DNA of 64,000 nt. Origin: a virus. Below are positions 1 to 64,000 of the stretch, in pieces. Made by a program: the position numbers and the translations under genes. The stretch spans positions 23,521 through 87,520 of IMG/VR virus record IMGVR_UViG_3300035698_035307; one strand, 5' to 3'. Numbering within the stretch: the first letter of the stretch is position 1; each line of letters begins with the position of its first letter. The notes under the pieces were generated by a model. The model saw only the letters and a list, made by a program, of their open reading frames with translations, made no database searches and had not been told where the DNA came from.

Positions 1-2095
1 CAGATTTCATACCTGAAGCCATTCTCTTAAAGTCTCTTTCAGTAAGCTTAACTTTCCTCTTAACTTTCATTTCACCTGATTTCTCATCGTATTCCCATAC
101 AGGTGCTGTTAAATTAGCCCATTCTTGAACACCTTCAGCAAGTCCAGCAAGTGTTTTACCTGCTTTGCTTAATGCCCAAACGCCAATATTAACTCTCATT
201 AGCTTACCCCAATCAATCATACCAAACTTGTTTAAGAATGGTGCAGTGAAAGCATCAGCTACTGAGCTTATTACATATTTCATGTTATCAGCATCTCTGC
301 TGGTAAATCCTAATTTCTTAAATACTACTAATGAAGCTCCAATTGCAACTAAAGCAATACCAGCTGGTATATACATTAAAGCAATAGGTACCATTGCAGC
401 TGCTAATATCATTGAACTACCGATAGCGGCTATTGTACCAAAGAAACCTTCATCTCCATCTAAACCAAGGAACGCGTTTCTTATTCCACTGATTGCTGAT
501 TGTAATAATGATTCGTCACCATTTTCCCAACCACTAGCTTTAAATGTAGCTAATCCAGCTCCAATTAATACTAATGCAGTACCAGCAACTATACCGGCAG
601 CTGCTCCTAAAATAATAAATGCTGCAACTACTGGTATTCCCATTAAACCAAATTCAAGGCCAATCATTGCAAGTGTAGCACCTACCATTCCGATTTGTTC
701 CCAATCTCGTTCAACTGCATCTAATATAATTCCAATACCAACTCCTAATACTATCATTGCTACTGCACCTACGATTAACGCTGCAGCACCCATTAAAATA
801 TTTCCACCGAAGTTACCAATAAGAACTAATGCTAAACCGAAACCTCCAATGATAGCTCCAACCATTCCTATTTGTTCCCAATCTCTATCTACTGAATCAA
901 GTAACATTTTTAATGCAACAGAAAGGATAATCATTGCTACTGCACCTATAATTAAAGCTATTGCTGCTTTCATCATGTCTTTAGCTCTTTGACCAACTAA
1001 ATATAACATTAATGCAAAAGCACCTATAACTACTATTGTTTGTAAAATATCTTCCCAACTTGGGGCTAATTTGTGCCAGAAGTAAAGTGCTAAACCAAAT
1101 ATAACGATGGCAACACCTATCATCCACAGGGCATATGCACCTTGTTTCACATCTTTATCAACTTTAGATAATAACCACATTACTCCTACAAATAGTATTA
1201 ATGTAAGAAGTATAGGCAGTATAAAGACAGCACCCATGATGTAAAGAGGTCCAATCAATGCGATTGCTATGCCGAATAAAGCGATTGACCAGGCGATCTG
1301 TTTTAAGTTCTGAGCACCTTCGCCGATTGATTTATCTAAACCTTTAGATGCAATTATTTTAAATATTGTTAAGAATATTCCAAGAACTAATAATATTGGT
1401 ATCATTGAAAGCGCAGCAACTAAATAAATAGGTCCTGATAATGCAATTGCAAGTCCAAATAATACAATTGACGCTGCAATTTGTTTAAGAGCTCTCGCTC
1501 CACCTTCTAATAAACCATCTTCAAATGCTTCGAATACTCCACCTAAAGCCATTAATAATTTCTTGATTACGAATACAACTAATGGAACTGCAACAATACC
1601 AACTGCATAAAGCGGCAGTGCAATTACTAAACCGATTCCTAGGCCAATAATACCTAATGCAAGCATTCCTAATAACTTAGGAACCTTTAAGAAAAATTCA
1701 AATGCTTTTTCTGATTTTTTGAAACCTTCTCCCATCTTAGTGATACCATCAATAAGACTATCAAAGACTTTACCATCTACTGTACTGTAGGCTTTTACTG
1801 CATCAACAATCATTGTCAAACCTTTACCAAACATCTCGACTGTTACACCTAATGCTTGAAGTTCGGCAGCTTTCATTCCGTCCCCTCCACTAGGACCTTC
1901 CGTTATGGCGGTCTTAATAGATTTGTTAATTTCAACTAGTTGATTTATCTTATCAGATATGTTGATAATCGCAGCGAAGTATGGGTGTGATGAATCACTG
2001 AGAGCTAAATTAATCTCAGATAATTCATCAACCATAGCTTGCTGATTTTCTTGTGACATTTTCTCGAAAGGAGAAGCGAATATATTAAAACCCAT
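1..2095 (-). CDS. Tape-measure-like hydrophobic virion protein, 3' end cut off by window edge
   Basis: A minus-strand frame is open from the ATG at 2093-2095 to the left edge, giving 698 codons in the window with no stop. The start has a short helical, polar stretch (about residues 1-110). After it come many long hydrophobic Gly/Ala/Ile-rich segments separated by short charged linkers. The linker RDWEQIGMVGA occurs twice about 50 residues apart, so the membrane-like part was built by internal duplication. Tail-length rulers of contractile phages often carry such segments, and the gene directly follows a gp26-like gene and a small chaperone-like gene, where a tape measure is expected. I infer the role from position and composition only. 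A membrane-active injection protein is the alternative. Confidence 0.55.
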   Translation of the reverse strand, partial: MGFNIFASPFEKMSQENQQAMVDELSEINLALSDSSHPYFAAIINISDKINQLVEINKSIKTAITEGPSGGDGMKAAELQALGVTVEMFGKGLTMIVDAVKAYSTVDGKVFDSLIDGITKMGEGFKKSEKAFEFFLKVPKLLGMLALGIIGLGIGLVIALPLYAVGIVAVPLVVFVIKKLLMALGGVFEAFEDGLLEGGARALKQIAASIVLFGLAIALSGPIYLVAALSMIPILLVLGIFLTIFKIIASKGLDKSIGEGAQNLKQIAWSIALFGIAIALIGPLYIMGAVFILPILLTLILFVGVMWLLSKVDKDVKQGAYALWMIGVAIVIFGLALYFWHKLAPSWEDILQTIVVIGAFALMLYLVGQRAKDMMKAAIALIIGAVAMIILSVALKMLLDSVDRDWEQIGMVGAIIGGFGLALVLIGNFGGNILMGAAALIVGAVAMIVLGVGIGIILDAVERDWEQIGMVGATLAMIGLEFGLMGIPVVAAFIILGAAAGIVAGTALVLIGAGLATFKASGWENGDESLLQSAISGIRNAFLGLDGDEGFFGTIAAIGSSMILAAAMVPIALMYIPAGIALVAIGASLVVFKKLGFTSRDADNMKYVISSVADAFTAPFLNKFGMIDWGKLMRVNIGVWALSKAGKTLAGLAEGVQEWANLTAPVWEYDEKSGEMKVKRKVKLTERDFKRMASGMKS

Positions 2096-2120
2096 TCAAT
2101 CATTGATAATTTTTTACAAG

Positions 2121-2420
2121 TTACATTTTAGGTATCTTTATGCTAGGACTCTTTAAGCCTGTGGTTTTTAAACCAGCCATAGGAGAAATTCCTTTCATGT
2201 ACTTATCTGCACCTTTTACGCCACTTGTTTGTGTTTTATTTATCGAACTTGACATGTTACCATATTGTTCGGCGCTTTGCTCTTCCTGGTCTTTACGACC
2301 ATCTTTCTCTTTCTTCAGGTGCTCTACTAAATTATTTATCGTGTATTGATATTCATAAAACTCCCAAAGTTCTATCTCACTTGGGTTAATGTGTAAATGG
2401 TGCATGAGATAGAACTTCAT
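2121..2420 (-). CDS. Small tail-assembly protein (gp51 / tail-chaperone position)
   Basis: This 99-residue protein lies one base after the gp26-like gene and 25 bases before the tape-measure-like gene. Residues 1-40 are predicted helical and rich in aromatic and charged residues (WEFYEYQY). The rest is Ser/Gly/Lys-rich and probably disordered, ending in basic SIKIPKM. In many tailed phages a short tail-assembly chaperone sits just before the tape measure, and in T4 the small protein gp51 works with gp26 in hub assembly. The role is inferred from position and size. No diagnostic motif is visible. Confidence 0.4.
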   Translation of the reverse strand: MKFYLMHHLHINPSEIELWEFYEYQYTINNLVEHLKKEKDGRKDQEEQSAEQYGNMSSSINKTQTSGVKGADKYMKGISPMAGLKTTGLKSPSIKIPKM

Positions 2421-2421
2421 T

Positions 2422-3468
2422 TTAAAGTAATTCTCCAGAGATATCTGGAAGCATGAAAAGAGCTTTGATGCCTCCAGGAAAGTCTACTCGGGTGGCGACC
2501 TCAGCACCACATTCTTGACATTCTTGGACTATATTTGGCTTAACACCAATCTTCATCTTTTCAGCAATAGCGTACACTACGTTATACTTAGTAGTATCCC
2601 AACCTTTAAAGTCTACTTCACCGTCGAATATATTTTTTTCTTTGAATCCTCTCCACTCAGTTTGGATATAAGGCAGAATCTGTGTCCACGCTTTGTCCCA
2701 ACCTTCATCTTTTCTACGCTTACCATCTACATAGTCAGCTAGTACTTTCATCACACCTACTGATGGTGGTGACATTCTAATAATACCTGATGATTTAGTT
2801 TGGATGACATAACATCTTTCTTCTTCGCTGTAATATTTTTCAATATGTGCAGGTACTTCATTTAAGCCAAATGAATCAGGCTTTATTTCGATTGTAAGTT
2901 CTTCACCGCAATCTGGACATTTCTTCTTGAATTGAAGTCTTGATTCAGGTTCTGGGAATGTAAGGTCTCTAATCTTTAAAAGAATAAAAATCTTGTCTTC
3001 TTCTCTAATATCTTTCCAACTTAACATTCTACCTTCTGACGATATACGTACACAATTTTGTAGAATATAATTTAACTTATCTTCAATATCGAATAAGTCT
3101 CTCTCATTAAGTGTAGACCAATGACGAATCTCATTCACCTTTGCAGCCCTGATTTGCATCTTGATTCCTGCAAGGTAAAATTTACCAGTTGAAGGTAAAT
3201 CGTCAGTATAAATACTATGCCATCCCATTAACATATCGGCACTTTCAAATTCTCCAGAATCTCTACCCTTTATGTTTACTTTACCAAGATTATCTTTACC
3301 TGTAAGTTCTTTAAGCTTCTCAGCTTTTTCTAAATAAGGGTCTTTAACCTCTACTTTTTCAACTTCTTGGCCACCATGTGCATTTTCTCCAGTCGCTTCT
3401 TTTCTTTCTACGATTTCACGAGCTTTGTCTTCAAATGCTTGATTCTTTTTTTCTTCGTTTTCTGCCAT
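2422..3468 (-). CDS. gp26-like baseplate hub assembly protein with two CxxC pairs
   Basis: 348 residues. The first ~65 residues are charged and repetitive (E/K-rich). The body contains two Cys pairs, CPDCGEE (about residue 189) and CQECGAE near the C-terminus, suggesting a zinc ribbon. The block around FILLKIRDLTF followed by the first Cys pair resembles the T4 gp26 baseplate hub family (Pfam T4_baseplate). It sits 5 bases downstream of a small ribbon-helix-helix-like gene and is followed directly by a chaperone-like gene and the tape measure. That order fits the T4 hub module. It is longer than T4 gp26 because of the acidic N-terminal extension. Confidence 0.55.
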   Translation of the reverse strand: MAENEEKKNQAFEDKAREIVERKEATGENAHGGQEVEKVEVKDPYLEKAEKLKELTGKDNLGKVNIKGRDSGEFESADMLMGWHSIYTDDLPSTGKFYLAGIKMQIRAAKVNEIRHWSTLNERDLFDIEDKLNYILQNCVRISSEGRMLSWKDIREEDKIFILLKIRDLTFPEPESRLQFKKKCPDCGEELTIEIKPDSFGLNEVPAHIEKYYSEEERCYVIQTKSSGIIRMSPPSVGVMKVLADYVDGKRRKDEGWDKAWTQILPYIQTEWRGFKEKNIFDGEVDFKGWDTTKYNVVYAIAEKMKIGVKPNIVQECQECGAEVATRVDFPGGIKALFMLPDISGELL

Positions 3469-3473
3469 TTTGA

Positions 3474-3707
3474 TTAATTTTTTCTTGTTATTTCTTTAAC
3501 GTCTTTCTTTACGAAAGAATCTTGAACCTTGTTTTTTTGTTCGTTATACAATGCAATTTCTCTTTGTAAAAGATTTCTGACAAATGTTGAAAGTGGTTCT
3601 GGTCTTTCACCATCATCAAGCGCTTTAGTAAGAATCATTTTATTTAATTCTCTTAAGCTTTCTTTAGAAATTAGAACTTGTATCTTTTCTGTTAATTGTT
3701 CTCCCAT
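3474..3707 (-). CDS. Small ribbon-helix-helix-like protein
   Basis: 77 residues. The first half reads as a beta strand (EKIQVLISK) followed by two helices (ESLRELNKMI and STFVRNLLQREI), the outline of a ribbon-helix-helix fold. The C-terminal third is Lys-rich. It is the first gene after a late box at 3742-3751 and leads the gp26/chaperone/tape-measure unit, so it is expressed late. DNA binding is only a fold-level guess; a small structural or assembly role is equally possible. Confidence 0.4.
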   Translation of the reverse strand: MGEQLTEKIQVLISKESLRELNKMILTKALDDGERPEPLSTFVRNLLQREIALYNEQKNKVQDSFVKKDVKEITRKN

Positions 3708-3741
3708 TTCATATTATTATATTTTTATAGTATAATAGTAT

Positions 3742-3751
3742 TTTATATATC
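3742..3751 (-). promoter_or_regulatory. Late promoter box GATATATAAA
   Basis: Exact copy of the recurrent box, 34 nt before the ATG at 3707 and directly downstream of the terminator at 3762-3788. It starts the gp26-chaperone-tape measure unit. Confidence 0.7.
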
Positions 3752-3761
3752 GTATCACCCT

Positions 3762-3788
3762 AAAAAAACCGGAAAGTAATTCCGGTTT
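3762..3788 (-). terminator. Intrinsic terminator after the tube gene
   Basis: On the minus strand a 9-bp stem (AAACCGGAA/TTCCGGTTT) with a 5-nt loop is followed by seven T and then AGGGT. It lies 19 bases beyond the stop codon of the tube gene. Confidence 0.85.
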
Positions 3789-3807
3789 AAATATGTTTTA
3801 TTTAACT

Positions 3808-4356
3808 TTAAGCTAATTCTTCTTCCCAATGGTCACACTTGAACGCCATGTCAATTGCTACTGGGTCGTTAGTTCCATATTCTAGTGAATCTGCTAAAGA
3901 TAAACCATCTTTTGGAAATACGTGAAATAATGTAAGCTTTCTAAAAATCTCACCTTTTCTGTTGTACTGTACAATAATTAGTGTTCCAGTATAATCCTTC
4001 TTCAAGCCCATTTCGCCTGTTTCTGGGTCATATACCTTCTTATACCAGTCTCTTAGAGTCTTGTATATGTAAAGTTGATTTGATTCGTTTAAGTTAAGAG
4101 AAAAGTTAACAGTTACGTCAATTGATGTAGTACCAGGCATTGCAGCAAAACTTCTATCTGCGAACTTATACTTCTGACCTACAGCATCTATTGCAGGATT
4201 AACTCCTCCAAGACCTCCGATACTATTAACATGCTCTAATAACAGGCCGCCATCTATACCATTAGGTGGTAAAAATGTTACCTCAAACAAGTTAGGATAT
4301 ACTGGGTCCTCTTGTTTACTTGATGCTTTCGATACTTTATAATGTGGTAATGCCAT
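3808..4356 (-). CDS. 19: Tail tube protein (T4 gp19-like)
   Basis: 182 residues, close to T4 gp19 (163). The N-terminus (YPNLFEVTFLPP), the inner block ending in MAFKCDHWEE and the length match the T4 gp19 tube family (Pfam phage_T4_gp19). Subunits stack as hexameric rings to form the inner tail tube through which DNA passes. The gene has its own late box at 4383-4392 and its own terminator, isolating it as a one-gene unit right after the sheath gene. This fits the high expression a tube protein needs. The start is the only ATG with an A-rich leader. Confidence 0.85.
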   Translation of the reverse strand: MALPHYKVSKASSKQEDPVYPNLFEVTFLPPNGIDGGLLLEHVNSIGGLGGVNPAIDAVGQKYKFADRSFAAMPGTTSIDVTVNFSLNLNESNQLYIYKTLRDWYKKVYDPETGEMGLKKDYTGTLIIVQYNRKGEIFRKLTLFHVFPKDGLSLADSLEYGTNDPVAIDMAFKCDHWEEELA

Positions 4357-4382
4357 TTTTCTTTAATTTTTTTCTATCTTTG

Positions 4383-4392
4383 TTTATATATC
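4383..4392 (-). promoter_or_regulatory. Late promoter box GATATATAAA for tube gene
   Basis: Exact box 26 nt upstream of the tube ATG, downstream of the sheath terminator. Confidence 0.75.
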
Positions 4393-4415
4393 TATTCCTT
4401 TTAGGGAATTGTGAT

Positions 4416-4445
4416 AAAAGGAACCTGCTGAGCAGATTCCTTTTT
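4416..4445 (-). terminator. Terminator after sheath gene
   Basis: Long stem on the minus strand: AAAAGGAA pairs with TTCCTTTT, and an inner CTGCT/AGCAG stem extends it. It lies 10 nt after the sheath stop codon. Confidence 0.75.
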
Positions 4446-4454
4446 AATTAGATT

Positions 4455-7400
4455 TTATAAATATTGTCCTGTCTGAATTGCTCCAGTCTTAAGAACTGTT
4501 GTTCTGTGAACTAATATTTCAAGTCCTTTTGTAGGTTCAACGTAAGTATCTAAGATTCCCATATTAGCATCTATTACGTCTGTAGTGTTGTTTGTTGTGT
4601 CCATAATGTTTTTATAATCATATACACCGTTATCAACTCTTACTGACTCTAAGAAATTATCTGCAAGAGTCTTGATTTCAAGTCTTGTTTGTGGAGTGTT
4701 AAACTCAAATTGATAATTCTTAAGAATTTCTGCTACACCGTCTTCGATATAAATTAATACCTCTCTAACGTGAGTACTAGATAATGCTGATTTAATTGAC
4801 TGCTGAGCAGTTTTGTTACCAGCGATTTGTAAACCAACGCCTCTTTGGAATATAATTGGATTGATTCCGAATGGTTCAAGATTATCTCTGTCTTCTCTAT
4901 CGAAATTCATTTCTAAACCAACTACACCTTTACCGCTTACAACTCCTCTTCTTGGACCTGCTACGATTGACCAAGGTAGCGCATTTATATACTTAGCAAC
5001 AAAGTTATTAGAAACATATGCTGCAGGTGGTACGTTAATGTTCTTACCTCTATCTCTTACAACGATGTAAGGAGCGTAGAAAGAAATATAGTTTGCACCA
5101 TTTGCAAGTGATGGAAGTGAATAAACTAATGTAGGATTCTTAGTTAAATCTCCACCGTCTTTAATAAAGTGTGTTTGTAGTATTCCATTTGCATCTACGA
5201 ATACAGGGTCAGTTGACTTCTTAAAGTCTTCCATTGAAGGTGCACTTGCTAACGCTAAAGCATTTTGTCTTCCTTGTGCAAGGATAGAGAATTGCTTCTT
5301 AGATTCGTTTGCAATACCTTTTCCGAAAGTATCAACAATGTATCTGTAACTTATAGATTCTTTATCTACTAAAGCTTTGTATAAGTTCGTACCTGAACCG
5401 ATTGTCTCATCTAAAATTTCATCAATTCTATCTTGAGTACCATTAGGAACATGGTAGTTACTTCTTAATGTAAATCCGTTAAGTGCAAATAATTTATAAT
5501 ACTCTATAACTGATTCAATTTGCTTGTATCTTTCTATTGTACTTACTCCACCTACTACGCTAAGTTTTACCTTCTCATTTGTAGTTACTGTAAGTGTATC
5601 ACCTGATTGAGAAATTCTATTAACTTTCGTTAATCTTGATTCTCCAGCTGGGCCAGTTGCATCTGCTACGATATAATCACCTACTGCAATAGCATTGTTA
5701 TATGTTGCTGCTGATAATGTAAATTGATTAGCTCCTAATGAAGTTATAATATTCATTACTGCATTTATAGCGCCAGCTAACGATTGAATTATCTCTATTT
5801 CAGTTGTTGTAACATCGCCATTAGTATCTTTATAGTTACCTGCTGTAAATGCTGGTAATTCTGAAAGAGTAGCTACTGTTAATGTTGCTGATGTATGTGC
5901 TTTTTCTAATACTACAGGAACTGAATAATGTGTTGCTGCTTGAAGAACTTCGTTACCATCAAGGAAACCATAAGTTCCGTCATCAACTACCATTGCAACT
6001 GCTGTTGTTTTAGAGAATGAAAGGAATAACGTTTCGAATGAAGCACCTGTATTAGCTACTACTGCATCACCTGAAGTTAAAATACCTTCATCAAAGTCAT
6101 CATATAGTCCATTAAATGGAGCTGATAAGATTCCGTAATTCACACCGTCAAAACCGTCTGATACTGCAAGAGTTCTCTTTGCAAAATCTGGTACTGACAT
6201 GAAGAACATTTTATTAGTTGCTCCTGAAGTATCTAAATGAATAGCATATCCATCACCTTCTACTGAAAGTCCGATGTATAATTTACCACCTGTTTCTTGA
6301 AGAGTTACTACTGGTGCCCAATTGTAGGTTCCAGCTTTCACCATTAGAACGAATGAACCTACTGTTCTGCTTGTTCCTCCTGGAGTATTATTAAATAAAC
6401 TGCTTTCTATTTCACTGTATTGTGGATGTGCAGTTGGTCCACTTGCTTGTACTATAATCTGGTAGTTAGCGGTTCCTGAACCAGTTACTGCTGCTACTGA
6501 CATTGGAGGTGTTGCTGTTGCACCGCCAGTACTTGCTGGTATAATATCGAAGTTAATATCGTTTGCTGTTGCAACAACATCAAAATCAATAGCTTCCGTT
6601 TGACTCTCACCGTAGTTTAAATCATCCTTAATCAGTCTATCATAAGATAGATATTGGATTCTATTAAAATTCTCATCTGTATTAACTGCATACTCTAAAT
6701 TATGACCAACTAAATCAATACCTGAATAGTTACTACCGTCATAATTAACTTGTTTAACACCTGAAAGGATATCACCTGAATCAAATAATTCTTTATTGAT
6801 TGCACAGAAAAGTCCTGTTTTACTTGTTTCAAAGTTAACAAGGTCTTGTAAGAACATGTTGTTACCATCTTGGTCAATAAAATCTGGAACAAGTGTACCA
6901 GTATAAATTGCTAAAGTGTTAACTTCAGGTAAATTAAGGAAAGTCTGCATTGATGACTTTATAATTCCTTTTGTTGAGTGGAAATAATCTGAAAAGATTG
7001 GGTCAATTGCAAGTTTAGCATAATCGCTATAGTCTCCATCTAATACAATCACATCAACGAAATAATCGCTAATATAGTCATATTCATTCATGAAGTCAGG
7101 TACATTTTCTGCACCGTACCATTCTTTTGCAATGATATCAAAACCTGAAAGATTTTGAGCTTTTCTTGTTAAAACCGTGATAGGTTTTTGCTTTAAATTA
7201 ACTAACTGAAATAATTCAGAGTTAGTATTTAAAGTTCTTAGCATTGATTCCGCTTCTGGGAACCAAAATTTCTCTTTATTATAGAAACCTGAGTATAACG
7301 CAGTCTTTTCAGCTGAGTTTGCTAAGGTTGCTGATGTTGAGAATGTTTGATAATCAATCGTATCAACTGTTGGGCTTTCAGTATCGTTGTTTAATCTTAA

Positions 7401-7679
7401 TAGATTTAATGCAAGGATTGGGCCTCTTTCTAAAGCTGTTAATGCACTTCTGTGAAAATAACCGCCTTTTCTTTCCAATGTTCTGTCAATACCACCGTAT
7501 ACTTCCTGGAAGAAAGCTGGGTCGTTAATGAAGATAGGAGTGTTGAAAGGTCCTTTGTTTGAATAACCTACAACTAAACGTATTGTCTCTGAAGGTACAT
7601 CAGCTGTCTGACTTCTATCAAATTCAAGTCTATATACACCTGAACTTTTAAATTGTAATAATTCTGGACTTAATGCCAT
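4455..7679 (-). CDS. 18: Tail sheath protein (T4 gp18-like) with large insertion
   Basis: 1074 residues against about 660 for T4 gp18. The N-terminal part (residues ~1-330) and the C-terminal ~380 residues carry the conserved sheath core, including GPRRGVVSGKGVVGLEMNF, FQRGVGLQIAGNKT and the terminal VHRTTVLKTGAIQTGQYL. Between them (about residues 360-690) is a Thr/Ser/Gly/Ala-rich, beta-predicted region absent from T4 that would form extra domains on the outside of the tail. The sheath contracts to drive the tube through the envelope. The gene has its own late box (7704-7713) and terminator and lies upstream of the tube gene, the usual 18-19 order. Confidence 0.88.
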   Translation of the reverse strand: MALSPELLQFKSSGVYRLEFDRSQTADVPSETIRLVVGYSNKGPFNTPIFINDPAFFQEVYGGIDRTLERKGGYFHRSALTALERGPILALNLLRLNNDTESPTVDTIDYQTFSTSATLANSAEKTALYSGFYNKEKFWFPEAESMLRTLNTNSELFQLVNLKQKPITVLTRKAQNLSGFDIIAKEWYGAENVPDFMNEYDYISDYFVDVIVLDGDYSDYAKLAIDPIFSDYFHSTKGIIKSSMQTFLNLPEVNTLAIYTGTLVPDFIDQDGNNMFLQDLVNFETSKTGLFCAINKELFDSGDILSGVKQVNYDGSNYSGIDLVGHNLEYAVNTDENFNRIQYLSYDRLIKDDLNYGESQTEAIDFDVVATANDINFDIIPASTGGATATPPMSVAAVTGSGTANYQIIVQASGPTAHPQYSEIESSLFNNTPGGTSRTVGSFVLMVKAGTYNWAPVVTLQETGGKLYIGLSVEGDGYAIHLDTSGATNKMFFMSVPDFAKRTLAVSDGFDGVNYGILSAPFNGLYDDFDEGILTSGDAVVANTGASFETLFLSFSKTTAVAMVVDDGTYGFLDGNEVLQAATHYSVPVVLEKAHTSATLTVATLSELPAFTAGNYKDTNGDVTTTEIEIIQSLAGAINAVMNIITSLGANQFTLSAATYNNAIAVGDYIVADATGPAGESRLTKVNRISQSGDTLTVTTNEKVKLSVVGGVSTIERYKQIESVIEYYKLFALNGFTLRSNYHVPNGTQDRIDEILDETIGSGTNLYKALVDKESISYRYIVDTFGKGIANESKKQFSILAQGRQNALALASAPSMEDFKKSTDPVFVDANGILQTHFIKDGGDLTKNPTLVYSLPSLANGANYISFYAPYIVVRDRGKNINVPPAAYVSNNFVAKYINALPWSIVAGPRRGVVSGKGVVGLEMNFDREDRDNLEPFGINPIIFQRGVGLQIAGNKTAQQSIKSALSSTHVREVLIYIEDGVAEILKNYQFEFNTPQTRLEIKTLADNFLESVRVDNGVYDYKNIMDTTNNTTDVIDANMGILDTYVEPTKGLEILVHRTTVLKTGAIQTGQYL

Positions 7680-7703
7680 AGTATTCTGGATTTTTTTTCT
7701 TTT

Positions 7704-7713
7704 ATTATATATC
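7704..7713 (-). promoter_or_regulatory. Late promoter box GATATATAAT for sheath gene
   Basis: Box 24 nt upstream of the sheath ATG. The extended sequence CGCGGATATATAATAA is shared with the box before the Hc1-like gene at 41057-41066. Confidence 0.7.
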
Positions 7714-7747
7714 CGCGTTCTTGTTCTTTAATTCAAATATTTTATCT

Positions 7748-8065
7748 TTACTTAAAAACCTTCTTAATGCCTTTAACTAAGTCTTTCTGGTCAGTTATCT
7801 CACCAAGCTTAGTGCTAGTTTTAAAATCGTTCCAATATACAACGCCACTTAGAACGTTGATAGAGATATAATCTTCACCTTTTTTGAACTGCACAACTAA
7901 ATCAATTGATGCATCCATTCCTGTATTATCTATTACAGGCTTAATAGTGCTATCAACTTCTGCAGGATATCCTGCTCCATTGAATGCATCTAGTATCGTA
8001 GCAACCATATCAACACTCTTCTCTAAAAGAAATTGACTGTGTGATTCTGTTATAAGTTTACGCAT
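7748..8065 (-). CDS. Hypothetical 105-aa late protein between terminase and sheath
   Basis: 105 residues, not recognised. It begins MRKLITESHSQFLLEKS, which contains two matches to the gp21-type cleavage pattern (ITE and LLE) but lacks the aromatic core of the capsid-targeting tags seen elsewhere. The remainder alternates strands and helices and could be a small alpha/beta domain (VDLVVQFKKGEDYISINV-type pattern). It has a variant late box (GATAAATACA, 8086-8095) 20 nt upstream, so late expression is likely. A head-internal or tail accessory role is possible but unsupported. Confidence 0.5.
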   Translation of the reverse strand: MRKLITESHSQFLLEKSVDMVATILDAFNGAGYPAEVDSTIKPVIDNTGMDASIDLVVQFKKGEDYISINVLSGVVYWNDFKTSTKLGEITDQKDLVKGIKKVFK

Positions 8066-8085
8066 ATTATAATCTTCTTATTTTA

Positions 8086-8095
8086 TGTATTTATC
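8086..8095 (-). promoter_or_regulatory. Variant late box GATAAATACA
   Basis: 20 nt upstream of the ATG at 8065. It overlaps the last codons of the terminase gene and is closer to the T4 TATAAATA form. Confidence 0.5.
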
Positions 8096-9929
8096 CCTTC
8101 AATAGGTCGTAAATATCATAATGTAAATCTCCATCTGTTCTATCTTTTCCTTTATACAGAATTTCTTCCATATATTCATGAAGTTCATCATCTATAATAT
8201 CTAACATTTCTTCAATAAAATCGGCATAATCTACTGTGTTCACAAACTCTGCACAATTGATAGATGACATAGCTAAATCATCATTACCTGTTTGGCCACC
8301 ATAACTACCGTTTGCTAGTTTACCAAATTTACTTATCTCGTATACTGTCATATGGTCTGTAAGCTCCATTCTATTGAGTTCTATAACCTTCTTAAAGTTT
8401 TGACATAAAATAGGTTTATTGTCTTTTTTAATTTTTAATCCGTAGTTTAACGTTTTTGCATCATGTCTGTGTTTAAATTTAACTACTGATTCCTCATCAA
8501 AATCATTTCTCTGTGGGAAGATAGTTGATAAGTATTTCATCATTACTGCACCGTATGCATTGTATTCTATGATAAGTTTTACATTCTCTGAATAGAATAA
8601 GTCGTAGTTCAGTATATAAAGAACTTTAGCAAAATCTTCGATTCCATGTTCATTACTTGAGAATCGGCCTACTTGTTTCAGTTTAAAGAAGTCGTACATA
8701 GCTCCTGGACCATGCATCTCTTTAATTTCTTCTCTACTTAATGGAACTACTTGGAACATATTAATAACGGAATTGTCACCACCATTACCTTCAGCTATAT
8801 CAATACTGAACACCCAATAGTTACCTTCATTCTCAATTTGTTCAATATCAAAATTCGGATGCCATGTCAAATGATTCTTTACATCAAGTGCTGCTTCATC
8901 AAATTCTTCAAACTCATGATAAACATAATGTCTCATATCCTTATCCATCTTCTTAAGAACTACTGCATTAAGAAGTAAACTTGAAGATGCAATAAATTGG
9001 TTACCATATTGTCTATTGAAAGCTTCTTCACCTTTAATACCACCGCCAAGCATACCAACTTCACGTTCTTTCCAAGCATCATCTCTTCCAGGTACTTGCC
9101 ACCAATCTACTTTAAATGGATGGAACTCACTCTCGCCCTTCACTGCGGCATCATAAATTTCATAGAACTTATTATACCCGTTAGGTGTACTCGTTATTAT
9201 AATTCTTGATATCTGAGATGAACTCAGAGTAGGGTAAACGTTCTCAAAGAATGATTCTACAATATTAGCTTGAACGTGTGCAAATTCATCAAGGAATAAT
9301 AAGTGAATTGTAAATGAGATACCTGCTTTACCAGTTGTAGATTGACCTACTAAACGACAACCATTATCAAATTTCATATTGGTTACATCATACTTAAGAA
9401 TACCTGGCTTCATAAACCAAGGGAGATTCTCAATAATAACTTTCGCTTTATCAATAATTTCTTTTGTTGTATCTAATTTGTTAGAAAGAATAAGAGCATT
9501 CTTATCAATATTGAATACTAAATACCATGCAATGAAAATAGCTGAGCAAATAGTTTTACCAATCTGTCTAGATGCAAGACAAACGTTAAATCGATTGTCG
9601 CAAAATGTATCAAGCATTTCACCTTGATAATCTCTTAATTTAATGGTCTGTAAACCATCATCTGTCATTACAGTTGCATATTTATTTGCAAAGTAATTAA
9701 TATCTTTAGCACATTTCTTAAGTTCAGCTTTCTCTTCAGGTGTATAAGCCCAAGCAATGTTACCTTTCTTAAGTGTAGGATTCCTATCATAGAATGGAGT
9801 GCCACCTTTTACTTTATAACCTTCATCAAGAGCTTTTACATATTCGCTAACCTTTTTAGTCGACCATACGTTTTTATCTTTTGATTTTATTTCACTTTCA
9901 TCAAATTTAATTAGAAACTCGTTCCCCAT
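8091..9929 (-). CDS. 17: Large terminase subunit (T4 gp17-like)
   Basis: 612 residues, the same size as T4 gp17 (610). The N-terminal ATPase has a Walker A-like RQIGKT (residues 121-126) and Walker B LLFLDE (DE at 214-215), followed by the coupling motif ITSTPNG. The C-terminal RNase H-like nuclease shows acidic clusters in SIDIAEG and in NDDLAMS. It packages DNA into the prohead through the portal and cuts the concatemer. It follows the small terminase gene by 15 bases, as in T4. No box was seen directly upstream, so it is probably transcribed from 10677-10686. Confidence 0.92.
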   Translation of the reverse strand: MGNEFLIKFDESEIKSKDKNVWSTKKVSEYVKALDEGYKVKGGTPFYDRNPTLKKGNIAWAYTPEEKAELKKCAKDINYFANKYATVMTDDGLQTIKLRDYQGEMLDTFCDNRFNVCLASRQIGKTICSAIFIAWYLVFNIDKNALILSNKLDTTKEIIDKAKVIIENLPWFMKPGILKYDVTNMKFDNGCRLVGQSTTGKAGISFTIHLLFLDEFAHVQANIVESFFENVYPTLSSSQISRIIITSTPNGYNKFYEIYDAAVKGESEFHPFKVDWWQVPGRDDAWKEREVGMLGGGIKGEEAFNRQYGNQFIASSSLLLNAVVLKKMDKDMRHYVYHEFEEFDEAALDVKNHLTWHPNFDIEQIENEGNYWVFSIDIAEGNGGDNSVINMFQVVPLSREEIKEMHGPGAMYDFFKLKQVGRFSSNEHGIEDFAKVLYILNYDLFYSENVKLIIEYNAYGAVMMKYLSTIFPQRNDFDEESVVKFKHRHDAKTLNYGLKIKKDNKPILCQNFKKVIELNRMELTDHMTVYEISKFGKLANGSYGGQTGNDDLAMSSINCAEFVNTVDYADFIEEMLDIIDDELHEYMEEILYKGKDRTDGDLHYDIYDLLKG

Positions 9930-9944
9930 AATAATTCTTTCTTT

Positions 9945-10655
9945 TTACTCTTCGATGTCATCAGAAAATCCATTCTTACTACCTTCTTCAATAGCATCAT
10001 CATAACCACTTTTTCCTGCGTCACCGTAGTCGCTTTCTTCCAGCTCTACTATAGTTTCTTGTTTAAGTTCACCTTGAAGTTCCTGCATCAAACCCTTTGT
10101 ACCTCTAAAGACTGTCTGGTCTTCTTCGTCATCATCGGTTGATTTTAATTTCTTCTGAGATTTACTTACATCACTGTATACTTCTAAGTCTCTTGATAGT
10201 TTCTTAGTAGCTTCTTCAGCTGCCATTACATATAAGGTCTGACTCTTAATCATATCTAATTGTGACCTTTGTAAAGTAGCAAGTACTTCAAACATTCTTG
10301 GTGATAATTCTCCACCGTCTATTTGTCCTAATAATGTTGTTATTGCTCGCTCTCCTGTTTCCATAAGGAATATTAGTTGAGTAAGTTCCATCTCTTTCAG
10401 CTTTAAATTAGCTGTGATGTATTCTTCATGTTCAATTATGTTCTCGCTTAAATAAAACCTAAGCATTTGATGTAGAGTTTTCTTTGCTTTAATCTCAGAC
10501 TTACTCTTAATATCAACATAATCATGTCTAATTCTATTACTTACAGGCGGCAAACTTTCACCAGGTCCTAAATCAATATCATCGTCATTGATGAGAGAAT
10601 CTAAAGAATCTCTTATCTGGTTAGTTTGTTCTGTATTATTGTTCTTCTTCGCCAT
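9945..10655 (-). CDS. 16: Small terminase subunit (T4 gp16-like)
   Basis: 236 residues, somewhat longer than T4 gp16 (164). The central region (about 60-165) is long helical with LIFLMETGERAITTLLG and a following coiled-coil-like helix. The N- and C-termini are acidic and probably disordered. Small terminases form rings that recognise DNA and stimulate the large-subunit ATPase. The assignment rests on its place just before gp17 and on the all-helical core. The gene starts 21 nt after a late box. Confidence 0.65.
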   Translation of the reverse strand: MAKKNNNTEQTNQIRDSLDSLINDDDIDLGPGESLPPVSNRIRHDYVDIKSKSEIKAKKTLHQMLRFYLSENIIEHEEYITANLKLKEMELTQLIFLMETGERAITTLLGQIDGGELSPRMFEVLATLQRSQLDMIKSQTLYVMAAEEATKKLSRDLEVYSDVSKSQKKLKSTDDDEEDQTVFRGTKGLMQELQGELKQETIVELEESDYGDAGKSGYDDAIEEGSKNGFSDDIEE

Positions 10656-10676
10656 ATTATTAGTTTATAGTAGTAT

Positions 10677-10686
10677 TGTATATATC
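10677..10686 (-). promoter_or_regulatory. Late promoter box GATATATACA for terminase genes
   Basis: 21 nt upstream of the small terminase ATG. It directly abuts the T-run of the terminator at 10687-10708. Confidence 0.65.
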
Positions 10687-10708
10687 AAAAACTCCAAGTT
10701 ATCTTGGA
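10687..10708 (-). terminator. Compact terminator overlapping the stop codon
   Basis: Minus strand: TCCAAG-ATAA-CTTGGA followed by GTTTTT. The TAA stop of the 659-aa gene lies in the 4-nt loop, and the T-run touches the next late box. Confidence 0.65.
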
Positions 10709-12678
10709 TTGGTTAATTTCAGCATTCTTTGTTGAGGTTGAGCATTGTCTACAAGTAAGGCCATTTGAGTATCACGCACTACAAATTGATTCAATACAGC
10801 TGAATGTTGTTCTTCATCTATAGCTGTTTCGAATATTCTGAAATTAGTCAAATATACTGGGCCACCAAGTAGCATCCAACTATCATTAGAATCTATTGTA
10901 ATTGGAGCAGATATTGTTTTTACTTCAGAGAACTTAAGTTCAAGTGTAGTATCTTGTGCTTGTGGTCTTGTATTCTGTAATGGTTTATCAAGTTCATACA
11001 AATATAAGGCTAATTGATTAAACTCATTATTCAGACTGTAAACAACTGAGTACCACTTATCAGTATCGAACTTATCAAGTTCATTTGAAATATCGTATAA
11101 ATATGTTGTATCATTTATCTTCACAACAATGTTACCATTCATGATTTTAAAGTACATTCCATCATTACCACCCTCTTGATTGTAACCATAAATTGGAATT
11201 GCTATCTCTTTAAATAAACTCCTAGGTGATGTAAGAACGACCGCTGTGTCGAATGTTTCGTTTATTGTAAAATTATTAATGTCTATAATTTCTTTAACTC
11301 TTCTTAAGCCATCATACATTCCAGTACCAGTCAAGTCTATTGTATCACCAACATCATATCTATGTTTCTGACTAGTTGTTATTTGAGCGTAACCTGTATT
11401 ATCTACAATGTCAGTAATAGTCTTAAGTTTTATTTTAGGACCATCTGTAACTTCTGGTACCCATTTGAACCAAAATGTAAAAGCTCTATTATCAGAAGTT
11501 TCAATCTTGTTCGGTAACCTATACTTAACTGCAAGTGTAGTATTATCTACTTGGCTTAAATCATAATAATGTTTGCTTACGATTGTCCAGTTGTTGTTTA
11601 AGTTATAATCAGTTATAAGTAAATCTACGTTTAAGTCACTTCTTACGAAGTCATTAGCTTCTGTACCGATTGTCTTATATTGTTGAGGCTTAGTAACTTG
11701 TTCGTACTCATCTTGTTTCGTTTCTCCGAAGACATCATCTACACTTACTACTAAGTCTTTAAGTTCTTGTTCTTCTACACTTAAGCTATCAGCCCAAGAT
11801 ACATTTTCTCTATCTTCCCATTTCGTTAGTTTAACTCTCCAATATGTATACTGGTTATTATATTCATCAGCTAATGAAACTGAATTTACTTGGAACATTT
11901 TATCAATACGAGGAATGTAAACGTAATCTCTTTCCTTTGGCATTGTTCTAGCTCCAAATGCTTCATGGAACGGTTGATACATCATATGAACTTCAAAACC
12001 TTCAAATCCCATACCATCAACGGCATTGAATTGAATCTCTTCAGTTGGAAATTCATTGTCTGGTACCATTATTTTGATTTCTTCTACGGCAGTTACTGAA
12101 TGTAATGTATATTCACCTAAGATTGTATCTTCTGTTCTTATTTTTGGGTCTACTTTATAATACTTAACACAGTGTCCAAATATGTCATTCACTAGATTTC
12201 CTAATTGATTGTACATGTTATTAGCTGGTCCTAAATCATATGGGTTAAATAAGTTGTCACCACAATTATCACATACTGTGAGGTTAGGTACACCATTATT
12301 ATCCCAGGGGTCTTCGCAACATACAGTCTGAACTACTTGTTCTACTATACCTGCTTCAGTTTCTGCTTCTAATCCAATAGAAACAAATTCAAGTTCGTGA
12401 CCTGTATCTAATTCACAAGCTTCATACTTATATTCAATCCAAAAATCATTTGCTGGATTAAGAACAAGATTCTGTAAAGCTATATCAGTTAAAGGCATGA
12501 ACTCAGAGAAATTCTTATTATCAGTAGACCATCTAAAATATCTACAGAAATAGTTTTGAGTATCTTCTCCAATAGTTTCGTCTTCATAACCATTGATTTG
12601 AGTTAGACATTCATATGGTGAAACGAGTTTTATAACTATTGCATCACCAGCTTCATTTACTTTAGTACCATCTACCAT
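10699..12678 (-). CDS. Neck/virion structural protein, gp14-like core with LamG-like C-terminus
   Basis: 659 residues. The middle part (about 225-285: MPKERDYVYIPRIDKMFQV and then YTYWRVKLTKWEDR) has the pattern of T4 gp14-family neck proteins, which place such a beta block around a phrase on parameters or interfaces. An N-terminal Cys-containing region (CCEDPW, CDNCGDN) could bind metal. The C-terminal ~270 residues read as beta sandwiches of the concanavalin/LamG type (KWYSVVYSLNN, LGGPVYLTNFRIF), often used for glycan binding on phage surfaces. The ATG overlaps the stop of the preceding membrane protein by one base. Neck identity is tentative. Confidence 0.45.
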   Translation of the reverse strand: MVDGTKVNEAGDAIVIKLVSPYECLTQINGYEDETIGEDTQNYFCRYFRWSTDNKNFSEFMPLTDIALQNLVLNPANDFWIEYKYEACELDTGHELEFVSIGLEAETEAGIVEQVVQTVCCEDPWDNNGVPNLTVCDNCGDNLFNPYDLGPANNMYNQLGNLVNDIFGHCVKYYKVDPKIRTEDTILGEYTLHSVTAVEEIKIMVPDNEFPTEEIQFNAVDGMGFEGFEVHMMYQPFHEAFGARTMPKERDYVYIPRIDKMFQVNSVSLADEYNNQYTYWRVKLTKWEDRENVSWADSLSVEEQELKDLVVSVDDVFGETKQDEYEQVTKPQQYKTIGTEANDFVRSDLNVDLLITDYNLNNNWTIVSKHYYDLSQVDNTTLAVKYRLPNKIETSDNRAFTFWFKWVPEVTDGPKIKLKTITDIVDNTGYAQITTSQKHRYDVGDTIDLTGTGMYDGLRRVKEIIDINNFTINETFDTAVVLTSPRSLFKEIAIPIYGYNQEGGNDGMYFKIMNGNIVVKINDTTYLYDISNELDKFDTDKWYSVVYSLNNEFNQLALYLYELDKPLQNTRPQAQDTTLELKFSEVKTISAPITIDSNDSWMLLGGPVYLTNFRIFETAIDEEQHSAVLNQFVVRDTQMALLVDNAQPQQRMLKLTNPR

Positions 12679-13142
12679 TATTCTTCATTATTTTCTTTTT
12701 CCTCGGCAGGTTTAGTTGCCGTCTCAGCAGTTTTCTTTGGAAGCTTTGGCAACGTAGCTGAAGGTTCTCCGCTAGTTCTCAAGTGCTGTCCTAAGACATA
12801 CAGCGCTATGAACCCAGACAGTGCAGTAAAATAAGCTGCAAGTTGAGTTAAATCTGTTTTGCTGATGATTCCATAGGTGCCAGCGATTAACCACATTGCC
12901 ATACAGGTATATGTAACTAATTCTCTTTTTGATTTTGGGAATAAACCAGTTGGGTCTTGTGATTTCTTCATAGTTTCTGATGCAATATAAGTACCTACGT
13001 AAGTTGTAAGTGATGCAAAAAACCATGAGGCTTGTGACCAAGTGGTATCGTACCAAGCAGCTAAACTGCCCAGTAATAGCCATAATAATATAACGACGTA
13101 TATCATTTTAACTCTTTTACTAAAATAAGATTTTTTTGACAT
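12678..13142 (-). CDS. Four-helix membrane protein (holin candidate)
   Basis: 154 residues with four hydrophobic segments at about 13-31, 37-55, 74-92 and 97-117, and a charged Ala/Lys/Glu-rich tail. This topology is compatible with a holin or another inner-membrane protein, but no family motif is seen. A variant late box GATAAATAAA at 13160-13169 sits 17 nt upstream. It is translationally coupled to the neck-like gene (TAATG overlap). Lysis function is only a suggestion from size, topology and late timing. Confidence 0.55.
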   Translation of the reverse strand: MSKKSYFSKRVKMIYVVILLWLLLGSLAAWYDTTWSQASWFFASLTTYVGTYIASETMKKSQDPTGLFPKSKRELVTYTCMAMWLIAGTYGIISKTDLTQLAAYFTALSGFIALYVLGQHLRTSGEPSATLPKLPKKTAETATKPAEEKENNEE

Positions 13143-13159
13143 ATCTCTGGCGCCTTTTG

Positions 13160-13169
13160 TTTATTTATC
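13160..13169 (-). promoter_or_regulatory. Variant late box GATAAATAAA
   Basis: 17 nt upstream of the membrane-protein ATG. It lies entirely within the 15-nt loop of an inverted repeat (13145-13154 with 13170-13179, one mismatch in ten). Confidence 0.55.
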
Positions 13170-13187
13170 GGCGCAAGAGAATTAAAG

Positions 13188-13877
13188 TTATTTCGGGTAG
13201 TCTGTAATAAGTATACAGGTGGGATTGTCCATTTCTATTTTAGGATTTATCAATTCAGATACGAGTTCTAAAATAAATGTATAGCGGTCGACCTCAGCTG
13301 ATTCTACACCAACTAATTCTACGAAGAGGTCAATTTTAGTTAAAAAATCCATTGTATTGATATGTACATAAGGTGGGCCCTTTCTGAACAAATCTTTTGG
13401 CATTAATCCAATATCTATTAAAAATCTATTGAATATTTTCAGCTCTGCAGAATCTAAATGAGTAGGAAAGTCAAGTATTGAATGAATTACTTTGAAGTCA
13501 AAGTTGATAACAGGAGTACCTTCTGGACCATTTGGCCATAAAAGTCTCGATGTATTTTTAGCTTCTGAAACATTTACTGTGAAATATCTCAAATTTGAAT
13601 ATCTTTCAAGTAGTTCACTTATAAAGTAGATGCTATTGACCTTCTTTGAAAACTCCATAGGTGTTGATGTTTTAATATCATCTAAAATACCCTTTAAGTT
13701 CTCATCAATCACAGCCCTCATATCCCATGAACTTACTGTAAACTTATTTTCAGATTCTACTCTGTAATACAAAGAGTTCTGTTTGATAATTGAAAGTAAT
13801 TTCTGGTCAAAATAATTGTTCTTGAAAAGGGTAATATTCATAAGAACTGGTACATCAGATTGATATTGTTCATTCAT
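13188..13877 (-). CDS. Hypothetical 229-aa protein after gp62
   Basis: 229 residues, not recognised. It looks like a soluble alpha/beta protein with no Cys clusters or P-loop. It overlaps the end of the gp62-like gene by 8 bases, so it belongs to the replication unit gp44-exonuclease-gp62. In T4 the gene after 62 is regA (122 aa), but the length and sequence here do not support that assignment. Confidence 0.5.
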   Translation of the reverse strand: MNEQYQSDVPVLMNITLFKNNYFDQKLLSIIKQNSLYYRVESENKFTVSSWDMRAVIDENLKGILDDIKTSTPMEFSKKVNSIYFISELLERYSNLRYFTVNVSEAKNTSRLLWPNGPEGTPVINFDFKVIHSILDFPTHLDSAELKIFNRFLIDIGLMPKDLFRKGPPYVHINTMDFLTKIDLFVELVGVESAEVDRYTFILELVSELINPKIEMDNPTCILITDYPK

Positions 13878-14382
13878 GCTCTTCTATAGTTTTTTCTATT
13901 CTTTCTAACTCTTCTAATATTTCTTCTTTATAAAATTTCATTGCATCATTAAAATCTCTTCTGCTTATCTTTTGCTTTCTTAAATAGAATACGATTGTAT
14001 CTTCAGATGGGACAAATTTTGATTTAGTCTTCTCTTCTTTTACTTTCTTAGTTTTTGTCCAAACCCATTGTGGTGTACGATTATATTTACCACCAACAAG
14101 ATGCCATAGATTTGTTACTGCTACAGGATTGATTTTATTTATATTAAACCTCTCAGCTGTTTCTGGATATCTTATGGCCATAAACCTGTTCATCATAAAA
14201 CGATGCTTCTTCTTTTGATAGTTAGTTGCATCTTTATATTTAGGGTTATTACCAAAGAATATCTTAGTAAAATTAAAAAGCTTGTCATAATCATCCGGAG
14301 ATGATTTGACTTTAACTTTCTTTTCTTTTACAACTTTTGGTTTCTTTACTCTTGGCTTTCTAGCCTTCTTTTCTTTTGCCAT
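13870..14382 (-). CDS. 62: Clamp-loader small subunit (T4 gp62-like)
   Basis: 170 residues (T4 gp62: 187). A Lys-rich N-terminal tail (residues 1-28) is followed by a helical core. HRFMMNRFMAIRYPE aligns by eye with YSKFMVENALSQFPE of T4 gp62, and the later VWTKTKK and ISRRDFNDAMKFY echo KWAKLVE and VNTNDAINY. gp62 joins four gp44 subunits to load the sliding clamp. The gene lies one gene downstream of gp44, as part of the same unit, and overlaps the exonuclease stop by one base. The match is by eye and distant. Confidence 0.55.
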   Translation of the reverse strand: MAKEKKARKPRVKKPKVVKEKKVKVKSSPDDYDKLFNFTKIFFGNNPKYKDATNYQKKKHRFMMNRFMAIRYPETAERFNINKINPVAVTNLWHLVGGKYNRTPQWVWTKTKKVKEEKTKSKFVPSEDTIVFYLRKQKISRRDFNDAMKFYKEEILEELERIEKTIEEHE

Positions 14383-15590
14383 TAAAATAAACTTTTAATG
14401 TTTTTTGGTGGTCCTGCAATTGACCTAGTTTTTTGTACGATTGCATAGTCAGTTCCTTCAAGTATTAATCTATTTGATGTTACACCTGCAAAGTTACTTA
14501 GACGTGACTTATGGTCATCTTTAATTAATTCGAACATTGAACGTTGAATTGCATCTGGTACAGTTTCAACATGTAAAAGTATCAAATCGATATTATGTTC
14601 AAGTCTGGCCATTATAGAAGCTTCAGTATAATTAACTCCCATTACTTCTTTTATAAATCTAACAAGGTCTTGCTTATAAGATTCATTAAAAAGATATGTT
14701 GAAGAGAACCTTCGGTTCTTTTTCTTGAATAAAGCTAAAATCTCTTGAGCTTTCTTTTCACTTATTTTGAAATTCTTTTCACCGTTTTTAGATGGTTTAA
14801 GACATACTGATTCTACGTTGTCACCTTTATCTCCTGTAAGTATTTTAATTAATACAAATTCATCACAGAATATCTTTTCTACTTTAAGACTTCCTTTCGT
14901 TACAAGTCCTTTAAGCAATTGTTTCTTACTTTGACCCATCAGTTCTTCGTCTGCAGCATCCATCATATCTAAGAAGTCAATTTCTCCCATATCTTCTTCG
15001 TCTTCTGCAAGTTCTAACCATTTGTCAAATCCTGGGTATACACCAATTCTATGTCTGGTGTTATCATACCAAAGTGAGAATGCTTCTGTTGCATTATTGT
15101 AACTAACAAGTTGAAGTAAATCTTTATCGCCAGTCCACATTATACAGTCTTCACCTAATGAATTTAAGTAAGTTGACCATGCAAAAATCATGTCATCACC
15201 TTCAGCTCCTGCTACTTTCTCAACAATGATACCTTTATCTTCAAGAATACCTTCAAATGTTTTCATTATACCGTGAACATTCTTCCAGTGAATACTGGCA
15301 TCTGGTTTACGATTTGCTTTGTAAGTAGAATCATAGTCTTTACGCCATGATTTTGAATCGACTACGAATACGATTCTGGTAACGATATCTTGAAATTTAC
15401 GTACTTCACTTGCAAAATCCATTGCGAGTTTCTGCATGAAAGCTTTCATCTCCTTTTCAGATGCCATTAATTGAGTGCTAATTGTCTTACCATCAATTAC
15501 TATAGCTGTCTTCTTAGGTTTAGGCATTACATGTAGCCTACTGTATATAAAGTAATTACCGTCAATTACTAATGTTGTTTCTTTTCCCAT
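14382..15590 (-). CDS. rnh: FEN-family 5'-3' exonuclease (T4 RNase H-like)
   Basis: 402 residues from the ATG at 15588-15590. A TTG 27 bases upstream is in frame, but MGKETTLVIDGN places the first catalytic Asp correctly. The PIN/FEN signature is clear: LVIDGNYF at the start, VFVVDSKSWRKDYDSTYKANR, AEGDDMIFAW and MWTGDKDLLQL, giving the acidic cluster for two metals, then a GDKGDN helix-hairpin-helix. It removes RNA primers and trims flaps on the lagging strand. It lies between gp44 and gp62 and overlaps gp62 by one base. It is longer than T4 RNase H (305) because of acidic inserts around residues 195-225. Confidence 0.85.
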   Translation of the reverse strand: MGKETTLVIDGNYFIYSRLHVMPKPKKTAIVIDGKTISTQLMASEKEMKAFMQKLAMDFASEVRKFQDIVTRIVFVVDSKSWRKDYDSTYKANRKPDASIHWKNVHGIMKTFEGILEDKGIIVEKVAGAEGDDMIFAWSTYLNSLGEDCIMWTGDKDLLQLVSYNNATEAFSLWYDNTRHRIGVYPGFDKWLELAEDEEDMGEIDFLDMMDAADEELMGQSKKQLLKGLVTKGSLKVEKIFCDEFVLIKILTGDKGDNVESVCLKPSKNGEKNFKISEKKAQEILALFKKKNRRFSSTYLFNESYKQDLVRFIKEVMGVNYTEASIMARLEHNIDLILLHVETVPDAIQRSMFELIKDDHKSRLSNFAGVTSNRLILEGTDYAIVQKTRSIAGPPKNIKSLF

Positions 15591-15638
15591 ACTAAATCTT
15601 ATTTTTAAATATAACAATTAAATTCGCCTTTCCAAAGT

Positions 15639-16601
15639 TTAGGCATCATTAATTATTGATTGAATTGAATAAACAAGAGAAAGCATCGTAATGACTGGGT
15701 CTATAACATGAACTCTCTGATGTTGATGTTCTGCAACTGTAATGATGATTTGTGGAATGAACTTAGCTGCCTGTTTTCTTTCCATTTCAATATATTCAAT
15801 AAATTCATTACCAAGAACTGATAATACGTCATCAGTCCTGTTAGCATACTCTGACACTAAGAATTTATAATTCACAACTGGGTCTATATTATTGAAAACA
15901 AGTTCGAACAAGTCTTTATAAACTCCATGGAATTTCTTTATATTGTCCATCGTAATTCTATCAACCCCTTCATGGATATAACCATTAAGCTTTTGTAGAA
16001 TACTTCTAAAATCTGGAAAGTACTTCTTAACAAATTCAACTAGCGCTTCTTTATCAATTGCTACACCTTCTTTTTTACAAATCTCATAAAGTCTCTTCAT
16101 GTACTTAAGTTGCAGCTTCTTAGACTCTTCATTATCAAAGTCAAAGTTGAAGTTCTCAAATCGAGACTGTACTGCTTCAGGTAACTTATTGATATAGTTT
16201 GTGGTTGCAATGAACCTACTATTATTTTTAAACCTATCCATAGTACCTTTAAGTGCTTTGAAAAACTGTTCCGATACTCCGTCAATTTCATCAAGAATAA
16301 CTATCTTAATTCTACTCTTACCGCCCATGATATCGGCAGTTGAACAGAAGTTAGTTATTTTTGTACGAATTACATCAACACTAGTTTCATCAGATGCATT
16401 AATATAGATGTAAGGCAAATCAAAATGCTTACATAATGCAAACGCAGATGATGTCTTACCATTACCTGGTGAGCCATGAAATAAAAAGTCTTGATACGGG
16501 CCTTTATATAATTTTTCCAGAATCCTTTCTGGGAGAATAAGTTCTTCTAAGTTATTAGGTTGATATTTCTTAATAAGAACTGTGCTATTAAAATCTCTCA
16601 T
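15639..16601 (-). CDS. 44: Clamp-loader ATPase subunit (T4 gp44-like)
   Basis: 320 residues (T4 gp44: 319). AAA+ features: Walker A HGSPGNGKTSS (about 42-52), Walker B IVILDEIDG, sensor 1 IATTNY and arginine finger VQSRFENF. The C-terminal collar helix bundle follows. With gp62 it opens and loads the sliding clamp at primer ends. It is the first gene of a leftward replication unit and diverges from the plus-strand pair beginning at 16683. No late box precedes it. Confidence 0.92.
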   Translation of the reverse strand: MRDFNSTVLIKKYQPNNLEELILPERILEKLYKGPYQDFLFHGSPGNGKTSSAFALCKHFDLPYIYINASDETSVDVIRTKITNFCSTADIMGGKSRIKIVILDEIDGVSEQFFKALKGTMDRFKNNSRFIATTNYINKLPEAVQSRFENFNFDFDNEESKKLQLKYMKRLYEICKKEGVAIDKEALVEFVKKYFPDFRSILQKLNGYIHEGVDRITMDNIKKFHGVYKDLFELVFNNIDPVVNYKFLVSEYANRTDDVLSVLGNEFIEYIEMERKQAAKFIPQIIITVAEHQHQRVHVIDPVITMLSLVYSIQSIINDA

Positions 16602-16647
16602 ATGTTTTATTATTTGTTTATTATACTAATTCCTAATTATAAGTTTC

Positions 16648-16657
16648 AATATATAAA
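16648..16657 (+). promoter_or_regulatory. Late box AATATATAAA on the plus strand
   Basis: 25 nt before the ATG at 16683 and followed by TAAAG. It is the only copy found pointing rightward, and it matches the only rightward genes. Confidence 0.6.
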
Positions 16658-16682
16658 TAAAGTGCTTAAATAATAATTTTCT

Positions 16683-17006
16683 ATGACTAAGATAAAATTT
16701 AAAGTATTATCATTTGACGGATTTATCAGCGAAAGTTTATCTGGTTTAAAATCTGCGAAAGATAAGAAGAACAAAGCTGCTTCAAGAGCAGGTGATTTAG
16801 AAGGACGTTCTGAAAAGAACCAAGCTAAATATGTTTTCTATGATGACAAAGAGAAATATGAAAAGAAACATCTGAAACTTCAGAATGATATCAAAGCTGA
16901 AGATGATAAAGTACAAAAGGAAAAACTTAGAGCAGAACTTAATAATCTCAAAAAAGAATGGAAGACAGAGCAAGCGAAATACAAAAGCGCAATAAAAGCA
17001 ATGTAA
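16683..17006 (+). CDS. Tagged internal-protein candidate, basic coiled coil
   Basis: 107 residues on the plus strand. The N-terminus MTKIKFKVLSFDGFISES fits the tag shared with the 46459-54340 operon (LSF-x-x-F-ISE), with a probable gp21-type cut after ISE (residue 17). The mature part would be a highly charged helix rich in Lys/Glu/Ala with no hydrophobic core, like the small T4 internal proteins. A rightward late box precedes it. It overlaps the next gene by 49 nt. The proposed role is a head-packed protein injected with DNA. This is inferred from the tag only. Confidence 0.6.
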   Translation: MTKIKFKVLSFDGFISESLSGLKSAKDKKNKAASRAGDLEGRSEKNQAKYVFYDDKEKYEKKHLKLQNDIKAEDDKVQKEKLRAELNNLKKEWKTEQAKYKSAIKAM

Positions 17007-17554
17007 GAAAGAAAAGACGTGCTAAAAGGAAAGCTAAGAATAAAAAGACTCACAGGAGAACATATAAACTAAAGCGAGTACATTTCGGTTGGTGGAAAAG
17101 AAGATTCAATATAATGTTGGACCCACTTAAACCATTTGAAAGAAATGTTCTACTTGACAACCCCCTATTAAAATATTCTGCAGATGATGACCAATTCGTT
17201 CTCATACTCTTTAAGATGTATGACATGCAACGGGATGCAAAAACCCATAACAAACAATTCATTAATCCTTACAATGATAGTATAACTAATTTTAAAGAGA
17301 TTCGTAAAGCTTCTAAGAATGTTAATTGGAAATGTGCTATCTGTAGTGAAAAAATCATTTCAACTATTCATAACTTTGATGTAGATAATTTCTTATGCCC
17401 TATCTGTATGGAAACTCATAGTAAAGGTCAATTTGTAGATGACCGTATTGTACAGTCTTCTGTAAAATTTAGAAAAGCATGTGAATATTTATATAAGCAT
17501 CAGGAAGAAACCTATAAAGAATTTGTTAGGAAGTCCGAACAGGACAGTCGTTAA
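16958..17554 (+). CDS. Zinc-ribbon protein with strongly basic N-terminus
   Basis: 198 residues from ATG 16958. A second in-frame ATG at 17114 would remove the basic part and the 49-nt overlap with the preceding gene. Residues 13-40 are mostly Lys/Arg, suggesting nucleic-acid contact. CAIC and CPIC (about residues 127-152) form a plausible four-Cys zinc site. The end overlaps the convergent DUF115-like gene by 29 bases. Family unknown. It shares a late-box-driven unit with the tagged 107-aa protein. Confidence 0.55.
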   Translation: MEDRASEIQKRNKSNVRKKRRAKRKAKNKKTHRRTYKLKRVHFGWWKRRFNIMLDPLKPFERNVLLDNPLLKYSADDDQFVLILFKMYDMQRDAKTHNKQFINPYNDSITNFKEIRKASKNVNWKCAICSEKIISTIHNFDVDNFLCPICMETHSKGQFVDDRIVQSSVKFRKACEYLYKHQEETYKEFVRKSEQDSR

Positions 17555-18323
17555 GTGCATCTTCTACTGTGCACTTTGGAATACTTCTTAGTTTTGATTT
17601 TGGATTTGCATTCCATAATTCGATACCTTCAGTTTTAAGCAGTTCAAATACCCCATCAAAGTTACCAATCATATTTCGTTCATAAATCTTATGGTCGTGA
17701 CGTATACCGTATCCTTCATGCCAATGAGTCTTTCCATCACCAGATTCCATATCGAATCCAAGTAAGTAAATCTTTTTAACACCTAAATGGAAAGCTACAT
17801 TAATTGCAGCAAAGCCAGAATTGTTTCCAGCTCTTATAAAGTTTGGTCTTTTATCTAGACCTGTCCTACCTGATGTAGTTAATAGTACTACGTCTGGCGC
17901 GAGGCTAGGTGCATTTCTACAAGTAACCTTAATACCTTTAAGACTGTCTATAGCAGGTTTATTCCAACGATAGAATCTCGCATCCGTCCAGTATACTACT
18001 TCTGACCAGGGCATAACCTGAAAAGCTTTATTAATAGCTATTGTATGTTTACCTTTAAGTTGATTCCAATTGAAATTTTTAAGAGATGGGCCACCTCCTA
18101 CGATATAAACAGTATCACCATTCCAGATTTTCTTAAGCTTATTGTTCTCATCTCTATGAGGAAGAACATGTGTTCGTTTAATTTTATCTTTAGGTACTAT
18201 CTTTGACATCTTTTGATTTTTAATAGGTGCATTAGTAAATTCCACAGCCTTTTGCTTAGTCTGTTTCTTAACAATACTAGGTTTTATATTAACTTTACGT
18301 TGAATGTTTCGATTAATTGGCAT
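17526..18323 (-). CDS. DUF115 / MptE-like Rossmann protein
   Basis: 265 residues. A basic disordered N-terminus (1-60) precedes a Rossmann-like domain with the glycine motif YIVGGGPSLKNF, then IAINKAF, WTDARFYRW, NNSGFAAINVAFHLGVKKIYLLGFDM and HWHEGYG. This pattern belongs to the DUF115 (6-hydroxymethylpterin pyrophosphokinase MptE-like) superfamily, which in bacteria includes proteins linked to flagellin or surface glycosylation. In a phage it might modify a surface glycan or a nucleoside-like substrate. The gene follows the core-protein terminator and is convergent with the plus-strand pair. Substrate unknown. Confidence 0.6.
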   Translation of the reverse strand: MPINRNIQRKVNIKPSIVKKQTKQKAVEFTNAPIKNQKMSKIVPKDKIKRTHVLPHRDENNKLKKIWNGDTVYIVGGGPSLKNFNWNQLKGKHTIAINKAFQVMPWSEVVYWTDARFYRWNKPAIDSLKGIKVTCRNAPSLAPDVVLLTTSGRTGLDKRPNFIRAGNNSGFAAINVAFHLGVKKIYLLGFDMESGDGKTHWHEGYGIRHDHKIYERNMIGNFDGVFELLKTEGIELWNANPKSKLRSIPKCTVEDALNDCPVRTS

Positions 18324-18337
18324 ACTTAGAAGAGATT

Positions 18338-18363
18338 AAAAAGGCCTACGTATTGTAGGCCTT
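18338..18363 (-). terminator. Terminator after the core-protein gene
   Basis: AAGGCCTAC-AATAC-GTAGGCCTT followed by TTT on the minus strand, 7 nt after the stop at 18371. Confidence 0.8.
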
Positions 18364-18370
18364 CTGTTGA

Positions 18371-19981
18371 TTATTTATATAAGTTTTTTAAAGCTTCTGA
18401 ATTAGCTAAAAGATTTCTTATGTTTGATATGTTGTGTTCTACTTTTTCTTGAGTTTCATCAGCTGTTGATTCTTTCTCTTTCCAGAATGATACAGAAATT
18501 TCACCTTTGTCGTTAGCAGTAGTTGGTTTTACTTTCTTAATAATATCTTTCTGTTCATATTTATCTAACTCTTCAGTAGATGGTGTTGATTTTGACCAAC
18601 CTGCATCTTCTAATTCTTTAGCTTTTGTTTCATATTCGCTATTATCAATTTCTTCTGGAGTATCTTCTTCTTTCTTTTCAGGTTCTTCTTCTTTCTTTTC
18701 AGGTTCTTTCTTTGTACCACCTGCATCTCCTAAAGCTTTTTCAATATCATCAATTGCTCTTGATTGAGCTGATACTTCTTTTGCAGCTGCATCATAGCCA
18801 GCAGTATCACCATCTTCTTTAGCCTTGTTCATTTTTTTAACAAGTACTTCCTGTTCACCTTTTGCAATGTCTAAATCAGCTTGTGCCTTTTCAGCATCAG
18901 AAGGTCCTTTTTCTTCGTCTTTAACTTTAGATGTTGCATCAGTATCAGCTGTTCCACCAATCTTTGTGATTTTATCTAAATATTCTTTTTCTTTTTCTTG
19001 ACTAACCTTTCTTGCGTCTTCTTTATCCATCAACTTATTAATATCTGTAATAATAACCTGTCTCTTATGAAGTAACTTATAAAGGTCTTTCTCTAATTCA
19101 TCAATCTTATCTGATGCAGCTTCATCTACACTTTCTTTCTTTACAAGGTTTTTAAGTTTAGAACCAATTCCTCCACCGTCATCGTCTTCAGCATCTTGCT
19201 TATCTTCTTTCTTTTTATTTTCAGCATCTTCTGCATCTTTCTCTTCAGCTTCAATTTCTCCACCAGCTGCTTCAATATCTTTTGCAACTGCTTCGATGTT
19301 TTTATTAATTCCATCTATTTTTCTTATAAGAGGTGCAACTTTTTCTGCAGAACCATCTTTAACATCTTTAGTGTCAGCTTTAAGCTTATCAGTCTCGTCC
19401 TTTAACCCTGCTTCTAATTCTGTAGAGGCTTGTTGAAGTTCTTTATGTTTTAATTTGAGTTCTTTAATCTTATCAGGAGCTAATTGAAGTATATCTGCAT
19501 TGTCAAGTTTGGTTTTTGCAATGGCAGCTTCTGAATCAGCTTTGTATTTTTGATGTATTCTACCTAAATATTTAGAACCACCTATTTTATCTGTAAGTTC
19601 TTGTTCCATTTTTTCTATCTGAGCCTTTCTGTGGTCAGCTTGTGCATGGAATTTATCAGTTTGTTTCTTAAGCTTTTCTTTTGCACCTTTAGCTTTTTCT
19701 GGGTCCATTTCAGCTATGTCAGCTTTCTGTTTAGAAATTGCAACCTGATGATTAACGTCTTCTATCTTCTTAGAACCAATAGCTAAAGTAGCTTGTTTAA
19801 CTTTCTTAGCTTTTCTTAGATTTGATATTGCTTTAAATATACCAAACCCTAACAATCCAGCACCACCAATTGCAACTCCTGCTGCAGTCTTAGCTGTGCT
19901 GAATCCTTTATCTAATAACGCACCTAAGTCCTGGTCTCCTTCGAAAAGAACATTAGCTTCGTCAATTATTTCAGTTAGACT
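18371..19981 (-). CDS. Core/internal coiled-coil protein, reached by -1 frameshift from the acidic core gene
   Basis: The frame is open from 19981 to 18371 (536 codons) but has no ATG or GTG near its start. The first possible initiator is a TTG at 19853-19855 (494 codons). Upstream in this frame the sequence reads SLTEIIDEANVLFEGDQD and connects to the A9 run at the end of the preceding gene, so a -1 frameshift would fuse the two. IDE followed by Ala is a candidate protease site. Next comes a glycine-rich hydrophobic stretch (GVAIGGAGLLGFGIF), then about 450 residues of Lys/Glu/Asp/Ala-rich coiled coil with long acidic linkers. It lies after the capsid gene and ends at a terminator. I infer a prohead core or internal head protein. 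Confidence 0.55.
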   Translation of the reverse strand, partial: SLTEIIDEANVLFEGDQDLGALLDKGFSTAKTAAGVAIGGAGLLGFGIFKAISNLRKAKKVKQATLAIGSKKIEDVNHQVAISKQKADIAEMDPEKAKGAKEKLKKQTDKFHAQADHRKAQIEKMEQELTDKIGGSKYLGRIHQKYKADSEAAIAKTKLDNADILQLAPDKIKELKLKHKELQQASTELEAGLKDETDKLKADTKDVKDGSAEKVAPLIRKIDGINKNIEAVAKDIEAAGGEIEAEEKDAEDAENKKKEDKQDAEDDDGGGIGSKLKNLVKKESVDEAASDKIDELEKDLYKLLHKRQVIITDINKLMDKEDARKVSQEKEKEYLDKITKIGGTADTDATSKVKDEEKGPSDAEKAQADLDIAKGEQEVLVKKMNKAKEDGDTAGYDAAAKEVSAQSRAIDDIEKALGDAGGTKKEPEKKEEEPEKKEEDTPEEIDNSEYETKAKELEDAGWSKSTPSTEELDKYEQKDIIKKVKPTTANDKGEISVSFWKEKESTADETQEKVEHNISNIRNLLANSEALKNLYK

Positions 19982-20688
19982 TTTTTTTTATCCTCATCTT
20001 CCTCAGCTTCTTCAGCTGCGGCAGCTTCTTCTTCTTCCTTAAGTTTCTTAGCTTCTGCTTCTTCCTCTAATTTCTTAGATTCTTCAAGTTCTTCTTCTTT
20101 CTTCTTAGCTTCTGCTTCTTCTTCCTCTAATTTCTTAGATTCTTCAAGTTCTTCTTCTTTCTTCTTAGCTTCTGCTTCTTCTTCTTCCTTAAGTTTCTTA
20201 GCTTCTGCTACTTTTTTAGCTTCTAAAGTTTCTTCGTCTTCTTCTTCGTCATCATCATCTGACTTAGTTGCTGCAGCTTTTTCTTCTTCTTCTTTCTTCG
20301 CAGCTGCTTCTTTTTCTTCTTTCTCTTTATCAGCTTCTTCGCCAGATTTTTCAGAACCTTCTTCTTCGTCGTCATCGCCTTTTTTCTTTTCGGCATCTTC
20401 TTCCTCATCAGATTCTTCTTCTTCGTGCTCATCGCCTTCTTCACCTTCTTCTTCCATTTGGCCTACAAATTCTTCAAAAGACATTATCTTATTAAATTCG
20501 TTAAGACTAATTACAGTGTCTGCAGTTTTGTGTGCTACATAAAGTTCAAAGATTTCTTCATTCATATGCTGAACATATAATGATTCTTCTATATTACTTT
20601 CATTCAATGATTTGAACTCATCAAATACTGGTGATTTATTTTCTTTAATACAATTATCGATATAACTGTCAAGTACTTTAATTTCCAT
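19975..20688 (-). CDS. Acidic prohead core protein
   Basis: 237 residues from the ATG at 20686-20688. The longer frame from a TTG at 20727 runs through the late box and is rejected. Residues 1-80 are an ordinary helical domain. The remainder is almost only Glu/Asp/Lys/Ala, with a 20-residue block duplicated exactly at DNA level (20061-20120 and 20121-20180). T4 head cores contain comparable highly acidic proteins (gp67, gp68). SLNES and SLNEF offer LxE-type protease sites. It lies after the capsid gene with its own late box. Translation ends at TAA within the A9 context, or continues by frameshift. Confidence 0.6.
   Translation of the reverse strand: MEIKVLDSYIDNCIKENKSPVFDEFKSLNESNIEESLYVQHMNEEIFELYVAHKTADTVISLNEFNKIMSFEEFVGQMEEEGEEGDEHEEEESDEEEDAEKKKGDDDEEEGSEKSGEEADKEKEEKEAAAKKEEEEKAAATKSDDDDEEEDEETLEAKKVAEAKKLKEEEEAEAKKKEEELEESKKLEEEEAEAKKKEEELEESKKLEEEAEAKKLKEEEEAAAAEEAEEDEDKKKV
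19979..19992 (-). promoter_or_regulatory. Candidate -1 frameshift site (A9 run)
   Basis: The minus strand reads GAT-AAA-AAA-AAA-GTC-TAA at the end of the acidic core gene. The heptamer A-AAA-AAA is a classic slippery site. Slipping back one base gives AGT-CTA-ACT and enters the 536-codon frame. A homopolymer sequencing error is the alternative. Confidence 0.5.
20061..20180. repeat. 60-bp exact tandem duplication
   Basis: 20061-20120 and 20121-20180 are identical, encoding two copies of a Glu/Lys-rich 20-residue block inside the acidic core protein. A third, degenerate copy flanks them. Confidence 0.85.
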
Positions 20689-20709
20689 ATTGTACAATTT
20701 TTTTCTTTG

Positions 20710-20719
20710 TTTATATATC
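20710..20719 (-). promoter_or_regulatory. Late promoter box GATATATAAA for core gene
   Basis: 21 nt upstream of the chosen ATG at 20688. Its presence inside the longer TTG frame decides the start. The 230-nt gap to the capsid gene holds this box, the capsid terminator and nothing else recognisable. Confidence 0.75.
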
Positions 20720-20870
20720 TCTGACAAATACTCGAACCATTGTCAAAATTAGCTGAGAACCCAGCTGGTTTATCATGTCTTACTTAAGTTATTACAATAG
20801 AATGAATCTACATCATTGTGCGAACTGACCTAATCAGTCTAATTAGTATTTCAATGGTATCATATAACCC

Positions 20871-20899
20871 AAAAAAAGGAACTCACTAGGAGTTCCTTT
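20871..20899 (-). terminator. Terminator after the capsid gene
   Basis: Stem AAAGGAACTC/GAGTTCCTTT with a 5-nt loop, then seven T and GGGTT on the minus strand. It lies 21 nt after the capsid stop codon. Confidence 0.85.
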
Positions 20900-20920
20900 A
20901 TAATATAATTAATCAATCGA

Positions 20921-22615
20921 TTAAATCATTTGGAAAGTGCTGAAGTCAACACCGAATGTGTAGTAATATAATTGAGGGTGGAAACCTGCTTCAACTAATG
21001 CATATCTAGACTTGATAGCAATTTTAGGAGCCATTGTTCCTTCTGCAATTGTAGATACTGATTCTGCCATTAAATAAGGCATGAATACAAGACCTGGTGA
21101 ATTACCGTCACCTTTTCTTCCAACTAATACTCTGTTGTCATTCCAACCCATATATGGGTCAACGTATACTGTTACGCCTGCTACTTGTCCTACTGGATAA
21201 AGTGAACCACCTTGTTGATTAAACGTGTTGGCCATTGCGTAAGGTACGAAACCTGAGATATCTTGTAAAGCTGTTGCAACTTGTCCGTTAGTTACTGCGA
21301 AGTTTGCTGCTCCTCTTCTACCTCTGATTGATACAAGGTTACTTGCTGCTAAAATTCTAGAAAGAATTTGTCTTTGAAGTGTTCCTTTGTTATCACCTGC
21401 TGTTGGTGTTGATGCTGGTACATTACCAGTAACTACTGCATTTCCTTCGTTGTCGTTTCCTAATGCGAAAGTTGTAGTACCACCTGTTGCGATGTATAAT
21501 GAAAGCTGAGTGCTATCATAAGCTTCAATCTGGCTATTATTAGTGTTACCTAATGCGAATAATCTGTCTAAGATATTCTTGTTAATTGATTGAGTAAGTT
21601 CGTTAGTAAGAATTGCTTCTACTTGAGCTACTGCGTCAATACCGAATTGTTTTAAATCTTGGATTTGCTCTCTAGTAACTGCTGCTGCTACTTGGAAAGT
21701 TTTAGCTTCAACTGACTTGTTGAATAAACTAAGACCCATAATGTTATCTTGTTGTGATTCACCTTCGCCTCTTGAATAAGGAGAGTTAGAATTAAACGTA
21801 GAACCAGCAAGTCCTGATAATCCGCTACCTGAGAATCCAGTAATATGGTCTTCAAGTGCTTTTACTAATTCAGCTGCACCGTCTATTTCTAGAACATCAG
21901 TTGATGCATTCTGTGTAGTATGGTTAGAGAATAAGCTATTACCTGCTGTAATTGCCATACCTAATGTGTCGTTAGGAGTTGCAAGACCTTTAGCATAAGT
22001 AGTTGCAGCAACACCTGTTGAAGTTTCTACTTTAAAGATTGGATAGTTATCAATTCTAGAGTTACCTACAAAGGTTAATCTGAATGTTGCAGTTGTTGAA
22101 CCAGCTGCTATTTGTGTGTATGCTACATCACCTTCTGCTAATGCCGCTGCTCCAGTTGATGCTGTTGCTGGGAATTTAACTAATAATGGTGCTTCAGTTC
22201 CATCAGTTCCACCTGTTACAGCGCCGATAGTACCACCTGCATATACAAAGTCTAAATAAGTCATCATTCCAAGAGGACCACTCATTGGAATAACAGGTAC
22301 TAAATCAAGTCCAATAGTTTGTGCTGCTACTTGCAATGCAAGTGGAAGTAAACTATAAGCTTTGTCACCAGAACCAGTTGTTTGGCTAGTGAATGCATTT
22401 TGTGTACCTGGGTCACCTGGAAGTGTTACTGGTCCCATACCTGGAACGTTCATACCTGGATTAAGGTGTACTAAGTTGTTCGCATCTTCGTAAAGATTGT
22501 GAAAGTGAGCGTATTTCGACATCCAACCAAGTTTATTAGCGTCTTCAACGCCAGTTGCTTCCTTGATAATAGGAGTCCATGTTGCTCTAACTTCTGCTTC
22601 GTTTATAAGTTTCAT
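20921..22615 (-). CDS. 23: Major capsid protein precursor (T4 gp23-like)
   Basis: 564 residues (T4 gp23: 521). The part from about residue 85 (YSLLPLALQVAAQTIGLDLV and the following TYLDFVYAGG) matches the start of the gp23 core, and the C-terminus has the usual AVVEAGFHPQ-like block (ALVEAGFHPQLYYYTFG). The first ~43 residues would be the propeptide. LYE followed by Asp44 fits the gp21 cut rule, giving a mature N-arm with LNPGMNVPGMG (51-61) and GSGD (81-84). That arm is shared with the 84-aa protein at 46459-46713. It has no late box of its own and is co-transcribed with the protease gene 48 bases upstream. Confidence 0.9.
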   Translation of the reverse strand: MKLINEAEVRATWTPIIKEATGVEDANKLGWMSKYAHFHNLYEDANNLVHLNPGMNVPGMGPVTLPGDPGTQNAFTSQTTGSGDKAYSLLPLALQVAAQTIGLDLVPVIPMSGPLGMMTYLDFVYAGGTIGAVTGGTDGTEAPLLVKFPATASTGAAALAEGDVAYTQIAAGSTTATFRLTFVGNSRIDNYPIFKVETSTGVAATTYAKGLATPNDTLGMAITAGNSLFSNHTTQNASTDVLEIDGAAELVKALEDHITGFSGSGLSGLAGSTFNSNSPYSRGEGESQQDNIMGLSLFNKSVEAKTFQVAAAVTREQIQDLKQFGIDAVAQVEAILTNELTQSINKNILDRLFALGNTNNSQIEAYDSTQLSLYIATGGTTTFALGNDNEGNAVVTGNVPASTPTAGDNKGTLQRQILSRILAASNLVSIRGRRGAANFAVTNGQVATALQDISGFVPYAMANTFNQQGGSLYPVGQVAGVTVYVDPYMGWNDNRVLVGRKGDGNSPGLVFMPYLMAESVSTIAEGTMAPKIAIKSRYALVEAGFHPQLYYYTFGVDFSTFQMI

Positions 22616-22663
22616 GTGTATTTTTACTTTTTTTCTTTTTCGTTTGTTTTTTTCGAATGGCTT

Positions 22664-24493
22664 TTAATATTTACCATTCATTCTTTTAACAGATTGGATT
22701 ATATATTGCGCTTTCGATTCGTCAATTGCGGTATTTTCAACTTTCGCTGTAGTTTTACTTTCATTAACTTTCTCAATTACAATAGAAACATCTCTTAAAT
22801 CTCTTGTTTGCCAGAAATTATCAATCTGGTACTGAGTGTCTAATTTTGAGTATTTCGATTCGGCTATAATCTGATTCTTTTTAGCTTCGCTTAATTTATC
22901 CCATGTTTCACGGTATTCTGTTCCCATGTCTCTGATAAATCCAAGACCATCATTCTTTTCCTCTGGCTTAATTGCCGTTTCATAAATCTGTTCTACTTGT
23001 TCTTTATTAAAGTAGTTCTTGCCTTCAAACGCCTTTACAACGACGGTTTGTTTTTCTGCATCAAGTGCATAAAATCCGTCTTGCTTCTCTTTTGGTAAAA
23101 ATTGCATGAAATGCATTGTACCTTCTACTGTTTGCTTCTTAGCAGATTCGAGAATCATATTTAATTTTTCTGAAATTTCTTCTTTATAATCTTTTGGTTT
23201 AGTTTCCACTTTTGTATCGTTTGTGTTCGTATTAGTATTCGCATTCTCTTCAACATGAACTGCTGCAGATTTGTTTACGAATTTGTTGAATTTTTCTCCA
23301 ACTGTATTTGAATAGTTACCAACGTTCTCAAGATTACCTTTAAGGTATTCGGTATAGTTAACGTGCTTGTTAAAACCTTCACCTAAATAGTTTGTATATT
23401 TAGCTAAATCATTTGAACTTTCACCTATATATTTTGAGTATTCTTTTATTTGGTTTGCTCCAGTTGCTACGTGCTCAATATACTTAATTGCTTTTTCTAA
23501 TTCTGCACCTTGATACTCACCAAAGTTAATACCTTGATTAGTCTTTTCTGCAACGTGGTTTAAATGTTTTACTACGGTTTCTAATGTTTCGCTTAAGTAA
23601 TTGCTAAATTCTACAGATTTGTTAGCACCTTCGCCAACATGTCCTGAATAATCTTTAACTTTATTTAAACCTTCAGTAAGATAATTGTTATGACTAACTA
23701 ATTTATCTACGTTACCACCGATATAGTTAACATATTCAAATAATTGATTAACCTTCTGTGCTATTGCTTCAGAATATTCAATACCTGATTCTGTTTTGGT
23801 TTCTTTCAGTGCACCTTTTAAACCAGTGATTTCTTCTGAAATATATTTTGACCATTTTTCAAAATCCGGAGTTGAAACAAATTTATTATCTTCCATGTTC
23901 TCAGGGTTATTTTCTTTAATATATGTATCGCGGAAAAAGTCTTCTGGTACTTCAAAAACATGAACGTTATCATCATTTGTAAAACCGTACTGCTCATTCA
24001 CTCTTTTCAGCTGTGCATTTGCAAATCCAGGGTCAGCAACTAAGTCATAAGTAAATAATTTCTTAATTCTAACGTGTCCATTAGATTCTACAACACCTGC
24101 TGCTCTAGATGAGATATGAAGTGGTACGCCACCTTCTGCAAGTGCTTGGGCTTCTTTACCATGTGTAGTATCCAGTAATCTGATTCTTCCTAATACTTGT
24201 TTAGATTCTTTATCGTATTCTAGTTTCTCTATAACGTGTGAAGCTTTTGATAAAGAAACGTCAAAGTTTTGTGGATGGTCTAATTCACCTAATAATGTTC
24301 CAGCGCCAATTTTCTCTTGTAAGCCTTCAATCTGTGGTAAATATTCTGATTCATCATATATTCTTCCGTTCTTATTCTTGACTCCTATTTCGCCAAAAAT
24401 ACCTTCAAACACATAATTACCATTTTCATCCTTCTGTACCTGTACAGCAGGAGCTGTCTCTAAAATTAGAAGGTGTTTTAATTGTTCTGACAT
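22664..24493 (-). CDS. 21: Prohead protease fused to a scaffold-like repeat domain (gp21 plus gp22-like)
   Basis: 609 residues, about three times T4 gp21 (212). Residues 1-170 form the herpesvirus-type serine protease, with GELDHP (His73) and HISSRA (Ser128/129) and the strand LFTYDLVADPGF. Residues ~255-408 hold about eleven tandem 14-residue units of the form NYLGEGxNKxVxY. The C-terminal ~200 residues are helical and end in MNGKY. LILE followed by Thr near the N-terminus and IDES near the C-terminus are possible autocleavage sites. The repeat part occupies the place of T4 gp22, the core scaffold, so this looks like a scaffold fused to its own protease. It has its own late box at 24521-24530. 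Confidence 0.85.
   Translation of the reverse strand: MSEQLKHLLILETAPAVQVQKDENGNYVFEGIFGEIGVKNKNGRIYDESEYLPQIEGLQEKIGAGTLLGELDHPQNFDVSLSKASHVIEKLEYDKESKQVLGRIRLLDTTHGKEAQALAEGGVPLHISSRAAGVVESNGHVRIKKLFTYDLVADPGFANAQLKRVNEQYGFTNDDNVHVFEVPEDFFRDTYIKENNPENMEDNKFVSTPDFEKWSKYISEEITGLKGALKETKTESGIEYSEAIAQKVNQLFEYVNYIGGNVDKLVSHNNYLTEGLNKVKDYSGHVGEGANKSVEFSNYLSETLETVVKHLNHVAEKTNQGINFGEYQGAELEKAIKYIEHVATGANQIKEYSKYIGESSNDLAKYTNYLGEGFNKHVNYTEYLKGNLENVGNYSNTVGEKFNKFVNKSAAVHVEENANTNTNTNDTKVETKPKDYKEEISEKLNMILESAKKQTVEGTMHFMQFLPKEKQDGFYALDAEKQTVVVKAFEGKNYFNKEQVEQIYETAIKPEEKNDGLGFIRDMGTEYRETWDKLSEAKKNQIIAESKYSKLDTQYQIDNFWQTRDLRDVSIVIEKVNESKTTAKVENTAIDESKAQYIIQSVKRMNGKY
23270..23731. repeat. Eleven degenerate 42-bp units (14-residue repeats)
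   Basis: In-frame repeats coding for 14-residue units with conserved Tyr, Gly-Glu, Asn-Lys and terminal Tyr/Phe/His. Copies differ at the DNA level, so the array is old and maintained by selection on protein. Confidence 0.75.
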
Positions 24494-24520
24494 ATATGTA
24501 GATTAATTTTTTTTTATATA

Positions 24521-24530
24521 TTTATATATC
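24521..24530 (-). promoter_or_regulatory. Late promoter box GATATATAAA for protease-capsid unit
   Basis: 27 nt upstream of the protease ATG, followed by a second partial TATATAAA. Confidence 0.75.
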
Positions 24531-24563
24531 TTGCGAAAAACTTAGTGCATTTCGCACAAGATA

Positions 24564-26135
24564 TTAAAAATCAATATCGTCTTCGCTTCCGTCGCCTGCA
24601 TCATCTGCTTTTTTCTTCTTTATGGCTGCGTTTTTCTCTAAATCAGCTGGGGCCATTTTTAAGAATCGTTTGATTAAAAAGTCGAGGTCGAAGTAAGGTA
24701 CGTCATTCATATCTTCATCAGTTTCAACTAAACTGTCTCTCATTGTAGATATAAAATCAACTCTCTTCTCGAAGATTTCCATTTCTTTTAATTCAGCGAA
24801 CATGTTTTCTTCATTGAATTGAAGTGCTACGCTAGTTTGAAATGCTGAGTCTTGTTTAAGTTCAGGAAATTTAAGTGCCATCTGTAAAAATAAAGGCTTA
24901 ACTAATATCTCTTGGAAACTTGAACGAAGTCTTCTTATAAATTTAGCAAATTTTATTTCTTCTCTTATTAAACCATCTGCTGACATTTCGTAAGTTGCTG
25001 GGCTTTCTGTATCGAATCTACTGAAAGGAATTTTAGAAGCTAACTTTAACTTATCATCAAAATATTTTAGTGCATCAGTGTCACTTAAGTCTGGACCTTC
25101 ATTTGCTAGTGTTTCAATTTCAGGAGAATCTCCATCTTTTTGTGGTAACCAATATTCTTTATTGAACTGCATCATTGGCTTACCATTTACTTTAAGGTCA
25201 GCTGATTCAAAATCGAAGTCAACCACCTCTCTATAATTCTGCATTAACTGAGCTAACGATTGTTTCGCTCTAGTTTTAGATTTACCACCTACTGGAATAA
25301 TAAACTTCATCTTGAAAGAAGCATTTGTCACAGCCCATATAACACGAGTGTGTTCCATTATTCTTAATAAGTTGAATGAACGTACTAAACGTTCTACATA
25401 GCTTACTCTAGAAGCTGTTGTAATAGAACCGTAAGATAAGTATATGATTTGTGAATCAAACATCATTCTCTCTTTTCCTGGTACATCTTTAAACTGATAC
25501 CAAACTTTCTTATTGGTTTGTTTATCTACTCCTGGTACAAGTGTAACTGCATCAAGTTCTTTAAAACCAATAATCTCATCTTGCTTATCATTGTAGATAA
25601 TTTCAAATGCAAGGTAGCCGTCGATTAACCACTTTCTAAAGTAGTACCATGCTGACTGGTCTTGATTGAAACCAAAATATTGGTAAATGTTATTAAATGC
25701 TTTGTTCATGTACTTCTCAACGTTCTCAGGAACATCAAGGTTTAATAAGTCGCCATAAGCAAAGTAATTCTTACTGTCGTATACTATTGTCTCATCACAA
25801 AGCGTATCAAGGATGTCCTCGATTTCATCTTGCATTGAGAATATTCTAAGTTGTTCTCTTTTTTCTTGGTAGTCTCTATCAAAGAAGCCAATTTTCTTCT
25901 TAAAAGAAATATCACTCATTGAAAGGGCCGCAAATGGGTACCATAAGTCATCATCTGCTACGCCAAATGGATTTATATTCGTATATCCAATTTGGTCTTC
26001 TATAATACCAATACCTTGAGAATTACGAATAACCATGTCATCGTATTTCATTCCGAATGAACTTAAATCTTGTAAGGATTTCGAAATTTTTGTAGGAGCG
26101 CTGAACGGTCCAAATCTATCTAACCAACCTGGCAT
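24564..26135 (-). CDS. 20: Portal protein (T4 gp20-like)
   Basis: 523 residues, the same length as T4 gp20 (524). Typical features are the early PFAALSMSDISFKKKIGFF block, DEIEDILDTLCDETIVYD, YYFRKWLIDGYLAFEIIYND, a lysine-rich KSKTRAKQS segment and the DLDFLIKRFLKMAP tail. Twelve subunits form the ring through which DNA enters and to which the neck attaches. It precedes the protease and capsid genes in the usual order. It has its own late box at 26167-26176. Confidence 0.9.
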   Translation of the reverse strand: MPGWLDRFGPFSAPTKISKSLQDLSSFGMKYDDMVIRNSQGIGIIEDQIGYTNINPFGVADDDLWYPFAALSMSDISFKKKIGFFDRDYQEKREQLRIFSMQDEIEDILDTLCDETIVYDSKNYFAYGDLLNLDVPENVEKYMNKAFNNIYQYFGFNQDQSAWYYFRKWLIDGYLAFEIIYNDKQDEIIGFKELDAVTLVPGVDKQTNKKVWYQFKDVPGKERMMFDSQIIYLSYGSITTASRVSYVERLVRSFNLLRIMEHTRVIWAVTNASFKMKFIIPVGGKSKTRAKQSLAQLMQNYREVVDFDFESADLKVNGKPMMQFNKEYWLPQKDGDSPEIETLANEGPDLSDTDALKYFDDKLKLASKIPFSRFDTESPATYEMSADGLIREEIKFAKFIRRLRSSFQEILVKPLFLQMALKFPELKQDSAFQTSVALQFNEENMFAELKEMEIFEKRVDFISTMRDSLVETDEDMNDVPYFDLDFLIKRFLKMAPADLEKNAAIKKKKADDAGDGSEDDIDF

Positions 26136-26166
26136 ATCTTTTTATTTTTTAATTATTATTGTTCTT

Positions 26167-26176
26167 TTTATATATC
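26167..26176 (-). promoter_or_regulatory. Late promoter box GATATATAAA for portal gene
   Basis: 31 nt upstream of the portal ATG and one base past the stop codon of the CCA-adding-type gene. Confidence 0.75.
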
Positions 26177-26177
26177 A

Positions 26178-27341
26178 TTAGAAAAGTTTTTTAAAGTTCT
26201 CAGCTTCAAGTTCATTCTTTTTGTCACCAACTGCTTTACCTTTAATACCATATTCTTTCATTACTTCATTTCCTTTAACTGTAGGCTTGAATTTTAAGAA
26301 TGCTTTAACCATCTTTAGATTCATATTATTCCATTTTGCAAAGGTCATTAAATCTTGTGGGCCGATTTTGTTAACACCTGCCTGCGCAATCTTCCACTTG
26401 TTCTCAACAGCTAGGACTGTCTCTGGTGTCAGGTTCATAAACTCCTTAAGGAATATAATATCTCGAGTCTCATCTGCACCATACTTATGCTTTGTCATCT
26501 TCTTTATCAGATTATCATCATTCATTCTAACTAACTGAGCAAGATTGATAATCCACTTGTTTGAATTAACAAAATTGAAGTCAATATCATACCCTGGTAA
26601 TATCATTGGGAAGAATCCATAGTCTTTTAATAATCGAAGTGGGTGTGTAGTATCTTTAGCCTTAGAAATAGTTTTCTTAAACTCATCACGAATCCTTTCA
26701 GGAGAAACTCCATCTAAACTATTGTCAGCCTTTAGAGCTGATTCAATTGCCTTATCTGGTTTAGAACCAGCAACACCGGCAAATCTAATTGCTCTTAGTT
26801 TTCTAAGTGGGTCTTCATCGAATCTAGCTTTTGCATCTCCAACAGTTCTGATTTTATTATTCTCTAAATCTTTTACACCGCCGACAAGGTCTACGATTTC
26901 TTGAGTTTCAATATCATAGAACAAAGCGTTAATAGTTAAGTCTCTTCTTAAAACATCTTTATCGATTGTAGAATACTTAACGCCACCATCTGGTCTACGA
27001 CCTTTACCTAAATCTTCTCTGAATGTTGCAATCTCAAATGGTTCGCCATTGATTATTGCAATTGTCACACCTAAATCTTTAGATTTTCCACCGTCTATAG
27101 TTTTGTACTTACCTGCAATTATCTTATCTACTTGAGCAGGTGTTGCATCAGTAGCTACATCATAGTCTTTAGGTTTCTTACCTAATAAAGCATCACGAAC
27201 TGCTCCACCTACTACGTATAATTTGAATCCACTTTTCTTGAATAATTTATGAAGTTCCATCACTTCACTAGGTAAATTCAATTTGAATTTCTGTGCTGCT
27301 TCTATAAGCAGATTATATTCTTTAAATCCTTTTACTTTCAT
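26178..27341 (-). CDS. Tagged CCA-adding / poly(A) polymerase-family nucleotidyltransferase
   Basis: 387 residues. Residues 1-15 (MKVKGFKEYNLLIEAA) match the capsid-targeting-like tag, with a likely cut after LIE. The class II nucleotidyltransferase core follows: YVVGGAVRDALLG, the metal-binding DYD in KPKDYDVATDAT, RRDLTINALFYD and DPLRKLRAIRFA. Enzymes of this family add CCA to tRNA 3' ends or A-tails to RNA. The start codon overlaps the previous stop (ATGA) in the gp55-gp4 unit. The tag implies packing into the head and injection. tRNA 3'-end repair early in infection is an inference. Confidence 0.8.
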   Translation of the reverse strand: MKVKGFKEYNLLIEAAQKFKLNLPSEVMELHKLFKKSGFKLYVVGGAVRDALLGKKPKDYDVATDATPAQVDKIIAGKYKTIDGGKSKDLGVTIAIINGEPFEIATFREDLGKGRRPDGGVKYSTIDKDVLRRDLTINALFYDIETQEIVDLVGGVKDLENNKIRTVGDAKARFDEDPLRKLRAIRFAGVAGSKPDKAIESALKADNSLDGVSPERIRDEFKKTISKAKDTTHPLRLLKDYGFFPMILPGYDIDFNFVNSNKWIINLAQLVRMNDDNLIKKMTKHKYGADETRDIIFLKEFMNLTPETVLAVENKWKIAQAGVNKIGPQDLMTFAKWNNMNLKMVKAFLKFKPTVKGNEVMKEYGIKGKAVGDKKNELEAENFKKLF

Positions 27342-27910
27342 TTCTTAAGTCCTTTATTTATTTCTGCTACATTTAAGTATGTTACCTTTGGCCATGAGTC
27401 ATATGATAGAACATATTGTTCCGACTTTCTACCAGTTATATATGTTCTTACTGAATGATTAAAACCTACTCTTGATAAAACTCTTACTAAGTTATTATAA
27501 TATAAACCTATTACTTGAGCTTGTGCTTTTGCATTTCCTTTGTTTCTACCTCGAATAGCAGCCTTGATATTAACAGCATAAGCTTCCATTATTTTATCCA
27601 TGATTTTTAATCTAAGCTGGTTTGGTAGAAAATTAAGATTTATTCCAATATCGTTCCCATGGTCATCTTGTCCCATTGAAAGAACAACTGGATTTGCATC
27701 CCATGATTTCATATTCTTTATCGTCTTTGGGTCAACATATTTGAACATGTATATCTTACCTCGTTTAAATCTTTCATTAGTCTTAACTAACGTTGTATCT
27801 TTTGAATCTCGTTTAGCTTTGATGTACCAAATTTCAGCATCTCTTATTGCTTTACCTTGGCCACCAGCCTCTTTGATTTCTTTTCTTATTAAGTCTTTTA
27901 ATAATGTCAT
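27338..27910 (-). CDS. Conserved T4-like virion-associated protein of unknown role
   Basis: 190 residues. The block IYMFKYVDPKTI, WDANPVVLSMG, then GINLNFLPNQLR resembles a small protein I recall next to head-completion genes in T4-like phages, but I cannot name it securely. The N-terminus MTLLKDLIRKEIKEAGG contains IKE-A, a possible gp21 site, though it lacks the aromatic tag core. It overlaps gp4 upstream and the CCA-type gene downstream by four bases each (ATGA). DNA-end protector (gp2) or another head-completion role would fit the neighbourhood. Confidence 0.45.
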   Translation of the reverse strand: MTLLKDLIRKEIKEAGGQGKAIRDAEIWYIKAKRDSKDTTLVKTNERFKRGKIYMFKYVDPKTIKNMKSWDANPVVLSMGQDDHGNDIGINLNFLPNQLRLKIMDKIMEAYAVNIKAAIRGRNKGNAKAQAQVIGLYYNNLVRVLSRVGFNHSVRTYITGRKSEQYVLSYDSWPKVTYLNVAEINKGLKK

Positions 27911-28386
27911 GATTTAAGAAATTTTTCGGTTACAATTATAAACTCCCACCCTCTTTCTCGAGCATACAATGTAGCAGCTCGAGATTTAAAGAAGTTTCTG
28001 ATATAAGTTTCGACTGCATACTTATAGTTTTTAACTGCTTGTGTAGTCTTACGTTTTGGTGGTTTTGGTTTAAGTGTTTCTCTATAAGGTTTAACCTCAA
28101 CGAGATAACTTATCTTATTCCCAGAAGGCTTCTTTACTTTCATATAGAAGTCTGGGAAATAGTCATGATATTTTTTATCTCTTGGATTATAGTAACGAAC
28201 TTTGATAGGTTCAGAAGCCCATTCAATAATATTGTCTGTGTTATCACAGTACATACAAAATTTAGTTTCCCAACTACTTCTACAAATTATAGGATATGGT
28301 CCAATATATTTGGCCGGCCTTTTTGGTTGAAAGTAACTCTGTTTCCACTTTGATTTTTTTGAAGGTCTGTTCCTTTTTATGTTCAT
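27907..28386 (-). CDS. 4: Head-completion nuclease-fold protein (T4 gp4-like)
   Basis: 159 residues (T4 gp4: 150). The sequence follows T4 gp4: CRSSWETKF where T4 has YRSNWEKFF, then IIEWASEPI, DYFPDFYMK, LVEVKPYRET and RGWEFIIVTE. The E...D...E-x-K arrangement is that of TnsA/PD-(D/E)xK nucleases, so the completion protein may trim or guard DNA at the head neck. The start overlaps the gp55 stop by four bases. In T4, gp4 is needed to make DNA-filled heads competent for tail joining. Confidence 0.82.
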   Translation of the reverse strand: MNIKRNRPSKKSKWKQSYFQPKRPAKYIGPYPIICRSSWETKFCMYCDNTDNIIEWASEPIKVRYYNPRDKKYHDYFPDFYMKVKKPSGNKISYLVEVKPYRETLKPKPPKRKTTQAVKNYKYAVETYIRNFFKSRAATLYARERGWEFIIVTEKFLKS

Positions 28387-28856
28387 AGACTATATATCCC
28401 ATCAGAAGAATCGCTACCGTATCCAGTGCTATCTAAGCTAATGGTTCCAGCATATTTCTTTGGGTATAATTTGTTCCAGCCTTTTGCTGCACCTTTTTTA
28501 GCTATCTCTGTATAATATGCAAAGGCATTCTTATATTTAGGATTAAATCCATTCCAATATTTTAAAAGGTCTAATTTAGCTGAGGATGCGCAATCTTCTT
28601 TATCTGCGACTTTAACATAAGCAAGTTTTCTTGATACACCATCTGCAATAAGCATCAATAGTGTAACTGCTCTGTTAGTTAATTTACCTTGTTCTTTAGA
28701 TAAAACTATCTCCGCATAAAGTTCTTTGTTATTAACGGGTATATCCTTCTTTTTTCTCTTTTTCGGTACTTTCTTTACTGCTGGTTTCTTCGCGGCAGTT
28801 TTTTTCTTACTAGCTGCTTTAACTTGTTTCTTATCAGTTGTTTGTTTTTTAGCCAT
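28383..28856 (-). CDS. 55: Late sigma factor (T4 gp55-like)
   Basis: 157 residues (T4 gp55: 185). After a Lys-rich N-terminal tail (1-40) the sequence follows T4 gp55: VNNKELYAEI against VNNKELLQAI, LLMLIADGVSRKL against AIMLIAEGLSKRF, and FNPKYKNAFAYYTEIAKKG against FDETKYKNPHAYITQACFN. gp55 makes host RNA polymerase read late promoters, here most likely the GATATATAAA boxes. T4 gp55 also ends in a hydrophobic clamp-binding tip; this protein ends DGIYSL, a possible equivalent. It heads a unit with gp4. Only a degenerate GATATAAC (28883-28890) lies upstream. Confidence 0.82.
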   Translation of the reverse strand: MAKKQTTDKKQVKAASKKKTAAKKPAVKKVPKKRKKKDIPVNNKELYAEIVLSKEQGKLTNRAVTLLMLIADGVSRKLAYVKVADKEDCASSAKLDLLKYWNGFNPKYKNAFAYYTEIAKKGAAKGWNKLYPKKYAGTISLDSTGYGSDSSDGIYSL

Positions 28857-28925
28857 TCTGTTTCGTTTTTTAGAATATGTAAGTTATATCGTTGGTACTG
28901 CGATAGTTTCAGGGTTTTTACCCAC

Positions 28926-28952
28926 AAAACTGCCGGCGATATGCCGGCAGTT
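28926..28952 (-). terminator. Strong GC hairpin after the 700-aa gene
   Basis: Ten-base-pair stem AACTGCCGGC/GCCGGCAGTT with a 5-nt loop, then TT on the minus strand. It separates the 700-aa late gene from gp55. Confidence 0.75.
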
Positions 28953-28981
28953 ACTTTTTATAAATTTGTTATGTTTGGGCC

Positions 28982-31084
28982 TTATTCTACGGGCTTAACT
29001 TCTGATTCTTTGTGAGGGTGAGTAGTTCCATCGTTATACATTACGATATACTCTTCGTCATCTGAACTCCAACTTTGAAGTGTACCAATCATACCGTCAG
29101 AACATTCAACCTTTGTTCCTGGTGGAATATGGTCTTCGTTTGTTGCTTCTGATACTTTAATTTCACCTTCTTTAAATTCTTTAGTGGTTCCGTCATCGTA
29201 AGAAACTAAGTAAGTTCCTTCTTCGTCACTGTAACTGTTAATGCTTCCACCATCTGAAGTCTTTGTACCTGGTTGGTATTTAGCTTCATTTGTGTTTTCT
29301 GCAACAACAATATCACCTTCTTTAAATTCTTTAGTGGTTCCGTCATCGTAAGAAACTAAGTAAGTTCCTTCTTCGTCACTAAAACTATTAATACTACCAC
29401 CGTCCTTTGTTTTCGTACCTGGTTTGTATTTAGCTTCTACAACTTTAGCTTCGCCAATTGCATTGAACTCTGCTTGGAATTTATCAAGTTCAGAATTAAC
29501 TAATGCAGTTGCTTCTTTAATTGATTGATTCTCTTGGTCCGCTTTTGATAAATCTTCTTTCTTTTCCTTTAAGAATAAAATCTTATCTAAAAGTTCTGAT
29601 TTTCTTTCTTCAAGTTTAGCGGCTTCTTGTTTCTCTGCTGCTAATTTCTCAAATACTAAAGTACTGATATCGTAATTAAGAGCTTCTTGAACATCTTTAA
29701 CTGCATCTTCTACTTTCTCATACATCTCAAATGTATTACGTCCCATATAAGTATTAACTTTATTGATGTATAGATTTTCATCCATCTTCATTACGTTAAA
29801 CTGAAGGCCGTTATGTTTTCTTGAAGTGATACTTCTAACGAAGTCCAATTCTTTAATTTCTGCTAAGTTTTCATAAGTAGCTACAATTACATTAACTGTA
29901 TTCTGCTCATTCATTCTATACTTACCTGTTGTTAATAAGAAGTTTCTAAGAGCACTTCCATCAACCATCTCTTGAACTTTACCGTTGAACTTAAAAATAG
30001 GTTCTTTTGTTTCGCTTAAAGATAGAGAAACCATATTTTCTCCTTTTGAAGTTACCATTTCACCAGACTTAAATCTGAATGTTTCTTCGCAAGCCATTAA
30101 AGTTATAAATAAAGCGTTTACTTTATCTTGTGCAAATGGTATGATTGTATTTTCTTTCACATAGTAAGGGCTACCATTAAGTGCAAATAAAAGTCCACCT
30201 TCATGTTCTACTACATATGAATGTCTTTTAAGTACAAGATTATTAGCATCATCGTCAATATCTTTACTTAATTTAATATTGTGTTCGTAAATTGCATTAA
30301 GTTGCGGTATCCATCTCATGCCACTAACTTCAGCAGTAACTGCTTGGCGCATATCACTCTCTGTCATTAATCTAAGTTCATCAAGTTTATCAAGACCTGA
30401 TTGGTAGTATTTCTTTGCATTACTTCCATCAAGTGAAGTATAAGCTTCTTCAACAGCAACGCCCATTGCATTTGCAGTAAGTGCTCCTTCTACTGTTCTA
30501 ATAAATTCACCAACTGGATTCATCCAATCGAATGCTCTTAATTCTTGAACAAGAGATTTTGCAAGGACAGCATGCGATAATTTGTTAGCTGCGATTTGTC
30601 TTTGAGTATTAGTATATGTAGTCAAAGCGATTTGTTGTTCGTTCAAGTTATTCATAATAGCATCAACCTCAGTTGGAACCATTTTTTGTTGACCTGCTTC
30701 AACAGCCGTATTATACTCTACTAATGAACCCTTAAGTTCGTTAATTTTGCCAATAGCTTCGTCAATTCTTGATTGACTCGCTTCAGCCACCATAGGCTTA
30801 AGATATTTGTCGCAAATATCATTAATCTGACCGATGTAATAAGCTTTTGAAGAATGAACATTATAGCCTTTCATAGCTTCTTTCAATGTATTAATTCTTT
30901 CTTCAAGATTTAATTTTTCTTTAATAGTCATTGTTATAATTGTTTTTTTAGGATAATACATACTAATCCCAAACTGAATCTTTTCAGCGGGTATTCCCAT
31001 TTTATCAAGAATTACGCAGACTTGCTCTGGTGTTTTTCCTGATTTTGCAAATTCTTGCACTAATGCCTGTAGATTATTACTCAT
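28982..31084 (-). CDS. Large virion protein with three C-terminal SH3-like repeats
   Basis: 700 residues, not recognised by family. The body is mostly helical, with a coiled coil around residues 470-540. The C-terminus has three ~50-residue repeats at 552-601, 602-651 and 652-700, each PGTKxxDGGxINS...EEGTYLVSYDDGTTKEFKEGEI, which read as small five-strand SH3/Tudor-like barrels. The first two are nearly identical and the third has diverged. A late box lies 18 nt upstream. A second ATG at residue 52 (MTIKEKLNLEER) is a possible alternative start. Its place beside the gp15-like gene suggests a neck or tail role. Confidence 0.55.
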   Translation of the reverse strand: MSNNLQALVQEFAKSGKTPEQVCVILDKMGIPAEKIQFGISMYYPKKTIITMTIKEKLNLEERINTLKEAMKGYNVHSSKAYYIGQINDICDKYLKPMVAEASQSRIDEAIGKINELKGSLVEYNTAVEAGQQKMVPTEVDAIMNNLNEQQIALTTYTNTQRQIAANKLSHAVLAKSLVQELRAFDWMNPVGEFIRTVEGALTANAMGVAVEEAYTSLDGSNAKKYYQSGLDKLDELRLMTESDMRQAVTAEVSGMRWIPQLNAIYEHNIKLSKDIDDDANNLVLKRHSYVVEHEGGLLFALNGSPYYVKENTIIPFAQDKVNALFITLMACEETFRFKSGEMVTSKGENMVSLSLSETKEPIFKFNGKVQEMVDGSALRNFLLTTGKYRMNEQNTVNVIVATYENLAEIKELDFVRSITSRKHNGLQFNVMKMDENLYINKVNTYMGRNTFEMYEKVEDAVKDVQEALNYDISTLVFEKLAAEKQEAAKLEERKSELLDKILFLKEKKEDLSKADQENQSIKEATALVNSELDKFQAEFNAIGEAKVVEAKYKPGTKTKDGGSINSFSDEEGTYLVSYDDGTTKEFKEGDIVVAENTNEAKYQPGTKTSDGGSINSYSDEEGTYLVSYDDGTTKEFKEGEIKVSEATNEDHIPPGTKVECSDGMIGTLQSWSSDDEEYIVMYNDGTTHPHKESEVKPVE
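29132..29431. repeat. Tandem 150-bp repeat with a 68-bp identical core
   Basis: 29163-29230 and 29313-29380 are identical over 68 bp at a period of 150 bp, coding for the first two barrel repeats of the 700-aa protein. This marks a recent duplication or gene conversion. Confidence 0.85.
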
Positions 31085-31102
31085 ATCTCACATTTTATTT
31101 GG

Positions 31103-31112
31103 TTTATATATC
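31103..31112 (-). promoter_or_regulatory. Late promoter box GATATATAAA
   Basis: 18 nt upstream of the ATG of the 700-aa gene. Confidence 0.72.
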
Positions 31113-31134
31113 ATTTGTCTTGCGTTTAATTTTC

Positions 31135-31968
31135 CTACTCATGTTTCTTATCGAAAGATGCGTCTTGTCTACTTTTTAATACATTTTTCTCAACTTTAGC
31201 AATTGCATCACTAGATTTTTCACCAAAACCAGTTAAACCCATACGAGGAGGTGCGGTAAATGTATTATGTTCTATCTCAAACATTCTATTACCAGCAAAC
31301 TGTTCGTGTTTAAAATCAATTGAAGGAATAAATGCTAATGCCTCAAGATTAAATGTTACTTTATATTTCTTATCATCATCAAACGCAAATTCAATTGGTC
31401 TTTCTTGTGTATAATCTTCTGGCATCTTATAATAACATGCTACTCTGAATGTTGCTTCATTTGGGTGGCCTGCTTCAATATTAAAAGCATTGTTCTTATA
31501 TAGCCTCTTGATTAAAGCTTCGGCAATTTTGAATGTATCTAATTGACTATCAACTAAAACTTCAACATCAAAGCCGAAAGTAATTGGTATCATCTGGAAT
31601 TGAGAATGAAATGATTTCATCTCTTGTCCTACTAATCTATTATAGGTACCATAAACGTATTTGTTAAGTAATGAACCTGAGTCAATATTCATAGAAGTCA
31701 TATTAAGAATACCTCTTGGAAGTTTCTCATAATTCGTCTTAGCATGTTCACCTTCTGGGTCTCTTACACCGTCATTTAAAAAATGTTGTTCTAAGAAAGC
31801 TTCATCTCCAGCAATTGCATACATGAAAGGTACTTTTACCTTATCTCTCGTGTCTTCGTCAGTTTGTTGGTAGTAATAAATCTTCTCATTTAAGTCAGCT
31901 AAAAGGCCTACGAATATCTGTCGTATGACAGAATCGTCCTTATTATAAACTAAATTGTATGCAGGCAT
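31135..31968 (-). CDS. 15: Tail sheath stabiliser / terminator (T4 gp15-like)
   Basis: 277 residues (T4 gp15: 272). The order of blocks matches T4 gp15: DSVIRQIFVGLLADL near the N-terminus, RDKVKVPFMYA, LPRGILNMTSMNID, then MIPITFGFDVEVLVDS with DTFKIAEALIKRLY and a beta-rich second half. gp15 caps the completed tail and joins it to the head. A box-like AATATATACT (31987-31996) lies 18 nt upstream, so this gene may be switched on late even though it follows the early-type gp47-gp46 pair. Confidence 0.75.
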   Translation of the reverse strand: MPAYNLVYNKDDSVIRQIFVGLLADLNEKIYYYQQTDEDTRDKVKVPFMYAIAGDEAFLEQHFLNDGVRDPEGEHAKTNYEKLPRGILNMTSMNIDSGSLLNKYVYGTYNRLVGQEMKSFHSQFQMIPITFGFDVEVLVDSQLDTFKIAEALIKRLYKNNAFNIEAGHPNEATFRVACYYKMPEDYTQERPIEFAFDDDKKYKVTFNLEALAFIPSIDFKHEQFAGNRMFEIEHNTFTAPPRMGLTGFGEKSSDAIAKVEKNVLKSRQDASFDKKHE

Positions 31969-31986
31969 TCATTAATGATTATTTTA

Positions 31987-31996
31987 AGTATATATT
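31987..31996 (-). promoter_or_regulatory. Weak late box AATATATACT
   Basis: 18 nt before the gp15-like ATG, just after the gp46 stop. It matches the GATATATA[AC]A box at eight of ten positions. Confidence 0.4.
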
Positions 31997-31998
31997 GC

Positions 31999-33678
31999 TT
32001 ATTGGATTGTTTCTACATTAAATTTACTAAAACCGTTCTCTCTATAGATTTCAATCTTCTTATCAAACAATTCATGAGGTAATACAGTATGGTTGATTAC
32101 GAATGCATTAATGTTATTTTCCTTGATAACTTTATTAAGAATCTTTAGAATAGAATGTACACCATCTGCATCAATTGAACTGAATATTTCATCTAAGAAA
32201 AGTAAGTTTAATTGTGGGAAACGAAGTTTCAGCATCTTTATAATAGAGATGATAATAACAAAATCAGCTTTCTTTTTCTCACCTGTACTTAATGTACTAG
32301 GATTAATTACTTCACCTAAATGATTAATCTGACAATCAAAATGTTCATCAAATCTAATTTGAAAATGTAAGTGCATTTCATTTGCCATCTGGGCTATTGA
32401 TGTATTTAGAGCAGGTAGAATAGTCTTCAGTGCAAGGTTCTTAACGCCCTCATCACCTAATAAATTTTCCATCATGTTCAAGAAATAATCGTCTTCCGAT
32501 TTTCTTACTTTTGTTTTAGATTTTGTTTTCTCTTTAACTTTGAACTCATCTATTAAACCTTTAAGATGGTCGAATTGTTCATCATCATTTGTCTTAAGAC
32601 TTTTAGCTATTTCAACTAACTCATTCTTATATGTTTGAATCTGTGTAGATAAAGCTGAGGCCTTTTGCAGTACTGCATCTTGCTTATTCCTATTATCATA
32701 CGCAGTTTCTTTAAGCTTGTCAATCTTTAATTTAACACCATCCATCTCGATAGGTAATTTTGCAACTTTAACTTCTGCAGCTTCTTTAATTTCTTTATGG
32801 AAGTCTGTGTTAAGTGGAGATTCACATGTCGGGCACTTCTTTTGCTTTCTTAAATTGATTTGTTTCTGTGCTTCAGTAAGCTCATCTTTCTTACCATTAT
32901 AAAGAGTTCTGTGTTTATCAATTTCTTCTTCAATAATATCATATCGCTCAAGCAGCTTAGTACGTACCTCGGATAGTCTATTCTTACTTGCAACTAAATC
33001 CTTAAGCTTATCTTTAAGGTCAGTTATCTTGCTGTTCTTTTTGTTCTCAGTAATCTCTTCAAGAGATTCAATTTTCTCATTAATTGAAACGATATTATCT
33101 GCAAGTTGATTTAATTCATCATCCACAGTTTTAATTTCATCCTTTAAATCTTTACGATTGTCTTTAATTACTTTAAGCATGTCATTGAGAATAGAGAAAC
33201 CGAATAATCTATCAATGATATTTCTCTTATCTTTATTGCTCATGTTTATGAATGACTTGAACTCAGTAATTGATAAGATAATAATATTCTTGAATACGTG
33301 AAATGGAATTTTAAAAACTTCTTTCTCTAAATATTCTTGTACGTTTGATTTACCAGCTTGGTCATAATCTACATTATTAATCTTAACACTGAACTTCTTA
33401 GGCTTTAAACCTCTTTCAATTACAACATTATTGCTACCACATGTAACATCTACTTTAATAGTCATGCCACCATTTATCCTGTTAGGTAAATCTGCAAGAT
33501 TCTTGCCTTCAATTTTACCATATAAGCCAAATACGATTGCATTTGCAATTGTTGTTTTACCAAAACCATTGCCTCCTGTTACTAAATAGAATGAGCTATT
33601 TTCTTCTTCGAAAATTATCTTCTGTGCTTCATTACCGTAACTTGCTATATTCTTAAACTCAATTGAATTAATTCTCAT
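31999..33678 (-). CDS. 46: Recombination nuclease subunit, SbcC/Rad50-like (T4 gp46)
   Basis: 559 residues from the ATG at 33676-33678. A GTG 33 bases upstream is in frame but lies inside gp47. SMC/Rad50 features: MRINSIEFKNIASYG, Walker A TGGNGFGKTT (about 34-43), long coiled coils, a zinc hook CPTC near the middle, the signature LSTGEKKKADFV and Walker B LNLLFLDEIFSSID. With gp47 it resects DNA ends for recombination-dependent replication and host DNA breakdown. It follows gp47 by four bases, the same order as in T4. Confidence 0.92.
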   Translation of the reverse strand: MRINSIEFKNIASYGNEAQKIIFEEENSSFYLVTGGNGFGKTTIANAIVFGLYGKIEGKNLADLPNRINGGMTIKVDVTCGSNNVVIERGLKPKKFSVKINNVDYDQAGKSNVQEYLEKEVFKIPFHVFKNIIILSITEFKSFINMSNKDKRNIIDRLFGFSILNDMLKVIKDNRKDLKDEIKTVDDELNQLADNIVSINEKIESLEEITENKKNSKITDLKDKLKDLVASKNRLSEVRTKLLERYDIIEEEIDKHRTLYNGKKDELTEAQKQINLRKQKKCPTCESPLNTDFHKEIKEAAEVKVAKLPIEMDGVKLKIDKLKETAYDNRNKQDAVLQKASALSTQIQTYKNELVEIAKSLKTNDDEQFDHLKGLIDEFKVKEKTKSKTKVRKSEDDYFLNMMENLLGDEGVKNLALKTILPALNTSIAQMANEMHLHFQIRFDEHFDCQINHLGEVINPSTLSTGEKKKADFVIIISIIKMLKLRFPQLNLLFLDEIFSSIDADGVHSILKILNKVIKENNINAFVINHTVLPHELFDKKIEIYRENGFSKFNVETIQ

Positions 33679-33682
33679 ACTC

Positions 33683-34783
33683 TTAAATTTCCATGTTATA
33701 TTGATACGCACATGTATCGTGTAGTTTCTTTACTTCATTAAGTAACTTAGATTTAAGTTCTTCTTCAAATCCTGTACTCTTAATATACTTAGAGCAGAGG
33801 TTCATTATATCAAATTGTTTGTATATTCTTTCGATTTCTTCAGCATCTAGCTCCATTAAATCTGTATCTATATAACAAGATTCATCATAGATGTTAGGTT
33901 CTACAAATCTAGCTAAACCATCTATCTCTCTCATTAATGCACCAAGATTATAACTGGTTGATATCTTTGCTGGTATGTATAAATCAACAAAATTATTAGT
34001 TATATCTGCCTTAAGTTCTTCTAAAGTTTTATCTAAATAATTCAATAAATGAACTTTAATAAATTTCGGACTTACTTTATTCTCAATAAAAGCTTCCTTA
34101 CCTGTTTCAATATCAAGTATATACATGCCTTTTATGTTATCCATATCTGAACGTGTCATTTGATATGGATTACCAATCATCTTTACATTTCCTTTTTCTT
34201 GTGAATAGTGAATGTGACCAGAATAAACTCTTTTAAATCCTCTGTATTCAGTTGTTGTGATTCCTTCTCTGTTTGTAACTTTAGCATTCAATTTTAATCC
34301 TCTAACTTCAGAGTGACAAAATACATAATCGCTATCAGCATATTCAACTAAAGTATCAATTTCTTCTTCCTGATTTCTTCTCCAGGGCATTAATAAACAT
34401 TTTTCTCCAGCCCAATCATATTGAATAGGATTCTTATGTATATTAACGTTTGGGATATTCTTTAAACCATCTAATGATGTAATCTCATTTGATTTCTTTC
34501 TATACAAATCATGATTACCTACAATAATATGAACTGGTAAGATTTTACCAATCTCTGTATATAAGTCAATAACGTAACTGTTGATAAGTAGGTTTATGCT
34601 TTGACGATTATCATACATGTCACCTAGGTGTAACAAAATATCACCCTCTCTGTAATTCTTCTTTATGGTTGGGATTAAAACTTTCTCATGAAATTCTTTC
34701 ATGATTTCAAACCATTCCATTGAGTTAGCTCTTGCTCCCCAGTGAGTGTCTGTAACCATAAAGATTCGTTTTACATCTTTCAT
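33683..34783 (-). CDS. 47: Recombination nuclease, SbcD/Mre11-like (T4 gp47)
   Basis: 366 residues (T4 gp47: 339). Metallophosphoesterase motifs in order: VTDTHWGA (residues 9-16), LLHLGDMYDNR, IIVGNHD, VFCHSEV and YSGHIHYSQ. It pairs with the adjacent gp46 ATPase. It is preceded by a 147-aa gene 15 bases upstream and sits in the helicase-recombination unit 37443-31999 with no late box. Confidence 0.92.
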   Translation of the reverse strand: MKDVKRIFMVTDTHWGARANSMEWFEIMKEFHEKVLIPTIKKNYREGDILLHLGDMYDNRQSINLLINSYVIDLYTEIGKILPVHIIVGNHDLYRKKSNEITSLDGLKNIPNVNIHKNPIQYDWAGEKCLLMPWRRNQEEEIDTLVEYADSDYVFCHSEVRGLKLNAKVTNREGITTTEYRGFKRVYSGHIHYSQEKGNVKMIGNPYQMTRSDMDNIKGMYILDIETGKEAFIENKVSPKFIKVHLLNYLDKTLEELKADITNNFVDLYIPAKISTSYNLGALMREIDGLARFVEPNIYDESCYIDTDLMELDAEEIERIYKQFDIMNLCSKYIKSTGFEEELKSKLLNEVKKLHDTCAYQYNMEI

Positions 34784-34798
34784 ACTCGGTCTTTTATT

Positions 34799-35242
34799 TT
34801 AAAACAGTCTGTTTATCTTTTTCTTTTTGTATACATCTTTCGCATCGTTAAGTTCATCTAACAATTCGTCTTTAAACGTATTACTAAGAGCATTGTAAAA
34901 CTTAGCAGGAAATACATCAAAGTAGTCAGTTAATACATCAAATACTTCCATTTTCCTGTACTGCATCTTAAGGTTATTTATCACCGTAATATAGATTTCA
35001 TTCATTTGAATCTTCGTGAGTTTCTTCACTTTACCATCCGAATCTAAAACAACTAAGTGTTTAAACTTTCTTGAAGTTCTTATTATTGTGTCGACATCGT
35101 TGAATAACATGTCATAATGTACCTGGTCTTCTAAATCAATATCACTTCTGTCTGAAGGTTTAAAACTCATTGTTGAATCATACTCAGGAGCTGATTCATT
35201 GAATTTGTTGTCAAATATTTTGTCTTGTTTAGTTCTTCCCAT
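34799..35242 (-). CDS. Hypothetical 147-aa protein between gp41 and gp47
   Basis: 147 residues. The N-terminal third is polar and probably disordered, and the rest is helical with YRKMEVFDVLTDYFDVFPAKFYNAL. It ends in basic INRLF, which could be a clamp-binding tip. T4 gp33, the late transcription co-activator, is similarly small and helical and ends in a hydrophobic clamp-binding tail, but I see no convincing alignment. It starts 5 bases after the helicase gene. Confidence 0.5.
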   Translation of the reverse strand: MGRTKQDKIFDNKFNESAPEYDSTMSFKPSDRSDIDLEDQVHYDMLFNDVDTIIRTSRKFKHLVVLDSDGKVKKLTKIQMNEIYITVINNLKMQYRKMEVFDVLTDYFDVFPAKFYNALSNTFKDELLDELNDAKDVYKKKKINRLF

Positions 35243-35247
35243 TTTTT

Positions 35248-36603
35248 TTAATTTTGATTGCTACCATCATATTCATCACTCTCGCCGCTACCTGCAGCTC
35301 CACTCCATTCTTCAGTTGATTCAGTGAGTCTCATAAATTCGTAGTTAATTGTTAACTTAAATCTCATATTTTTACCTTCGCCATCTCTAATCTTTAGGAT
35401 TTTAAGCCAATACTCAGGTGGGTCAGATTCATACATTATCTTATCTTGAATAATTGCATACATCATATCTGCAGTATGTGATAGACCAGCTGATTCAGCA
35501 ATATTGTTCATTGTTATTTCAGTTGAATCATAACCATCTCTATTAATCTGAGTTGCAGTAATGATAAGCCAATCATTTCTAATTGCCATCGCTCTAAGGT
35601 CTTCAGCTATTTGCTTCACCTTCATGTAAGTATTATCACTATTAGGGTTTCTATAATTAGCTAAGATGTTAATGTAGTCAATTACTACTACTTGCATCTT
35701 AATACCCTTAACTTCTTCAAGTTCTTTTAAATATGCTTCGATATCTAAAACTGAAAATTGTGATGTTGGTACATGTTTAATAAATAATTGTCCAGGAGGT
35801 AATAAACCTTCTGACATTCTATCTAATTTTCTCTTAATGAGATTCTTGTCTCTTGCTTTCTTTGCATACTCAGACATTCCAATATTAAGAGCATTAGAAC
35901 CAATACGTTTCACAAATTTATGTGCACCCATTTCTGCAGAAATTACTGCAGTGTTGTGACCTCTTTTTACGAAGTTCACGGCATCATTTGCTAGGAAGAT
36001 AGATTTACCAATGTTTTGTTCACCAGCATATACAACTAATGATTGTTTATCATATCCACCATGTGTTACTGCATCAACGGCATTGTAACCTGTCGTAATC
36101 TTTTGTTCTTGTTTCTGGTCGTGACAAGCTGGGTCAAAAAAGTCTAAACCTAAATCTGTATTAAAGTTTAAATTATTTCTCTCATTTATTAATGTCTTAA
36201 CCTTGTTGATAATAGTATCAACGTTGTCTGGAGTAACTTTGTTCGTTTGAACATACTCCATTGTATCTAAGAGTGTTGTATCAAATGTCCTCCACTTAAT
36301 CCAAGCTTCTGCAGTAGTTTCTAACCATTCTGCATCGTATTCTTTTAAATTTACATCGTAAATAGCTGTTACTAAATCCTTTGAAATACCAGTTTGCTTT
36401 GCAGCCTTTGAATGGTCTATCAAAAGTTTCATTTGTTCAGCTGATGGTGTTTCTTTAAATTTTACGTAAAACTTATTTGCCAACGTTGAAAGAACATCAA
36501 TCTCTTTACTGGTATAATAATCTTTACCAATCTTGCTTAAGTATTTTGGTTTACTTAAACAGAGATTGAAAAAGGTCTTTTCGTAGTCTGCGTTAAAGTT
36601 CAT
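35248..36603 (-). CDS. 41: Replicative DNA helicase, DnaB-type (T4 gp41)
   Basis: 451 residues (T4 gp41: 475). The N-terminal helical domain (1-160) is followed by a RecA-like core: Walker A AGEQNIGKS (193-201), Walker B MQVVVIDYINIL, the Gln sensor ATQINRDGYD and the SAGLSHTADMMY motif. The C-terminal tail is acidic. It unwinds DNA 5'-3' on the lagging strand and works with the gp61 primase at 56547-57647. The ATG overlaps the end of the HAD phosphatase gene by 11 bases. Confidence 0.92.
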   Translation of the reverse strand: MNFNADYEKTFFNLCLSKPKYLSKIGKDYYTSKEIDVLSTLANKFYVKFKETPSAEQMKLLIDHSKAAKQTGISKDLVTAIYDVNLKEYDAEWLETTAEAWIKWRTFDTTLLDTMEYVQTNKVTPDNVDTIINKVKTLINERNNLNFNTDLGLDFFDPACHDQKQEQKITTGYNAVDAVTHGGYDKQSLVVYAGEQNIGKSIFLANDAVNFVKRGHNTAVISAEMGAHKFVKRIGSNALNIGMSEYAKKARDKNLIKRKLDRMSEGLLPPGQLFIKHVPTSQFSVLDIEAYLKELEEVKGIKMQVVVIDYINILANYRNPNSDNTYMKVKQIAEDLRAMAIRNDWLIITATQINRDGYDSTEITMNNIAESAGLSHTADMMYAIIQDKIMYESDPPEYWLKILKIRDGEGKNMRFKLTINYEFMRLTESTEEWSGAAGSGESDEYDGSNQN

Positions 36604-37132
36604 CTTTAGTTATCTTTTTAAAATCCTTTATCCAATAAAATTGTTTCATACCAGAATTATCTGCAAATCCTTTATCAGTCTCTCTATCTCCAACCATTAT
36701 CGAGTCTTTAATATTGATACCTAATTCAGATGCTGCTTTTAAAGCCATACCTGGATTTGGTTTTCTCATCTGGTCTCCAGCTGCATTTGTCTTGCTAAAA
36801 TATATTTTCTCGAAGTTAACACCTTCTTTCTTTGCAGCTTTCGTAATGTTTGCAAATTTTTCAATTATATCCTTTAAGCTTATGTAGCCTGCTGCAATGC
36901 TACCTTGGTTGCTTGCACCTATGATTTTATATCCAGCTTCTTGAAAAAGTTTAATTTTATTCAAAACACCTGGAATAAAAGCCCAGTCATCTTTGTCTTG
37001 CGGAAATGTACCCTTAGTCTTAGGTTTGATGACGGTATGGTCTAAATCTAAAAAAAGGCCAGCAGGTTTTTCCTCTTGACCTTCTTTAATAAATTGACCA
37101 AATGTTTTTATAAATAGTTTATCTTGTGCCAT
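36593..37132 (-). CDS. Tagged HAD phosphatase (PNKP/HisB-type)
   Basis: 179 residues. Residues 1-17 (MAQDKLFIKTFGQFIKEG) fit the capsid-targeting-like tag, with the probable cut after IKE. The HAD domain then shows LDLDHTVIKPKTKGTFP (nucleophile Asp in DLDHT), GASNQGSIAAGY, RKPNPGMAL and VGDRETDKGFADN. This is the HAD IIIA type found in polynucleotide 3'-phosphatases and histidinol-phosphatases. No kinase domain is present. In a phage, removing 3' phosphates from nicked RNA or DNA is the likely role. It sits among replication genes without a late box, an unusual place for a head-packed protein. Confidence 0.75.
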   Translation of the reverse strand: MAQDKLFIKTFGQFIKEGQEEKPAGLFLDLDHTVIKPKTKGTFPQDKDDWAFIPGVLNKIKLFQEAGYKIIGASNQGSIAAGYISLKDIIEKFANITKAAKKEGVNFEKIYFSKTNAAGDQMRKPNPGMALKAASELGINIKDSIMVGDRETDKGFADNSGMKQFYWIKDFKKITKDEL

Positions 37133-37134
37133 TG

Positions 37135-37443
37135 TTATTTGGTTTTTTCGTAGGGGTTAACTAGGACCTTATAAGAAGTCTTAGAATCAGATGTTCTTGT
37201 TATTTCAATAGAACCTTTATCAATTAATTCTAATAGACTAGACTGTATGATTTCAGCTGAGGCAGTAGGCATCTTTTTCTTAATAATATAATCCGAAAAT
37301 GTGATGTCACCTGATTTACCTTTATCATCAGCTCGTTTACAAACGAAGTAAAGTAAGTCATCAGGTTTTGGCCATCCGTCCATATCTTTATCCATTTCTA
37401 AAACATGTTTGATTTGTATTTTATCTTTGTTGAAATTACTCAT
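37135..37443 (-). CDS. Hypothetical 102-aa winged-helix-like protein
   Basis: 102 residues. The pattern of helices with ASAEIIQSSLLELIDKGSIEITRTSDSKTSYKV reads like a recognition helix plus beta wing. Function unknown. It follows UvsX after a GC-rich hairpin (37456-37473) and precedes the HAD gene by two bases. It might be a small DNA-binding regulator of the helicase unit. Confidence 0.5.
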   Translation of the reverse strand: MSNFNKDKIQIKHVLEMDKDMDGWPKPDDLLYFVCKRADDKGKSGDITFSDYIIKKKMPTASAEIIQSSLLELIDKGSIEITRTSDSKTSYKVLVNPYEKTK

Positions 37444-37455
37444 ATGATTGAATTA

Positions 37456-37473
37456 AAGGGGCCGAAGCCCCTT
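37456..37473 (-). terminator. UUCG-loop hairpin after uvsX
   Basis: Minus strand AAGGGGC-TTCG-GCCCCTT, a very stable tetraloop hairpin 4 nt after the uvsX stop. Only TTT-AATT follows, so it may be a weak terminator or an mRNA 3'-end stabiliser. Confidence 0.65.
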
Positions 37474-37476
37474 AGT

Positions 37477-38754
37477 TTATTTCTTTAATTCTTCTTGAAT
37501 AGAATCCATTGCATCTTCGCCTTCTGTTTCTACATCATCAAGTAAGTCGATTATCTCATCTTCTTCACCTAACATATCATCTGGAATTGTATCATTGATT
37601 CCGTAATTAAACATTGGTTGAATACGCTCGTTAATTGCATCTAAAACATCCTTTGTGAATACTTTATCAGAATAAAGTTCGTTTGCTTTTTTAATTGGCT
37701 CATCTAAATGTTTACATACCCAACTCTTACAGTTCTGCTTGATATTGATATCACCGTTCGCATCCATTTCACCTTTAGAAACACCTACTGTGTCCCAATC
37801 GAAATATTCTTCAAGTCCAACATAAGGATTCATACCAGAATCATATCTAATGAATGCTTTCACAACATTAGGTTTTGCAAATCTATTCTTATTTGGGGCT
37901 ACTCTAACTATAATACCTGATTTGATTTTATTCTTACCAGAACCTTCAGTTAATTGAGCTTTACCTAAGAATAAGATAATACTAGCTGCATATTCTGGGC
38001 CAGTTCCACCACCTGCTTTTGTAAGTGATATAAAACTCTGTGTTTGATATGTATGATTAGTAAATACAAATGGAGCTTTAATTTCTGCTAAAGGAACTGT
38101 TATAATTCTAAATAGAGATTTCGTAAGTTTCGCTCTTGTCATATCTGCTTTTTCACTACCAGAGATTGCATCGTCTACTTCTTTCTTCGATGGTAAGTTA
38201 CCAGCTGAATCAAGTGCAAAGAATAATTTAGGAATTTTAATACCTTCTCTTTTCTTTTGTACAAGCTGGTCGATTAATGAAGTAATATGATGTCTAAACT
38301 CTTGTAATGTTGCCATTGGTTCATATCTCACCTTTGTTGTATCAATTCCAAAAGTTTCCATTAATTTCTTATCAATAGCATTTTCTGAGTCGTAAAATAC
38401 AACATAATATCCCATTGCAATTGCATTCTTAACTGCGTTCAATAGTAAATATGTTTTTCCTGTACCTGATGGTCCTGCAAGTGCAACACATCTGTTGTTT
38501 GGTATACCACCGTATATAGAGCCAGTACATGCAGCGTTTATAATGTGACTACCGAACGAAATATAATGGTCAACTTCACTGAAAGTATTCTCAGACATTT
38601 TACTACCATAAAGACTTATCTTGTCGAGGTCTTTATTCATGTCATCAAAAGTAAATTCAGGTATCACCTTCTTTGATTTAGTTACTTTAACTTTCTTCAC
38701 TTTAGGCATGCCATCTGTTGCTTTTGCTTTGTCTTTGTCGTTTTTCTTCGCCAT
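37477..38754 (-). CDS. uvsX: Strand-exchange recombinase (T4 UvsX, RecA family)
   Basis: 425 residues (T4 UvsX: 391). Walker A AGPSGTGKT (93-101), Walker B LFFALDSAGN, the MTRAKLTKSLFR loop and the FTNHTY region with GGGTGPEYAAS mark a UvsX/RecA core. The N-terminus is Lys-rich and the C-terminus long and acidic. It forms filaments on ssDNA with UvsY (55872-56321) and gp32 (57654-58610). It follows the polymerase C-half by 21 bases. Confidence 0.92.
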   Translation of the reverse strand: MAKKNDKDKAKATDGMPKVKKVKVTKSKKVIPEFTFDDMNKDLDKISLYGSKMSENTFSEVDHYISFGSHIINAACTGSIYGGIPNNRCVALAGPSGTGKTYLLLNAVKNAIAMGYYVVFYDSENAIDKKLMETFGIDTTKVRYEPMATLQEFRHHITSLIDQLVQKKREGIKIPKLFFALDSAGNLPSKKEVDDAISGSEKADMTRAKLTKSLFRIITVPLAEIKAPFVFTNHTYQTQSFISLTKAGGGTGPEYAASIILFLGKAQLTEGSGKNKIKSGIIVRVAPNKNRFAKPNVVKAFIRYDSGMNPYVGLEEYFDWDTVGVSKGEMDANGDINIKQNCKSWVCKHLDEPIKKANELYSDKVFTKDVLDAINERIQPMFNYGINDTIPDDMLGEEDEIIDLLDDVETEGEDAMDSIQEELKK

Positions 38755-38775
38755 AATTAATTTTTATTTTTAATT

Positions 38776-39927
38776 CTAAAATAATGCACTTGTGTACAAT
38801 AAATTTCTATCTAATTGTTTTAATCCCATTACCTTTATTACTTTGTTTAATGGGTCCAACATGCATTTTTCAAATTGCATTTCATAATCTATCTTCGGTG
38901 CAAACTCATAAGGAAAACTACCCTGAGCATAAGAGAAGCTGTCGTTAACTACATCAGTTGTATGATATACTTTTACTTTAACTGAATCTCCAATTCTCTC
39001 GTATTTATTCTTATGTTGTGACTTATGTAAAAGTAGATTATGATATCCAACACCTCTTACGTGGTATTGACAGCCTGAACCATATTCTAGCACCTTCTGG
39101 TCATCAATTATATACTTTGCATAACCATTACACTTAAGTGAGAATGATATGTCTTCAACATCTGCAACTAAAAATTCTTTCTTAATTGTCTTTAAGTATT
39201 GAACAACTTCCTTTAGTTCAGGTTTATCTTGCTTAAAGAATATTTCTAAAATTTTAGTTAGATGTTTTCTTGCAAATGGTGGAGTAGATGATTGAATCGT
39301 ATTCCATCCTTTTACTTTTATCTTTGAAAGACTCTTATGGTGTACATTAGGGTCTTCCCAAACAATATCTTGAATGTATTTCTTTTTTGCTAAGTGAATA
39401 CATTTTTTTGCAATTGACTCCATTTCAAATGAAAGGAAGTTTTCACCATTAATATTATCTGCATACATCTGGTGCACCTTTGCAAGATATCCCTTTAATC
39501 TGTGCTCGTAGAGTTGTAGAACAAAATCTTTCTCATCACCTTTCCAGTTTGATTTATCAATAAACTCTTGGAACGTAACATAACAAGAATCAGTATCAAT
39601 ATAAGTTACAATTGGAGCGTAAACTTGTCCTGTAATTTCAATACCTAATTTCTTGTGAAGTGCTATATCTTTATGCCAAAATTCATGGGCATATTTATTA
39701 AGCATACGTTCTGCGTATAAGATACAATCCTGGCCCTGTAATGTGATTGACTCTGCTATGTCAATATTAAAGAAATAGAACCACTCGTTTCCAAATGCGC
39801 CATAGATAGAGTTCAAGATACGTTTTACAGATTGTTCTAAATTGTAATATCTGTCAACTAATTCCTGTTCAACTACTAAAAGCTTTTCTAATTCCTCTTT
39901 GTTTAATTTACTTAAATCTTCACTCAT
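38776..39927 (-). CDS. 43B: DNA polymerase, C-terminal half (T4 gp43, split)
   Basis: 383 residues holding the second half of a family B polymerase. Residues 1-33 form the return helix of the fingers, then motif B RILNSIYGAFGN and motif C TYIDTDSCYV with the second catalytic aspartates, followed by the thumb. No exonuclease or motif A is present. Those are encoded at 44359-45792. The two parts sum to 860 residues against about 900 for T4 gp43, so little is lost. The clamp candidate lies 12 bases upstream. Neither half shows intein splice residues, so the enzyme probably assembles from two chains. Confidence 0.9.
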   Translation of the reverse strand: MSEDLSKLNKEELEKLLVVEQELVDRYYNLEQSVKRILNSIYGAFGNEWFYFFNIDIAESITLQGQDCILYAERMLNKYAHEFWHKDIALHKKLGIEITGQVYAPIVTYIDTDSCYVTFQEFIDKSNWKGDEKDFVLQLYEHRLKGYLAKVHQMYADNINGENFLSFEMESIAKKCIHLAKKKYIQDIVWEDPNVHHKSLSKIKVKGWNTIQSSTPPFARKHLTKILEIFFKQDKPELKEVVQYLKTIKKEFLVADVEDISFSLKCNGYAKYIIDDQKVLEYGSGCQYHVRGVGYHNLLLHKSQHKNKYERIGDSVKVKVYHTTDVVNDSFSYAQGSFPYEFAPKIDYEMQFEKCMLDPLNKVIKVMGLKQLDRNLLYTSALF

Positions 39928-39939
39928 AGACCGTTCTTA

Positions 39940-40716
39940 TTAATCTGTTTGACAAGTTGCTATTGATAATAGAGTTTCACTGTCATTAGATTTAAGAATC
40001 AATTTATTATGACATACTGAACAATCATAAGTTTCACTGTCAATTAAATTCAAGTATCTCTTATAAATCTGTACTGTGTCACCTTTACTATCAGCTGATG
40101 ATGGTGTCGCGATTAATGTATTAAATGTATCGTTAGGACTTTTAAACCAGACTTGGTTGTCCTTTAGTTCAATAAGGAAAGTATCTACATCTTTCTCAAT
40201 ATTTAATCTACTTTCAAGTTTAGAGATTACATCTTCGTCAAATGTAAATTTAAACAGTTTGTCACCATCATCGAAAATTGCTTCAATTTGGTCTACTGTT
40301 AAGTCCATAAAATTAATTGCAGGGTCGGCACAAGGTAATTTGATTTTATCAGTTTCTGCTGCGTTAGAAATTATAAATTGAGTTGCAATCCAACCAGCAT
40401 CTGTTGCTGAGAATGTAACTTCTGCTTTAATAGTTTCTAAACCAAACGTCTTAAGTGCATCAATTACTCTGTTTCCATTGTAGAAAGAAATTTTGTAAAT
40501 ATCTTCTGCAATTTGTGTATCATCCATTTCAAATAATGTTGAAGTAGGTATGATTTGTTGCTTGATTGCGTCATGTTCAGGGAAATAAACATTCGAAATA
40601 ATGTTACTGTCTTCAAGTTTTAAGTAGATAAACTTATCAATTGAGATGAGCTTCTTAATGAATGCAGTAAAAGGGCCTGAATTTAACTTATCAATGACTA
40701 TCGTCTTTTTGTCCAT
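39940..40716 (-). CDS. 45: Sliding clamp candidate (T4 gp45-like)
   Basis: 258 residues (T4 gp45: 228). The pattern of alternating strands with two helices (FTAFIKKLI and VDQIEAIF) suggests a two- or three-domain clamp. The stretch ending in DVDTFLIELKDNQVWFKS mirrors the second domain of gp45. A C-terminal CSVC...C arrangement is unusual for a clamp. It is placed directly before the polymerase C-half, as expected for a replisome gene, and no other clamp is seen although gp44 and gp62 are present. The call rests on context and fold-like pattern. Confidence 0.5.
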   Translation of the reverse strand: MDKKTIVIDKLNSGPFTAFIKKLISIDKFIYLKLEDSNIISNVYFPEHDAIKQQIIPTSTLFEMDDTQIAEDIYKISFYNGNRVIDALKTFGLETIKAEVTFSATDAGWIATQFIISNAAETDKIKLPCADPAINFMDLTVDQIEAIFDDGDKLFKFTFDEDVISKLESRLNIEKDVDTFLIELKDNQVWFKSPNDTFNTLIATPSSADSKGDTVQIYKRYLNLIDSETYDCSVCHNKLILKSNDSETLLSIATCQTD

Positions 40717-40775
40717 ATCTATATTTTTTATTTACTAAGTATTATAAGCGTTAAACTGAATATGTTTCAGACCCT

Positions 40776-40800
40776 AAAAAAGCTTCTCGATGAGAAGCTT
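40776..40800 (-). terminator. Terminator after the Hc1-like gene
   Basis: Stem AAGCTTCTC/GAGAAGCTT with a 3-nt loop, then TTTTTTAGGGT on the minus strand, 24 nt after the stop at 40825. Confidence 0.85.
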
Positions 40801-40824
40801 CCTTATTTTTAGTTGTGTGCTGGA

Positions 40825-41013
40825 TTATGCTTTTGCAGCATTCTTTGTGTCCTGTACATCTTTACGAACGTTCTGTGCAATACCTTTAATGTCTTGCATA
40901 GATTTTCTTAATCTAGTACCTGCTGCTTTATTACCTTTTGCGTAAAATTTTTCTGCATCTTTTTCAGTTGCTTCTACAACAGCTTTCAATTGTTCAAATA
41001 AATTTGATTCCAT
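40825..41013 (-). CDS. Histone H1-like protein (Hc1 family)
   Basis: 62 residues, Lys/Ala-rich and helical. The blocks FEQLKAVVEATEKDAEKFY, KGNKAAGTRLRKSMQ and IRKDVQDTKN-like NVRKDVQDTKNAAKA match the small Hc1-type nucleoid proteins common in Bacteroidota. It is a single-gene unit with a late box 43 nt upstream and its own terminator, so it is made late in large amounts. A role in packing or shielding phage DNA, or in remodelling host chromatin, is an inference. It also supports a Bacteroidota host. Confidence 0.75.
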   Translation of the reverse strand: MESNLFEQLKAVVEATEKDAEKFYAKGNKAAGTRLRKSMQDIKGIAQNVRKDVQDTKNAAKA

Positions 41014-41056
41014 AATTAAATTGTTTTTTGTTATTTAACTGCGTTATGCAGTTCTT

Positions 41057-41066
41057 ATTATATATC
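41057..41066 (-). promoter_or_regulatory. Late promoter box GATATATAAT for Hc1-like gene
   Basis: 43 nt upstream of the ATG, with the same CGCG flank as the sheath box. A small inverted repeat (AACTGC/GCAGTT) lies in the leader. Confidence 0.65.
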
Positions 41067-41120
41067 CGCGAAAACTCAGTAATCACAGCACTTTTCTGGA
41101 AAAAACGCAGACCCTAATAT

Positions 41121-41149
41121 GCCCTAGGAATATATCGCAATCCTAGGGC
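41121..41149 (-). terminator. Hairpin GCCCTAGGA/TCCTAGGGC
   Basis: Nine-base-pair perfect stem with an 11-nt loop, 21 nt after the 104-aa gene. No T-run follows on the minus strand, so termination is uncertain. Confidence 0.5.
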
Positions 41150-41170
41150 TAATCAGTTAAATCTGAGAAC

Positions 41171-41485
41171 TTATTTTTTCTCGAAACGAATGTCATAAGA
41201 TGCAGGCCAGGTTCTGTCATGGTCTGCTTCCATCTCCCAATCAGTATAACTGCTAATGATAGCTGTATATGTTTCTGATGCTTGATTGAACTTATTAACT
41301 TTCTCTGTTAAGTTACATTGGAATTGAAAACCTTCTTGGGTGTCCCAATATCTTAGAGATGAAGTCTTAATATAATGTTGTTCGATACCGTGACAACAGG
41401 CACTTTTTAATTGGGGTGTACCAAATATCTCATTAAAGATTTCAAAATCCTTAGTACTCTTATCAATTGTTTGATTTTCTACCAT
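41171..41485 (-). CDS. Hypothetical 104-aa accessory protein
   Basis: 104 residues, unknown. It contains a CCHG pair near residue 30 and an aromatic-rich C-terminal half. It lies 15 bases after the 65-aa gene between the ribonucleotide reductase terminator and the Hc1 unit, a short accessory spot of the kind where phages often keep early host-takeover genes. No function can be assigned. Confidence 0.45.
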   Translation of the reverse strand: MVENQTIDKSTKDFEIFNEIFGTPQLKSACCHGIEQHYIKTSSLRYWDTQEGFQFQCNLTEKVNKFNQASETYTAIISSYTDWEMEADHDRTWPASYDIRFEKK

Positions 41486-41500
41486 ATTTTTATTTTATTT

Positions 41501-41698
41501 TTATACATCTTGTGACCAAAGTCCATCATGTTTATAACCTTTTGTGCTACAGAAATGGCCAATAATTTCTTCTTCAGGAGTCCAAAGAATTGCATAATCC
41601 AAAGAACCAGTGTAACAGTCAACTTTAATACCTTCCGCTGCTAATGCTTGAAGTACTTGGTTAAGAGTTGTGAATGTTTCTGTATGTAAATCTGTCAT
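41501..41698 (-). CDS. Hypothetical 65-aa accessory protein
   Basis: 65 residues, unknown, compact alpha/beta pattern (TTLNQVLQALAAEGIKVDCY then strands). It is the first gene after the terminator at 41793-41815. The 130-nt leader has no late box, so early or middle expression is likely. Confidence 0.45.
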   Translation of the reverse strand: MTDLHTETFTTLNQVLQALAAEGIKVDCYTGSLDYAILWTPEEEIIGHFCSTKGYKHDGLWSQDV

Positions 41699-41792
41699 GA
41701 TGTAAGTTTTTAAATGATTAATGTTCTATACTAAAGTATCAATAAAACCTCAGAACCCAAAGTATTCCTCAGAAATAACCCAATTAAACCCT

Positions 41793-41815
41793 AAAAAAAC
41801 GGGACAAAGCCCGTT
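41793..41815 (-). terminator. Terminator after the ribonucleotide reductase gene
   Basis: AACGGG-CTTTGT-CCCGTT then TTTTT and AGGGTTT on the minus strand, 15 nt after the stop. Confidence 0.82.
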
Positions 41816-41829
41816 CTCTTACTATTATC

Positions 41830-44352
41830 TTATGAGCATTTTGACCAGCCGCAAGCTTTACAACTTAAGCAACCATCAGTGTAATGCATTTCAGTAGACT
41901 TACATTCTGGGCACTTTTCACCTTTAGCTTCTGTACCATCATCGATGTATTTCTTTATCATTCTTTTTAAACCTGCATGCCATGATGCAAAGCCATCGCC
42001 ATCGAATTTAAGAGTGCAAAGAAGCTCGTATACATTTACTATTGGCATACCATGCCTTAATAGACCTGAGAATGTTTTAGCTATGTTCCAATATTCTTTA
42101 TTAAAGATTCTATCTAAGCCTCTTACTTCTTGTTCATAGCCATCTTTATCTACATAGATAAAATCATATCGTGAACCATTACCATTATCTTTAACCTTTT
42201 TAATCTTACCTTCTTCTACCCAAGATGGAATTGGGAATGCATCTAACTTACCAGTGAATAATTCATATGGTCTACCTTCATTGATACCTATGAAACCAAT
42301 CCATTTTTCTTTCTGGTTATTAAATCGAATGATGTCAGCTTCCAAAAATTTAGTTCTTTTTGGTGCAACTCTTTCTCGCATTCTTTCTGTAAGTTTTTGC
42401 TCTTTCTTATCTTCTTTAGATACAAGAACTCCTGAACGTGAACCATCACGATATACAGTAACTCCTTTACAACCAGATTCCCATGCAGTCATATAAACTT
42501 TACCTACTATTTCTTCTTTAACATCATTAGGTAAGTTAACAGTAACGCTAATAGAATGGTCAACCCATTTCTGGATAGCACCTTGCATCTTTACTTTCTC
42601 AACCCAATCAACATCATCACTGCTTGCTTTATCATAAGGAGATTCTTTTACTACCTCATTTAATTCAGCAGATGACATTATTTTGATTTTATCTAAGTTG
42701 TAACCTTTTACTTTAGCCCATTTTAAAAACTTAGCATGGAATACAGGATATTCTTCCCAGTGGTCTCCAACATCATCGATGAAAACACCGTTCGTATCTT
42801 TGTCATTAGGATTAATTTTTCTTCTCCGCATGTAGACAGGTTTAAATACTGGCTCAATTCCAGATGTTGTCTGGGTCATTAAACTTGTAGTTCCTGTTGG
42901 TGCAATTGTAAGAAGTGCTATATTTCTTCTACCATATTCTTTAAGTAAATCATCAATTTCTGGACAAGCTGCAATCAATCTTTGTATGAAAGGATTGTTA
43001 ACTTCTCTTTCGTAATCATATACATTAAATGCTCCTCTTTCTTTAGCTAAATAACATGAAGCTTTATAAACTCCAATAGCTAATTCCTTATGAATGTTTT
43101 CTGAGAACTTTGTAGCTTCAGGAGTACCATAAGTTAAACCAAGTCCAGCAAGCATATCACCTTCTGCAGTTACTCCAATACCTGTTCTACGACCATCTTC
43201 AGTCTTTTTCTTTATCTTTTGCCATAATTCAATCTCTGTTCTTTTAAATACTTCTTCTTCTGGGTCAGTTTTAATTTTCGAGATGATTGAATCAATTTTC
43301 TCAATCTCTAAGTCAATGATGTTATCCATAAATCTTTGAGCATGTCTCGCATGTTCTTCAAATAGAACATAATCAAATTCTGCTTTGTCTGTGAATGGAT
43401 TTCTTACATAACTGTATAAGTTAATTGCAAGAAGTCTACAACTGTCATATGGACATAAAGGTATCTCACCGCAAGGATTTGTACTTACAGTTTTGTAACC
43501 TATATCTGCATAGCAATCAGGTACTGATTCTTTTATAATTGTGTCCCAGAATAAGATTCCTGGTTCAGCTGATTTCCATGCATTGTAAACAATTTTATTG
43601 AATACTTCAGTTGCATCTATATGTTTAGTTAATTTAGGAACTTCTGCGTTTACTGGAAATTGTTGTAGATATTCCGTGCCTGCTTTAACTGCTTGCATAA
43701 AATCATCATCAATTTTAATAGAAACATTTGCTCCTGTAATTTTACCTTGTTCTGTTTTTGCATCTATAAAATCTATTGCATCTGGATGCTTCATAGATAA
43801 ACTCAACATTAGTGCACCTCTTCTACCGTCCTGTGCTACTTCTCTTGTTGAATTTGAATATCTTTCCATAAATGGAACGACACCTGTTGATGTTAATGCT
43901 GAATTTTTTACTGGTGAACCTTTCGGCCTTATGTGACTTAAATCATGACCAACTCCACCTCTACGTTTCATCAACTGTATTTGTTCTTGGTCTGTTTGGG
44001 TAATACCCCCATAACTATCTGCTTCATTACCTACAACGAAACAATTAGAAAGTGACACTGTCTGCATGGTATTACCTATGCCTGACATTGGGCCGCCTTG
44101 TGGTATAATGTATTCAAAGTCTTTAATAAGGTCGTATATCTCTTCAACACCCATTGGATTCGCGTACTTAGCATCAACTCTTGCAAGTTCGTTTGCAATT
44201 CTTCGATGCATATGGTCGGGGTTTAATTCATAAATGTTCCCGTCGCTATCCTTTAGAGCATATTTGTTAATCCAAACATTGGCTGCTAATTCATCACCTC
44301 TAAAATATGCTAAAGACGATGTAAATACTTCTTCTCTGTTATACGATTCCAT
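41830..44352 (-). CDS. nrdJ: Adenosylcobalamin-dependent (class II) ribonucleotide reductase
   Basis: 840 residues. Motifs: SNCFVVGNEADSYGGI, KRRGGVGHDLSHIRP, the NPCGEIPLCPYDSCRL active-site loop and APTGTTSLM. The C-terminus has a zinc-ribbon-like tail with two CxxC pairs plus a terminal Cys (CPEC, CKACGWSKC) used for re-reduction. It makes deoxyribonucleotides using vitamin B12 and needs no small subunit, unlike the class I NrdAB of T4. The gene lies between the two polymerase halves, seven bases after the N-half, and ends at a strong terminator. Host B12 supply would limit it. Confidence 0.92.
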   Translation of the reverse strand: MESYNREEVFTSSLAYFRGDELAANVWINKYALKDSDGNIYELNPDHMHRRIANELARVDAKYANPMGVEEIYDLIKDFEYIIPQGGPMSGIGNTMQTVSLSNCFVVGNEADSYGGITQTDQEQIQLMKRRGGVGHDLSHIRPKGSPVKNSALTSTGVVPFMERYSNSTREVAQDGRRGALMLSLSMKHPDAIDFIDAKTEQGKITGANVSIKIDDDFMQAVKAGTEYLQQFPVNAEVPKLTKHIDATEVFNKIVYNAWKSAEPGILFWDTIIKESVPDCYADIGYKTVSTNPCGEIPLCPYDSCRLLAINLYSYVRNPFTDKAEFDYVLFEEHARHAQRFMDNIIDLEIEKIDSIISKIKTDPEEEVFKRTEIELWQKIKKKTEDGRRTGIGVTAEGDMLAGLGLTYGTPEATKFSENIHKELAIGVYKASCYLAKERGAFNVYDYEREVNNPFIQRLIAACPEIDDLLKEYGRRNIALLTIAPTGTTSLMTQTTSGIEPVFKPVYMRRRKINPNDKDTNGVFIDDVGDHWEEYPVFHAKFLKWAKVKGYNLDKIKIMSSAELNEVVKESPYDKASSDDVDWVEKVKMQGAIQKWVDHSISVTVNLPNDVKEEIVGKVYMTAWESGCKGVTVYRDGSRSGVLVSKEDKKEQKLTERMRERVAPKRTKFLEADIIRFNNQKEKWIGFIGINEGRPYELFTGKLDAFPIPSWVEEGKIKKVKDNGNGSRYDFIYVDKDGYEQEVRGLDRIFNKEYWNIAKTFSGLLRHGMPIVNVYELLCTLKFDGDGFASWHAGLKRMIKKYIDDGTEAKGEKCPECKSTEMHYTDGCLSCKACGWSKCS

Positions 44353-44358
44353 TAATTT

Positions 44359-45792
44359 TTACTTATTTTTTATCATTTCTTTTATCTCAGCTACTCTCAT
44401 TTTATGCTGAAACATTTCTTTCTTATACTCTTTTCTTTGAGCATATAGATTAGTTAGTACTTCTTTAAGAATGGATTTTTCTGTGCTGTATACACATCCG
44501 TTTACAGTGATAATCTTATCTTTATCACCCTTTTTTCTTTCTGCTTCCACTTGAGAAGCTGGTATTTTTTCAAGAAGTACGTCTGGTGAGATGTTACACA
44601 TTCTCATTAGAGATGGATATAGTGAAGCATAATCAAAACATGCTACCGCTCTGTATAAACCTCGAATAGGTTCCTTTACAAAAGCTCCTTGGAACTTACC
44701 ATCTTTTTTACTACCGAAGTCACCATTACCACTTTCCTTACCAAGGACTTTATCCATTGTTAGGAAATATCTTGATAGATAGGATTCAGTAATAGATACT
44801 GGTGATGATGCTTTATACATACTGATTTTACAAATGTTAGCAAGTGTAAGAGCAACTTGTAACGTCTTTAATCGCTTGTCAATAAAATATACTAAAACAC
44901 TATCAACACCATTATAATAAACGTACTTCTGAAAGTCATCATCATATAACTCTTGTAAGCCACCGTTATATTTAATCTTACTTTTCTTCAGTACTGCATT
45001 TGCTGCAGTTTCTAATTTATTATTTTCTTTAATCTTAACAGTCCTGTCCCAGTTCGCATATAAATCCATATAATCTACGATTCCAACATGAAGTGGGAGC
45101 ATATCCTTACCATTCAATTTACCTGAAGGTGAAGCTATAGATGCATCAATCTGAAGTCTCTTTGAACGATTTACAATATATTTCCAGTCAAACCCTATAA
45201 AATTCCAGCCTGACATGATTGGAAATTTTCTAACGAATTTACTTAAGAATGTGTAAATCATATCATACTCAGAATCAAACTTAAAGTACTTGAACTCCCA
45301 TTTCTTAATGCCAAATTCTTCGTTTAAGTCTGCAAAATATTCATTTGTGTTTTCCTCGATTTTAACTTTCTCATCGTTACTTAAGTCTTTAAGTCCGAGA
45401 ACGATTACTTTATTATCTGGGGTGATAATTGATAAAGTAAGAATACGGCTTTCCGCACGGTCTGCATGCGGAAAACCATCTAATACTTCTACTTCTATAT
45501 CTACGAAATATGCCTTTGGGAAATTATAACCGAATATCAATTCAGCATCTTCTGGCTTTAATTGGTCTAAGAAATTATACACAGAATACTTATTCAGTGA
45601 ACGTGCTTTTCCTAATTTAACAGGTCTTCCATCCCAATTACGCTTATTCTTTGCTTTCCATTTATCATTCTCATTTGTAATGTACCAATTACGAAACTCA
45701 TCAAATTTGTAAGTTTTGTAATCAACAACACCTTTTTTGTTGAAATATGATATAATTAGCGATTTATCTTCCTGTTCAATATCAAGTAGCAT
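44359..45792 (-). CDS. 43A: DNA polymerase, N-terminal half (T4 gp43, split)
   Basis: 477 residues with the 3'-5' exonuclease (YFVDIEVEVLDGF for Exo I, then MSGWNFIGFDWKYI and YNGVDSVLVYFI for Exo II and III) and palm motif A CFDYASLYPSLMR. It ends in AQRKEYKKEMFQHKMR plus a few residues, the outgoing helix of the fingers, exactly where motif B should follow. The missing part is encoded 4.4 kb away at 38776-39927. It is preceded by the dUTPase gene 23 bases upstream and followed by nrdJ. No intein signature is present at the break. Confidence 0.9.
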   Translation of the reverse strand: MLLDIEQEDKSLIISYFNKKGVVDYKTYKFDEFRNWYITNENDKWKAKNKRNWDGRPVKLGKARSLNKYSVYNFLDQLKPEDAELIFGYNFPKAYFVDIEVEVLDGFPHADRAESRILTLSIITPDNKVIVLGLKDLSNDEKVKIEENTNEYFADLNEEFGIKKWEFKYFKFDSEYDMIYTFLSKFVRKFPIMSGWNFIGFDWKYIVNRSKRLQIDASIASPSGKLNGKDMLPLHVGIVDYMDLYANWDRTVKIKENNKLETAANAVLKKSKIKYNGGLQELYDDDFQKYVYYNGVDSVLVYFIDKRLKTLQVALTLANICKISMYKASSPVSITESYLSRYFLTMDKVLGKESGNGDFGSKKDGKFQGAFVKEPIRGLYRAVACFDYASLYPSLMRMCNISPDVLLEKIPASQVEAERKKGDKDKIITVNGCVYSTEKSILKEVLTNLYAQRKEYKKEMFQHKMRVAEIKEMIKNK

Positions 45793-45815
45793 ATAGTTAT
45801 GTATTTATAAAATTC

Positions 45816-46379
45816 TTATTTCTTATCTGAATCACCGAAACCTGTTGTACCTCTATCAGATTCAGAAGCATATAGTTCAGTGAAAGGAACTACCTTAGGT
45901 TGTGAGTAAAATACAGGTATTAAAAGCATCTGTACTAATTTGTCACCTGCTACGATTGTCTGGTCTACTGTTCCTGTATTAACAAGGTTCAAATGAACTT
46001 CACCTTGATAAGGTTGGTCAATTACTTCAGCAAGTCTATCAAGACCTTTCTTACTACCTACTCCAGATTTGTTATGAACTAACAATGCAACACCTGCACG
46101 AAGTTCATCAGGCTCTGCGCCTTGATTATCAGCAACTAAATTTGCTAATGAATCTAAATCTACATGTACGCCAGCTGGTACAAGTATTCGTCCCTGTGGT
46201 TTTAATACTATAGAATCAGACGTAACTTCGATATTATTAGCTAATATCTCTTGCTCGTTCTTCTTTCTTAAATCTGCTAAGAACTGTTCGTCAAATGCAG
46301 GGACATAGAAGTCCATTCCTGCGTCATTAGGATGTGCCCTTACTGGAACTTTAACATCTCTTGTTAAGCTTAATCTCAT
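45816..46379 (-). CDS. dut: dUTPase
   Basis: 187 residues. Trimeric dUTPase motifs: motif 1 HPNDAGMDFYVP, motif 3-like HNKSGVGSKKGLDRLAEVIDQPYQGEVHLNLVN and the C-terminal motif 5 DRGTTGFGDS. It hydrolyses dUTP to dUMP, keeping uracil out of DNA and feeding dTMP synthesis. The central insert (~25-70) is longer than usual. It starts after the terminator of the tagged operon and begins the nucleotide-metabolism unit with polymerase and nrdJ. Confidence 0.9.
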   Translation of the reverse strand: MRLSLTRDVKVPVRAHPNDAGMDFYVPAFDEQFLADLRKKNEQEILANNIEVTSDSIVLKPQGRILVPAGVHVDLDSLANLVADNQGAEPDELRAGVALLVHNKSGVGSKKGLDRLAEVIDQPYQGEVHLNLVNTGTVDQTIVAGDKLVQMLLIPVFYSQPKVVPFTELYASESDRGTTGFGDSDKK

Positions 46380-46447
46380 ATTTATAAATTTAATTGTTTA
46401 GAAGTTATATTAGTATGGCGGCCATAGTTTCAAAGAAATTAGAGATT

Positions 46448-46473
46448 AAAAAAGCGAACTACAGTTCGCTTTT
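46448..46473 (-). terminator. Terminator of the tagged operon, overlapping the last codons
   Basis: AAAAGCGAACT-GT-AGTTCGCTTTT followed by TT on the minus strand. The TAG stop of the 84-aa gene (46459-46461) is inside the hairpin. Confidence 0.82.
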
Positions 46474-46713
46474 CTTTTTCTTTTTCTTCTTCTTTTTCTT
46501 CTTGACAGGTTCCTCTTCAGGAGGAATATACATTGGGCTGTCACCTGAACCAGGTTTCTGTAATGAAAGTGGACCATCTGGAGCACCAGGCAATGAAACT
46601 TTACCCATGCCAGGTACTGTCATACCAGGATTAAGACTTGCACCACCTACAACATCTTCATTTGCAAATTCTTCAAATGTGAATAACTTAAAGGTTGGTT
46701 TAGTGTCTTTCAT
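46459..46713 (-). CDS. Tagged poly-lysine protein with a capsid N-arm-like segment
   Basis: 84 residues. Residues 1-19 match the targeting-like tag (FTFEEFANE). Residues 27-59 (LNPGMTVPGMG, then LPG and GSGD) repeat the mature N-arm of the major capsid protein with identical spacing from the candidate cut site. The end has PPEEEPV and eleven consecutive lysines before SEL. The cut would leave a small basic protein able to contact both the capsid and DNA. It is the last of seven tagged genes and ends in a terminator hairpin. A DNA-condensing or capsid-lining role is inferred. Confidence 0.7.
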   Translation of the reverse strand: MKDTKPTFKLFTFEEFANEDVVGGASLNPGMTVPGMGKVSLPGAPDGPLSLQKPGSGDSPMYIPPEEEPVKKKKKKKKKKKSEL

Positions 46714-46714
46714 A

Positions 46715-47776
46715 CTATAAGCCTTTCATTTCATCTGCTAATTCCTTAGCATTTTCTTTAGCTACTTTTGGGTCATATTTACCAGCATGTCTACTTTTCA
46801 TATACTTCATTAAATCGCTAGCTTTCATTTTACCAGACTCAGCCATTGCTTGACGGATATCATCTTCTGACATTTCGTATTCTTTCGCTTCATTAACTTT
46901 TCTACTTCTAGCTTTCCATATTCTACTACCAGTTTCTGAAAGTGCTACCATACCACCTTTAACTTTGAATAAGCTTGAATTATTTCTAACCCATCTTTTT
47001 GAAAGATTAAATTCTGCTACGATTTTATCAAATTCTACTTGACTCATTTTCTTATCAGCCATAACTTCTAGAATCTTATCTCTTACTCTACCATGAAGAC
47101 CTGCTGATTTTGAAGGGTGATTCTCAGTATACTGCCTCTTGTATTGTACCTTCTTAGCTTCGTTCAAATCTTCTACACTACTGTTAGCTAGAGATTCTAA
47201 TTTAAGTTTCTTTCTTGCAATTTCATAATCTGCACCAGTTATTATGGCTTCTTCGTCATCAAATTCATCAGCTATTAAATCACGTAATTCATCGTCTGTT
47301 TCAATACCTAAAGATTTTGCACGCTTCATAAGCTTTTTGAACTGAGGAGTTGTGCCTTCATTAATACATTCTTCTAAATATTCAAAAGAACCTAAATCAG
47401 CTTCTTTGATAGTCAATGCATTTACTAAATGTCCTTTAAAGTATTTTGAAAAGAAAGCTTTGTTTTCCTTTGGCATTGGTTCTGGCATTGTATCATCGCC
47501 ATCTATAACTTCTTCGCCAGGTGGCCTATGGTCAATCATGATATCAATAATGTCCTCTTCATCCATATCTATAACATAAACATCTTTAGCTTTATATTTT
47601 ACTGAATCTCCTTCAGAATTAAGCTCAATTGCTAATTTGTCACCTTTTACAAAATCTACTTTACCAGCGTATTTCCAATCAGTAGTAACCACCATTCGCC
47701 ATCTTAAAAAATTATAATCTTTAGCTTCATTTAAAGACTCTTTAAAGTCTTCGAATAACATTACGTGTTGTTTCAT
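46715..47776 (-). CDS. Tagged probable polyprotein with repeated protease sites
   Basis: 353 residues. The tag is MLFEDFKESLNE (cut after Glu17). Further matches to the cut rule divide the protein: IKE-A (125), INE-G (140), LNE-A (206) and VNE-A (296). Three of these sites have the form NEAK. The pieces would be a beta domain (18-125), a helical domain (141-206), a winged-helix-like domain (207-296, with SQVEFDKIVAEFNLSKRWVRNN) and a C-terminal helical domain. It sits between the 1122-aa and 84-aa tagged genes. Function of the pieces unknown; DNA binding is plausible for the third. Confidence 0.65.
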   Translation of the reverse strand: MKQHVMLFEDFKESLNEAKDYNFLRWRMVVTTDWKYAGKVDFVKGDKLAIELNSEGDSVKYKAKDVYVIDMDEEDIIDIMIDHRPPGEEVIDGDDTMPEPMPKENKAFFSKYFKGHLVNALTIKEADLGSFEYLEECINEGTTPQFKKLMKRAKSLGIETDDELRDLIADEFDDEEAIITGADYEIARKKLKLESLANSSVEDLNEAKKVQYKRQYTENHPSKSAGLHGRVRDKILEVMADKKMSQVEFDKIVAEFNLSKRWVRNNSSLFKVKGGMVALSETGSRIWKARSRKVNEAKEYEMSEDDIRQAMAESGKMKASDLMKYMKSRHAGKYDPKVAKENAKELADEMKGL

Positions 47777-47791
47777 ATTATTGAGTTTATT

Positions 47792-50700
47792 TTATGCTTT
47801 CTTAAATTTATTTATCTCCAAAGTTACGGTAGATATTCCTGATATGTTAGTTCTAATCATTAATACTACTTGGTAAACTTCATCTTTGAACTTAACTTTA
47901 TAATCAATGTTAAGTCCCTTTGCAGTATTCTTATCAATTATATTTATAAGTTTGTTATCATCTATGATTTCTACACCACTCTGAGCTGGGAATGCTTCAG
48001 GTTCATGAATAGCACCTTTACTGGCACCAATAAGTTTGAAGAACGTAGGGTTCTTACCTAAACTTAAACCGAAAGAAGCTATTGAAATAAAGATATTCTT
48101 TTCAGCAGTAGTGTTCTCTAGAAGATAATACATCATTTTTAAGGCAGCGTACTTCGCTCTTGTATAATCATATACTTTAGCTTTGTTATTCTTCTGGAAT
48201 GCATCCTTATCAACTGTATATGTAAAGTAGTCAGAGTGCTTCTTAACTTGAGATGCAATTTTATTTCTAAAATTACCAATCTCTTTATAGTACTGTGCAA
48301 TCTTAAGACTATCTTCTTTCTTTGTTAGGTTATATGAATCAAGTTCAGTACCTTCTCTTCTTTTCATTGACTTCAAGAATGATTTGGCTTTACCTGCTTG
48401 AGCATTTTGTTCTTTAAGTGATATTCCTAATATCTGGTTTGAAGTATCTCCCCATGTATTAACAAAAATACCATTGATGTAACCTAATGCAAGTTCTTCA
48501 TTTGGTTCAGCTAAAGCTTTTGCAGTTTCAGTGTTGATTGAACTTTCTGTTCCTGGCTTAACTAAGAATATGTCAGATGAGTTCCATTTGTCAGAATATA
48601 AACCTGATACTTTTGCACCAGCACTTTTTACTTTGTCAAATATCTTATCTCTTTCAATATTCCATTTGCTATATTTACTGTTAGCTAAATATTCACCAAT
48701 TGACATTGCATTGTTCAATGACTTTACAATTCCTGGTGAGAATGTTTCTTCTGAAGAAGCTAATGTTTTAATGTTGTCATCTAATACTTTCTTTGATGTA
48801 CCTTCAATTCCATTTGATTTAAGATTTTTAAGTATCTCAGCTATCTTTTCAATGTAATTTTCTTTATCAATTCTGCCATAACCTTTGTTCTTAAAGTAAT
48901 AGTTTACGAAACTCTCTTTAAAGTCAGTAGATGTCTTTGCTGAGTCTTGTGAACCACCTGCTAGAATCATATAAATCTCGTCATCATTTACTTCAAATTC
49001 AATTGTAGTAAACTTACCTGAGTAAGCTCCTCTCTTTGTTACACTTGAAGGTAAACCTGCGATGTTTGGTTTTTCACCTGGTTCAATAGTTGTAACTGGG
49101 CCAGTTAATGTATATTCAGAATGGCTTTCAATGAATGTATTTATATCTTCTGTAAATTCTTCTACACTAACCTTTGTTATATTATTCACTCTATCTTTAG
49201 CACTTGCTGAACTATACTTACTTGAATAGCTTGCAATGAACTGTTTAATAAATGTGTTTCTTGTTTGAGAGTTTAATGATTCATTTATTATCTCATCGTC
49301 TTTGGATTCGTTTATAAAATCATTGAATGATTTCACTTGGAATGAATTTGATTCTCCCACTTTTTGTAATATTTTTTGCATATCTTTATATAATGGCCAT
49401 ACCCCTTTAGGTGTCCATTTCTTAAAATCTTTATCGTTATCGTCTTTAATAGCTTCTCTTACTTTAGTGGCTGATATGTTTTCTCCACTTCGTTTGATTT
49501 CAAATGCATTGAAGTCATCACCTGCGTTTAATTCTGTTCTGTACTTATCAATCATCTTCTGATATTGAGCATATCTGTCAGTACCTGCTCCCCATAAAAC
49601 TGGTTCGTACTTTGGACGCATTAAATTGAATAATGTATCAGGTGCTGCGTTAGGTGTAATAAAAGCATCCTTTAAGAATTTATATTCTTTTTGCATTCCT
49701 TTAAACATCTTTAATTGCATCTTATCATCGAAAGGTCTTCTTTCTGGGTCTGGCTTTCCACCTCTTACAATCATTACAACTACAGGTAAACCGTTCTTCT
49801 TGTGAATAGTTTCAAGTACTTTAACATGACCTAATGTAAATGGTTGGAAACGACCTACAAACATATTCACCTTTTCTTTACCAGGTTCTTTATGGTCTAA
49901 TGTAAGTGCTTCAAATATTTGGCTCTCGAAAATATCATTCTCTTCTTCTTGGATTCTACTTGTTCTTAAGAACGACGCAAAATCTAATACTTCGTTTTCC
50001 ATTGGCATTGCGTTTGTTTTCTTTTGTATTGAAGCTACAATATCATTGATAATTTTGATCGATTCATCTGAAAGTAAATCAGTTGCATGTTTACGAGTTT
50101 TCTTAAAAGAACTTAGCATAATTTTAAAAAGGTCATGCATAGCAGGATTCTTAAGAATCTTCTTAGTCACTTCGTTATCTATAAATTCTGGGTTCAATTG
50201 GAATACATCTTGCTTTGCAAAATCAGGAGTCTGAAAGTCCATGCCAGCATATTTATAACCGTTCGTTGCTACATACTGATTAAATATTGTTGATATTAAA
50301 TTGATGTATCTTTGGTCAGCTGTTTCACCTTCAACTGAAACATCATTTATGTCTAATGAAGATAAGAACTCAATTATATCAAGCATGATTATTTGATATG
50401 TGTCGTTCGACTTTCTATCTTCTTTCTTTAAGTTTGTCTTTTGCATTTCTTGAAAAAGTGGGTCAATTACTTGTGCGTTATAAACTTTCTTACCATTTAT
50501 AAACTTAAACACAATACTCTCTACCATATTGTCTAGAGAATTATTTAGAGCAGTCTTCTTCAGATTTGGATTGAGAATACTTACAACATATCTGGTAAAA
50601 GATTGAGTCTTAAATAGTGATTCTAAATCTGCATATGATGTATTCAAATAATCTTTAATCTTTTGCTTCTGTTGTAAGTTTAATTTTCCTTGAAATATAA

Positions 50701-51160
50701 CAGCAGGGTCTTGAACATCAAATGTCTCAGCCCATTTTTCTAAGATTGTTGTATCACTTATCACTTTAACTACATTACCACCTTCATTTCTAATAAGAAT
50801 GTCTGTGATGATTAAATTATTATGAGGAACACTATCATAAGTTACTGTAACTGGCTTTGTGTTTGCAACATATTCAAAACAAAAGTCCCAAGCTTCGGGC
50901 ATGATGTTCTTAATATCTACTGACATTGAGTCAAAGAATGTAATTGGTCTTTCATAGTAAACCATAATAGTTCTGTCAATCAAATTAATAGGATTCTTAT
51001 CATTCCCCTTAAAGAAGATTAAATTATCTCCCTTTCGTTGAACTCTGAATCGACTACCATCAATCATCTCAGTTACTATTACGTATTGATTAAGAAGCTT
51101 TTCAATGAAAGACGCTCCTTTTTCTGCATATATGTCTTTAAATGTTGCTAAGTTAGCCAT
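47792..51160 (-). CDS. Tagged pseudoligase plus NMNAT-like adenylyltransferase plus C-terminal module
   Basis: 1122 residues. Residues 1-20 form a weak tag (ATFKDIYAEKG). Residues 25-150 resemble a nucleic-acid ligase nucleotidyltransferase (TEMIDGSRFRV, WDFCFEYV), but the motif I lysine is replaced by Met. Residues 431-600 carry a nucleotidyltransferase of the NMNAT/cytidylyltransferase type: FVGRFQPFTLGH and ISATKVREAI. Residues 609-619 (VKSFNDFINES) are an internal copy of the tag, followed by INES. The last ~490 residues are an unrecognised module. The layout suggests two packaged proteins fused and separated again by the prohead protease. Substrates are unknown; NAD synthesis is one option. 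Confidence 0.7.
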   Translation of the reverse strand: MANLATFKDIYAEKGASFIEKLLNQYVIVTEMIDGSRFRVQRKGDNLIFFKGNDKNPINLIDRTIMVYYERPITFFDSMSVDIKNIMPEAWDFCFEYVANTKPVTVTYDSVPHNNLIITDILIRNEGGNVVKVISDTTILEKWAETFDVQDPAVIFQGKLNLQQKQKIKDYLNTSYADLESLFKTQSFTRYVVSILNPNLKKTALNNSLDNMVESIVFKFINGKKVYNAQVIDPLFQEMQKTNLKKEDRKSNDTYQIIMLDIIEFLSSLDINDVSVEGETADQRYINLISTIFNQYVATNGYKYAGMDFQTPDFAKQDVFQLNPEFIDNEVTKKILKNPAMHDLFKIMLSSFKKTRKHATDLLSDESIKIINDIVASIQKKTNAMPMENEVLDFASFLRTSRIQEEENDIFESQIFEALTLDHKEPGKEKVNMFVGRFQPFTLGHVKVLETIHKKNGLPVVVMIVRGGKPDPERRPFDDKMQLKMFKGMQKEYKFLKDAFITPNAAPDTLFNLMRPKYEPVLWGAGTDRYAQYQKMIDKYRTELNAGDDFNAFEIKRSGENISATKVREAIKDDNDKDFKKWTPKGVWPLYKDMQKILQKVGESNSFQVKSFNDFINESKDDEIINESLNSQTRNTFIKQFIASYSSKYSSASAKDRVNNITKVSVEEFTEDINTFIESHSEYTLTGPVTTIEPGEKPNIAGLPSSVTKRGAYSGKFTTIEFEVNDDEIYMILAGGSQDSAKTSTDFKESFVNYYFKNKGYGRIDKENYIEKIAEILKNLKSNGIEGTSKKVLDDNIKTLASSEETFSPGIVKSLNNAMSIGEYLANSKYSKWNIERDKIFDKVKSAGAKVSGLYSDKWNSSDIFLVKPGTESSINTETAKALAEPNEELALGYINGIFVNTWGDTSNQILGISLKEQNAQAGKAKSFLKSMKRREGTELDSYNLTKKEDSLKIAQYYKEIGNFRNKIASQVKKHSDYFTYTVDKDAFQKNNKAKVYDYTRAKYAALKMMYYLLENTTAEKNIFISIASFGLSLGKNPTFFKLIGASKGAIHEPEAFPAQSGVEIIDDNKLINIIDKNTAKGLNIDYKVKFKDEVYQVVLMIRTNISGISTVTLEINKFKKA

Positions 51161-51166
51161 TGTTTT

Positions 51167-52183
51167 TTAATATTTTGGTGCTAATGATTGTTTATATTCC
51201 TTTGGGTAATCTTCCTTTAAAATATCAGAATACTCTTTTGCTATTAGTTCAATATTAGCTTTCACTTCTTTTGAAACGCTCTTACCGTAAAAATCTTCGT
51301 AGATTGCTTCATATGTTTTAACTAAATTGTTAGCTCCTAAGCCACTTCCAGTATTTATTTCAATTAGAGATAGCTTACCATCTTTCTTTAAAAAGAAGTC
51401 GAATGAATAAAAATCAAATGCATCAGGATTTACTTTCGTAAATAAGTCTGCTCTCATCTTCATTAATTCTTTAGCATAGCTAGATTTATCTACATCTTGT
51501 TCGATGTATGTAAACTTAACCTTCTCATCTGTACCCTTTGTTGAAATAGTTTTGTTCTCTGAAATAATAGGGATTCTCTCGTTTAATGTAACAAGTTTAT
51601 CTTTTAAAAATAATCCTCTGAACTCTCTATCAAAATCTACAAACTCACTAAATAAATCAAACTTATTTTTGCTCTTTTGTAAATCTTCTATAGTTTTAAA
51701 TACTTCTATTCCAACACCACTTTGACCAGCTGAAGGCTTTGCAACAACTGGAAATTCTATGTCTTTTGTATCTTCAATTGAAAATACAGTCTTAGGTACA
51801 TATTCAACGCCATCTAATATCTCATGGAATTTAACCTTCGAAGAAACTTCTTCCATTCTCTTATCTGGAGAATTATAAATCTTCGAATATGATATGCTCT
51901 TATTATGCTTGTTCTTTAATATCTTCATACCGTCTTCACTCATATTTGCATAATACAATACAGGTGATGTTTTATCAAGTTTATAGTTGTCATAATTTTC
52001 AGAACCTAAGATTTCCCTTATTACAGGAATATAATACTCTGATAAGGCATATTGATTTAATCCTATCAACTTAGTATTAGTCACAGTAGTCACAGTGTCC
52101 ATTAACTTTACGAATTGGATTTTATTAAGTTCCTTTTCAGCTTCAGTTAAATATTCGTTAAATGTCTGTAATTTGTAGTTCAT
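51167..52183 (-). CDS. Tagged ATP-grasp enzyme
   Basis: 338 residues. Tag QTFNEYLTEAE, cut predicted after LTE (residue 14). The ATP-grasp part shows VVAKPSAGQSGVGIEVF (phosphate loop), FSEFVDFDREFRGL and the metal-binding FDFFLKKDGKLSLIEINTGSG. The family joins a carboxylate to an amine or thiol with ATP (RimK-like glutamylation, peptide ligation). The substrate cannot be deduced. It lies one base after a 71-aa tagged gene and six bases before the 1122-aa gene. Confidence 0.75.
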   Translation of the reverse strand: MNYKLQTFNEYLTEAEKELNKIQFVKLMDTVTTVTNTKLIGLNQYALSEYYIPVIREILGSENYDNYKLDKTSPVLYYANMSEDGMKILKNKHNKSISYSKIYNSPDKRMEEVSSKVKFHEILDGVEYVPKTVFSIEDTKDIEFPVVAKPSAGQSGVGIEVFKTIEDLQKSKNKFDLFSEFVDFDREFRGLFLKDKLVTLNERIPIISENKTISTKGTDEKVKFTYIEQDVDKSSYAKELMKMRADLFTKVNPDAFDFYSFDFFLKKDGKLSLIEINTGSGLGANNLVKTYEAIYEDFYGKSVSKEVKANIELIAKEYSDILKEDYPKEYKQSLAPKY

Positions 52184-52184
52184 C

Positions 52185-52400
52185 TTATAATTTCTTCTTT
52201 AAATCCTTAAGAGTTTTGATTTGGTCATTGATATATTCTTCAGCTTTGTCTGCATCTCCATCATCAACCCATTGTTGAATTGCATCTAATTCAGATTTGA
52301 TATTTTTAATCTTTATACTGAAATATCTAGAATCCATACCTTCGTTCACAGTATTCTCTTCTACTTTATGAAATTCTTCGAAGCTTTTAATGTTGTCCAT
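52185..52400 (-). CDS. Small tagged helical protein
   Basis: 71 residues. The start MDNIKSFEEFHKVEENTVNEG contains the aromatic tag core but only VEE/VNE as cut candidates. The remaining ~50 residues form two helices (IKNIKSELDAIQQWVDDGD and EYINDQIKTLKDLKKKL). It lies between the ligase-type and ATP-grasp genes with gaps of nine and one bases. It resembles the small T4 internal proteins in size and layout. Confidence 0.6.
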   Translation of the reverse strand: MDNIKSFEEFHKVEENTVNEGMDSRYFSIKIKNIKSELDAIQQWVDDGDADKAEEYINDQIKTLKDLKKKL

Positions 52401-52409
52401 CTTTAATTC

Positions 52410-53723
52410 TTATTTTTGCATTGAGTACTTAAGCGTACCTAATATTTGATTAACACTTGCAAATGCACCTGTTAACTTGTATGTCTTACCATTATATTGA
52501 AATACTATTCCTTCTGTAGGTAAAATTGCATCAAAACCACCAATTGCTTGAAGTCTACTTAATTGATACTTCATCTTGTGCATCAATGTTAAATCACCAG
52601 ACTTCTCAATCTGCTTCTGTAAATCTTCTAATTGCTTCTTAATGTCTTGTACTACCTTATCTGGATTAGCTGCAAGATAACCTGTAGCGTTTTTAAGTAC
52701 TTCCACTCCTAATGATAAGAATAACTCTTCAATTGGTTGAATATAGTCTTTACCGACTTGTTTAAATTCTTTCTTTGCAAATCCTACAACCCACTTTAAG
52801 AATTTAGGTGATTCTTTAAAATCTTTCTTCATGTTACCTACTGAGTAGCCATTGTCATAAAATCCAAATCTCTTAATTAAAAGAGGTATTTTCTCTTCTG
52901 CAACTTCTACTTCTAAATCTAAAGATTGAGCTTTCTTCTCAAGGAATGATTCCCATTCTTTGTAAATGTAATCTCCAATAGTATCAGTAGCACTTAAGCT
53001 CCATTTCTTTTGAATTTTATCTACAATTTTCATGAATCTCGCTTGATTCTTCTCAAAGTCTATAACCTTAGGCATATCTATTACTGCAGGAGGTCTGATA
53101 ACATAATGTTTTTGTATATCACTATTAACTCCTTTAATAAGTTTCTGTAGCGTATTCGCAGCTTCCTTATCGTCTGAAACAGGGTTACCTTCTTCATCGT
53201 AAGTAGTTGCACTGTGGAATATTAAATGTGGAGCGTCATAGTTAATAACGTTTGTTGATGGCGGGTAAATTACCTCGAGATGCATGAACGCATACCCATC
53301 TTTAAAAATTAAATCTCTATCTTTCGCAGAGACTTTTGAAATAGCCGATTCTAAATCTTCTATAGCAAATGTAAAACCATCTGAAAGGTCTCCTCTGCCA
53401 GCAAATTTATCTATTACTTGTTGTACAGTCATTGCAGCTGCACCACCATTTTTACGGTCACCTTTGTTACGTGCTGCAACTAAGTGGCCATCTCTCCAAC
53501 TAATAGCAATTGCTTGCCCATCAAGTTTTTCAGTAGATTCGACTTCTTTGTTTAATTGACCTTGTAAAGCCTGGTCAATAATGTCTTTGATTTGTGTAAA
53601 TGTAAGTGATGTATCATCGTAAGGATGGCTCATGTGTCCAAAAGCCCCACCTTCTAAAATAAAATCAGCTACATCTACATTATAATTCTCATTGACATAC
53701 TCTGTGAATGATAATAGCTTCAT
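52410..53723 (-). CDS. Tagged ligase-type nucleotidyltransferase
   Basis: 437 residues. The tag LSFTEYVNEN is followed by FILEGG, giving two possible cuts (VNE or ILE). Ligase motifs are intact: motif I EKLDGQAIAIS (Lys nucleophile), RNKGDRKNGG, motif III FMHLEVIYP, motif IV EGIVFQYNG and motif V YKLTGAFAS. The middle (about 230-380) is helical. The family seals nicks in DNA or RNA through an enzyme-AMP intermediate. Packed with a CCA-adding-type enzyme and a HAD phosphatase, RNA repair is attractive, but DNA-end sealing after injection is equally possible. Confidence 0.78.
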   Translation of the reverse strand: MKLLSFTEYVNENYNVDVADFILEGGAFGHMSHPYDDTSLTFTQIKDIIDQALQGQLNKEVESTEKLDGQAIAISWRDGHLVAARNKGDRKNGGAAAMTVQQVIDKFAGRGDLSDGFTFAIEDLESAISKVSAKDRDLIFKDGYAFMHLEVIYPPSTNVINYDAPHLIFHSATTYDEEGNPVSDDKEAANTLQKLIKGVNSDIQKHYVIRPPAVIDMPKVIDFEKNQARFMKIVDKIQKKWSLSATDTIGDYIYKEWESFLEKKAQSLDLEVEVAEEKIPLLIKRFGFYDNGYSVGNMKKDFKESPKFLKWVVGFAKKEFKQVGKDYIQPIEELFLSLGVEVLKNATGYLAANPDKVVQDIKKQLEDLQKQIEKSGDLTLMHKMKYQLSRLQAIGGFDAILPTEGIVFQYNGKTYKLTGAFASVNQILGTLKYSMQK

Positions 53724-53728
53724 TTATA

Positions 53729-54340
53729 TTATGCTTTTTTTCCTTTACCTTTTGTCCAACCGTTCTTTACCTTTGTGAAAAATTCTTTCTTCTTTTCTTC
53801 ACTTAATTCTCCTTGACTTTTAACGCCAAATTCAGCAAGTAAAGCTGAGAAATATTCTTTGTATTCTTTCTGTAATGGAGAAAGTTCTACTTCTAAAAGA
53901 GATTCAATATCTTCTGATTCTTCTATAACTGATTCACCTAATGTAGATGATGCAGCTCCAACCATTGCACCCCAATCGTCTTTATGTTTTGAGATAAGAC
54001 CGTTAATTACTTTGTCTGCTTTGCTAGCATCAAATTCATCGCCAAAAGCTTTCTTATAAAGTGCATATACATACTCCTTAAAAGATTCTTTGTCTTTAAC
54101 ATCTGCTTCGTTTAAAGCTTCGCTAACGCCGTCACCTTCCCAAGTGTTAATTTCATTGTAAAATTTAGCTCTTTTTTCTTCGTCTAATTCAGCAGGTGTG
54201 CTTACACCGTATTCTTGTAACTTAGTTTTGAAAAATTCACCATATTGAGCTTGTTTAGCTGCTTTGTCTTCTTCTACTTTCTTCGTCTGTACTTCAGACA
54301 TAAAAGTTGTGAAAGATTGAAAAGATTTAATATGTTCCAT
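53729..54340 (-). CDS. Tagged two-module head protein, first gene of the operon
   Basis: 203 residues. Tag KSFQSFTTFMSE. Two related ~40-residue modules at 33-72 and 160-200 share YxEYF-L-EYGV-ELxEEKKxxF-W. Between them are LNE-A (cut after 78) and LLE-V (after 150), so the protease could release the modules separately. The C-terminus is basic (KGKGKKA). It starts 18 nt after the late box and leads the operon. I recall similar modules in marine T4-like phage proteins but cannot name the family. Confidence 0.65.
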   Translation of the reverse strand: MEHIKSFQSFTTFMSEVQTKKVEEDKAAKQAQYGEFFKTKLQEYGVSTPAELDEEKRAKFYNEINTWEGDGVSEALNEADVKDKESFKEYVYALYKKAFGDEFDASKADKVINGLISKHKDDWGAMVGAASSTLGESVIEESEDIESLLEVELSPLQKEYKEYFSALLAEFGVKSQGELSEEKKKEFFTKVKNGWTKGKGKKA

Positions 54341-54358
54341 ATTTTAAAGTTTATTTTT

Positions 54359-54368
54359 TTTATATATC
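54359..54368 (-). promoter_or_regulatory. Late promoter box GATATATAAA for the tagged operon
   Basis: 18 nt upstream of the first tagged gene. It overlaps the final codons and stop of uvsW. All seven genes down to 46459 have gaps of 15 nt or less. Confidence 0.78.
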
Positions 54369-55866
54369 AAAATCTCACTACTTTAATGTCGTATGGAAAC
54401 TTCTGTTCTTTATAGATTCTTAATCTTTCCTTTGCATGTTTGAACAAATAGTTCTCATAGCCTTCATATCTAAAGTCATCAACGAAGTCAATGATTATAA
54501 GAAGTTCTTTACCTTCAAGCTTTCTTAAGCCTCTTCCAATACTTTGTCTAACAACTACATCAGACTTAAATGATTCAGTAAATAATACGTAGTGGATATT
54601 CTTAACAGATATACCAGTACTGAAAGTTCCAAAAGAAGCTACAAGAACTACATCTTCACCTGCTTCCATTTTAGCTTTGTAAACTTCTCTCATTTGTTTA
54701 TCAGTGTGACCATCTACATAATATACTTGCTTATCTGTATCGTTTCTTAGTTGGTTGTAAATAGCTGTACCATGTTCTCTCCTGTGGAAAAGCACCAGTG
54801 CGTTTTTATTTAACTTACCTATTAATTTGCAAATGAAATTTCTTCTACTTTCACTTTCAATGATATAATTTTGTTCAAGATTAAATACTTTCTTACCGTC
54901 CGTATTTGGGTCTTTCGCTAGACTCTTAAATGCATCTTTAGTTTTTTCATCAATGTAATCCATGTGAATAATCTTAGCTTTACATTTAGCGATGTAATCA
55001 TTCTTCTGTAAGAAGTTGGCTGTAATCTCAGACATTAATGGTCCAGTATGTGACATAAGTGTAAGTCTATCAAGAGTTCCCTTCTTAGGGATAGTTCCAG
55101 ACAGTCCAAAACAGTAATCATTCTTCTTGCAATTATCAAGAATGTCTTTAATTGATTTAGCTTTTACTTTATGAGTCTCATCTACCATTACTACATCAAA
55201 GTCATCGTAATATTCTTCCTTCTTTTTAACAAGTGATTGATATGTACCGATAACAAAGTCGCAGTCGTCTTTGATTTCTTGACCTGCATAAATTTGTTGT
55301 ACTTTATATTTTACTTTACCTCTATAATTGTATTCGGCAAAATCTTCAGTCCCTTGTATTACTAAACTTACGTTAGGTACAATAAGAAGGAATTTATTAG
55401 CCATACCATGTGCTTTAAGGTAAGCGAATATGATAAAAAGTATGAATGTTTTACCAGCTGAAGTAGCTAGTTCTGCCATACATCTTCTATATTTTATAAT
55501 TTTAAAGGCTGTTTCTAATTGATAAGGTCTTGGTTTAAGTGGATTGTCTGCAAAAAATATATCACACCAATTTTTGAACGATTCGTAAGTCAAACCATTA
55601 TTAAATATCGCACTTATATTCTTAAGCTGAATTGGATATTCATGTTCTTTCGCTATGTCATATACTTCGCGCCATAAACCTGACTGAACATATTTGTCAT
55701 GCTTAAAAAAGCTGAAGTAACCATCCCAAATCTTTTTCTTAACAAGTGGGTGAAACTTCCAGTTCTTTATTCTTTTCGTTAATGAAATATTAAGCTGGTC
55801 AATTTCAATTGAAGTTGCCTGCTCAAGAATAAGCCATCTTTTATCTTCTGATAAGTTAAATATCAT
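54367..55866 (-). CDS. uvsW: Helicase UvsW (SF2)
   Basis: 499 residues (T4 UvsW: 503). Motifs: KPRPYQLETAFK, Walker A ELATSAGKT, DExH box VMVDETHKV, LSGTIPKKG, VASFGTFSTGISV and QSIGRGLRK. A small N-terminal domain (1-100) is as in T4. UvsW unwinds R-loops and branched DNA and shifts replication from origin to recombination mode. It follows UvsY by five bases in the 58610-54367 unit. Confidence 0.92.
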   Translation of the reverse strand: MIFNLSEDKRWLILEQATSIEIDQLNISLTKRIKNWKFHPLVKKKIWDGYFSFFKHDKYVQSGLWREVYDIAKEHEYPIQLKNISAIFNNGLTYESFKNWCDIFFADNPLKPRPYQLETAFKIIKYRRCMAELATSAGKTFILFIIFAYLKAHGMANKFLLIVPNVSLVIQGTEDFAEYNYRGKVKYKVQQIYAGQEIKDDCDFVIGTYQSLVKKKEEYYDDFDVVMVDETHKVKAKSIKDILDNCKKNDYCFGLSGTIPKKGTLDRLTLMSHTGPLMSEITANFLQKNDYIAKCKAKIIHMDYIDEKTKDAFKSLAKDPNTDGKKVFNLEQNYIIESESRRNFICKLIGKLNKNALVLFHRREHGTAIYNQLRNDTDKQVYYVDGHTDKQMREVYKAKMEAGEDVVLVASFGTFSTGISVKNIHYVLFTESFKSDVVVRQSIGRGLRKLEGKELLIIIDFVDDFRYEGYENYLFKHAKERLRIYKEQKFPYDIKVVRF

Positions 55867-55871
55867 TGTGT

Positions 55872-56321
55872 CTACATTATTGTTTCCGCTTGGATTCTAT
55901 TTTTAATAGCCCAAGTCATTTGGTCTAAAGTCTTTACTGCCTCTTTATAATACTCTAATTGAACTTCTAAATATCCAATCTCTTCTAACTTATATCGCAA
56001 GTCAGCTAGTATCATTTTTTCAATTACCTTATCTGTTAGTTTTAAGTCATAGTGTTTATAACTATGATACTTAATTTTGAAGTTAGCGTTATAAGCAGAA
56101 TAGCGCTGACGAACTTTAACTGCCATATCGGCAACATTTTCTATTAACATCGCTCTGTAAGAACTAACAAGAACTGATATCTCAGATACGTTTCTGATAT
56201 CCCTTAAGTCTTCGGCTAGAACTTTAATTCTATCCTTCCATTCTACGCGTTTAATATGTAGAAATTTATCTAACTTTACTAATCTCTCTTCTGCTGCTAC
56301 TGCTTTGTCTAAATCTGCCAT
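55872..56321 (-). CDS. uvsY: Recombination mediator (T4 UvsY-like)
   Basis: 149 residues (T4 UvsY: 137), all helical and charged. The order of a basic N-terminal helix with KRVEWKDRIKVL, a central RQRYSAY segment and a C-terminal helix LEEIGYLEVQLEYYKEAVKTLDQMTWAIKNRI resembles UvsY, and it lies directly before uvsW as in T4. UvsY loads UvsX on gp32-coated ssDNA. Confidence 0.65.
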   Translation of the reverse strand: MADLDKAVAAEERLVKLDKFLHIKRVEWKDRIKVLAEDLRDIRNVSEISVLVSSYRAMLIENVADMAVKVRQRYSAYNANFKIKYHSYKHYDLKLTDKVIEKMILADLRYKLEEIGYLEVQLEYYKEAVKTLDQMTWAIKNRIQAETIM

Positions 56322-56322
56322 C

Positions 56323-56550
56323 TTAAAATAATTTACTGCCTTTACGTTTGCGCTTTGTCAAATCGATTTCCTTTCCTCGTACTACCTTCTTCTTTGTTTC
56401 TTTAGGTATCTCAAACAACATTCCCTTATATTCGTACTTAGAACTACTAAATTCTAATAAAAGTTTAAAATTCTTCTCTGATTCTTCTTGGTCAGAATAA
56501 AAATCGTCTAACTCCTCGTCAATCATAATCTCTTTATCTTCTTTTGTCAT
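56323..56550 (-). CDS. Hypothetical 75-aa protein between primase and UvsY
   Basis: 75 residues. Acidic first third (IDEELDDFYSDQEES) and a very basic end (KETKKKVVRGKEIDLTKRKRKGSKLF). The start overlaps the primase stop by four bases (ATGA) and the stop is one base from uvsY. Function unknown. Confidence 0.5.
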   Translation of the reverse strand: MTKEDKEIMIDEELDDFYSDQEESEKNFKLLLEFSSSKYEYKGMLFEIPKETKKKVVRGKEIDLTKRKRKGSKLF

Positions 56551-57647
56551 ATTAAGATAATTGAATAAGGTGAATTTGTGAAATACTCTTCTAAATGTTT
56601 ATGTGCTTCTAAATTGTACTTATAACAAAGTTGAACAATATCATTCAAATCTTTTGACTTATCCTCATCATCTATGAGGTATTTATCGATTTCAAAGTCT
56701 TTGATGAACTTGCGCCATAAGAATACTTCATATCCTTTTCTAAGTAAATCTATAGAAACACGTTTGCCTGCTTTGTCATTATCTAAAAAAAATCTCTTGT
56801 AAGGTAATTCCAGAAAGGCTTGTTTATCTCTACCTACTGAAGCTAATCCCATTGAATTTCTCATGAACTTTGCATCGATTGGTCCTTCAAATAGAGTTAA
56901 CTTTTGCTCAAAATTAACTTTCAAGATATTGAATATCGTTGATAGTTTATTAAGTCTTGATAACTCATCTGGGTCTTCAAACTGTTCAGTTAAATTCTTC
57001 CCCATGTCACGATTAATTCGTTCTATGTTAAATGAAAGATACTTGTCGTTTGCTTTCCCTAAATTCCTAATCTGGAAACCTATTATCTTTTCTCGTTTGA
57101 CATCAGTGTTCAGAACGAATAACTTCTTTCCATATTCGTTATACGCAAAATCCTGAGTTTGTTTATGTAATAATCTACCCTTTAGATAATTATACCCTTC
57201 ACTATCCTTCTCAATTGGTCTGGCATGATATGTAGCGTAAAAATCTTCAAATGAGATTCCTAGCTCCTGTAGTTCTGGGAAAGAACCATAATCAAATTCC
57301 TTTATCTTTGAGTTGGAGTATTCGTGTTCATTGTTATCAATATAATCGATAATGAACTTACTGTCTGGATTCCTAGAAAAGTTAAAACCAAATGTCTTTA
57401 AAAAACCCTTTAAATTAATATGCTTATTACAGCCATCATTATAGCAGTGAAAGAATAAAGAATCCCAAAACAAGTTTCCTCGCTTGTTGTGGGCATTCTT
57501 AGTTGAGTCACCACAAAAGGGACACGCAAAGTTAATTCTACTATGCATATCCCTTATGCGCCTTTTAGATGGGTCTGTGTGTTCTTGATTTAGGACATCT
57601 TGTATATAACTTTTAATTAGTTCACGTTGTGCAACGTCTAAACTCAT
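56547..57647 (-). CDS. 61: DNA primase (T4 gp61-like)
   Basis: 366 residues (T4 gp61: 342). Zinc-binding domain with Cys42, Cys45 (ACPFCGDSTKN), Cys68 and Cys73 (HCYNDGC). The Toprim core has LTLFEGPIDAKFM and FFLDNDKAGK. It makes RNA primers for lagging-strand synthesis with gp41 helicase. It follows the gp32 gene by six bases. Confidence 0.9.
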   Translation of the reverse strand: MSLDVAQRELIKSYIQDVLNQEHTDPSKRRIRDMHSRINFACPFCGDSTKNAHNKRGNLFWDSLFFHCYNDGCNKHINLKGFLKTFGFNFSRNPDSKFIIDYIDNNEHEYSNSKIKEFDYGSFPELQELGISFEDFYATYHARPIEKDSEGYNYLKGRLLHKQTQDFAYNEYGKKLFVLNTDVKREKIIGFQIRNLGKANDKYLSFNIERINRDMGKNLTEQFEDPDELSRLNKLSTIFNILKVNFEQKLTLFEGPIDAKFMRNSMGLASVGRDKQAFLELPYKRFFLDNDKAGKRVSIDLLRKGYEVFLWRKFIKDFEIDKYLIDDEDKSKDLNDIVQLCYKYNLEAHKHLEEYFTNSPYSIILI

Positions 57648-57653
57648 TATCTA

Positions 57654-58610
57654 TTATTTATTATCAAGTTCGTCTTCTAAATTTTCAAGGAAGTCATCTA
57701 AGTCCTCATCTTCTTCACCTGTCTTAGCTGTCTTAGTTTCTGCTTTAGGAGCTGACTTTGGTTTGTCTTCAGTAACATCTACTTCTTCAACAATCTTGTC
57801 AATATTCTCAGATGTGCTTCTCTTTGTAGTTACTTCGTCGAAGCTTCTACCAGGGCTTTTCATACCTCTTAATATTCCCATTACCTCAGCTTCTGTTGAT
57901 TCATCCCAAGGTTTGTACTCAAAGTTACCTAAATCAGGAGCATCACCTAAATATTCTCTGATTGCTCCAAGGTCTTCTTTACCTTTTGTCATCGCAACAT
58001 CATTAAGTTTGAGAGGTTCTGAATCTTTAAGGAAAGTACATTGGTCGTAGTTGTTAAATTCACCTTGTCTGGTTAGACGTAAGTGGAAATTCTTACCTTC
58101 AAATAAGTGAAACATTTGAACTTTGTCACCATAAGTAGGGTTTCTCTGTGCATCAATCTTTTCTTTTAACTTCTTACCGAATTTAAAAACTTTAATCTTA
58201 CCATTAAGATTTGGATTTACCTTATCATCAACGATTTGCACAAGAACATAAAATTGTTCTCTTCTGTTAAGCTTCTTAGCCATTTTCTGCTCTACTGCAG
58301 ATTCTGATTTGTTTAGCTTGTAATAAGTTTGCTGGATTGGACATTTCTGACCTTGGATAGTTGAAGGACTGTCATAGTTCTTTCCATTACCCTCTGCATC
58401 TCTCAAGTAGTAAGTTAATTTTCTTACTAAAGATTTCTTAGGATTAATTGGGTTTGGAAGGAAACGGATGAGTGATTCGTAAATACCATCTGTTGTGTCT
58501 TTTGATTTTGGAGCGTAAAGTACTGATTCCTTTTTCTTGTAATCGTGAAATTCTACTTCGTCTACATCTACATTAAAAATGTCTAATTCTGCTGCCTTTG
58601 TTTTTGCCAT
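57654..58610 (-). CDS. 32: Single-stranded DNA-binding protein (T4 gp32-like)
   Basis: 318 residues (T4 gp32: 301). The OB core shows LIRFLPNPINPKKSLVRKL and NRREQFYVLVQIVDD, as in gp32. The KCPIQQTYY stretch keeps only one of the T4 zinc cysteines, so zinc binding is probably lost. The last ~60 residues are acidic (EEDEDLDDFLENLEDELDNK), the usual interaction tail. It heads the primase-UvsY-UvsW unit after a 218-nt non-coding leader. Confidence 0.85.
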   Translation of the reverse strand: MAKTKAAELDIFNVDVDEVEFHDYKKKESVLYAPKSKDTTDGIYESLIRFLPNPINPKKSLVRKLTYYLRDAEGNGKNYDSPSTIQGQKCPIQQTYYKLNKSESAVEQKMAKKLNRREQFYVLVQIVDDKVNPNLNGKIKVFKFGKKLKEKIDAQRNPTYGDKVQMFHLFEGKNFHLRLTRQGEFNNYDQCTFLKDSEPLKLNDVAMTKGKEDLGAIREYLGDAPDLGNFEYKPWDESTEAEVMGILRGMKSPGRSFDEVTTKRSTSENIDKIVEEVDVTEDKPKSAPKAETKTAKTGEEDEDLDDFLENLEDELDNK

Positions 58611-58828
58611 AATACTTGTTCTTTTTTTATTAATTTGCCTGTGTTAAATGCCTTATTGCACCATTTGTTGGTACAAGATATATATCGGCATTTGTTAAGT
58701 CTAATCACCTATTTCAGAAAGGTTTCAGAAATTTAGCAGATTTATTTTGAACAAAGTTTTTATTGGATTTTTTGAAACATAGGCGTAGAAACCTGATACA
58801 ATATTCACAGGGTTCCCAACCGTTAAGC
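58611..58828 (-). promoter_or_regulatory. Leader/intergenic region upstream of gp32
   Basis: 218 nt without a gene. It contains a palindromic GATATATATC at 58677-58686, 66 nt from the ATG. No terminator is clear. T4 gp32 regulates its own translation through its 5' leader; a comparable structure here is possible but not demonstrated. Confidence 0.35.
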
Positions 58829-59488
58829 TTAGGTCTTTACCTTCAGGGCCTGAACCACGAAATAGGCATCTATCATGTCATCTACTGGAGTTGGCACCTT
58901 TTTACCAACTGTTAAGCCAGTACAATATTCCCAGAAAAAGCTTTTTTCCAGGTCAGGGTCTTTAAGTTGGTTCTCTACGAATACATCAAAAAGTTCTCGC
59001 TTCTTCATATTACCATTTCCGGCTTGCATCTTAATCGTCTTTGGAGAATATACCTTAAAGATATCTTCTGGCCCAACGATATTATTCATGACCAGCTTTT
59101 TAAATAAAGTAGTAGCGGTTGCAAGTTCTATGATGTTATTTGTTTTAGTGAATCGAGACCCATAAGAATAACCTTCAAATGCTAACTTAATTAAGAAGTC
59201 ATCACTTGGCGGAATAACGAATTTTAGTAACTGGAGTAATTTCCCGGCCTGTATATCGTACTTCTGCATCTTGAAAATATCTTTATCTTCATATGCAACA
59301 TCAGGAACAACATATTCCTGTAACTCATATTGAACATCTGATAGCTCCCCGATTTCCTTTTGAAGATTCTTGTCTTTCTTGGTTTTGTTTAAAGTGGGAT
59401 GGCTGACCCATGTATAATTACCATTCTTATATACACATACAGCTGGACTATTTATAGAGTAGTCAACTCCGATAAGTATTTCTTTCAT
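58829..59488 (-). CDS. RuvC-like Holliday junction resolvase
   Basis: 219 residues. RNase H-like fold with LIGVDYSINSPA (first Asp), KLAFEGYSYGSR (Glu) and PVDDMIDAYFVV (final Asp pair). T4 uses the unrelated endonuclease VII (gp49), so this is probably the functional replacement that cuts branched DNA before packaging. It starts three bases after the tagged glycine-zipper gene and precedes gp32. Confidence 0.72.
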   Translation of the reverse strand: MKEILIGVDYSINSPAVCVYKNGNYTWVSHPTLNKTKKDKNLQKEIGELSDVQYELQEYVVPDVAYEDKDIFKMQKYDIQAGKLLQLLKFVIPPSDDFLIKLAFEGYSYGSRFTKTNNIIELATATTLFKKLVMNNIVGPEDIFKVYSPKTIKMQAGNGNMKKRELFDVFVENQLKDPDLEKSFFWEYCTGLTVGKKVPTPVDDMIDAYFVVQALKVKT

Positions 59489-59491
59489 TTA

Positions 59492-59872
59492 TTAAATTTT
59501 TAACCTACTACCTAAAGCTGCACCTACTGCGGCACCTACTAAACGACTTGTAAGTAAATTATATAAGAATCCGTCTTTAATTCCTAAAACTTTAGCAATC
59601 AATTTACCAACTGTCTTACCTAATGCAAGTCCAGTAAGTCCACCTAACATAGTACCAAAGATACCTTCATTAGTTAATTCACTATTAAAATCATTAATAT
59701 CTTTAACTCCATCTAAATATTCTGCAACAAATTCGTCTAATGCAGAGTCTATCTTAGCTTCTTCATCTTCTGTTAACTCTTCCTTTAAGTTTTCATTAAG
59801 AGATTTTATTTCTTCTTCGGTAAAGTATTCGTTTTCTTGTAAATACTCTTTAAATGATTTTACTTGGTCCAT
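59492..59872 (-). CDS. Tagged glycine-zipper membrane-active protein
   Basis: 126 residues. Tag VKSFKEYLQEN, with a cut expected after LQE (residue 13). Residues 14-75 are acidic and helical. Residues 82-124 hold two glycine-zipper hydrophobic segments (GTMLGGLTGLALGKTVGKL and RLVGAAVGAALGS). A head-packed, membrane-inserting protein could help DNA cross the inner membrane or alter it against superinfection. It follows the tube-like gene 59897-60448 by 24 bases. No clear late box; a degenerate TATATAGATAAAA lies upstream. Confidence 0.65.
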   Translation of the reverse strand: MDQVKSFKEYLQENEYFTEEEIKSLNENLKEELTEDEEAKIDSALDEFVAEYLDGVKDINDFNSELTNEGIFGTMLGGLTGLALGKTVGKLIAKVLGIKDGFLYNLLTSRLVGAAVGAALGSRLKI

Positions 59873-59896
59873 ATTGGTTCTTATTTTATCTATATA

Positions 59897-60448
59897 TTAA
59901 TCTAATTCTATTATAATCTCCAAAAAGTTATAAACGAAAGTTACGTTGAACGTTCTAAATTCAGCTACATTGCTTGCAAACGACATATCTAAATCATCTA
60001 TCTGTCTCATCAAAACGGCAATCAATCTTGCTGTTACAAGTGAATTACCTTCACCATCAGTCATTCTTAAGTTTAAGTTTTCACAGAAAGGTGCTACAGT
60101 ATCTGCATCATAATAATATTTTAATGTTTCTAATAGCATCCAATAGTTGATATACCCATCTACTAACTGAAACTGAACGATGAGTTCTTTCTGTGATAAC
60201 TCAGATGCAGGAACACTATCACGGTATTGCATCTTTCGGCCACCTCGTTTCATTTGCTCTACTGGGTCATATCCAAATCCAGGTAAATTAATAGCCTGAA
60301 TAGTATAGTTTAAAAAATCTACAGGTTCTTCTATGATGTTACCTGGTATACGATTAAGATAAGGTCTATACTTATCTGCTATATGTTTAGGTACAAAGTT
60401 CCTTGGAAAATTAAATTCAAATAAATTATCTCTTGCGTTTAATAACAT
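59897..60448 (-). CDS. Tube-like tail/baseplate protein
   Basis: 183 residues. IQAINLPGFGYDPV, QKELIVQFQLVDGYINYWMLLETLKYYYD and FRTFNVTFVYNFLEIII give the pattern of a gp19-type tube domain, as found in tube paralogues and tube-initiator proteins. It is distinct from the main tube protein at 3808-4356. It follows the 755-aa structural gene by 10 bases. A GTAAATACAT sequence near 60475 may be a weak late box. Confidence 0.5.
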   Translation of the reverse strand: MLLNARDNLFEFNFPRNFVPKHIADKYRPYLNRIPGNIIEEPVDFLNYTIQAINLPGFGYDPVEQMKRGGRKMQYRDSVPASELSQKELIVQFQLVDGYINYWMLLETLKYYYDADTVAPFCENLNLRMTDGEGNSLVTARLIAVLMRQIDDLDMSFASNVAEFRTFNVTFVYNFLEIIIELD

Positions 60449-60458
60449 TGTTTATCGT

Positions 60459-62726
60459 TTAGTTTATTGGGTTATATGTATTTACGTTTGTTCCTTGTAG
60501 ATTATCAAGTGCACCTTCTGTTAATGGGTCAGATGATATATTTACGTTAGGGTTCACTGCAGTATCTTTATCGTTTTGAGTCTTCTCATTAATTAGCTGA
60601 GCAGAATTAAGTATTTCACCAACTTTATTTCCAGCAGCTTGTACTAATAAGTCATTTTGCGATTTAAGAATAGTTAATTGAGCTTCTAATTCTCTGATAG
60701 CTTTCTGTCTAGCACTAAGTTCTTTATTAGAAACTTTCTCACCTGCTTCTGTTGCAGTTTTAGATATTCCTAGTTCAGCTTGTTGGGCTTTTATGATGTC
60801 TTTATAGATAACTTCATATTTTTCATTAGGAAGATACCATTTGCCGTGATATAACATTGTTTCATCTGAACTACTTGCTTGTTTAGAAAGCTTTGAAGAT
60901 ACGTAAAATGATTTATCATCAAATCCAATAATCTTCTGAGCATCGTTTGCTGTAATCTTAAATAGTACTTCACCTTCAGCTATATTAATATCTTGTATGT
61001 TAGTATTATTCTTAATACTTATATCACCGTTAGGGCTTTTAAAGTTAAGATATAAATCACCAACATTAGTTAAATCTAAGATAGTTGGAGTGTCGAGATT
61101 TAAAACATCATTATAAAATACAAATAGAATGTAATTATCAAATGGCGCTACGCTAATAGCTCCTTCACCTAATCCATAAATCACATCGGTAGATGATATT
61201 GATTTTACTGCAGTTGCTGCTCCACTTACATCAGTACTTGAACCTGCAGCTGTTGGTAAGATATCACCTTGTCTACTTACTGCTGGTGTATTTTGCACAC
61301 TTGACATTGCTGCAGATACATTAATGCGTTCTCTAAAGCCCATTACATATTGAGTTTCTCTTATAATACTATTACTACCGTTAGGTACTGCAAGTGTTAA
61401 ATCGAGTTGATTCTCATAGCTAATTGCTTGGCCTGATTCATCTAAGATAGTATTATAAACTTTCGATACAGTAGGTACTGTACCTAAATTGATACGTGTT
61501 AAATGTTTACCGTATTTCTTTGCATTAAATGAACTGTACTGAGCTCTTTTAATTATTTGAGAATTATCATCTTTATTATAAAGCCTCATGATATAGTCAA
61601 TTCTATATGATACGGCTACGTTTGCATTCTTAATAACAGGTCTAAAAGTATAAGGGATTCCGAAGTCTCCGCTTTGTACGAAACTCTGTTCCGTTGTTTT
61701 TACGAATGAAGGTCCAATTTGTTCATATACAGTTAAGTCATGGATTACAACTAAACTTGTATCTGCGTTAGCATTTTGACCTGATATAAAATCTTCATAA
61801 ATATCTCCATTATAATTACCATACACTTCAAAGAAGTCACCATCTTCAGATTCTGCAATGTATGCTGTTAGTAAACTATATTCATCCGTTTTATTTAATG
61901 TTACTCTTACGTCGTTAGATGTACCGAAATACGTAAAACCATTAACTACTTCTGTCTGACTTATAAATTTAAGTTCACATACTATAGTACCATCAACTTG
62001 TGGTCCTGGTGCACTAGTCTGTGCGAAACCTTCACCACCAGTCATTACGTAACCTAATCTTTTATCATCAGTCTTATCTGCTAAATAATCATTAATCATC
62101 CATTCTAATGATGGTACTTTTAAATCAATGTAACTTGAATAAAGTTTCTCACCTAATATGAATGGTGCTGGATTATCAGTATCATAACTATCCTGGTTAA
62201 GGTATGTTATACTTGAAAGAACTTGTTCATTGCCAAGTCTATCTCTAAACTTAATCATGAAAACATATCCATCGTAATCTGCACTAATATTAAATCCTGA
62301 TATCATATGTAAACGAATAGAGTCATATAAGATTCCTCCACCTGTTTTATATTCATCGTTGACATCAGTATAGTCTGGGTAAGAAGTTGTAGCTTCTAAC
62401 TGAGCCTTTAAACCTGCAGTGTCTGTTAACTCTGTATCATAGTCAATATAATTAAGAGGAATTGCTGTAGTTAAATAAGCATATCTATTATCTGCAATCT
62501 CTGCAACACTTCTTCTTCTATAGTTTCCCATTGCTGTAATAGGATTCTCTTCATTAAAAAGATATTTCTGGTCAGTGTGACCGTTATCCATTAATAGAAC
62601 TCGTGCGCCGACAGAACCTGTATCATCAGTTTCGATATAATCTGAAGAACCTATAGTTGTATCACCATAGACATACTCCATTAAAATCTGATTGCTTAAC
62701 TGTACGTATTTTGAAGTGTTAGCCAT
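60459..62726 (-). CDS. Large virion structural protein, unknown
   Basis: 755 residues, mostly beta-predicted, with a C-terminal coiled coil around 660-705 (KELSARQKAIRELEAQL). Many Asp/Asn/Tyr-rich strands such as YDGYVFMIKFRDRLGNE are typical of tail or baseplate proteins. No family is recognised. It lies between a membrane-anchored protein and a tube-like protein and close to the fibre end, so a tail or baseplate periphery role is likely. Confidence 0.5.
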   Translation of the reverse strand: MANTSKYVQLSNQILMEYVYGDTTIGSSDYIETDDTGSVGARVLLMDNGHTDQKYLFNEENPITAMGNYRRRSVAEIADNRYAYLTTAIPLNYIDYDTELTDTAGLKAQLEATTSYPDYTDVNDEYKTGGGILYDSIRLHMISGFNISADYDGYVFMIKFRDRLGNEQVLSSITYLNQDSYDTDNPAPFILGEKLYSSYIDLKVPSLEWMINDYLADKTDDKRLGYVMTGGEGFAQTSAPGPQVDGTIVCELKFISQTEVVNGFTYFGTSNDVRVTLNKTDEYSLLTAYIAESEDGDFFEVYGNYNGDIYEDFISGQNANADTSLVVIHDLTVYEQIGPSFVKTTEQSFVQSGDFGIPYTFRPVIKNANVAVSYRIDYIMRLYNKDDNSQIIKRAQYSSFNAKKYGKHLTRINLGTVPTVSKVYNTILDESGQAISYENQLDLTLAVPNGSNSIIRETQYVMGFRERINVSAAMSSVQNTPAVSRQGDILPTAAGSSTDVSGAATAVKSISSTDVIYGLGEGAISVAPFDNYILFVFYNDVLNLDTPTILDLTNVGDLYLNFKSPNGDISIKNNTNIQDINIAEGEVLFKITANDAQKIIGFDDKSFYVSSKLSKQASSSDETMLYHGKWYLPNEKYEVIYKDIIKAQQAELGISKTATEAGEKVSNKELSARQKAIRELEAQLTILKSQNDLLVQAAGNKVGEILNSAQLINEKTQNDKDTAVNPNVNISSDPLTEGALDNLQGTNVNTYNPIN

Positions 62727-62737
62727 TTATAATTATT

Positions 62738-63613
62738 TTATTTTCCAAATTGCAACCATCTCGGTGTGTAATTAACTCCTACGCCAATCATTACACCATT
62801 ATGGTATGCGTTATTCTGTAATACTAAACCATATCCTACTGTAAAGCCGATTCCAAATTCTTTTCTGAATTTTCTTGCAGCTTTCTTAGAGATTGGGTCA
62901 TCCATTATTTGTGCACCTGTTATTGACGGAAATGTTACGCCAGGATATTTAGTTGTAACCCAAATAATAGGTTTCTTTGTTTCTTTATCTATCGATAATC
63001 CTGTAGTCAGACTTATATTTTGTTGAAGAGTGAAACTACCTAAACCAGGGAATACCTTTCCATAGTAATCTAAACTATCAGACTTCTGTAAAGTAGAATC
63101 TGGTAAGCTATAGTAATTAAGTTTGAATGGGATTTTACCTGAAAGCCATCTCTTATTTCCTTCTTTATAATCTATACTGTCATTAAAATAAAATAATTTG
63201 TTTCCAAGTGAATCTTCTGTTACGTAAACTGGAACTTCCTTTATTACTTCTTTAATCTCAACTACATATTTAATAAGAACTTTAGGTGGCTTATTCTTTT
63301 CTTTCGTATAGTCACTAAACAAACTGGCATACTTACCATTAAGTTCATCAACTGTTAGAACATATCCACTTATCTCACCTTTCATAGAACCATTTTCAGT
63401 TCTATACATCTTAACTGAATCTTGACTTGCATCGTAGTTGTTCTTTATACGTTGAGTTTCAGCTTGTTCAGTTTTAACATCATCTTTTAGACTTTGAATA
63501 GTATTGCATTGTCTAAAAAACAACAGCCCAAAAATAACTACACTTGCTAATAAAAGCATCCTTGTGTTTTTAGGATTAATTAAAAATTTCCATATACTAC
63601 TTATCCAGTTCAT
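62738..63613 (-). CDS. Membrane-anchored coiled-coil protein
   Basis: 291 residues from the ATG at 63611-63613. A TTG 60 bases upstream extends the frame but only into the neighbouring gene. One transmembrane segment at about 19-34 (LLLASVVIFGLLFF) is followed by a coiled coil (~36-95) and a C-terminal half with alternating strands ending in GFTVGYGLVLQNN and VNYTPRWLQF, as in small outer-membrane-like barrels. A spanin- or envelope-linked role is possible. It overlaps the previous gene by 17 bases. Confidence 0.5.
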   Translation of the reverse strand: MNWISSIWKFLINPKNTRMLLLASVVIFGLLFFRQCNTIQSLKDDVKTEQAETQRIKNNYDASQDSVKMYRTENGSMKGEISGYVLTVDELNGKYASLFSDYTKEKNKPPKVLIKYVVEIKEVIKEVPVYVTEDSLGNKLFYFNDSIDYKEGNKRWLSGKIPFKLNYYSLPDSTLQKSDSLDYYGKVFPGLGSFTLQQNISLTTGLSIDKETKKPIIWVTTKYPGVTFPSITGAQIMDDPISKKAARKFRKEFGIGFTVGYGLVLQNNAYHNGVMIGVGVNYTPRWLQFGK

Positions 63614-63839
63614 ATTCTTGTGTTTGAATGTTAAATTTACCTTTACCATAAGTCTTTGAAAGCTCAAGGCCAAAGGTGTTTTCTACTTTTCTATTATCAG
63701 TTAGTTCTTGAAGTAGTGTATTAACATCTACCTCAAGATTCTTCATCTGTTCTTGTTTCTCTTCAATCTTCTTGTATATTTCTTTATATTTTGAAATAAT
63801 ACCTTCTAATTCTAATTGTTCTTCGTTTTGTAATTTCAT
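63597..63839 (-). CDS. Small coiled-coil protein
   Basis: 80 residues. Residues 1-50 form a continuous charged helix with heptad pattern (ISKYKEIYKKIEEKQEQMKNLEVDVNTLL), followed by a short strand-rich end. It starts two bases after the fibre gene stop and overlaps the next gene. Role unknown; it may partner the fibre or the membrane protein. Confidence 0.5.
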   Translation of the reverse strand: MKLQNEEQLELEGIISKYKEIYKKIEEKQEQMKNLEVDVNTLLQELTDNRKVENTFGLELSKTYGKGKFNIQTQEYELDK

Positions 63840-63841
63840 TC

Positions 63842-64000
63842 TTAAATATTTAAGTGTTTCTCAATTGCTGCTAATCTTTCTTCAAGACTTGCTATCTTCT
63901 TATCTTTCTCTTCAATTAATTTCTGCTGGTCTTGAATAGATTGAATAATCAGTGGGGTAAATTTACCATAATCTAATGTCATTGGTATGAATTTCTCTTT
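63842..64000 (-). CDS. C-terminus of a tail-fibre protein with S74-like chaperone end, 5' part outside window
   Basis: An open minus-strand frame enters at 64000 and ends with TAA at 63842-63844 (52 codons). It reads FIPMTLDYGKFTPLIIQSIQDQQ and then a heptad helix ending EKHLNI. This is the typical end of intramolecular chaperone (peptidase S74) domains of phage fibres and tailspikes, which cleave themselves off after trimer folding. The fragment is too short for more. Confidence 0.6.
   Translation of the reverse strand, partial: KEKFIPMTLDYGKFTPLIIQSIQDQQKLIEEKDKKIASLEERLAAIEKHLNI

What the first reader, a model, noticed from the sequence alone, without database searches (positions are those of the whole stretch)
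46459..54340. Seven-gene late operon in which every protein carries a T4-internal-protein-like capsid-targeting tag
Seen: seven consecutive genes after one late box start with variants of [KLQ]-[ST]-F-x-x-[FY]-x(1-5)-[LIV]-x-E, e.g. KSFQSFTTFMSE, LSFTEYVNE, KSFEEFHKVEE, QTFNEYLTE, ATFKDIYAE, MLFEDFKESLNE, FTFEEFANE. Known: T4 internal proteins begin MKTYQEFIAEA. That short sequence targets them into the prohead, and gp21 cuts after [LI]-x-E. Inference: the whole operon encodes proteins packed in the head and injected with DNA. Most are enzymes or polyproteins, not small basic proteins, which I do not know to be described as a system.
Basis: partly seen in the sequence, partly recalled or inferred. 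Interest (0 to 1): 0.93.

Follow-up and report, generated by a model that had tools for sequence, protein, structure and literature searches.

The report
Phage head-delivery tags and capsid mimics
A T4-like phage puts a short "pack me into the virus head" tag on about sixteen different proteins, many of them enzymes that could protect the infection from its first moments, and one tagged protein carries a copy of the start of the phage's own mature shell protein, an unexplained trick that the classic phage T4 also turns out to have.

Summary
Five of the seven consecutive genes have a clear N-terminal tag resembling the T4 capsid-targeting sequence (CTS), and p353 has a longer-spaced variant. 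The N-terminus of p1122 is probably ordinary domain sequence, but p1122 carries a real internal tag (residues 610-618) that a relative conserves. The tag is far above chance: 9/159 gene starts against 1/1820 internal windows, p=1e-9. It is not confined to the operon. About ten other genes have it, including an Acb1/2H-like phosphoesterase, a PNK 3'-phosphatase and a CCA-adding enzyme. The "late box" was not confirmed. The phage has an S77 prohead protease. The best reading is a CTS cargo set packed into the head and injected: the T4 internal-protein mechanism with enzyme and polyprotein cargo. Packaging itself is inferred.

The most novel result came from the last gene, p84. After its tag and cut site it copies the mature N-terminus of this phage's own major capsid protein (MCP), followed by 11 lysines. 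The same architecture (cut site, copy of the phage's own MCP start, usually a Lys-rich tail) occurs in T4 gp61.1, KVP40, a cyanophage, Tenacibaculum phage PTm1 and a 462-kb phage. In T4 this region is the N-fist. I found no description of such mimics.

The parts
53729..54340 (-). p203, tagged; two copies of a small repeat domain (phrog_28651)
   Evidence: orthologs in L008, L009, L118, L119, LR756500
54293..54328 (-). tag of p203, KSFQSFTTFMSE
   Evidence: pattern test
52410..53723 (-). p437, tagged nucleotidyltransferase / RNA-ligase-like protein (KLDG motif)
   Evidence: Pfam DNA_ligase_aden E=0.0016, below its cut-off; weak Foldseek top hits T4 RNA ligase 1 and 2
53688..53714 (-). tag of p437, LSFTEYVNE
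   Evidence: pattern kept in four relatives while letters change; residues 1-31 have pLDDT 25-31, outside the fold
52185..52400 (-). p71, small tagged protein; second site TVNE|G
52356..52388 (-). tag of p71, KSFEEFHKVEE
51167..52183 (-). p338, tagged ATP-grasp enzyme (R2K / D-Ala-D-Ala-ligase-like)
   Evidence: Pfam R2K_2 1.1e-6, Dala_Dala_lig_C 3.3e-6
52142..52168 (-). tag of p338, QTFNEYLTE
   Evidence: closest in the genome to T4 IPIII CTS
47792..51160 (-). p1122, fused protein: N-terminal part with a CTP_transf/NMNAT-like domain (433-569), internal tag, C-terminal 504-residue module of unknown fold
   Evidence: L118 has the same architecture; other relatives encode the N-terminal part alone
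49307..49333 (-). internal tag of p1122, KSFNDFINE|S (residues 610-618), followed by IINE|S
   Evidence: apart from one match in ORF 7844, the only strict-pattern match away from an N-terminus in this genome
51122..51148 (-). ATFKDIYAE at the N-terminus of p1122; probably not a tag
   Evidence: relatives show a conserved domain helix here
46715..47776 (-). p353, tagged likely polyprotein with four [LIV]NE|[AG] sites (after residues 17, 140, 206, 296)
   Evidence: the domain after EDLNE|AKK is a separate tagged protein in L119
47726..47761 (-). tag of p353, MLFEDFKESLNE
   Evidence: longer spacer than the T4 CTS, not caught by the pattern
46459..46713 (-). p84: tag + copy of the mature MCP N-terminus + Lys11
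   Evidence: alignment to own MCP score 98, next best ORF 50
46657..46683 (-). tag of p84, FTFEEFANE
46540..46656 (-). MCP N-terminus (N-fist) mimic in p84, DVVGGASLNPGMTVPGMGKVSLPG...GSGD
46471..46503 (-). Lys11 tail of p84
20921..22615 (-). major capsid protein (T4 gp23-like); predicted cut LYE|DANN after residue 43
   Evidence: tblastn to T4-like MCPs; PAU homolog is N-terminally processed within one residue of the equivalent LME|N (PMC5646251)
22364..22486 (-). MCP mature N-terminus copied by p84
22664..24493 (-). S77 prohead protease with a long C-terminal extension (609 aa), probably fused scaffold
   Evidence: Peptidase_S77 E=1.1e-12, over cut-off; PTm1 homolog annotated 'prohead core scaffolding protein and protease'
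36593..37132 (-). tagged (KTFGQFIKE|G) PNK 3'-phosphatase-like HAD
   Evidence: PNK3P 2.4e-19; LR756500 ortholog tagged too, with a non-homologous linker
26178..27341 (-). tagged (GFKEYNLLIE|A) CCA-adding / polyA polymerase
   Evidence: PolyA_pol 8e-34; KVP40 homolog lacks the extension
16683..17006 (+). tagged (LSFDGFISE|S) small Lys-rich protein
59492..59872 (-). tagged (KSFKEYLQE) 126-aa protein
   Evidence: orthologs tagged in L118, L119, L122

Best explanation
The seven-gene block is the largest cluster of a genome-wide set of head-cargo genes. Each cargo protein has a short, flexible N-terminal peptide (or, in p1122, an internal one) made of two aromatics three residues apart and then hydrophobic-x-Glu. 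By analogy with the T4 CTS, the aromatics bind the growing scaffold core. The S77 prohead protease then cuts after the Glu, leaving the protein loose inside the head to be ejected with the DNA. Cargo includes ATP-grasp, NMNAT-like and RNA-ligase-like enzymes, an Acb1/2H-like phosphoesterase, a PNK 3'-phosphatase, a CCA-adding enzyme and multi-site polyproteins. This fits a ready-made repair and counter-defence kit. Shown: the tag, its non-randomness, its persistence and swapping between orthologs, and the protease gene. Inferred: packaging, cutting, injection and function. p84 is a special member: after its cut it would expose a copy of the mature MCP N-terminus ahead of a polylysine tail. The proposal is that this copy docks into N-fist sites of the shell while its tail faces the DNA.
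For: Tag enrichment at gene starts against internal windows and clustering; closeness to the T4 IPIII CTS and its mutational map (PMC9026906). S77 protease present. The ligase-like protein keeps the aromatic pair and the final Glu in all five aligned sequences while the letters between change, and the tag lies outside the predicted fold. Tag modularity: the PNK3P ortholog in LR756500 is tagged through an unrelated linker; the Acb1-like ortholog in L120 and the CCA homolog in KVP40 lack the tag. The domain after EDLNE|A in p353 is a stand-alone tagged protein in L119. PAU, a related phage, has its own tag (MKT[LI]xxLYE) on 17 of 300 genes, p=4e-14, including both proteins annotated 'internal capsid protein' in its record. 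Mimic.
Against: No virion proteomics. [LIV]xE sites overall are not enriched in tagged proteins; only [LIV]NE[AGSN] is (7 observed, about 1.5 expected from the other genes, p=0.003). Tag spacing varies, p1122's N-terminal tag is doubtful, and the Acb1-like protein has FIED, where Asp at the cut position blocks processing but not targeting in T4 (PMC9026906). No late promoter confirmed. Gene starts are mechanical ORF calls. The residue classes were chosen with the window in view. Enzyme functions rest on profile matches; the p437 fold matches are not significant alone.
Confidence: 0.78

Rival explanations
1. The tags bring the proteins to the scaffold core only for head assembly (like T4 gp67/gp68); the proteins are assembly or scaffold parts, and injection is incidental.
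For: p203, p71 and the 126-aa protein have no recognisable enzyme domain; T4 core proteins are also cut by gp21 (PMC9958956).
Against: Most tagged proteins with a known domain are enzymes with no evident assembly role (PNK3P, CCA, ATP-grasp, Acb1-like), and orthologs gain and lose the tag.
Confidence: 0.15
2. The pattern is chance or a compositional effect of an AT-rich genome full of F, E, K and Y at gene starts.
Against: The T4-spaced pattern has an odds ratio of 109 over internal windows and 48 in LR756500; controls SPO1 and lambda show none.
Confidence: 0.04
3. For p84/gp61.1: the MCP-start copy is a decoy for a host sensor or for chaperone binding, not a shell part; or it is a by-product of recombination with the MCP gene.
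For: T4 gp61.1 is encoded among replication genes, not head genes; the copy contains only the MCP's free N-terminus.
Against: The copy sits right after a predicted prohead cut site in nearly all cases and after a CTS in T4, JEP8, S-SM2 and p84, so it would be made inside the head. PTm1's copy is encoded between portal and protease genes. It persists in Straboviridae, cyanophages and Bacteroidota-type phages.
Confidence: 0.25

Closest known systems
T4 internal proteins IPI, IPII, IPIII with the capsid-targeting sequence
   Same: Same residue pattern and spacing (Y/F-xx-F-I-x-E), same protease family, N-terminal position
   Different: T4 has few, small cargo proteins; here about 16 genes, several large enzymes, polyproteins, and one internal tag; packaging not shown
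T4 gp61.1
   Same: CTS + copy of the mature gp23 N-terminus + Lys-rich tail, as in p84
   Different: The copied sequence is T4's, not alignable to this phage's; gp61.1 is encoded next to the primase gene; it is annotated only as hypothetical
Sphingomonas phage PAU 'internal capsid proteins' gp142, gp154
   Same: Bacteroidota-type T4-like phage with a recurrent N-terminal tag on many genes near the head cluster
   Different: Different tag letters (MKT[LI]xxLYE)
phiKZ / SPN3US ejection proteins
   Same: Many head-packed proteins cut after x-x-E by a gp21-related protease (PMC9026906)
   Different: S/A-x-E motif and propeptides with several cut sites rather than a 10-residue tag
Polyvalent injected proteins (Iyer et al. 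2017, PMC5512222)
   Same: Multidomain conflict proteins proposed to be delivered with phage DNA
   Different: No CTS-type tag mentioned in the passages read

Membership tests
T4-type CTS internal proteins | N-terminal ~10 residues with two aromatics three apart | tested here: met
   6 of 7 block genes and about ten others; doubtful for p1122 N-terminus
T4-type CTS internal proteins | [LI]-x-E cut site directly after the aromatics | tested here: met
   p437, p338, p84 exact spacing (with V, L and A at the hydrophobic position); p203, p71, p353 with longer spacer
T4-type CTS internal proteins | S77 prohead protease in the genome | tested here: met
   E=1.1e-12, over the curated cut-off
T4-type CTS internal proteins | small, basic, non-enzymatic proteins | tested here: not met
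   enzymes of 179-1122 residues; so 'uses the same tag', not 'is an IP homolog'
T4-type CTS internal proteins | present in the virion and cut | not testable with these tools
   needs mass spectrometry
T4-type CTS internal proteins | late promoter | tested here: inconclusive
   TATAAATA not enriched, none just upstream of 54340
gp61.1-type MCP N-terminus mimics | copy of the phage's own mature MCP N-terminus | tested here: met
   score 98, next best 50; other MCP windows find only a gp23-like paralog
gp61.1-type MCP N-terminus mimics | cut site just before the copy and basic tail after it | tested here: met
   ANE|D; Lys11
gp61.1-type MCP N-terminus mimics | common descent with gp61.1 | tested here: inconclusive
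   the own mimic does not match T4's MCP start and the T4 mimic does not match the own MCP start; either co-evolved beyond recognition or arisen independently

The most novel reading that the evidence does not exclude
T4-like phages in general carry a small head protein, of which T4 gp61.1 is the type, that mimics the mature N-fist of the phage's own major capsid protein and usually ends in a basic tail. It is loaded into the prohead (by a CTS or another N-terminal domain), exposed by the same protease that matures the MCP, and inserted into N-fist sites not filled by the MCP, for instance beside the vertex protein, tethering the shell to the packaged DNA. It tracks each phage's MCP across three N-fist classes that do not align with one another.
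Probability: 0.5. Interest if true: 0.85.

Novelty: new variant of a known kind. Interest (0 to 1): 0.74.

Why it matters
A readable head-delivery code would let one list, from sequence alone, which proteins a T4-like phage injects, and therefore which counter-defence enzymes act before any phage gene is expressed. Here that list includes RNA-repair and nucleotide enzymes, and one with an anti-CBASS (Acb1-like) profile match. The capsid-start mimics give T4's gp61.1, for which I found only hypothetical annotations, a concrete and directly testable role in the best-studied virus head.

Tried and rejected
General [LIV]xE enrichment in tagged proteins: none. T4 late-box search: no support. PAU and MaF61 show no MCP-start mimic; PAU's best hit is dihydrofolate reductase, taken as chance. 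p84 relatives in viral contigs by peptide pattern: none, although L118 and L120 carry counterparts at or near the same operon position. AlphaFold of the p1122 C-terminal module: pLDDT 49, not interpretable. AlphaFold of p437: pLDDT 66; RNA ligases rank first but are not significant. PADLOC: no hits. Solved-structure sequence searches: nothing informative. For Aeromonas phages Ah1 and CC2 the MCP start could not be read from the fetched loci, so they are not counted in the own-MCP comparison. Literature: of the two papers in the library that hold 'gp61.1', the one read lists it as 'conserved hypothetical' in a table; the other was not opened.
Full report
What the window is. It is bases 23521-87520 of a 151,520-base virus record. 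The major capsid protein (MCP, 20921-22615) is closest to a 462-kb uncultured phage (LR756500), Prevotella Lak phages, Tenacibaculum PTm1 and Sphingomonas phage PAU, so this is most likely a Bacteroidota-type T4-like phage. A Peptidase_S77 prohead protease sits at the start of a 609-aa ORF just upstream of the MCP, with the portal beyond it.

The observation. All seven genes exist. In T4 only the first 10 residues of IPIII are needed for packaging; residues 4 and 7 matter for targeting, 8 and 10 for cutting after L/I-x-E (PMC9026906). Scored only by similarity to that T4 peptide, p338 ranks first in this genome, and p437, p84 and p203 are in the top 12 of 159. The strict pattern occurs at 9/159 gene starts against 1/1820 internal windows (p=1.1e-9). 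LR756500 repeats this (6/539 against 1/4226), and SPO1 and lambda have none. A looser pattern marks 6 of the 7 block genes, among 14 of 150 minus-strand genes. p353's longer-spaced MLFEDFKESLNE is not caught by these patterns. p1122's N-terminus is probably not a tag, because relatives show a conserved domain helix there without the aromatic pair. p1122 does have a true tag inside, KSFNDFINE|S at 610-618, conserved as LSFNEYLNE in L118. Relatives such as LR756500 and L120 encode the part before that point alone, so p1122 looks like two proteins joined with the second one's tag retained.

Beyond the operon. The same tag is on other genes (genome coordinates): 4618; 7844 (a second ATP-grasp); 13610 (2H phosphoesterase, with Pfam 2_5_RNA_ligase2 and Acb1 both over cut-off); 14207 (phosphoribosyltransferase-like, below cut-off); 40203; 49698 (CCA-adding / polyA polymerase); 60113 (PNK 3'-phosphatase); 83012; 142571; and, by eye, 6077 (KNFNEFHDLNE|A). 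13610 and 14207 lie next to 14752-15861, a 369-aa gp23-like ORF that is probably the vertex protein.

Evidence that the tag is a module. In the five aligned members of the ligase-like family the two aromatics and the final Glu persist although the letters between change. AlphaFold places residues 1-31 outside the fold (pLDDT 25-31). The PNK3P ortholog in LR756500 is tagged (MKYIQTYDDFLNE) through a non-homologous linker, while the Acb1-like ortholog in L120 and the KVP40 CCA enzyme have no such extension. In p353, the domain that follows EDLNE|AKK is a separate tagged protein in L119 (MNKFEDFLEE|GKK; 42% identity); by eye the same domain follows SFLNE|RRT in L123 and ADLNE|GRQ in L008. PAU uses its own variant, MKT[LI]xxLYE, on 17 of 300 genes (p=4e-14), mostly around its head genes, including both genes annotated 'internal capsid protein' in its record. 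N-terminal sequencing of PAU's MCP gives a mature length of 520 of 585 residues (PMC5646251), within one residue of the LME|N site that corresponds to this phage's LYE|D.

The capsid-start mimics. p84 after its predicted cut reads DVVGGASLNPGMTVPGMGKVSLPG...GSGD and then, 12 residues on, Lys11. This phage's MCP after its predicted cut reads DANNLVHLNPGMNVPGMGPVTLPG...GSGD. Scanning every ORF of at least 25 aa in each genome against the start of that genome's own MCP found one strong hit in six genomes: own 98, LR756500 95, T4 gp61.1 82, KVP40 93, S-SM2 119 and PTm1 109, with second-best scores of 46-53. PAU and MaF61 had none. Other MCP windows find only gp23-like paralogs such as T4 gp24, or nothing. 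T4 gp61.1 is MKTFKEFIKE|DMVAGDSGGNPENISIGTTSGAVVNKGPEQIPKKKKEESKEKEE: a CTS, a copy of the mature gp23 start and a Lys-rich tail. gp61.1 queries match more than a thousand T4-like records, in part through the MCP itself, and a few records label the gp61.1 homolog 'major capsid protein'. In Acinetobacter, Aeromonas, Vibrio, Citrobacter and Cronobacter phages a longer N-terminal domain replaces the CTS, but an x-E site still precedes the copy and a basic tail follows it. In L118, L120 and LR756500 the copy follows a DUF3008-like domain (naming from memory). In PTm1 it follows a ParB-like domain (from memory; relatives include DarB-like proteins) and is encoded between portal and protease. Scores form blocks: Straboviridae, cyanophage and Bacteroidota-type mimics match only their own class of MCP start. 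In cyanophage S-SKS1 both MCP and mimic carry a shorter version of the start, though that alignment alone (score 38) is within the shuffled range. [quoted passage not shown]

How it most likely works. Shown: tags, copies, cut-site positions, protease gene. Inferred: the tag binds the scaffold core; the protease cuts after Glu; cargo is released inside the head and ejected with DNA; p84/gp61.1 docks its fist in vacant fist sites, perhaps near vertices where Soc is also missing in T4, with its tail on DNA. A decoy role is the main rival for the mimic.

Novelty. CTS-based packaging of varied proteins has been proposed for T4-like phages (PMC9026906). New here, as far as I could find, are the scale, the enzyme and polyprotein cargo, the internal tag, and above all the MCP-start mimics. 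Two papers in the library name gp61.1; the one read lists it as hypothetical. Subscription literature was not searched.

Noticed in passing
46459-46713; T4 NC_000866 18966-19130; L078:5261-5644; L104:13248-13724; L089:11376-11804; L016:16795-17628: Proteins carrying a copy of the phage's own mature MCP N-terminus after a cut site, mostly followed by a Lys-rich tail; includes T4 gp61.1.
   Followed up: yes
L017 (PAU NC_019521, about 100-114 kb): Seventeen PAU genes start with MKT[LI]xxLYE, a different-looking tag of the same kind.
   Followed up: partly
genome 13610-14194 (L003:2111-2695): Tagged 2H phosphoesterase with a Pfam match to anti-CBASS Acb1 over cut-off; candidate injected counter-defence enzyme.
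   Followed up: partly
L078:5261-5644: In LR756500 the mimic protein ends in a C-terminal copy of the tag (KFIKTFNEFKTE), as if the tag can work at the C-terminus; T4 Alt also has a C-terminal propeptide (PMC9026906).
   Followed up: no
L014:11243-13162; L015:13867-16614: In Microcystis phage Mel-JY01 the ligase-like domain is fused to a cytidylyltransferase domain, and in LR756508 it sits at the end of a 915-aa protein; here the two functions are nearby genes of one operon.
   Followed up: partly
22664-24493: Prohead protease fused to a long repeat-rich region, probably the scaffold, as in PTm1 gp300.
   Followed up: no
genome 14752-15861: A 369-aa gp23-like ORF without the N-terminal fist, probably the vertex protein, next to two tagged genes.
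   Followed up: partly
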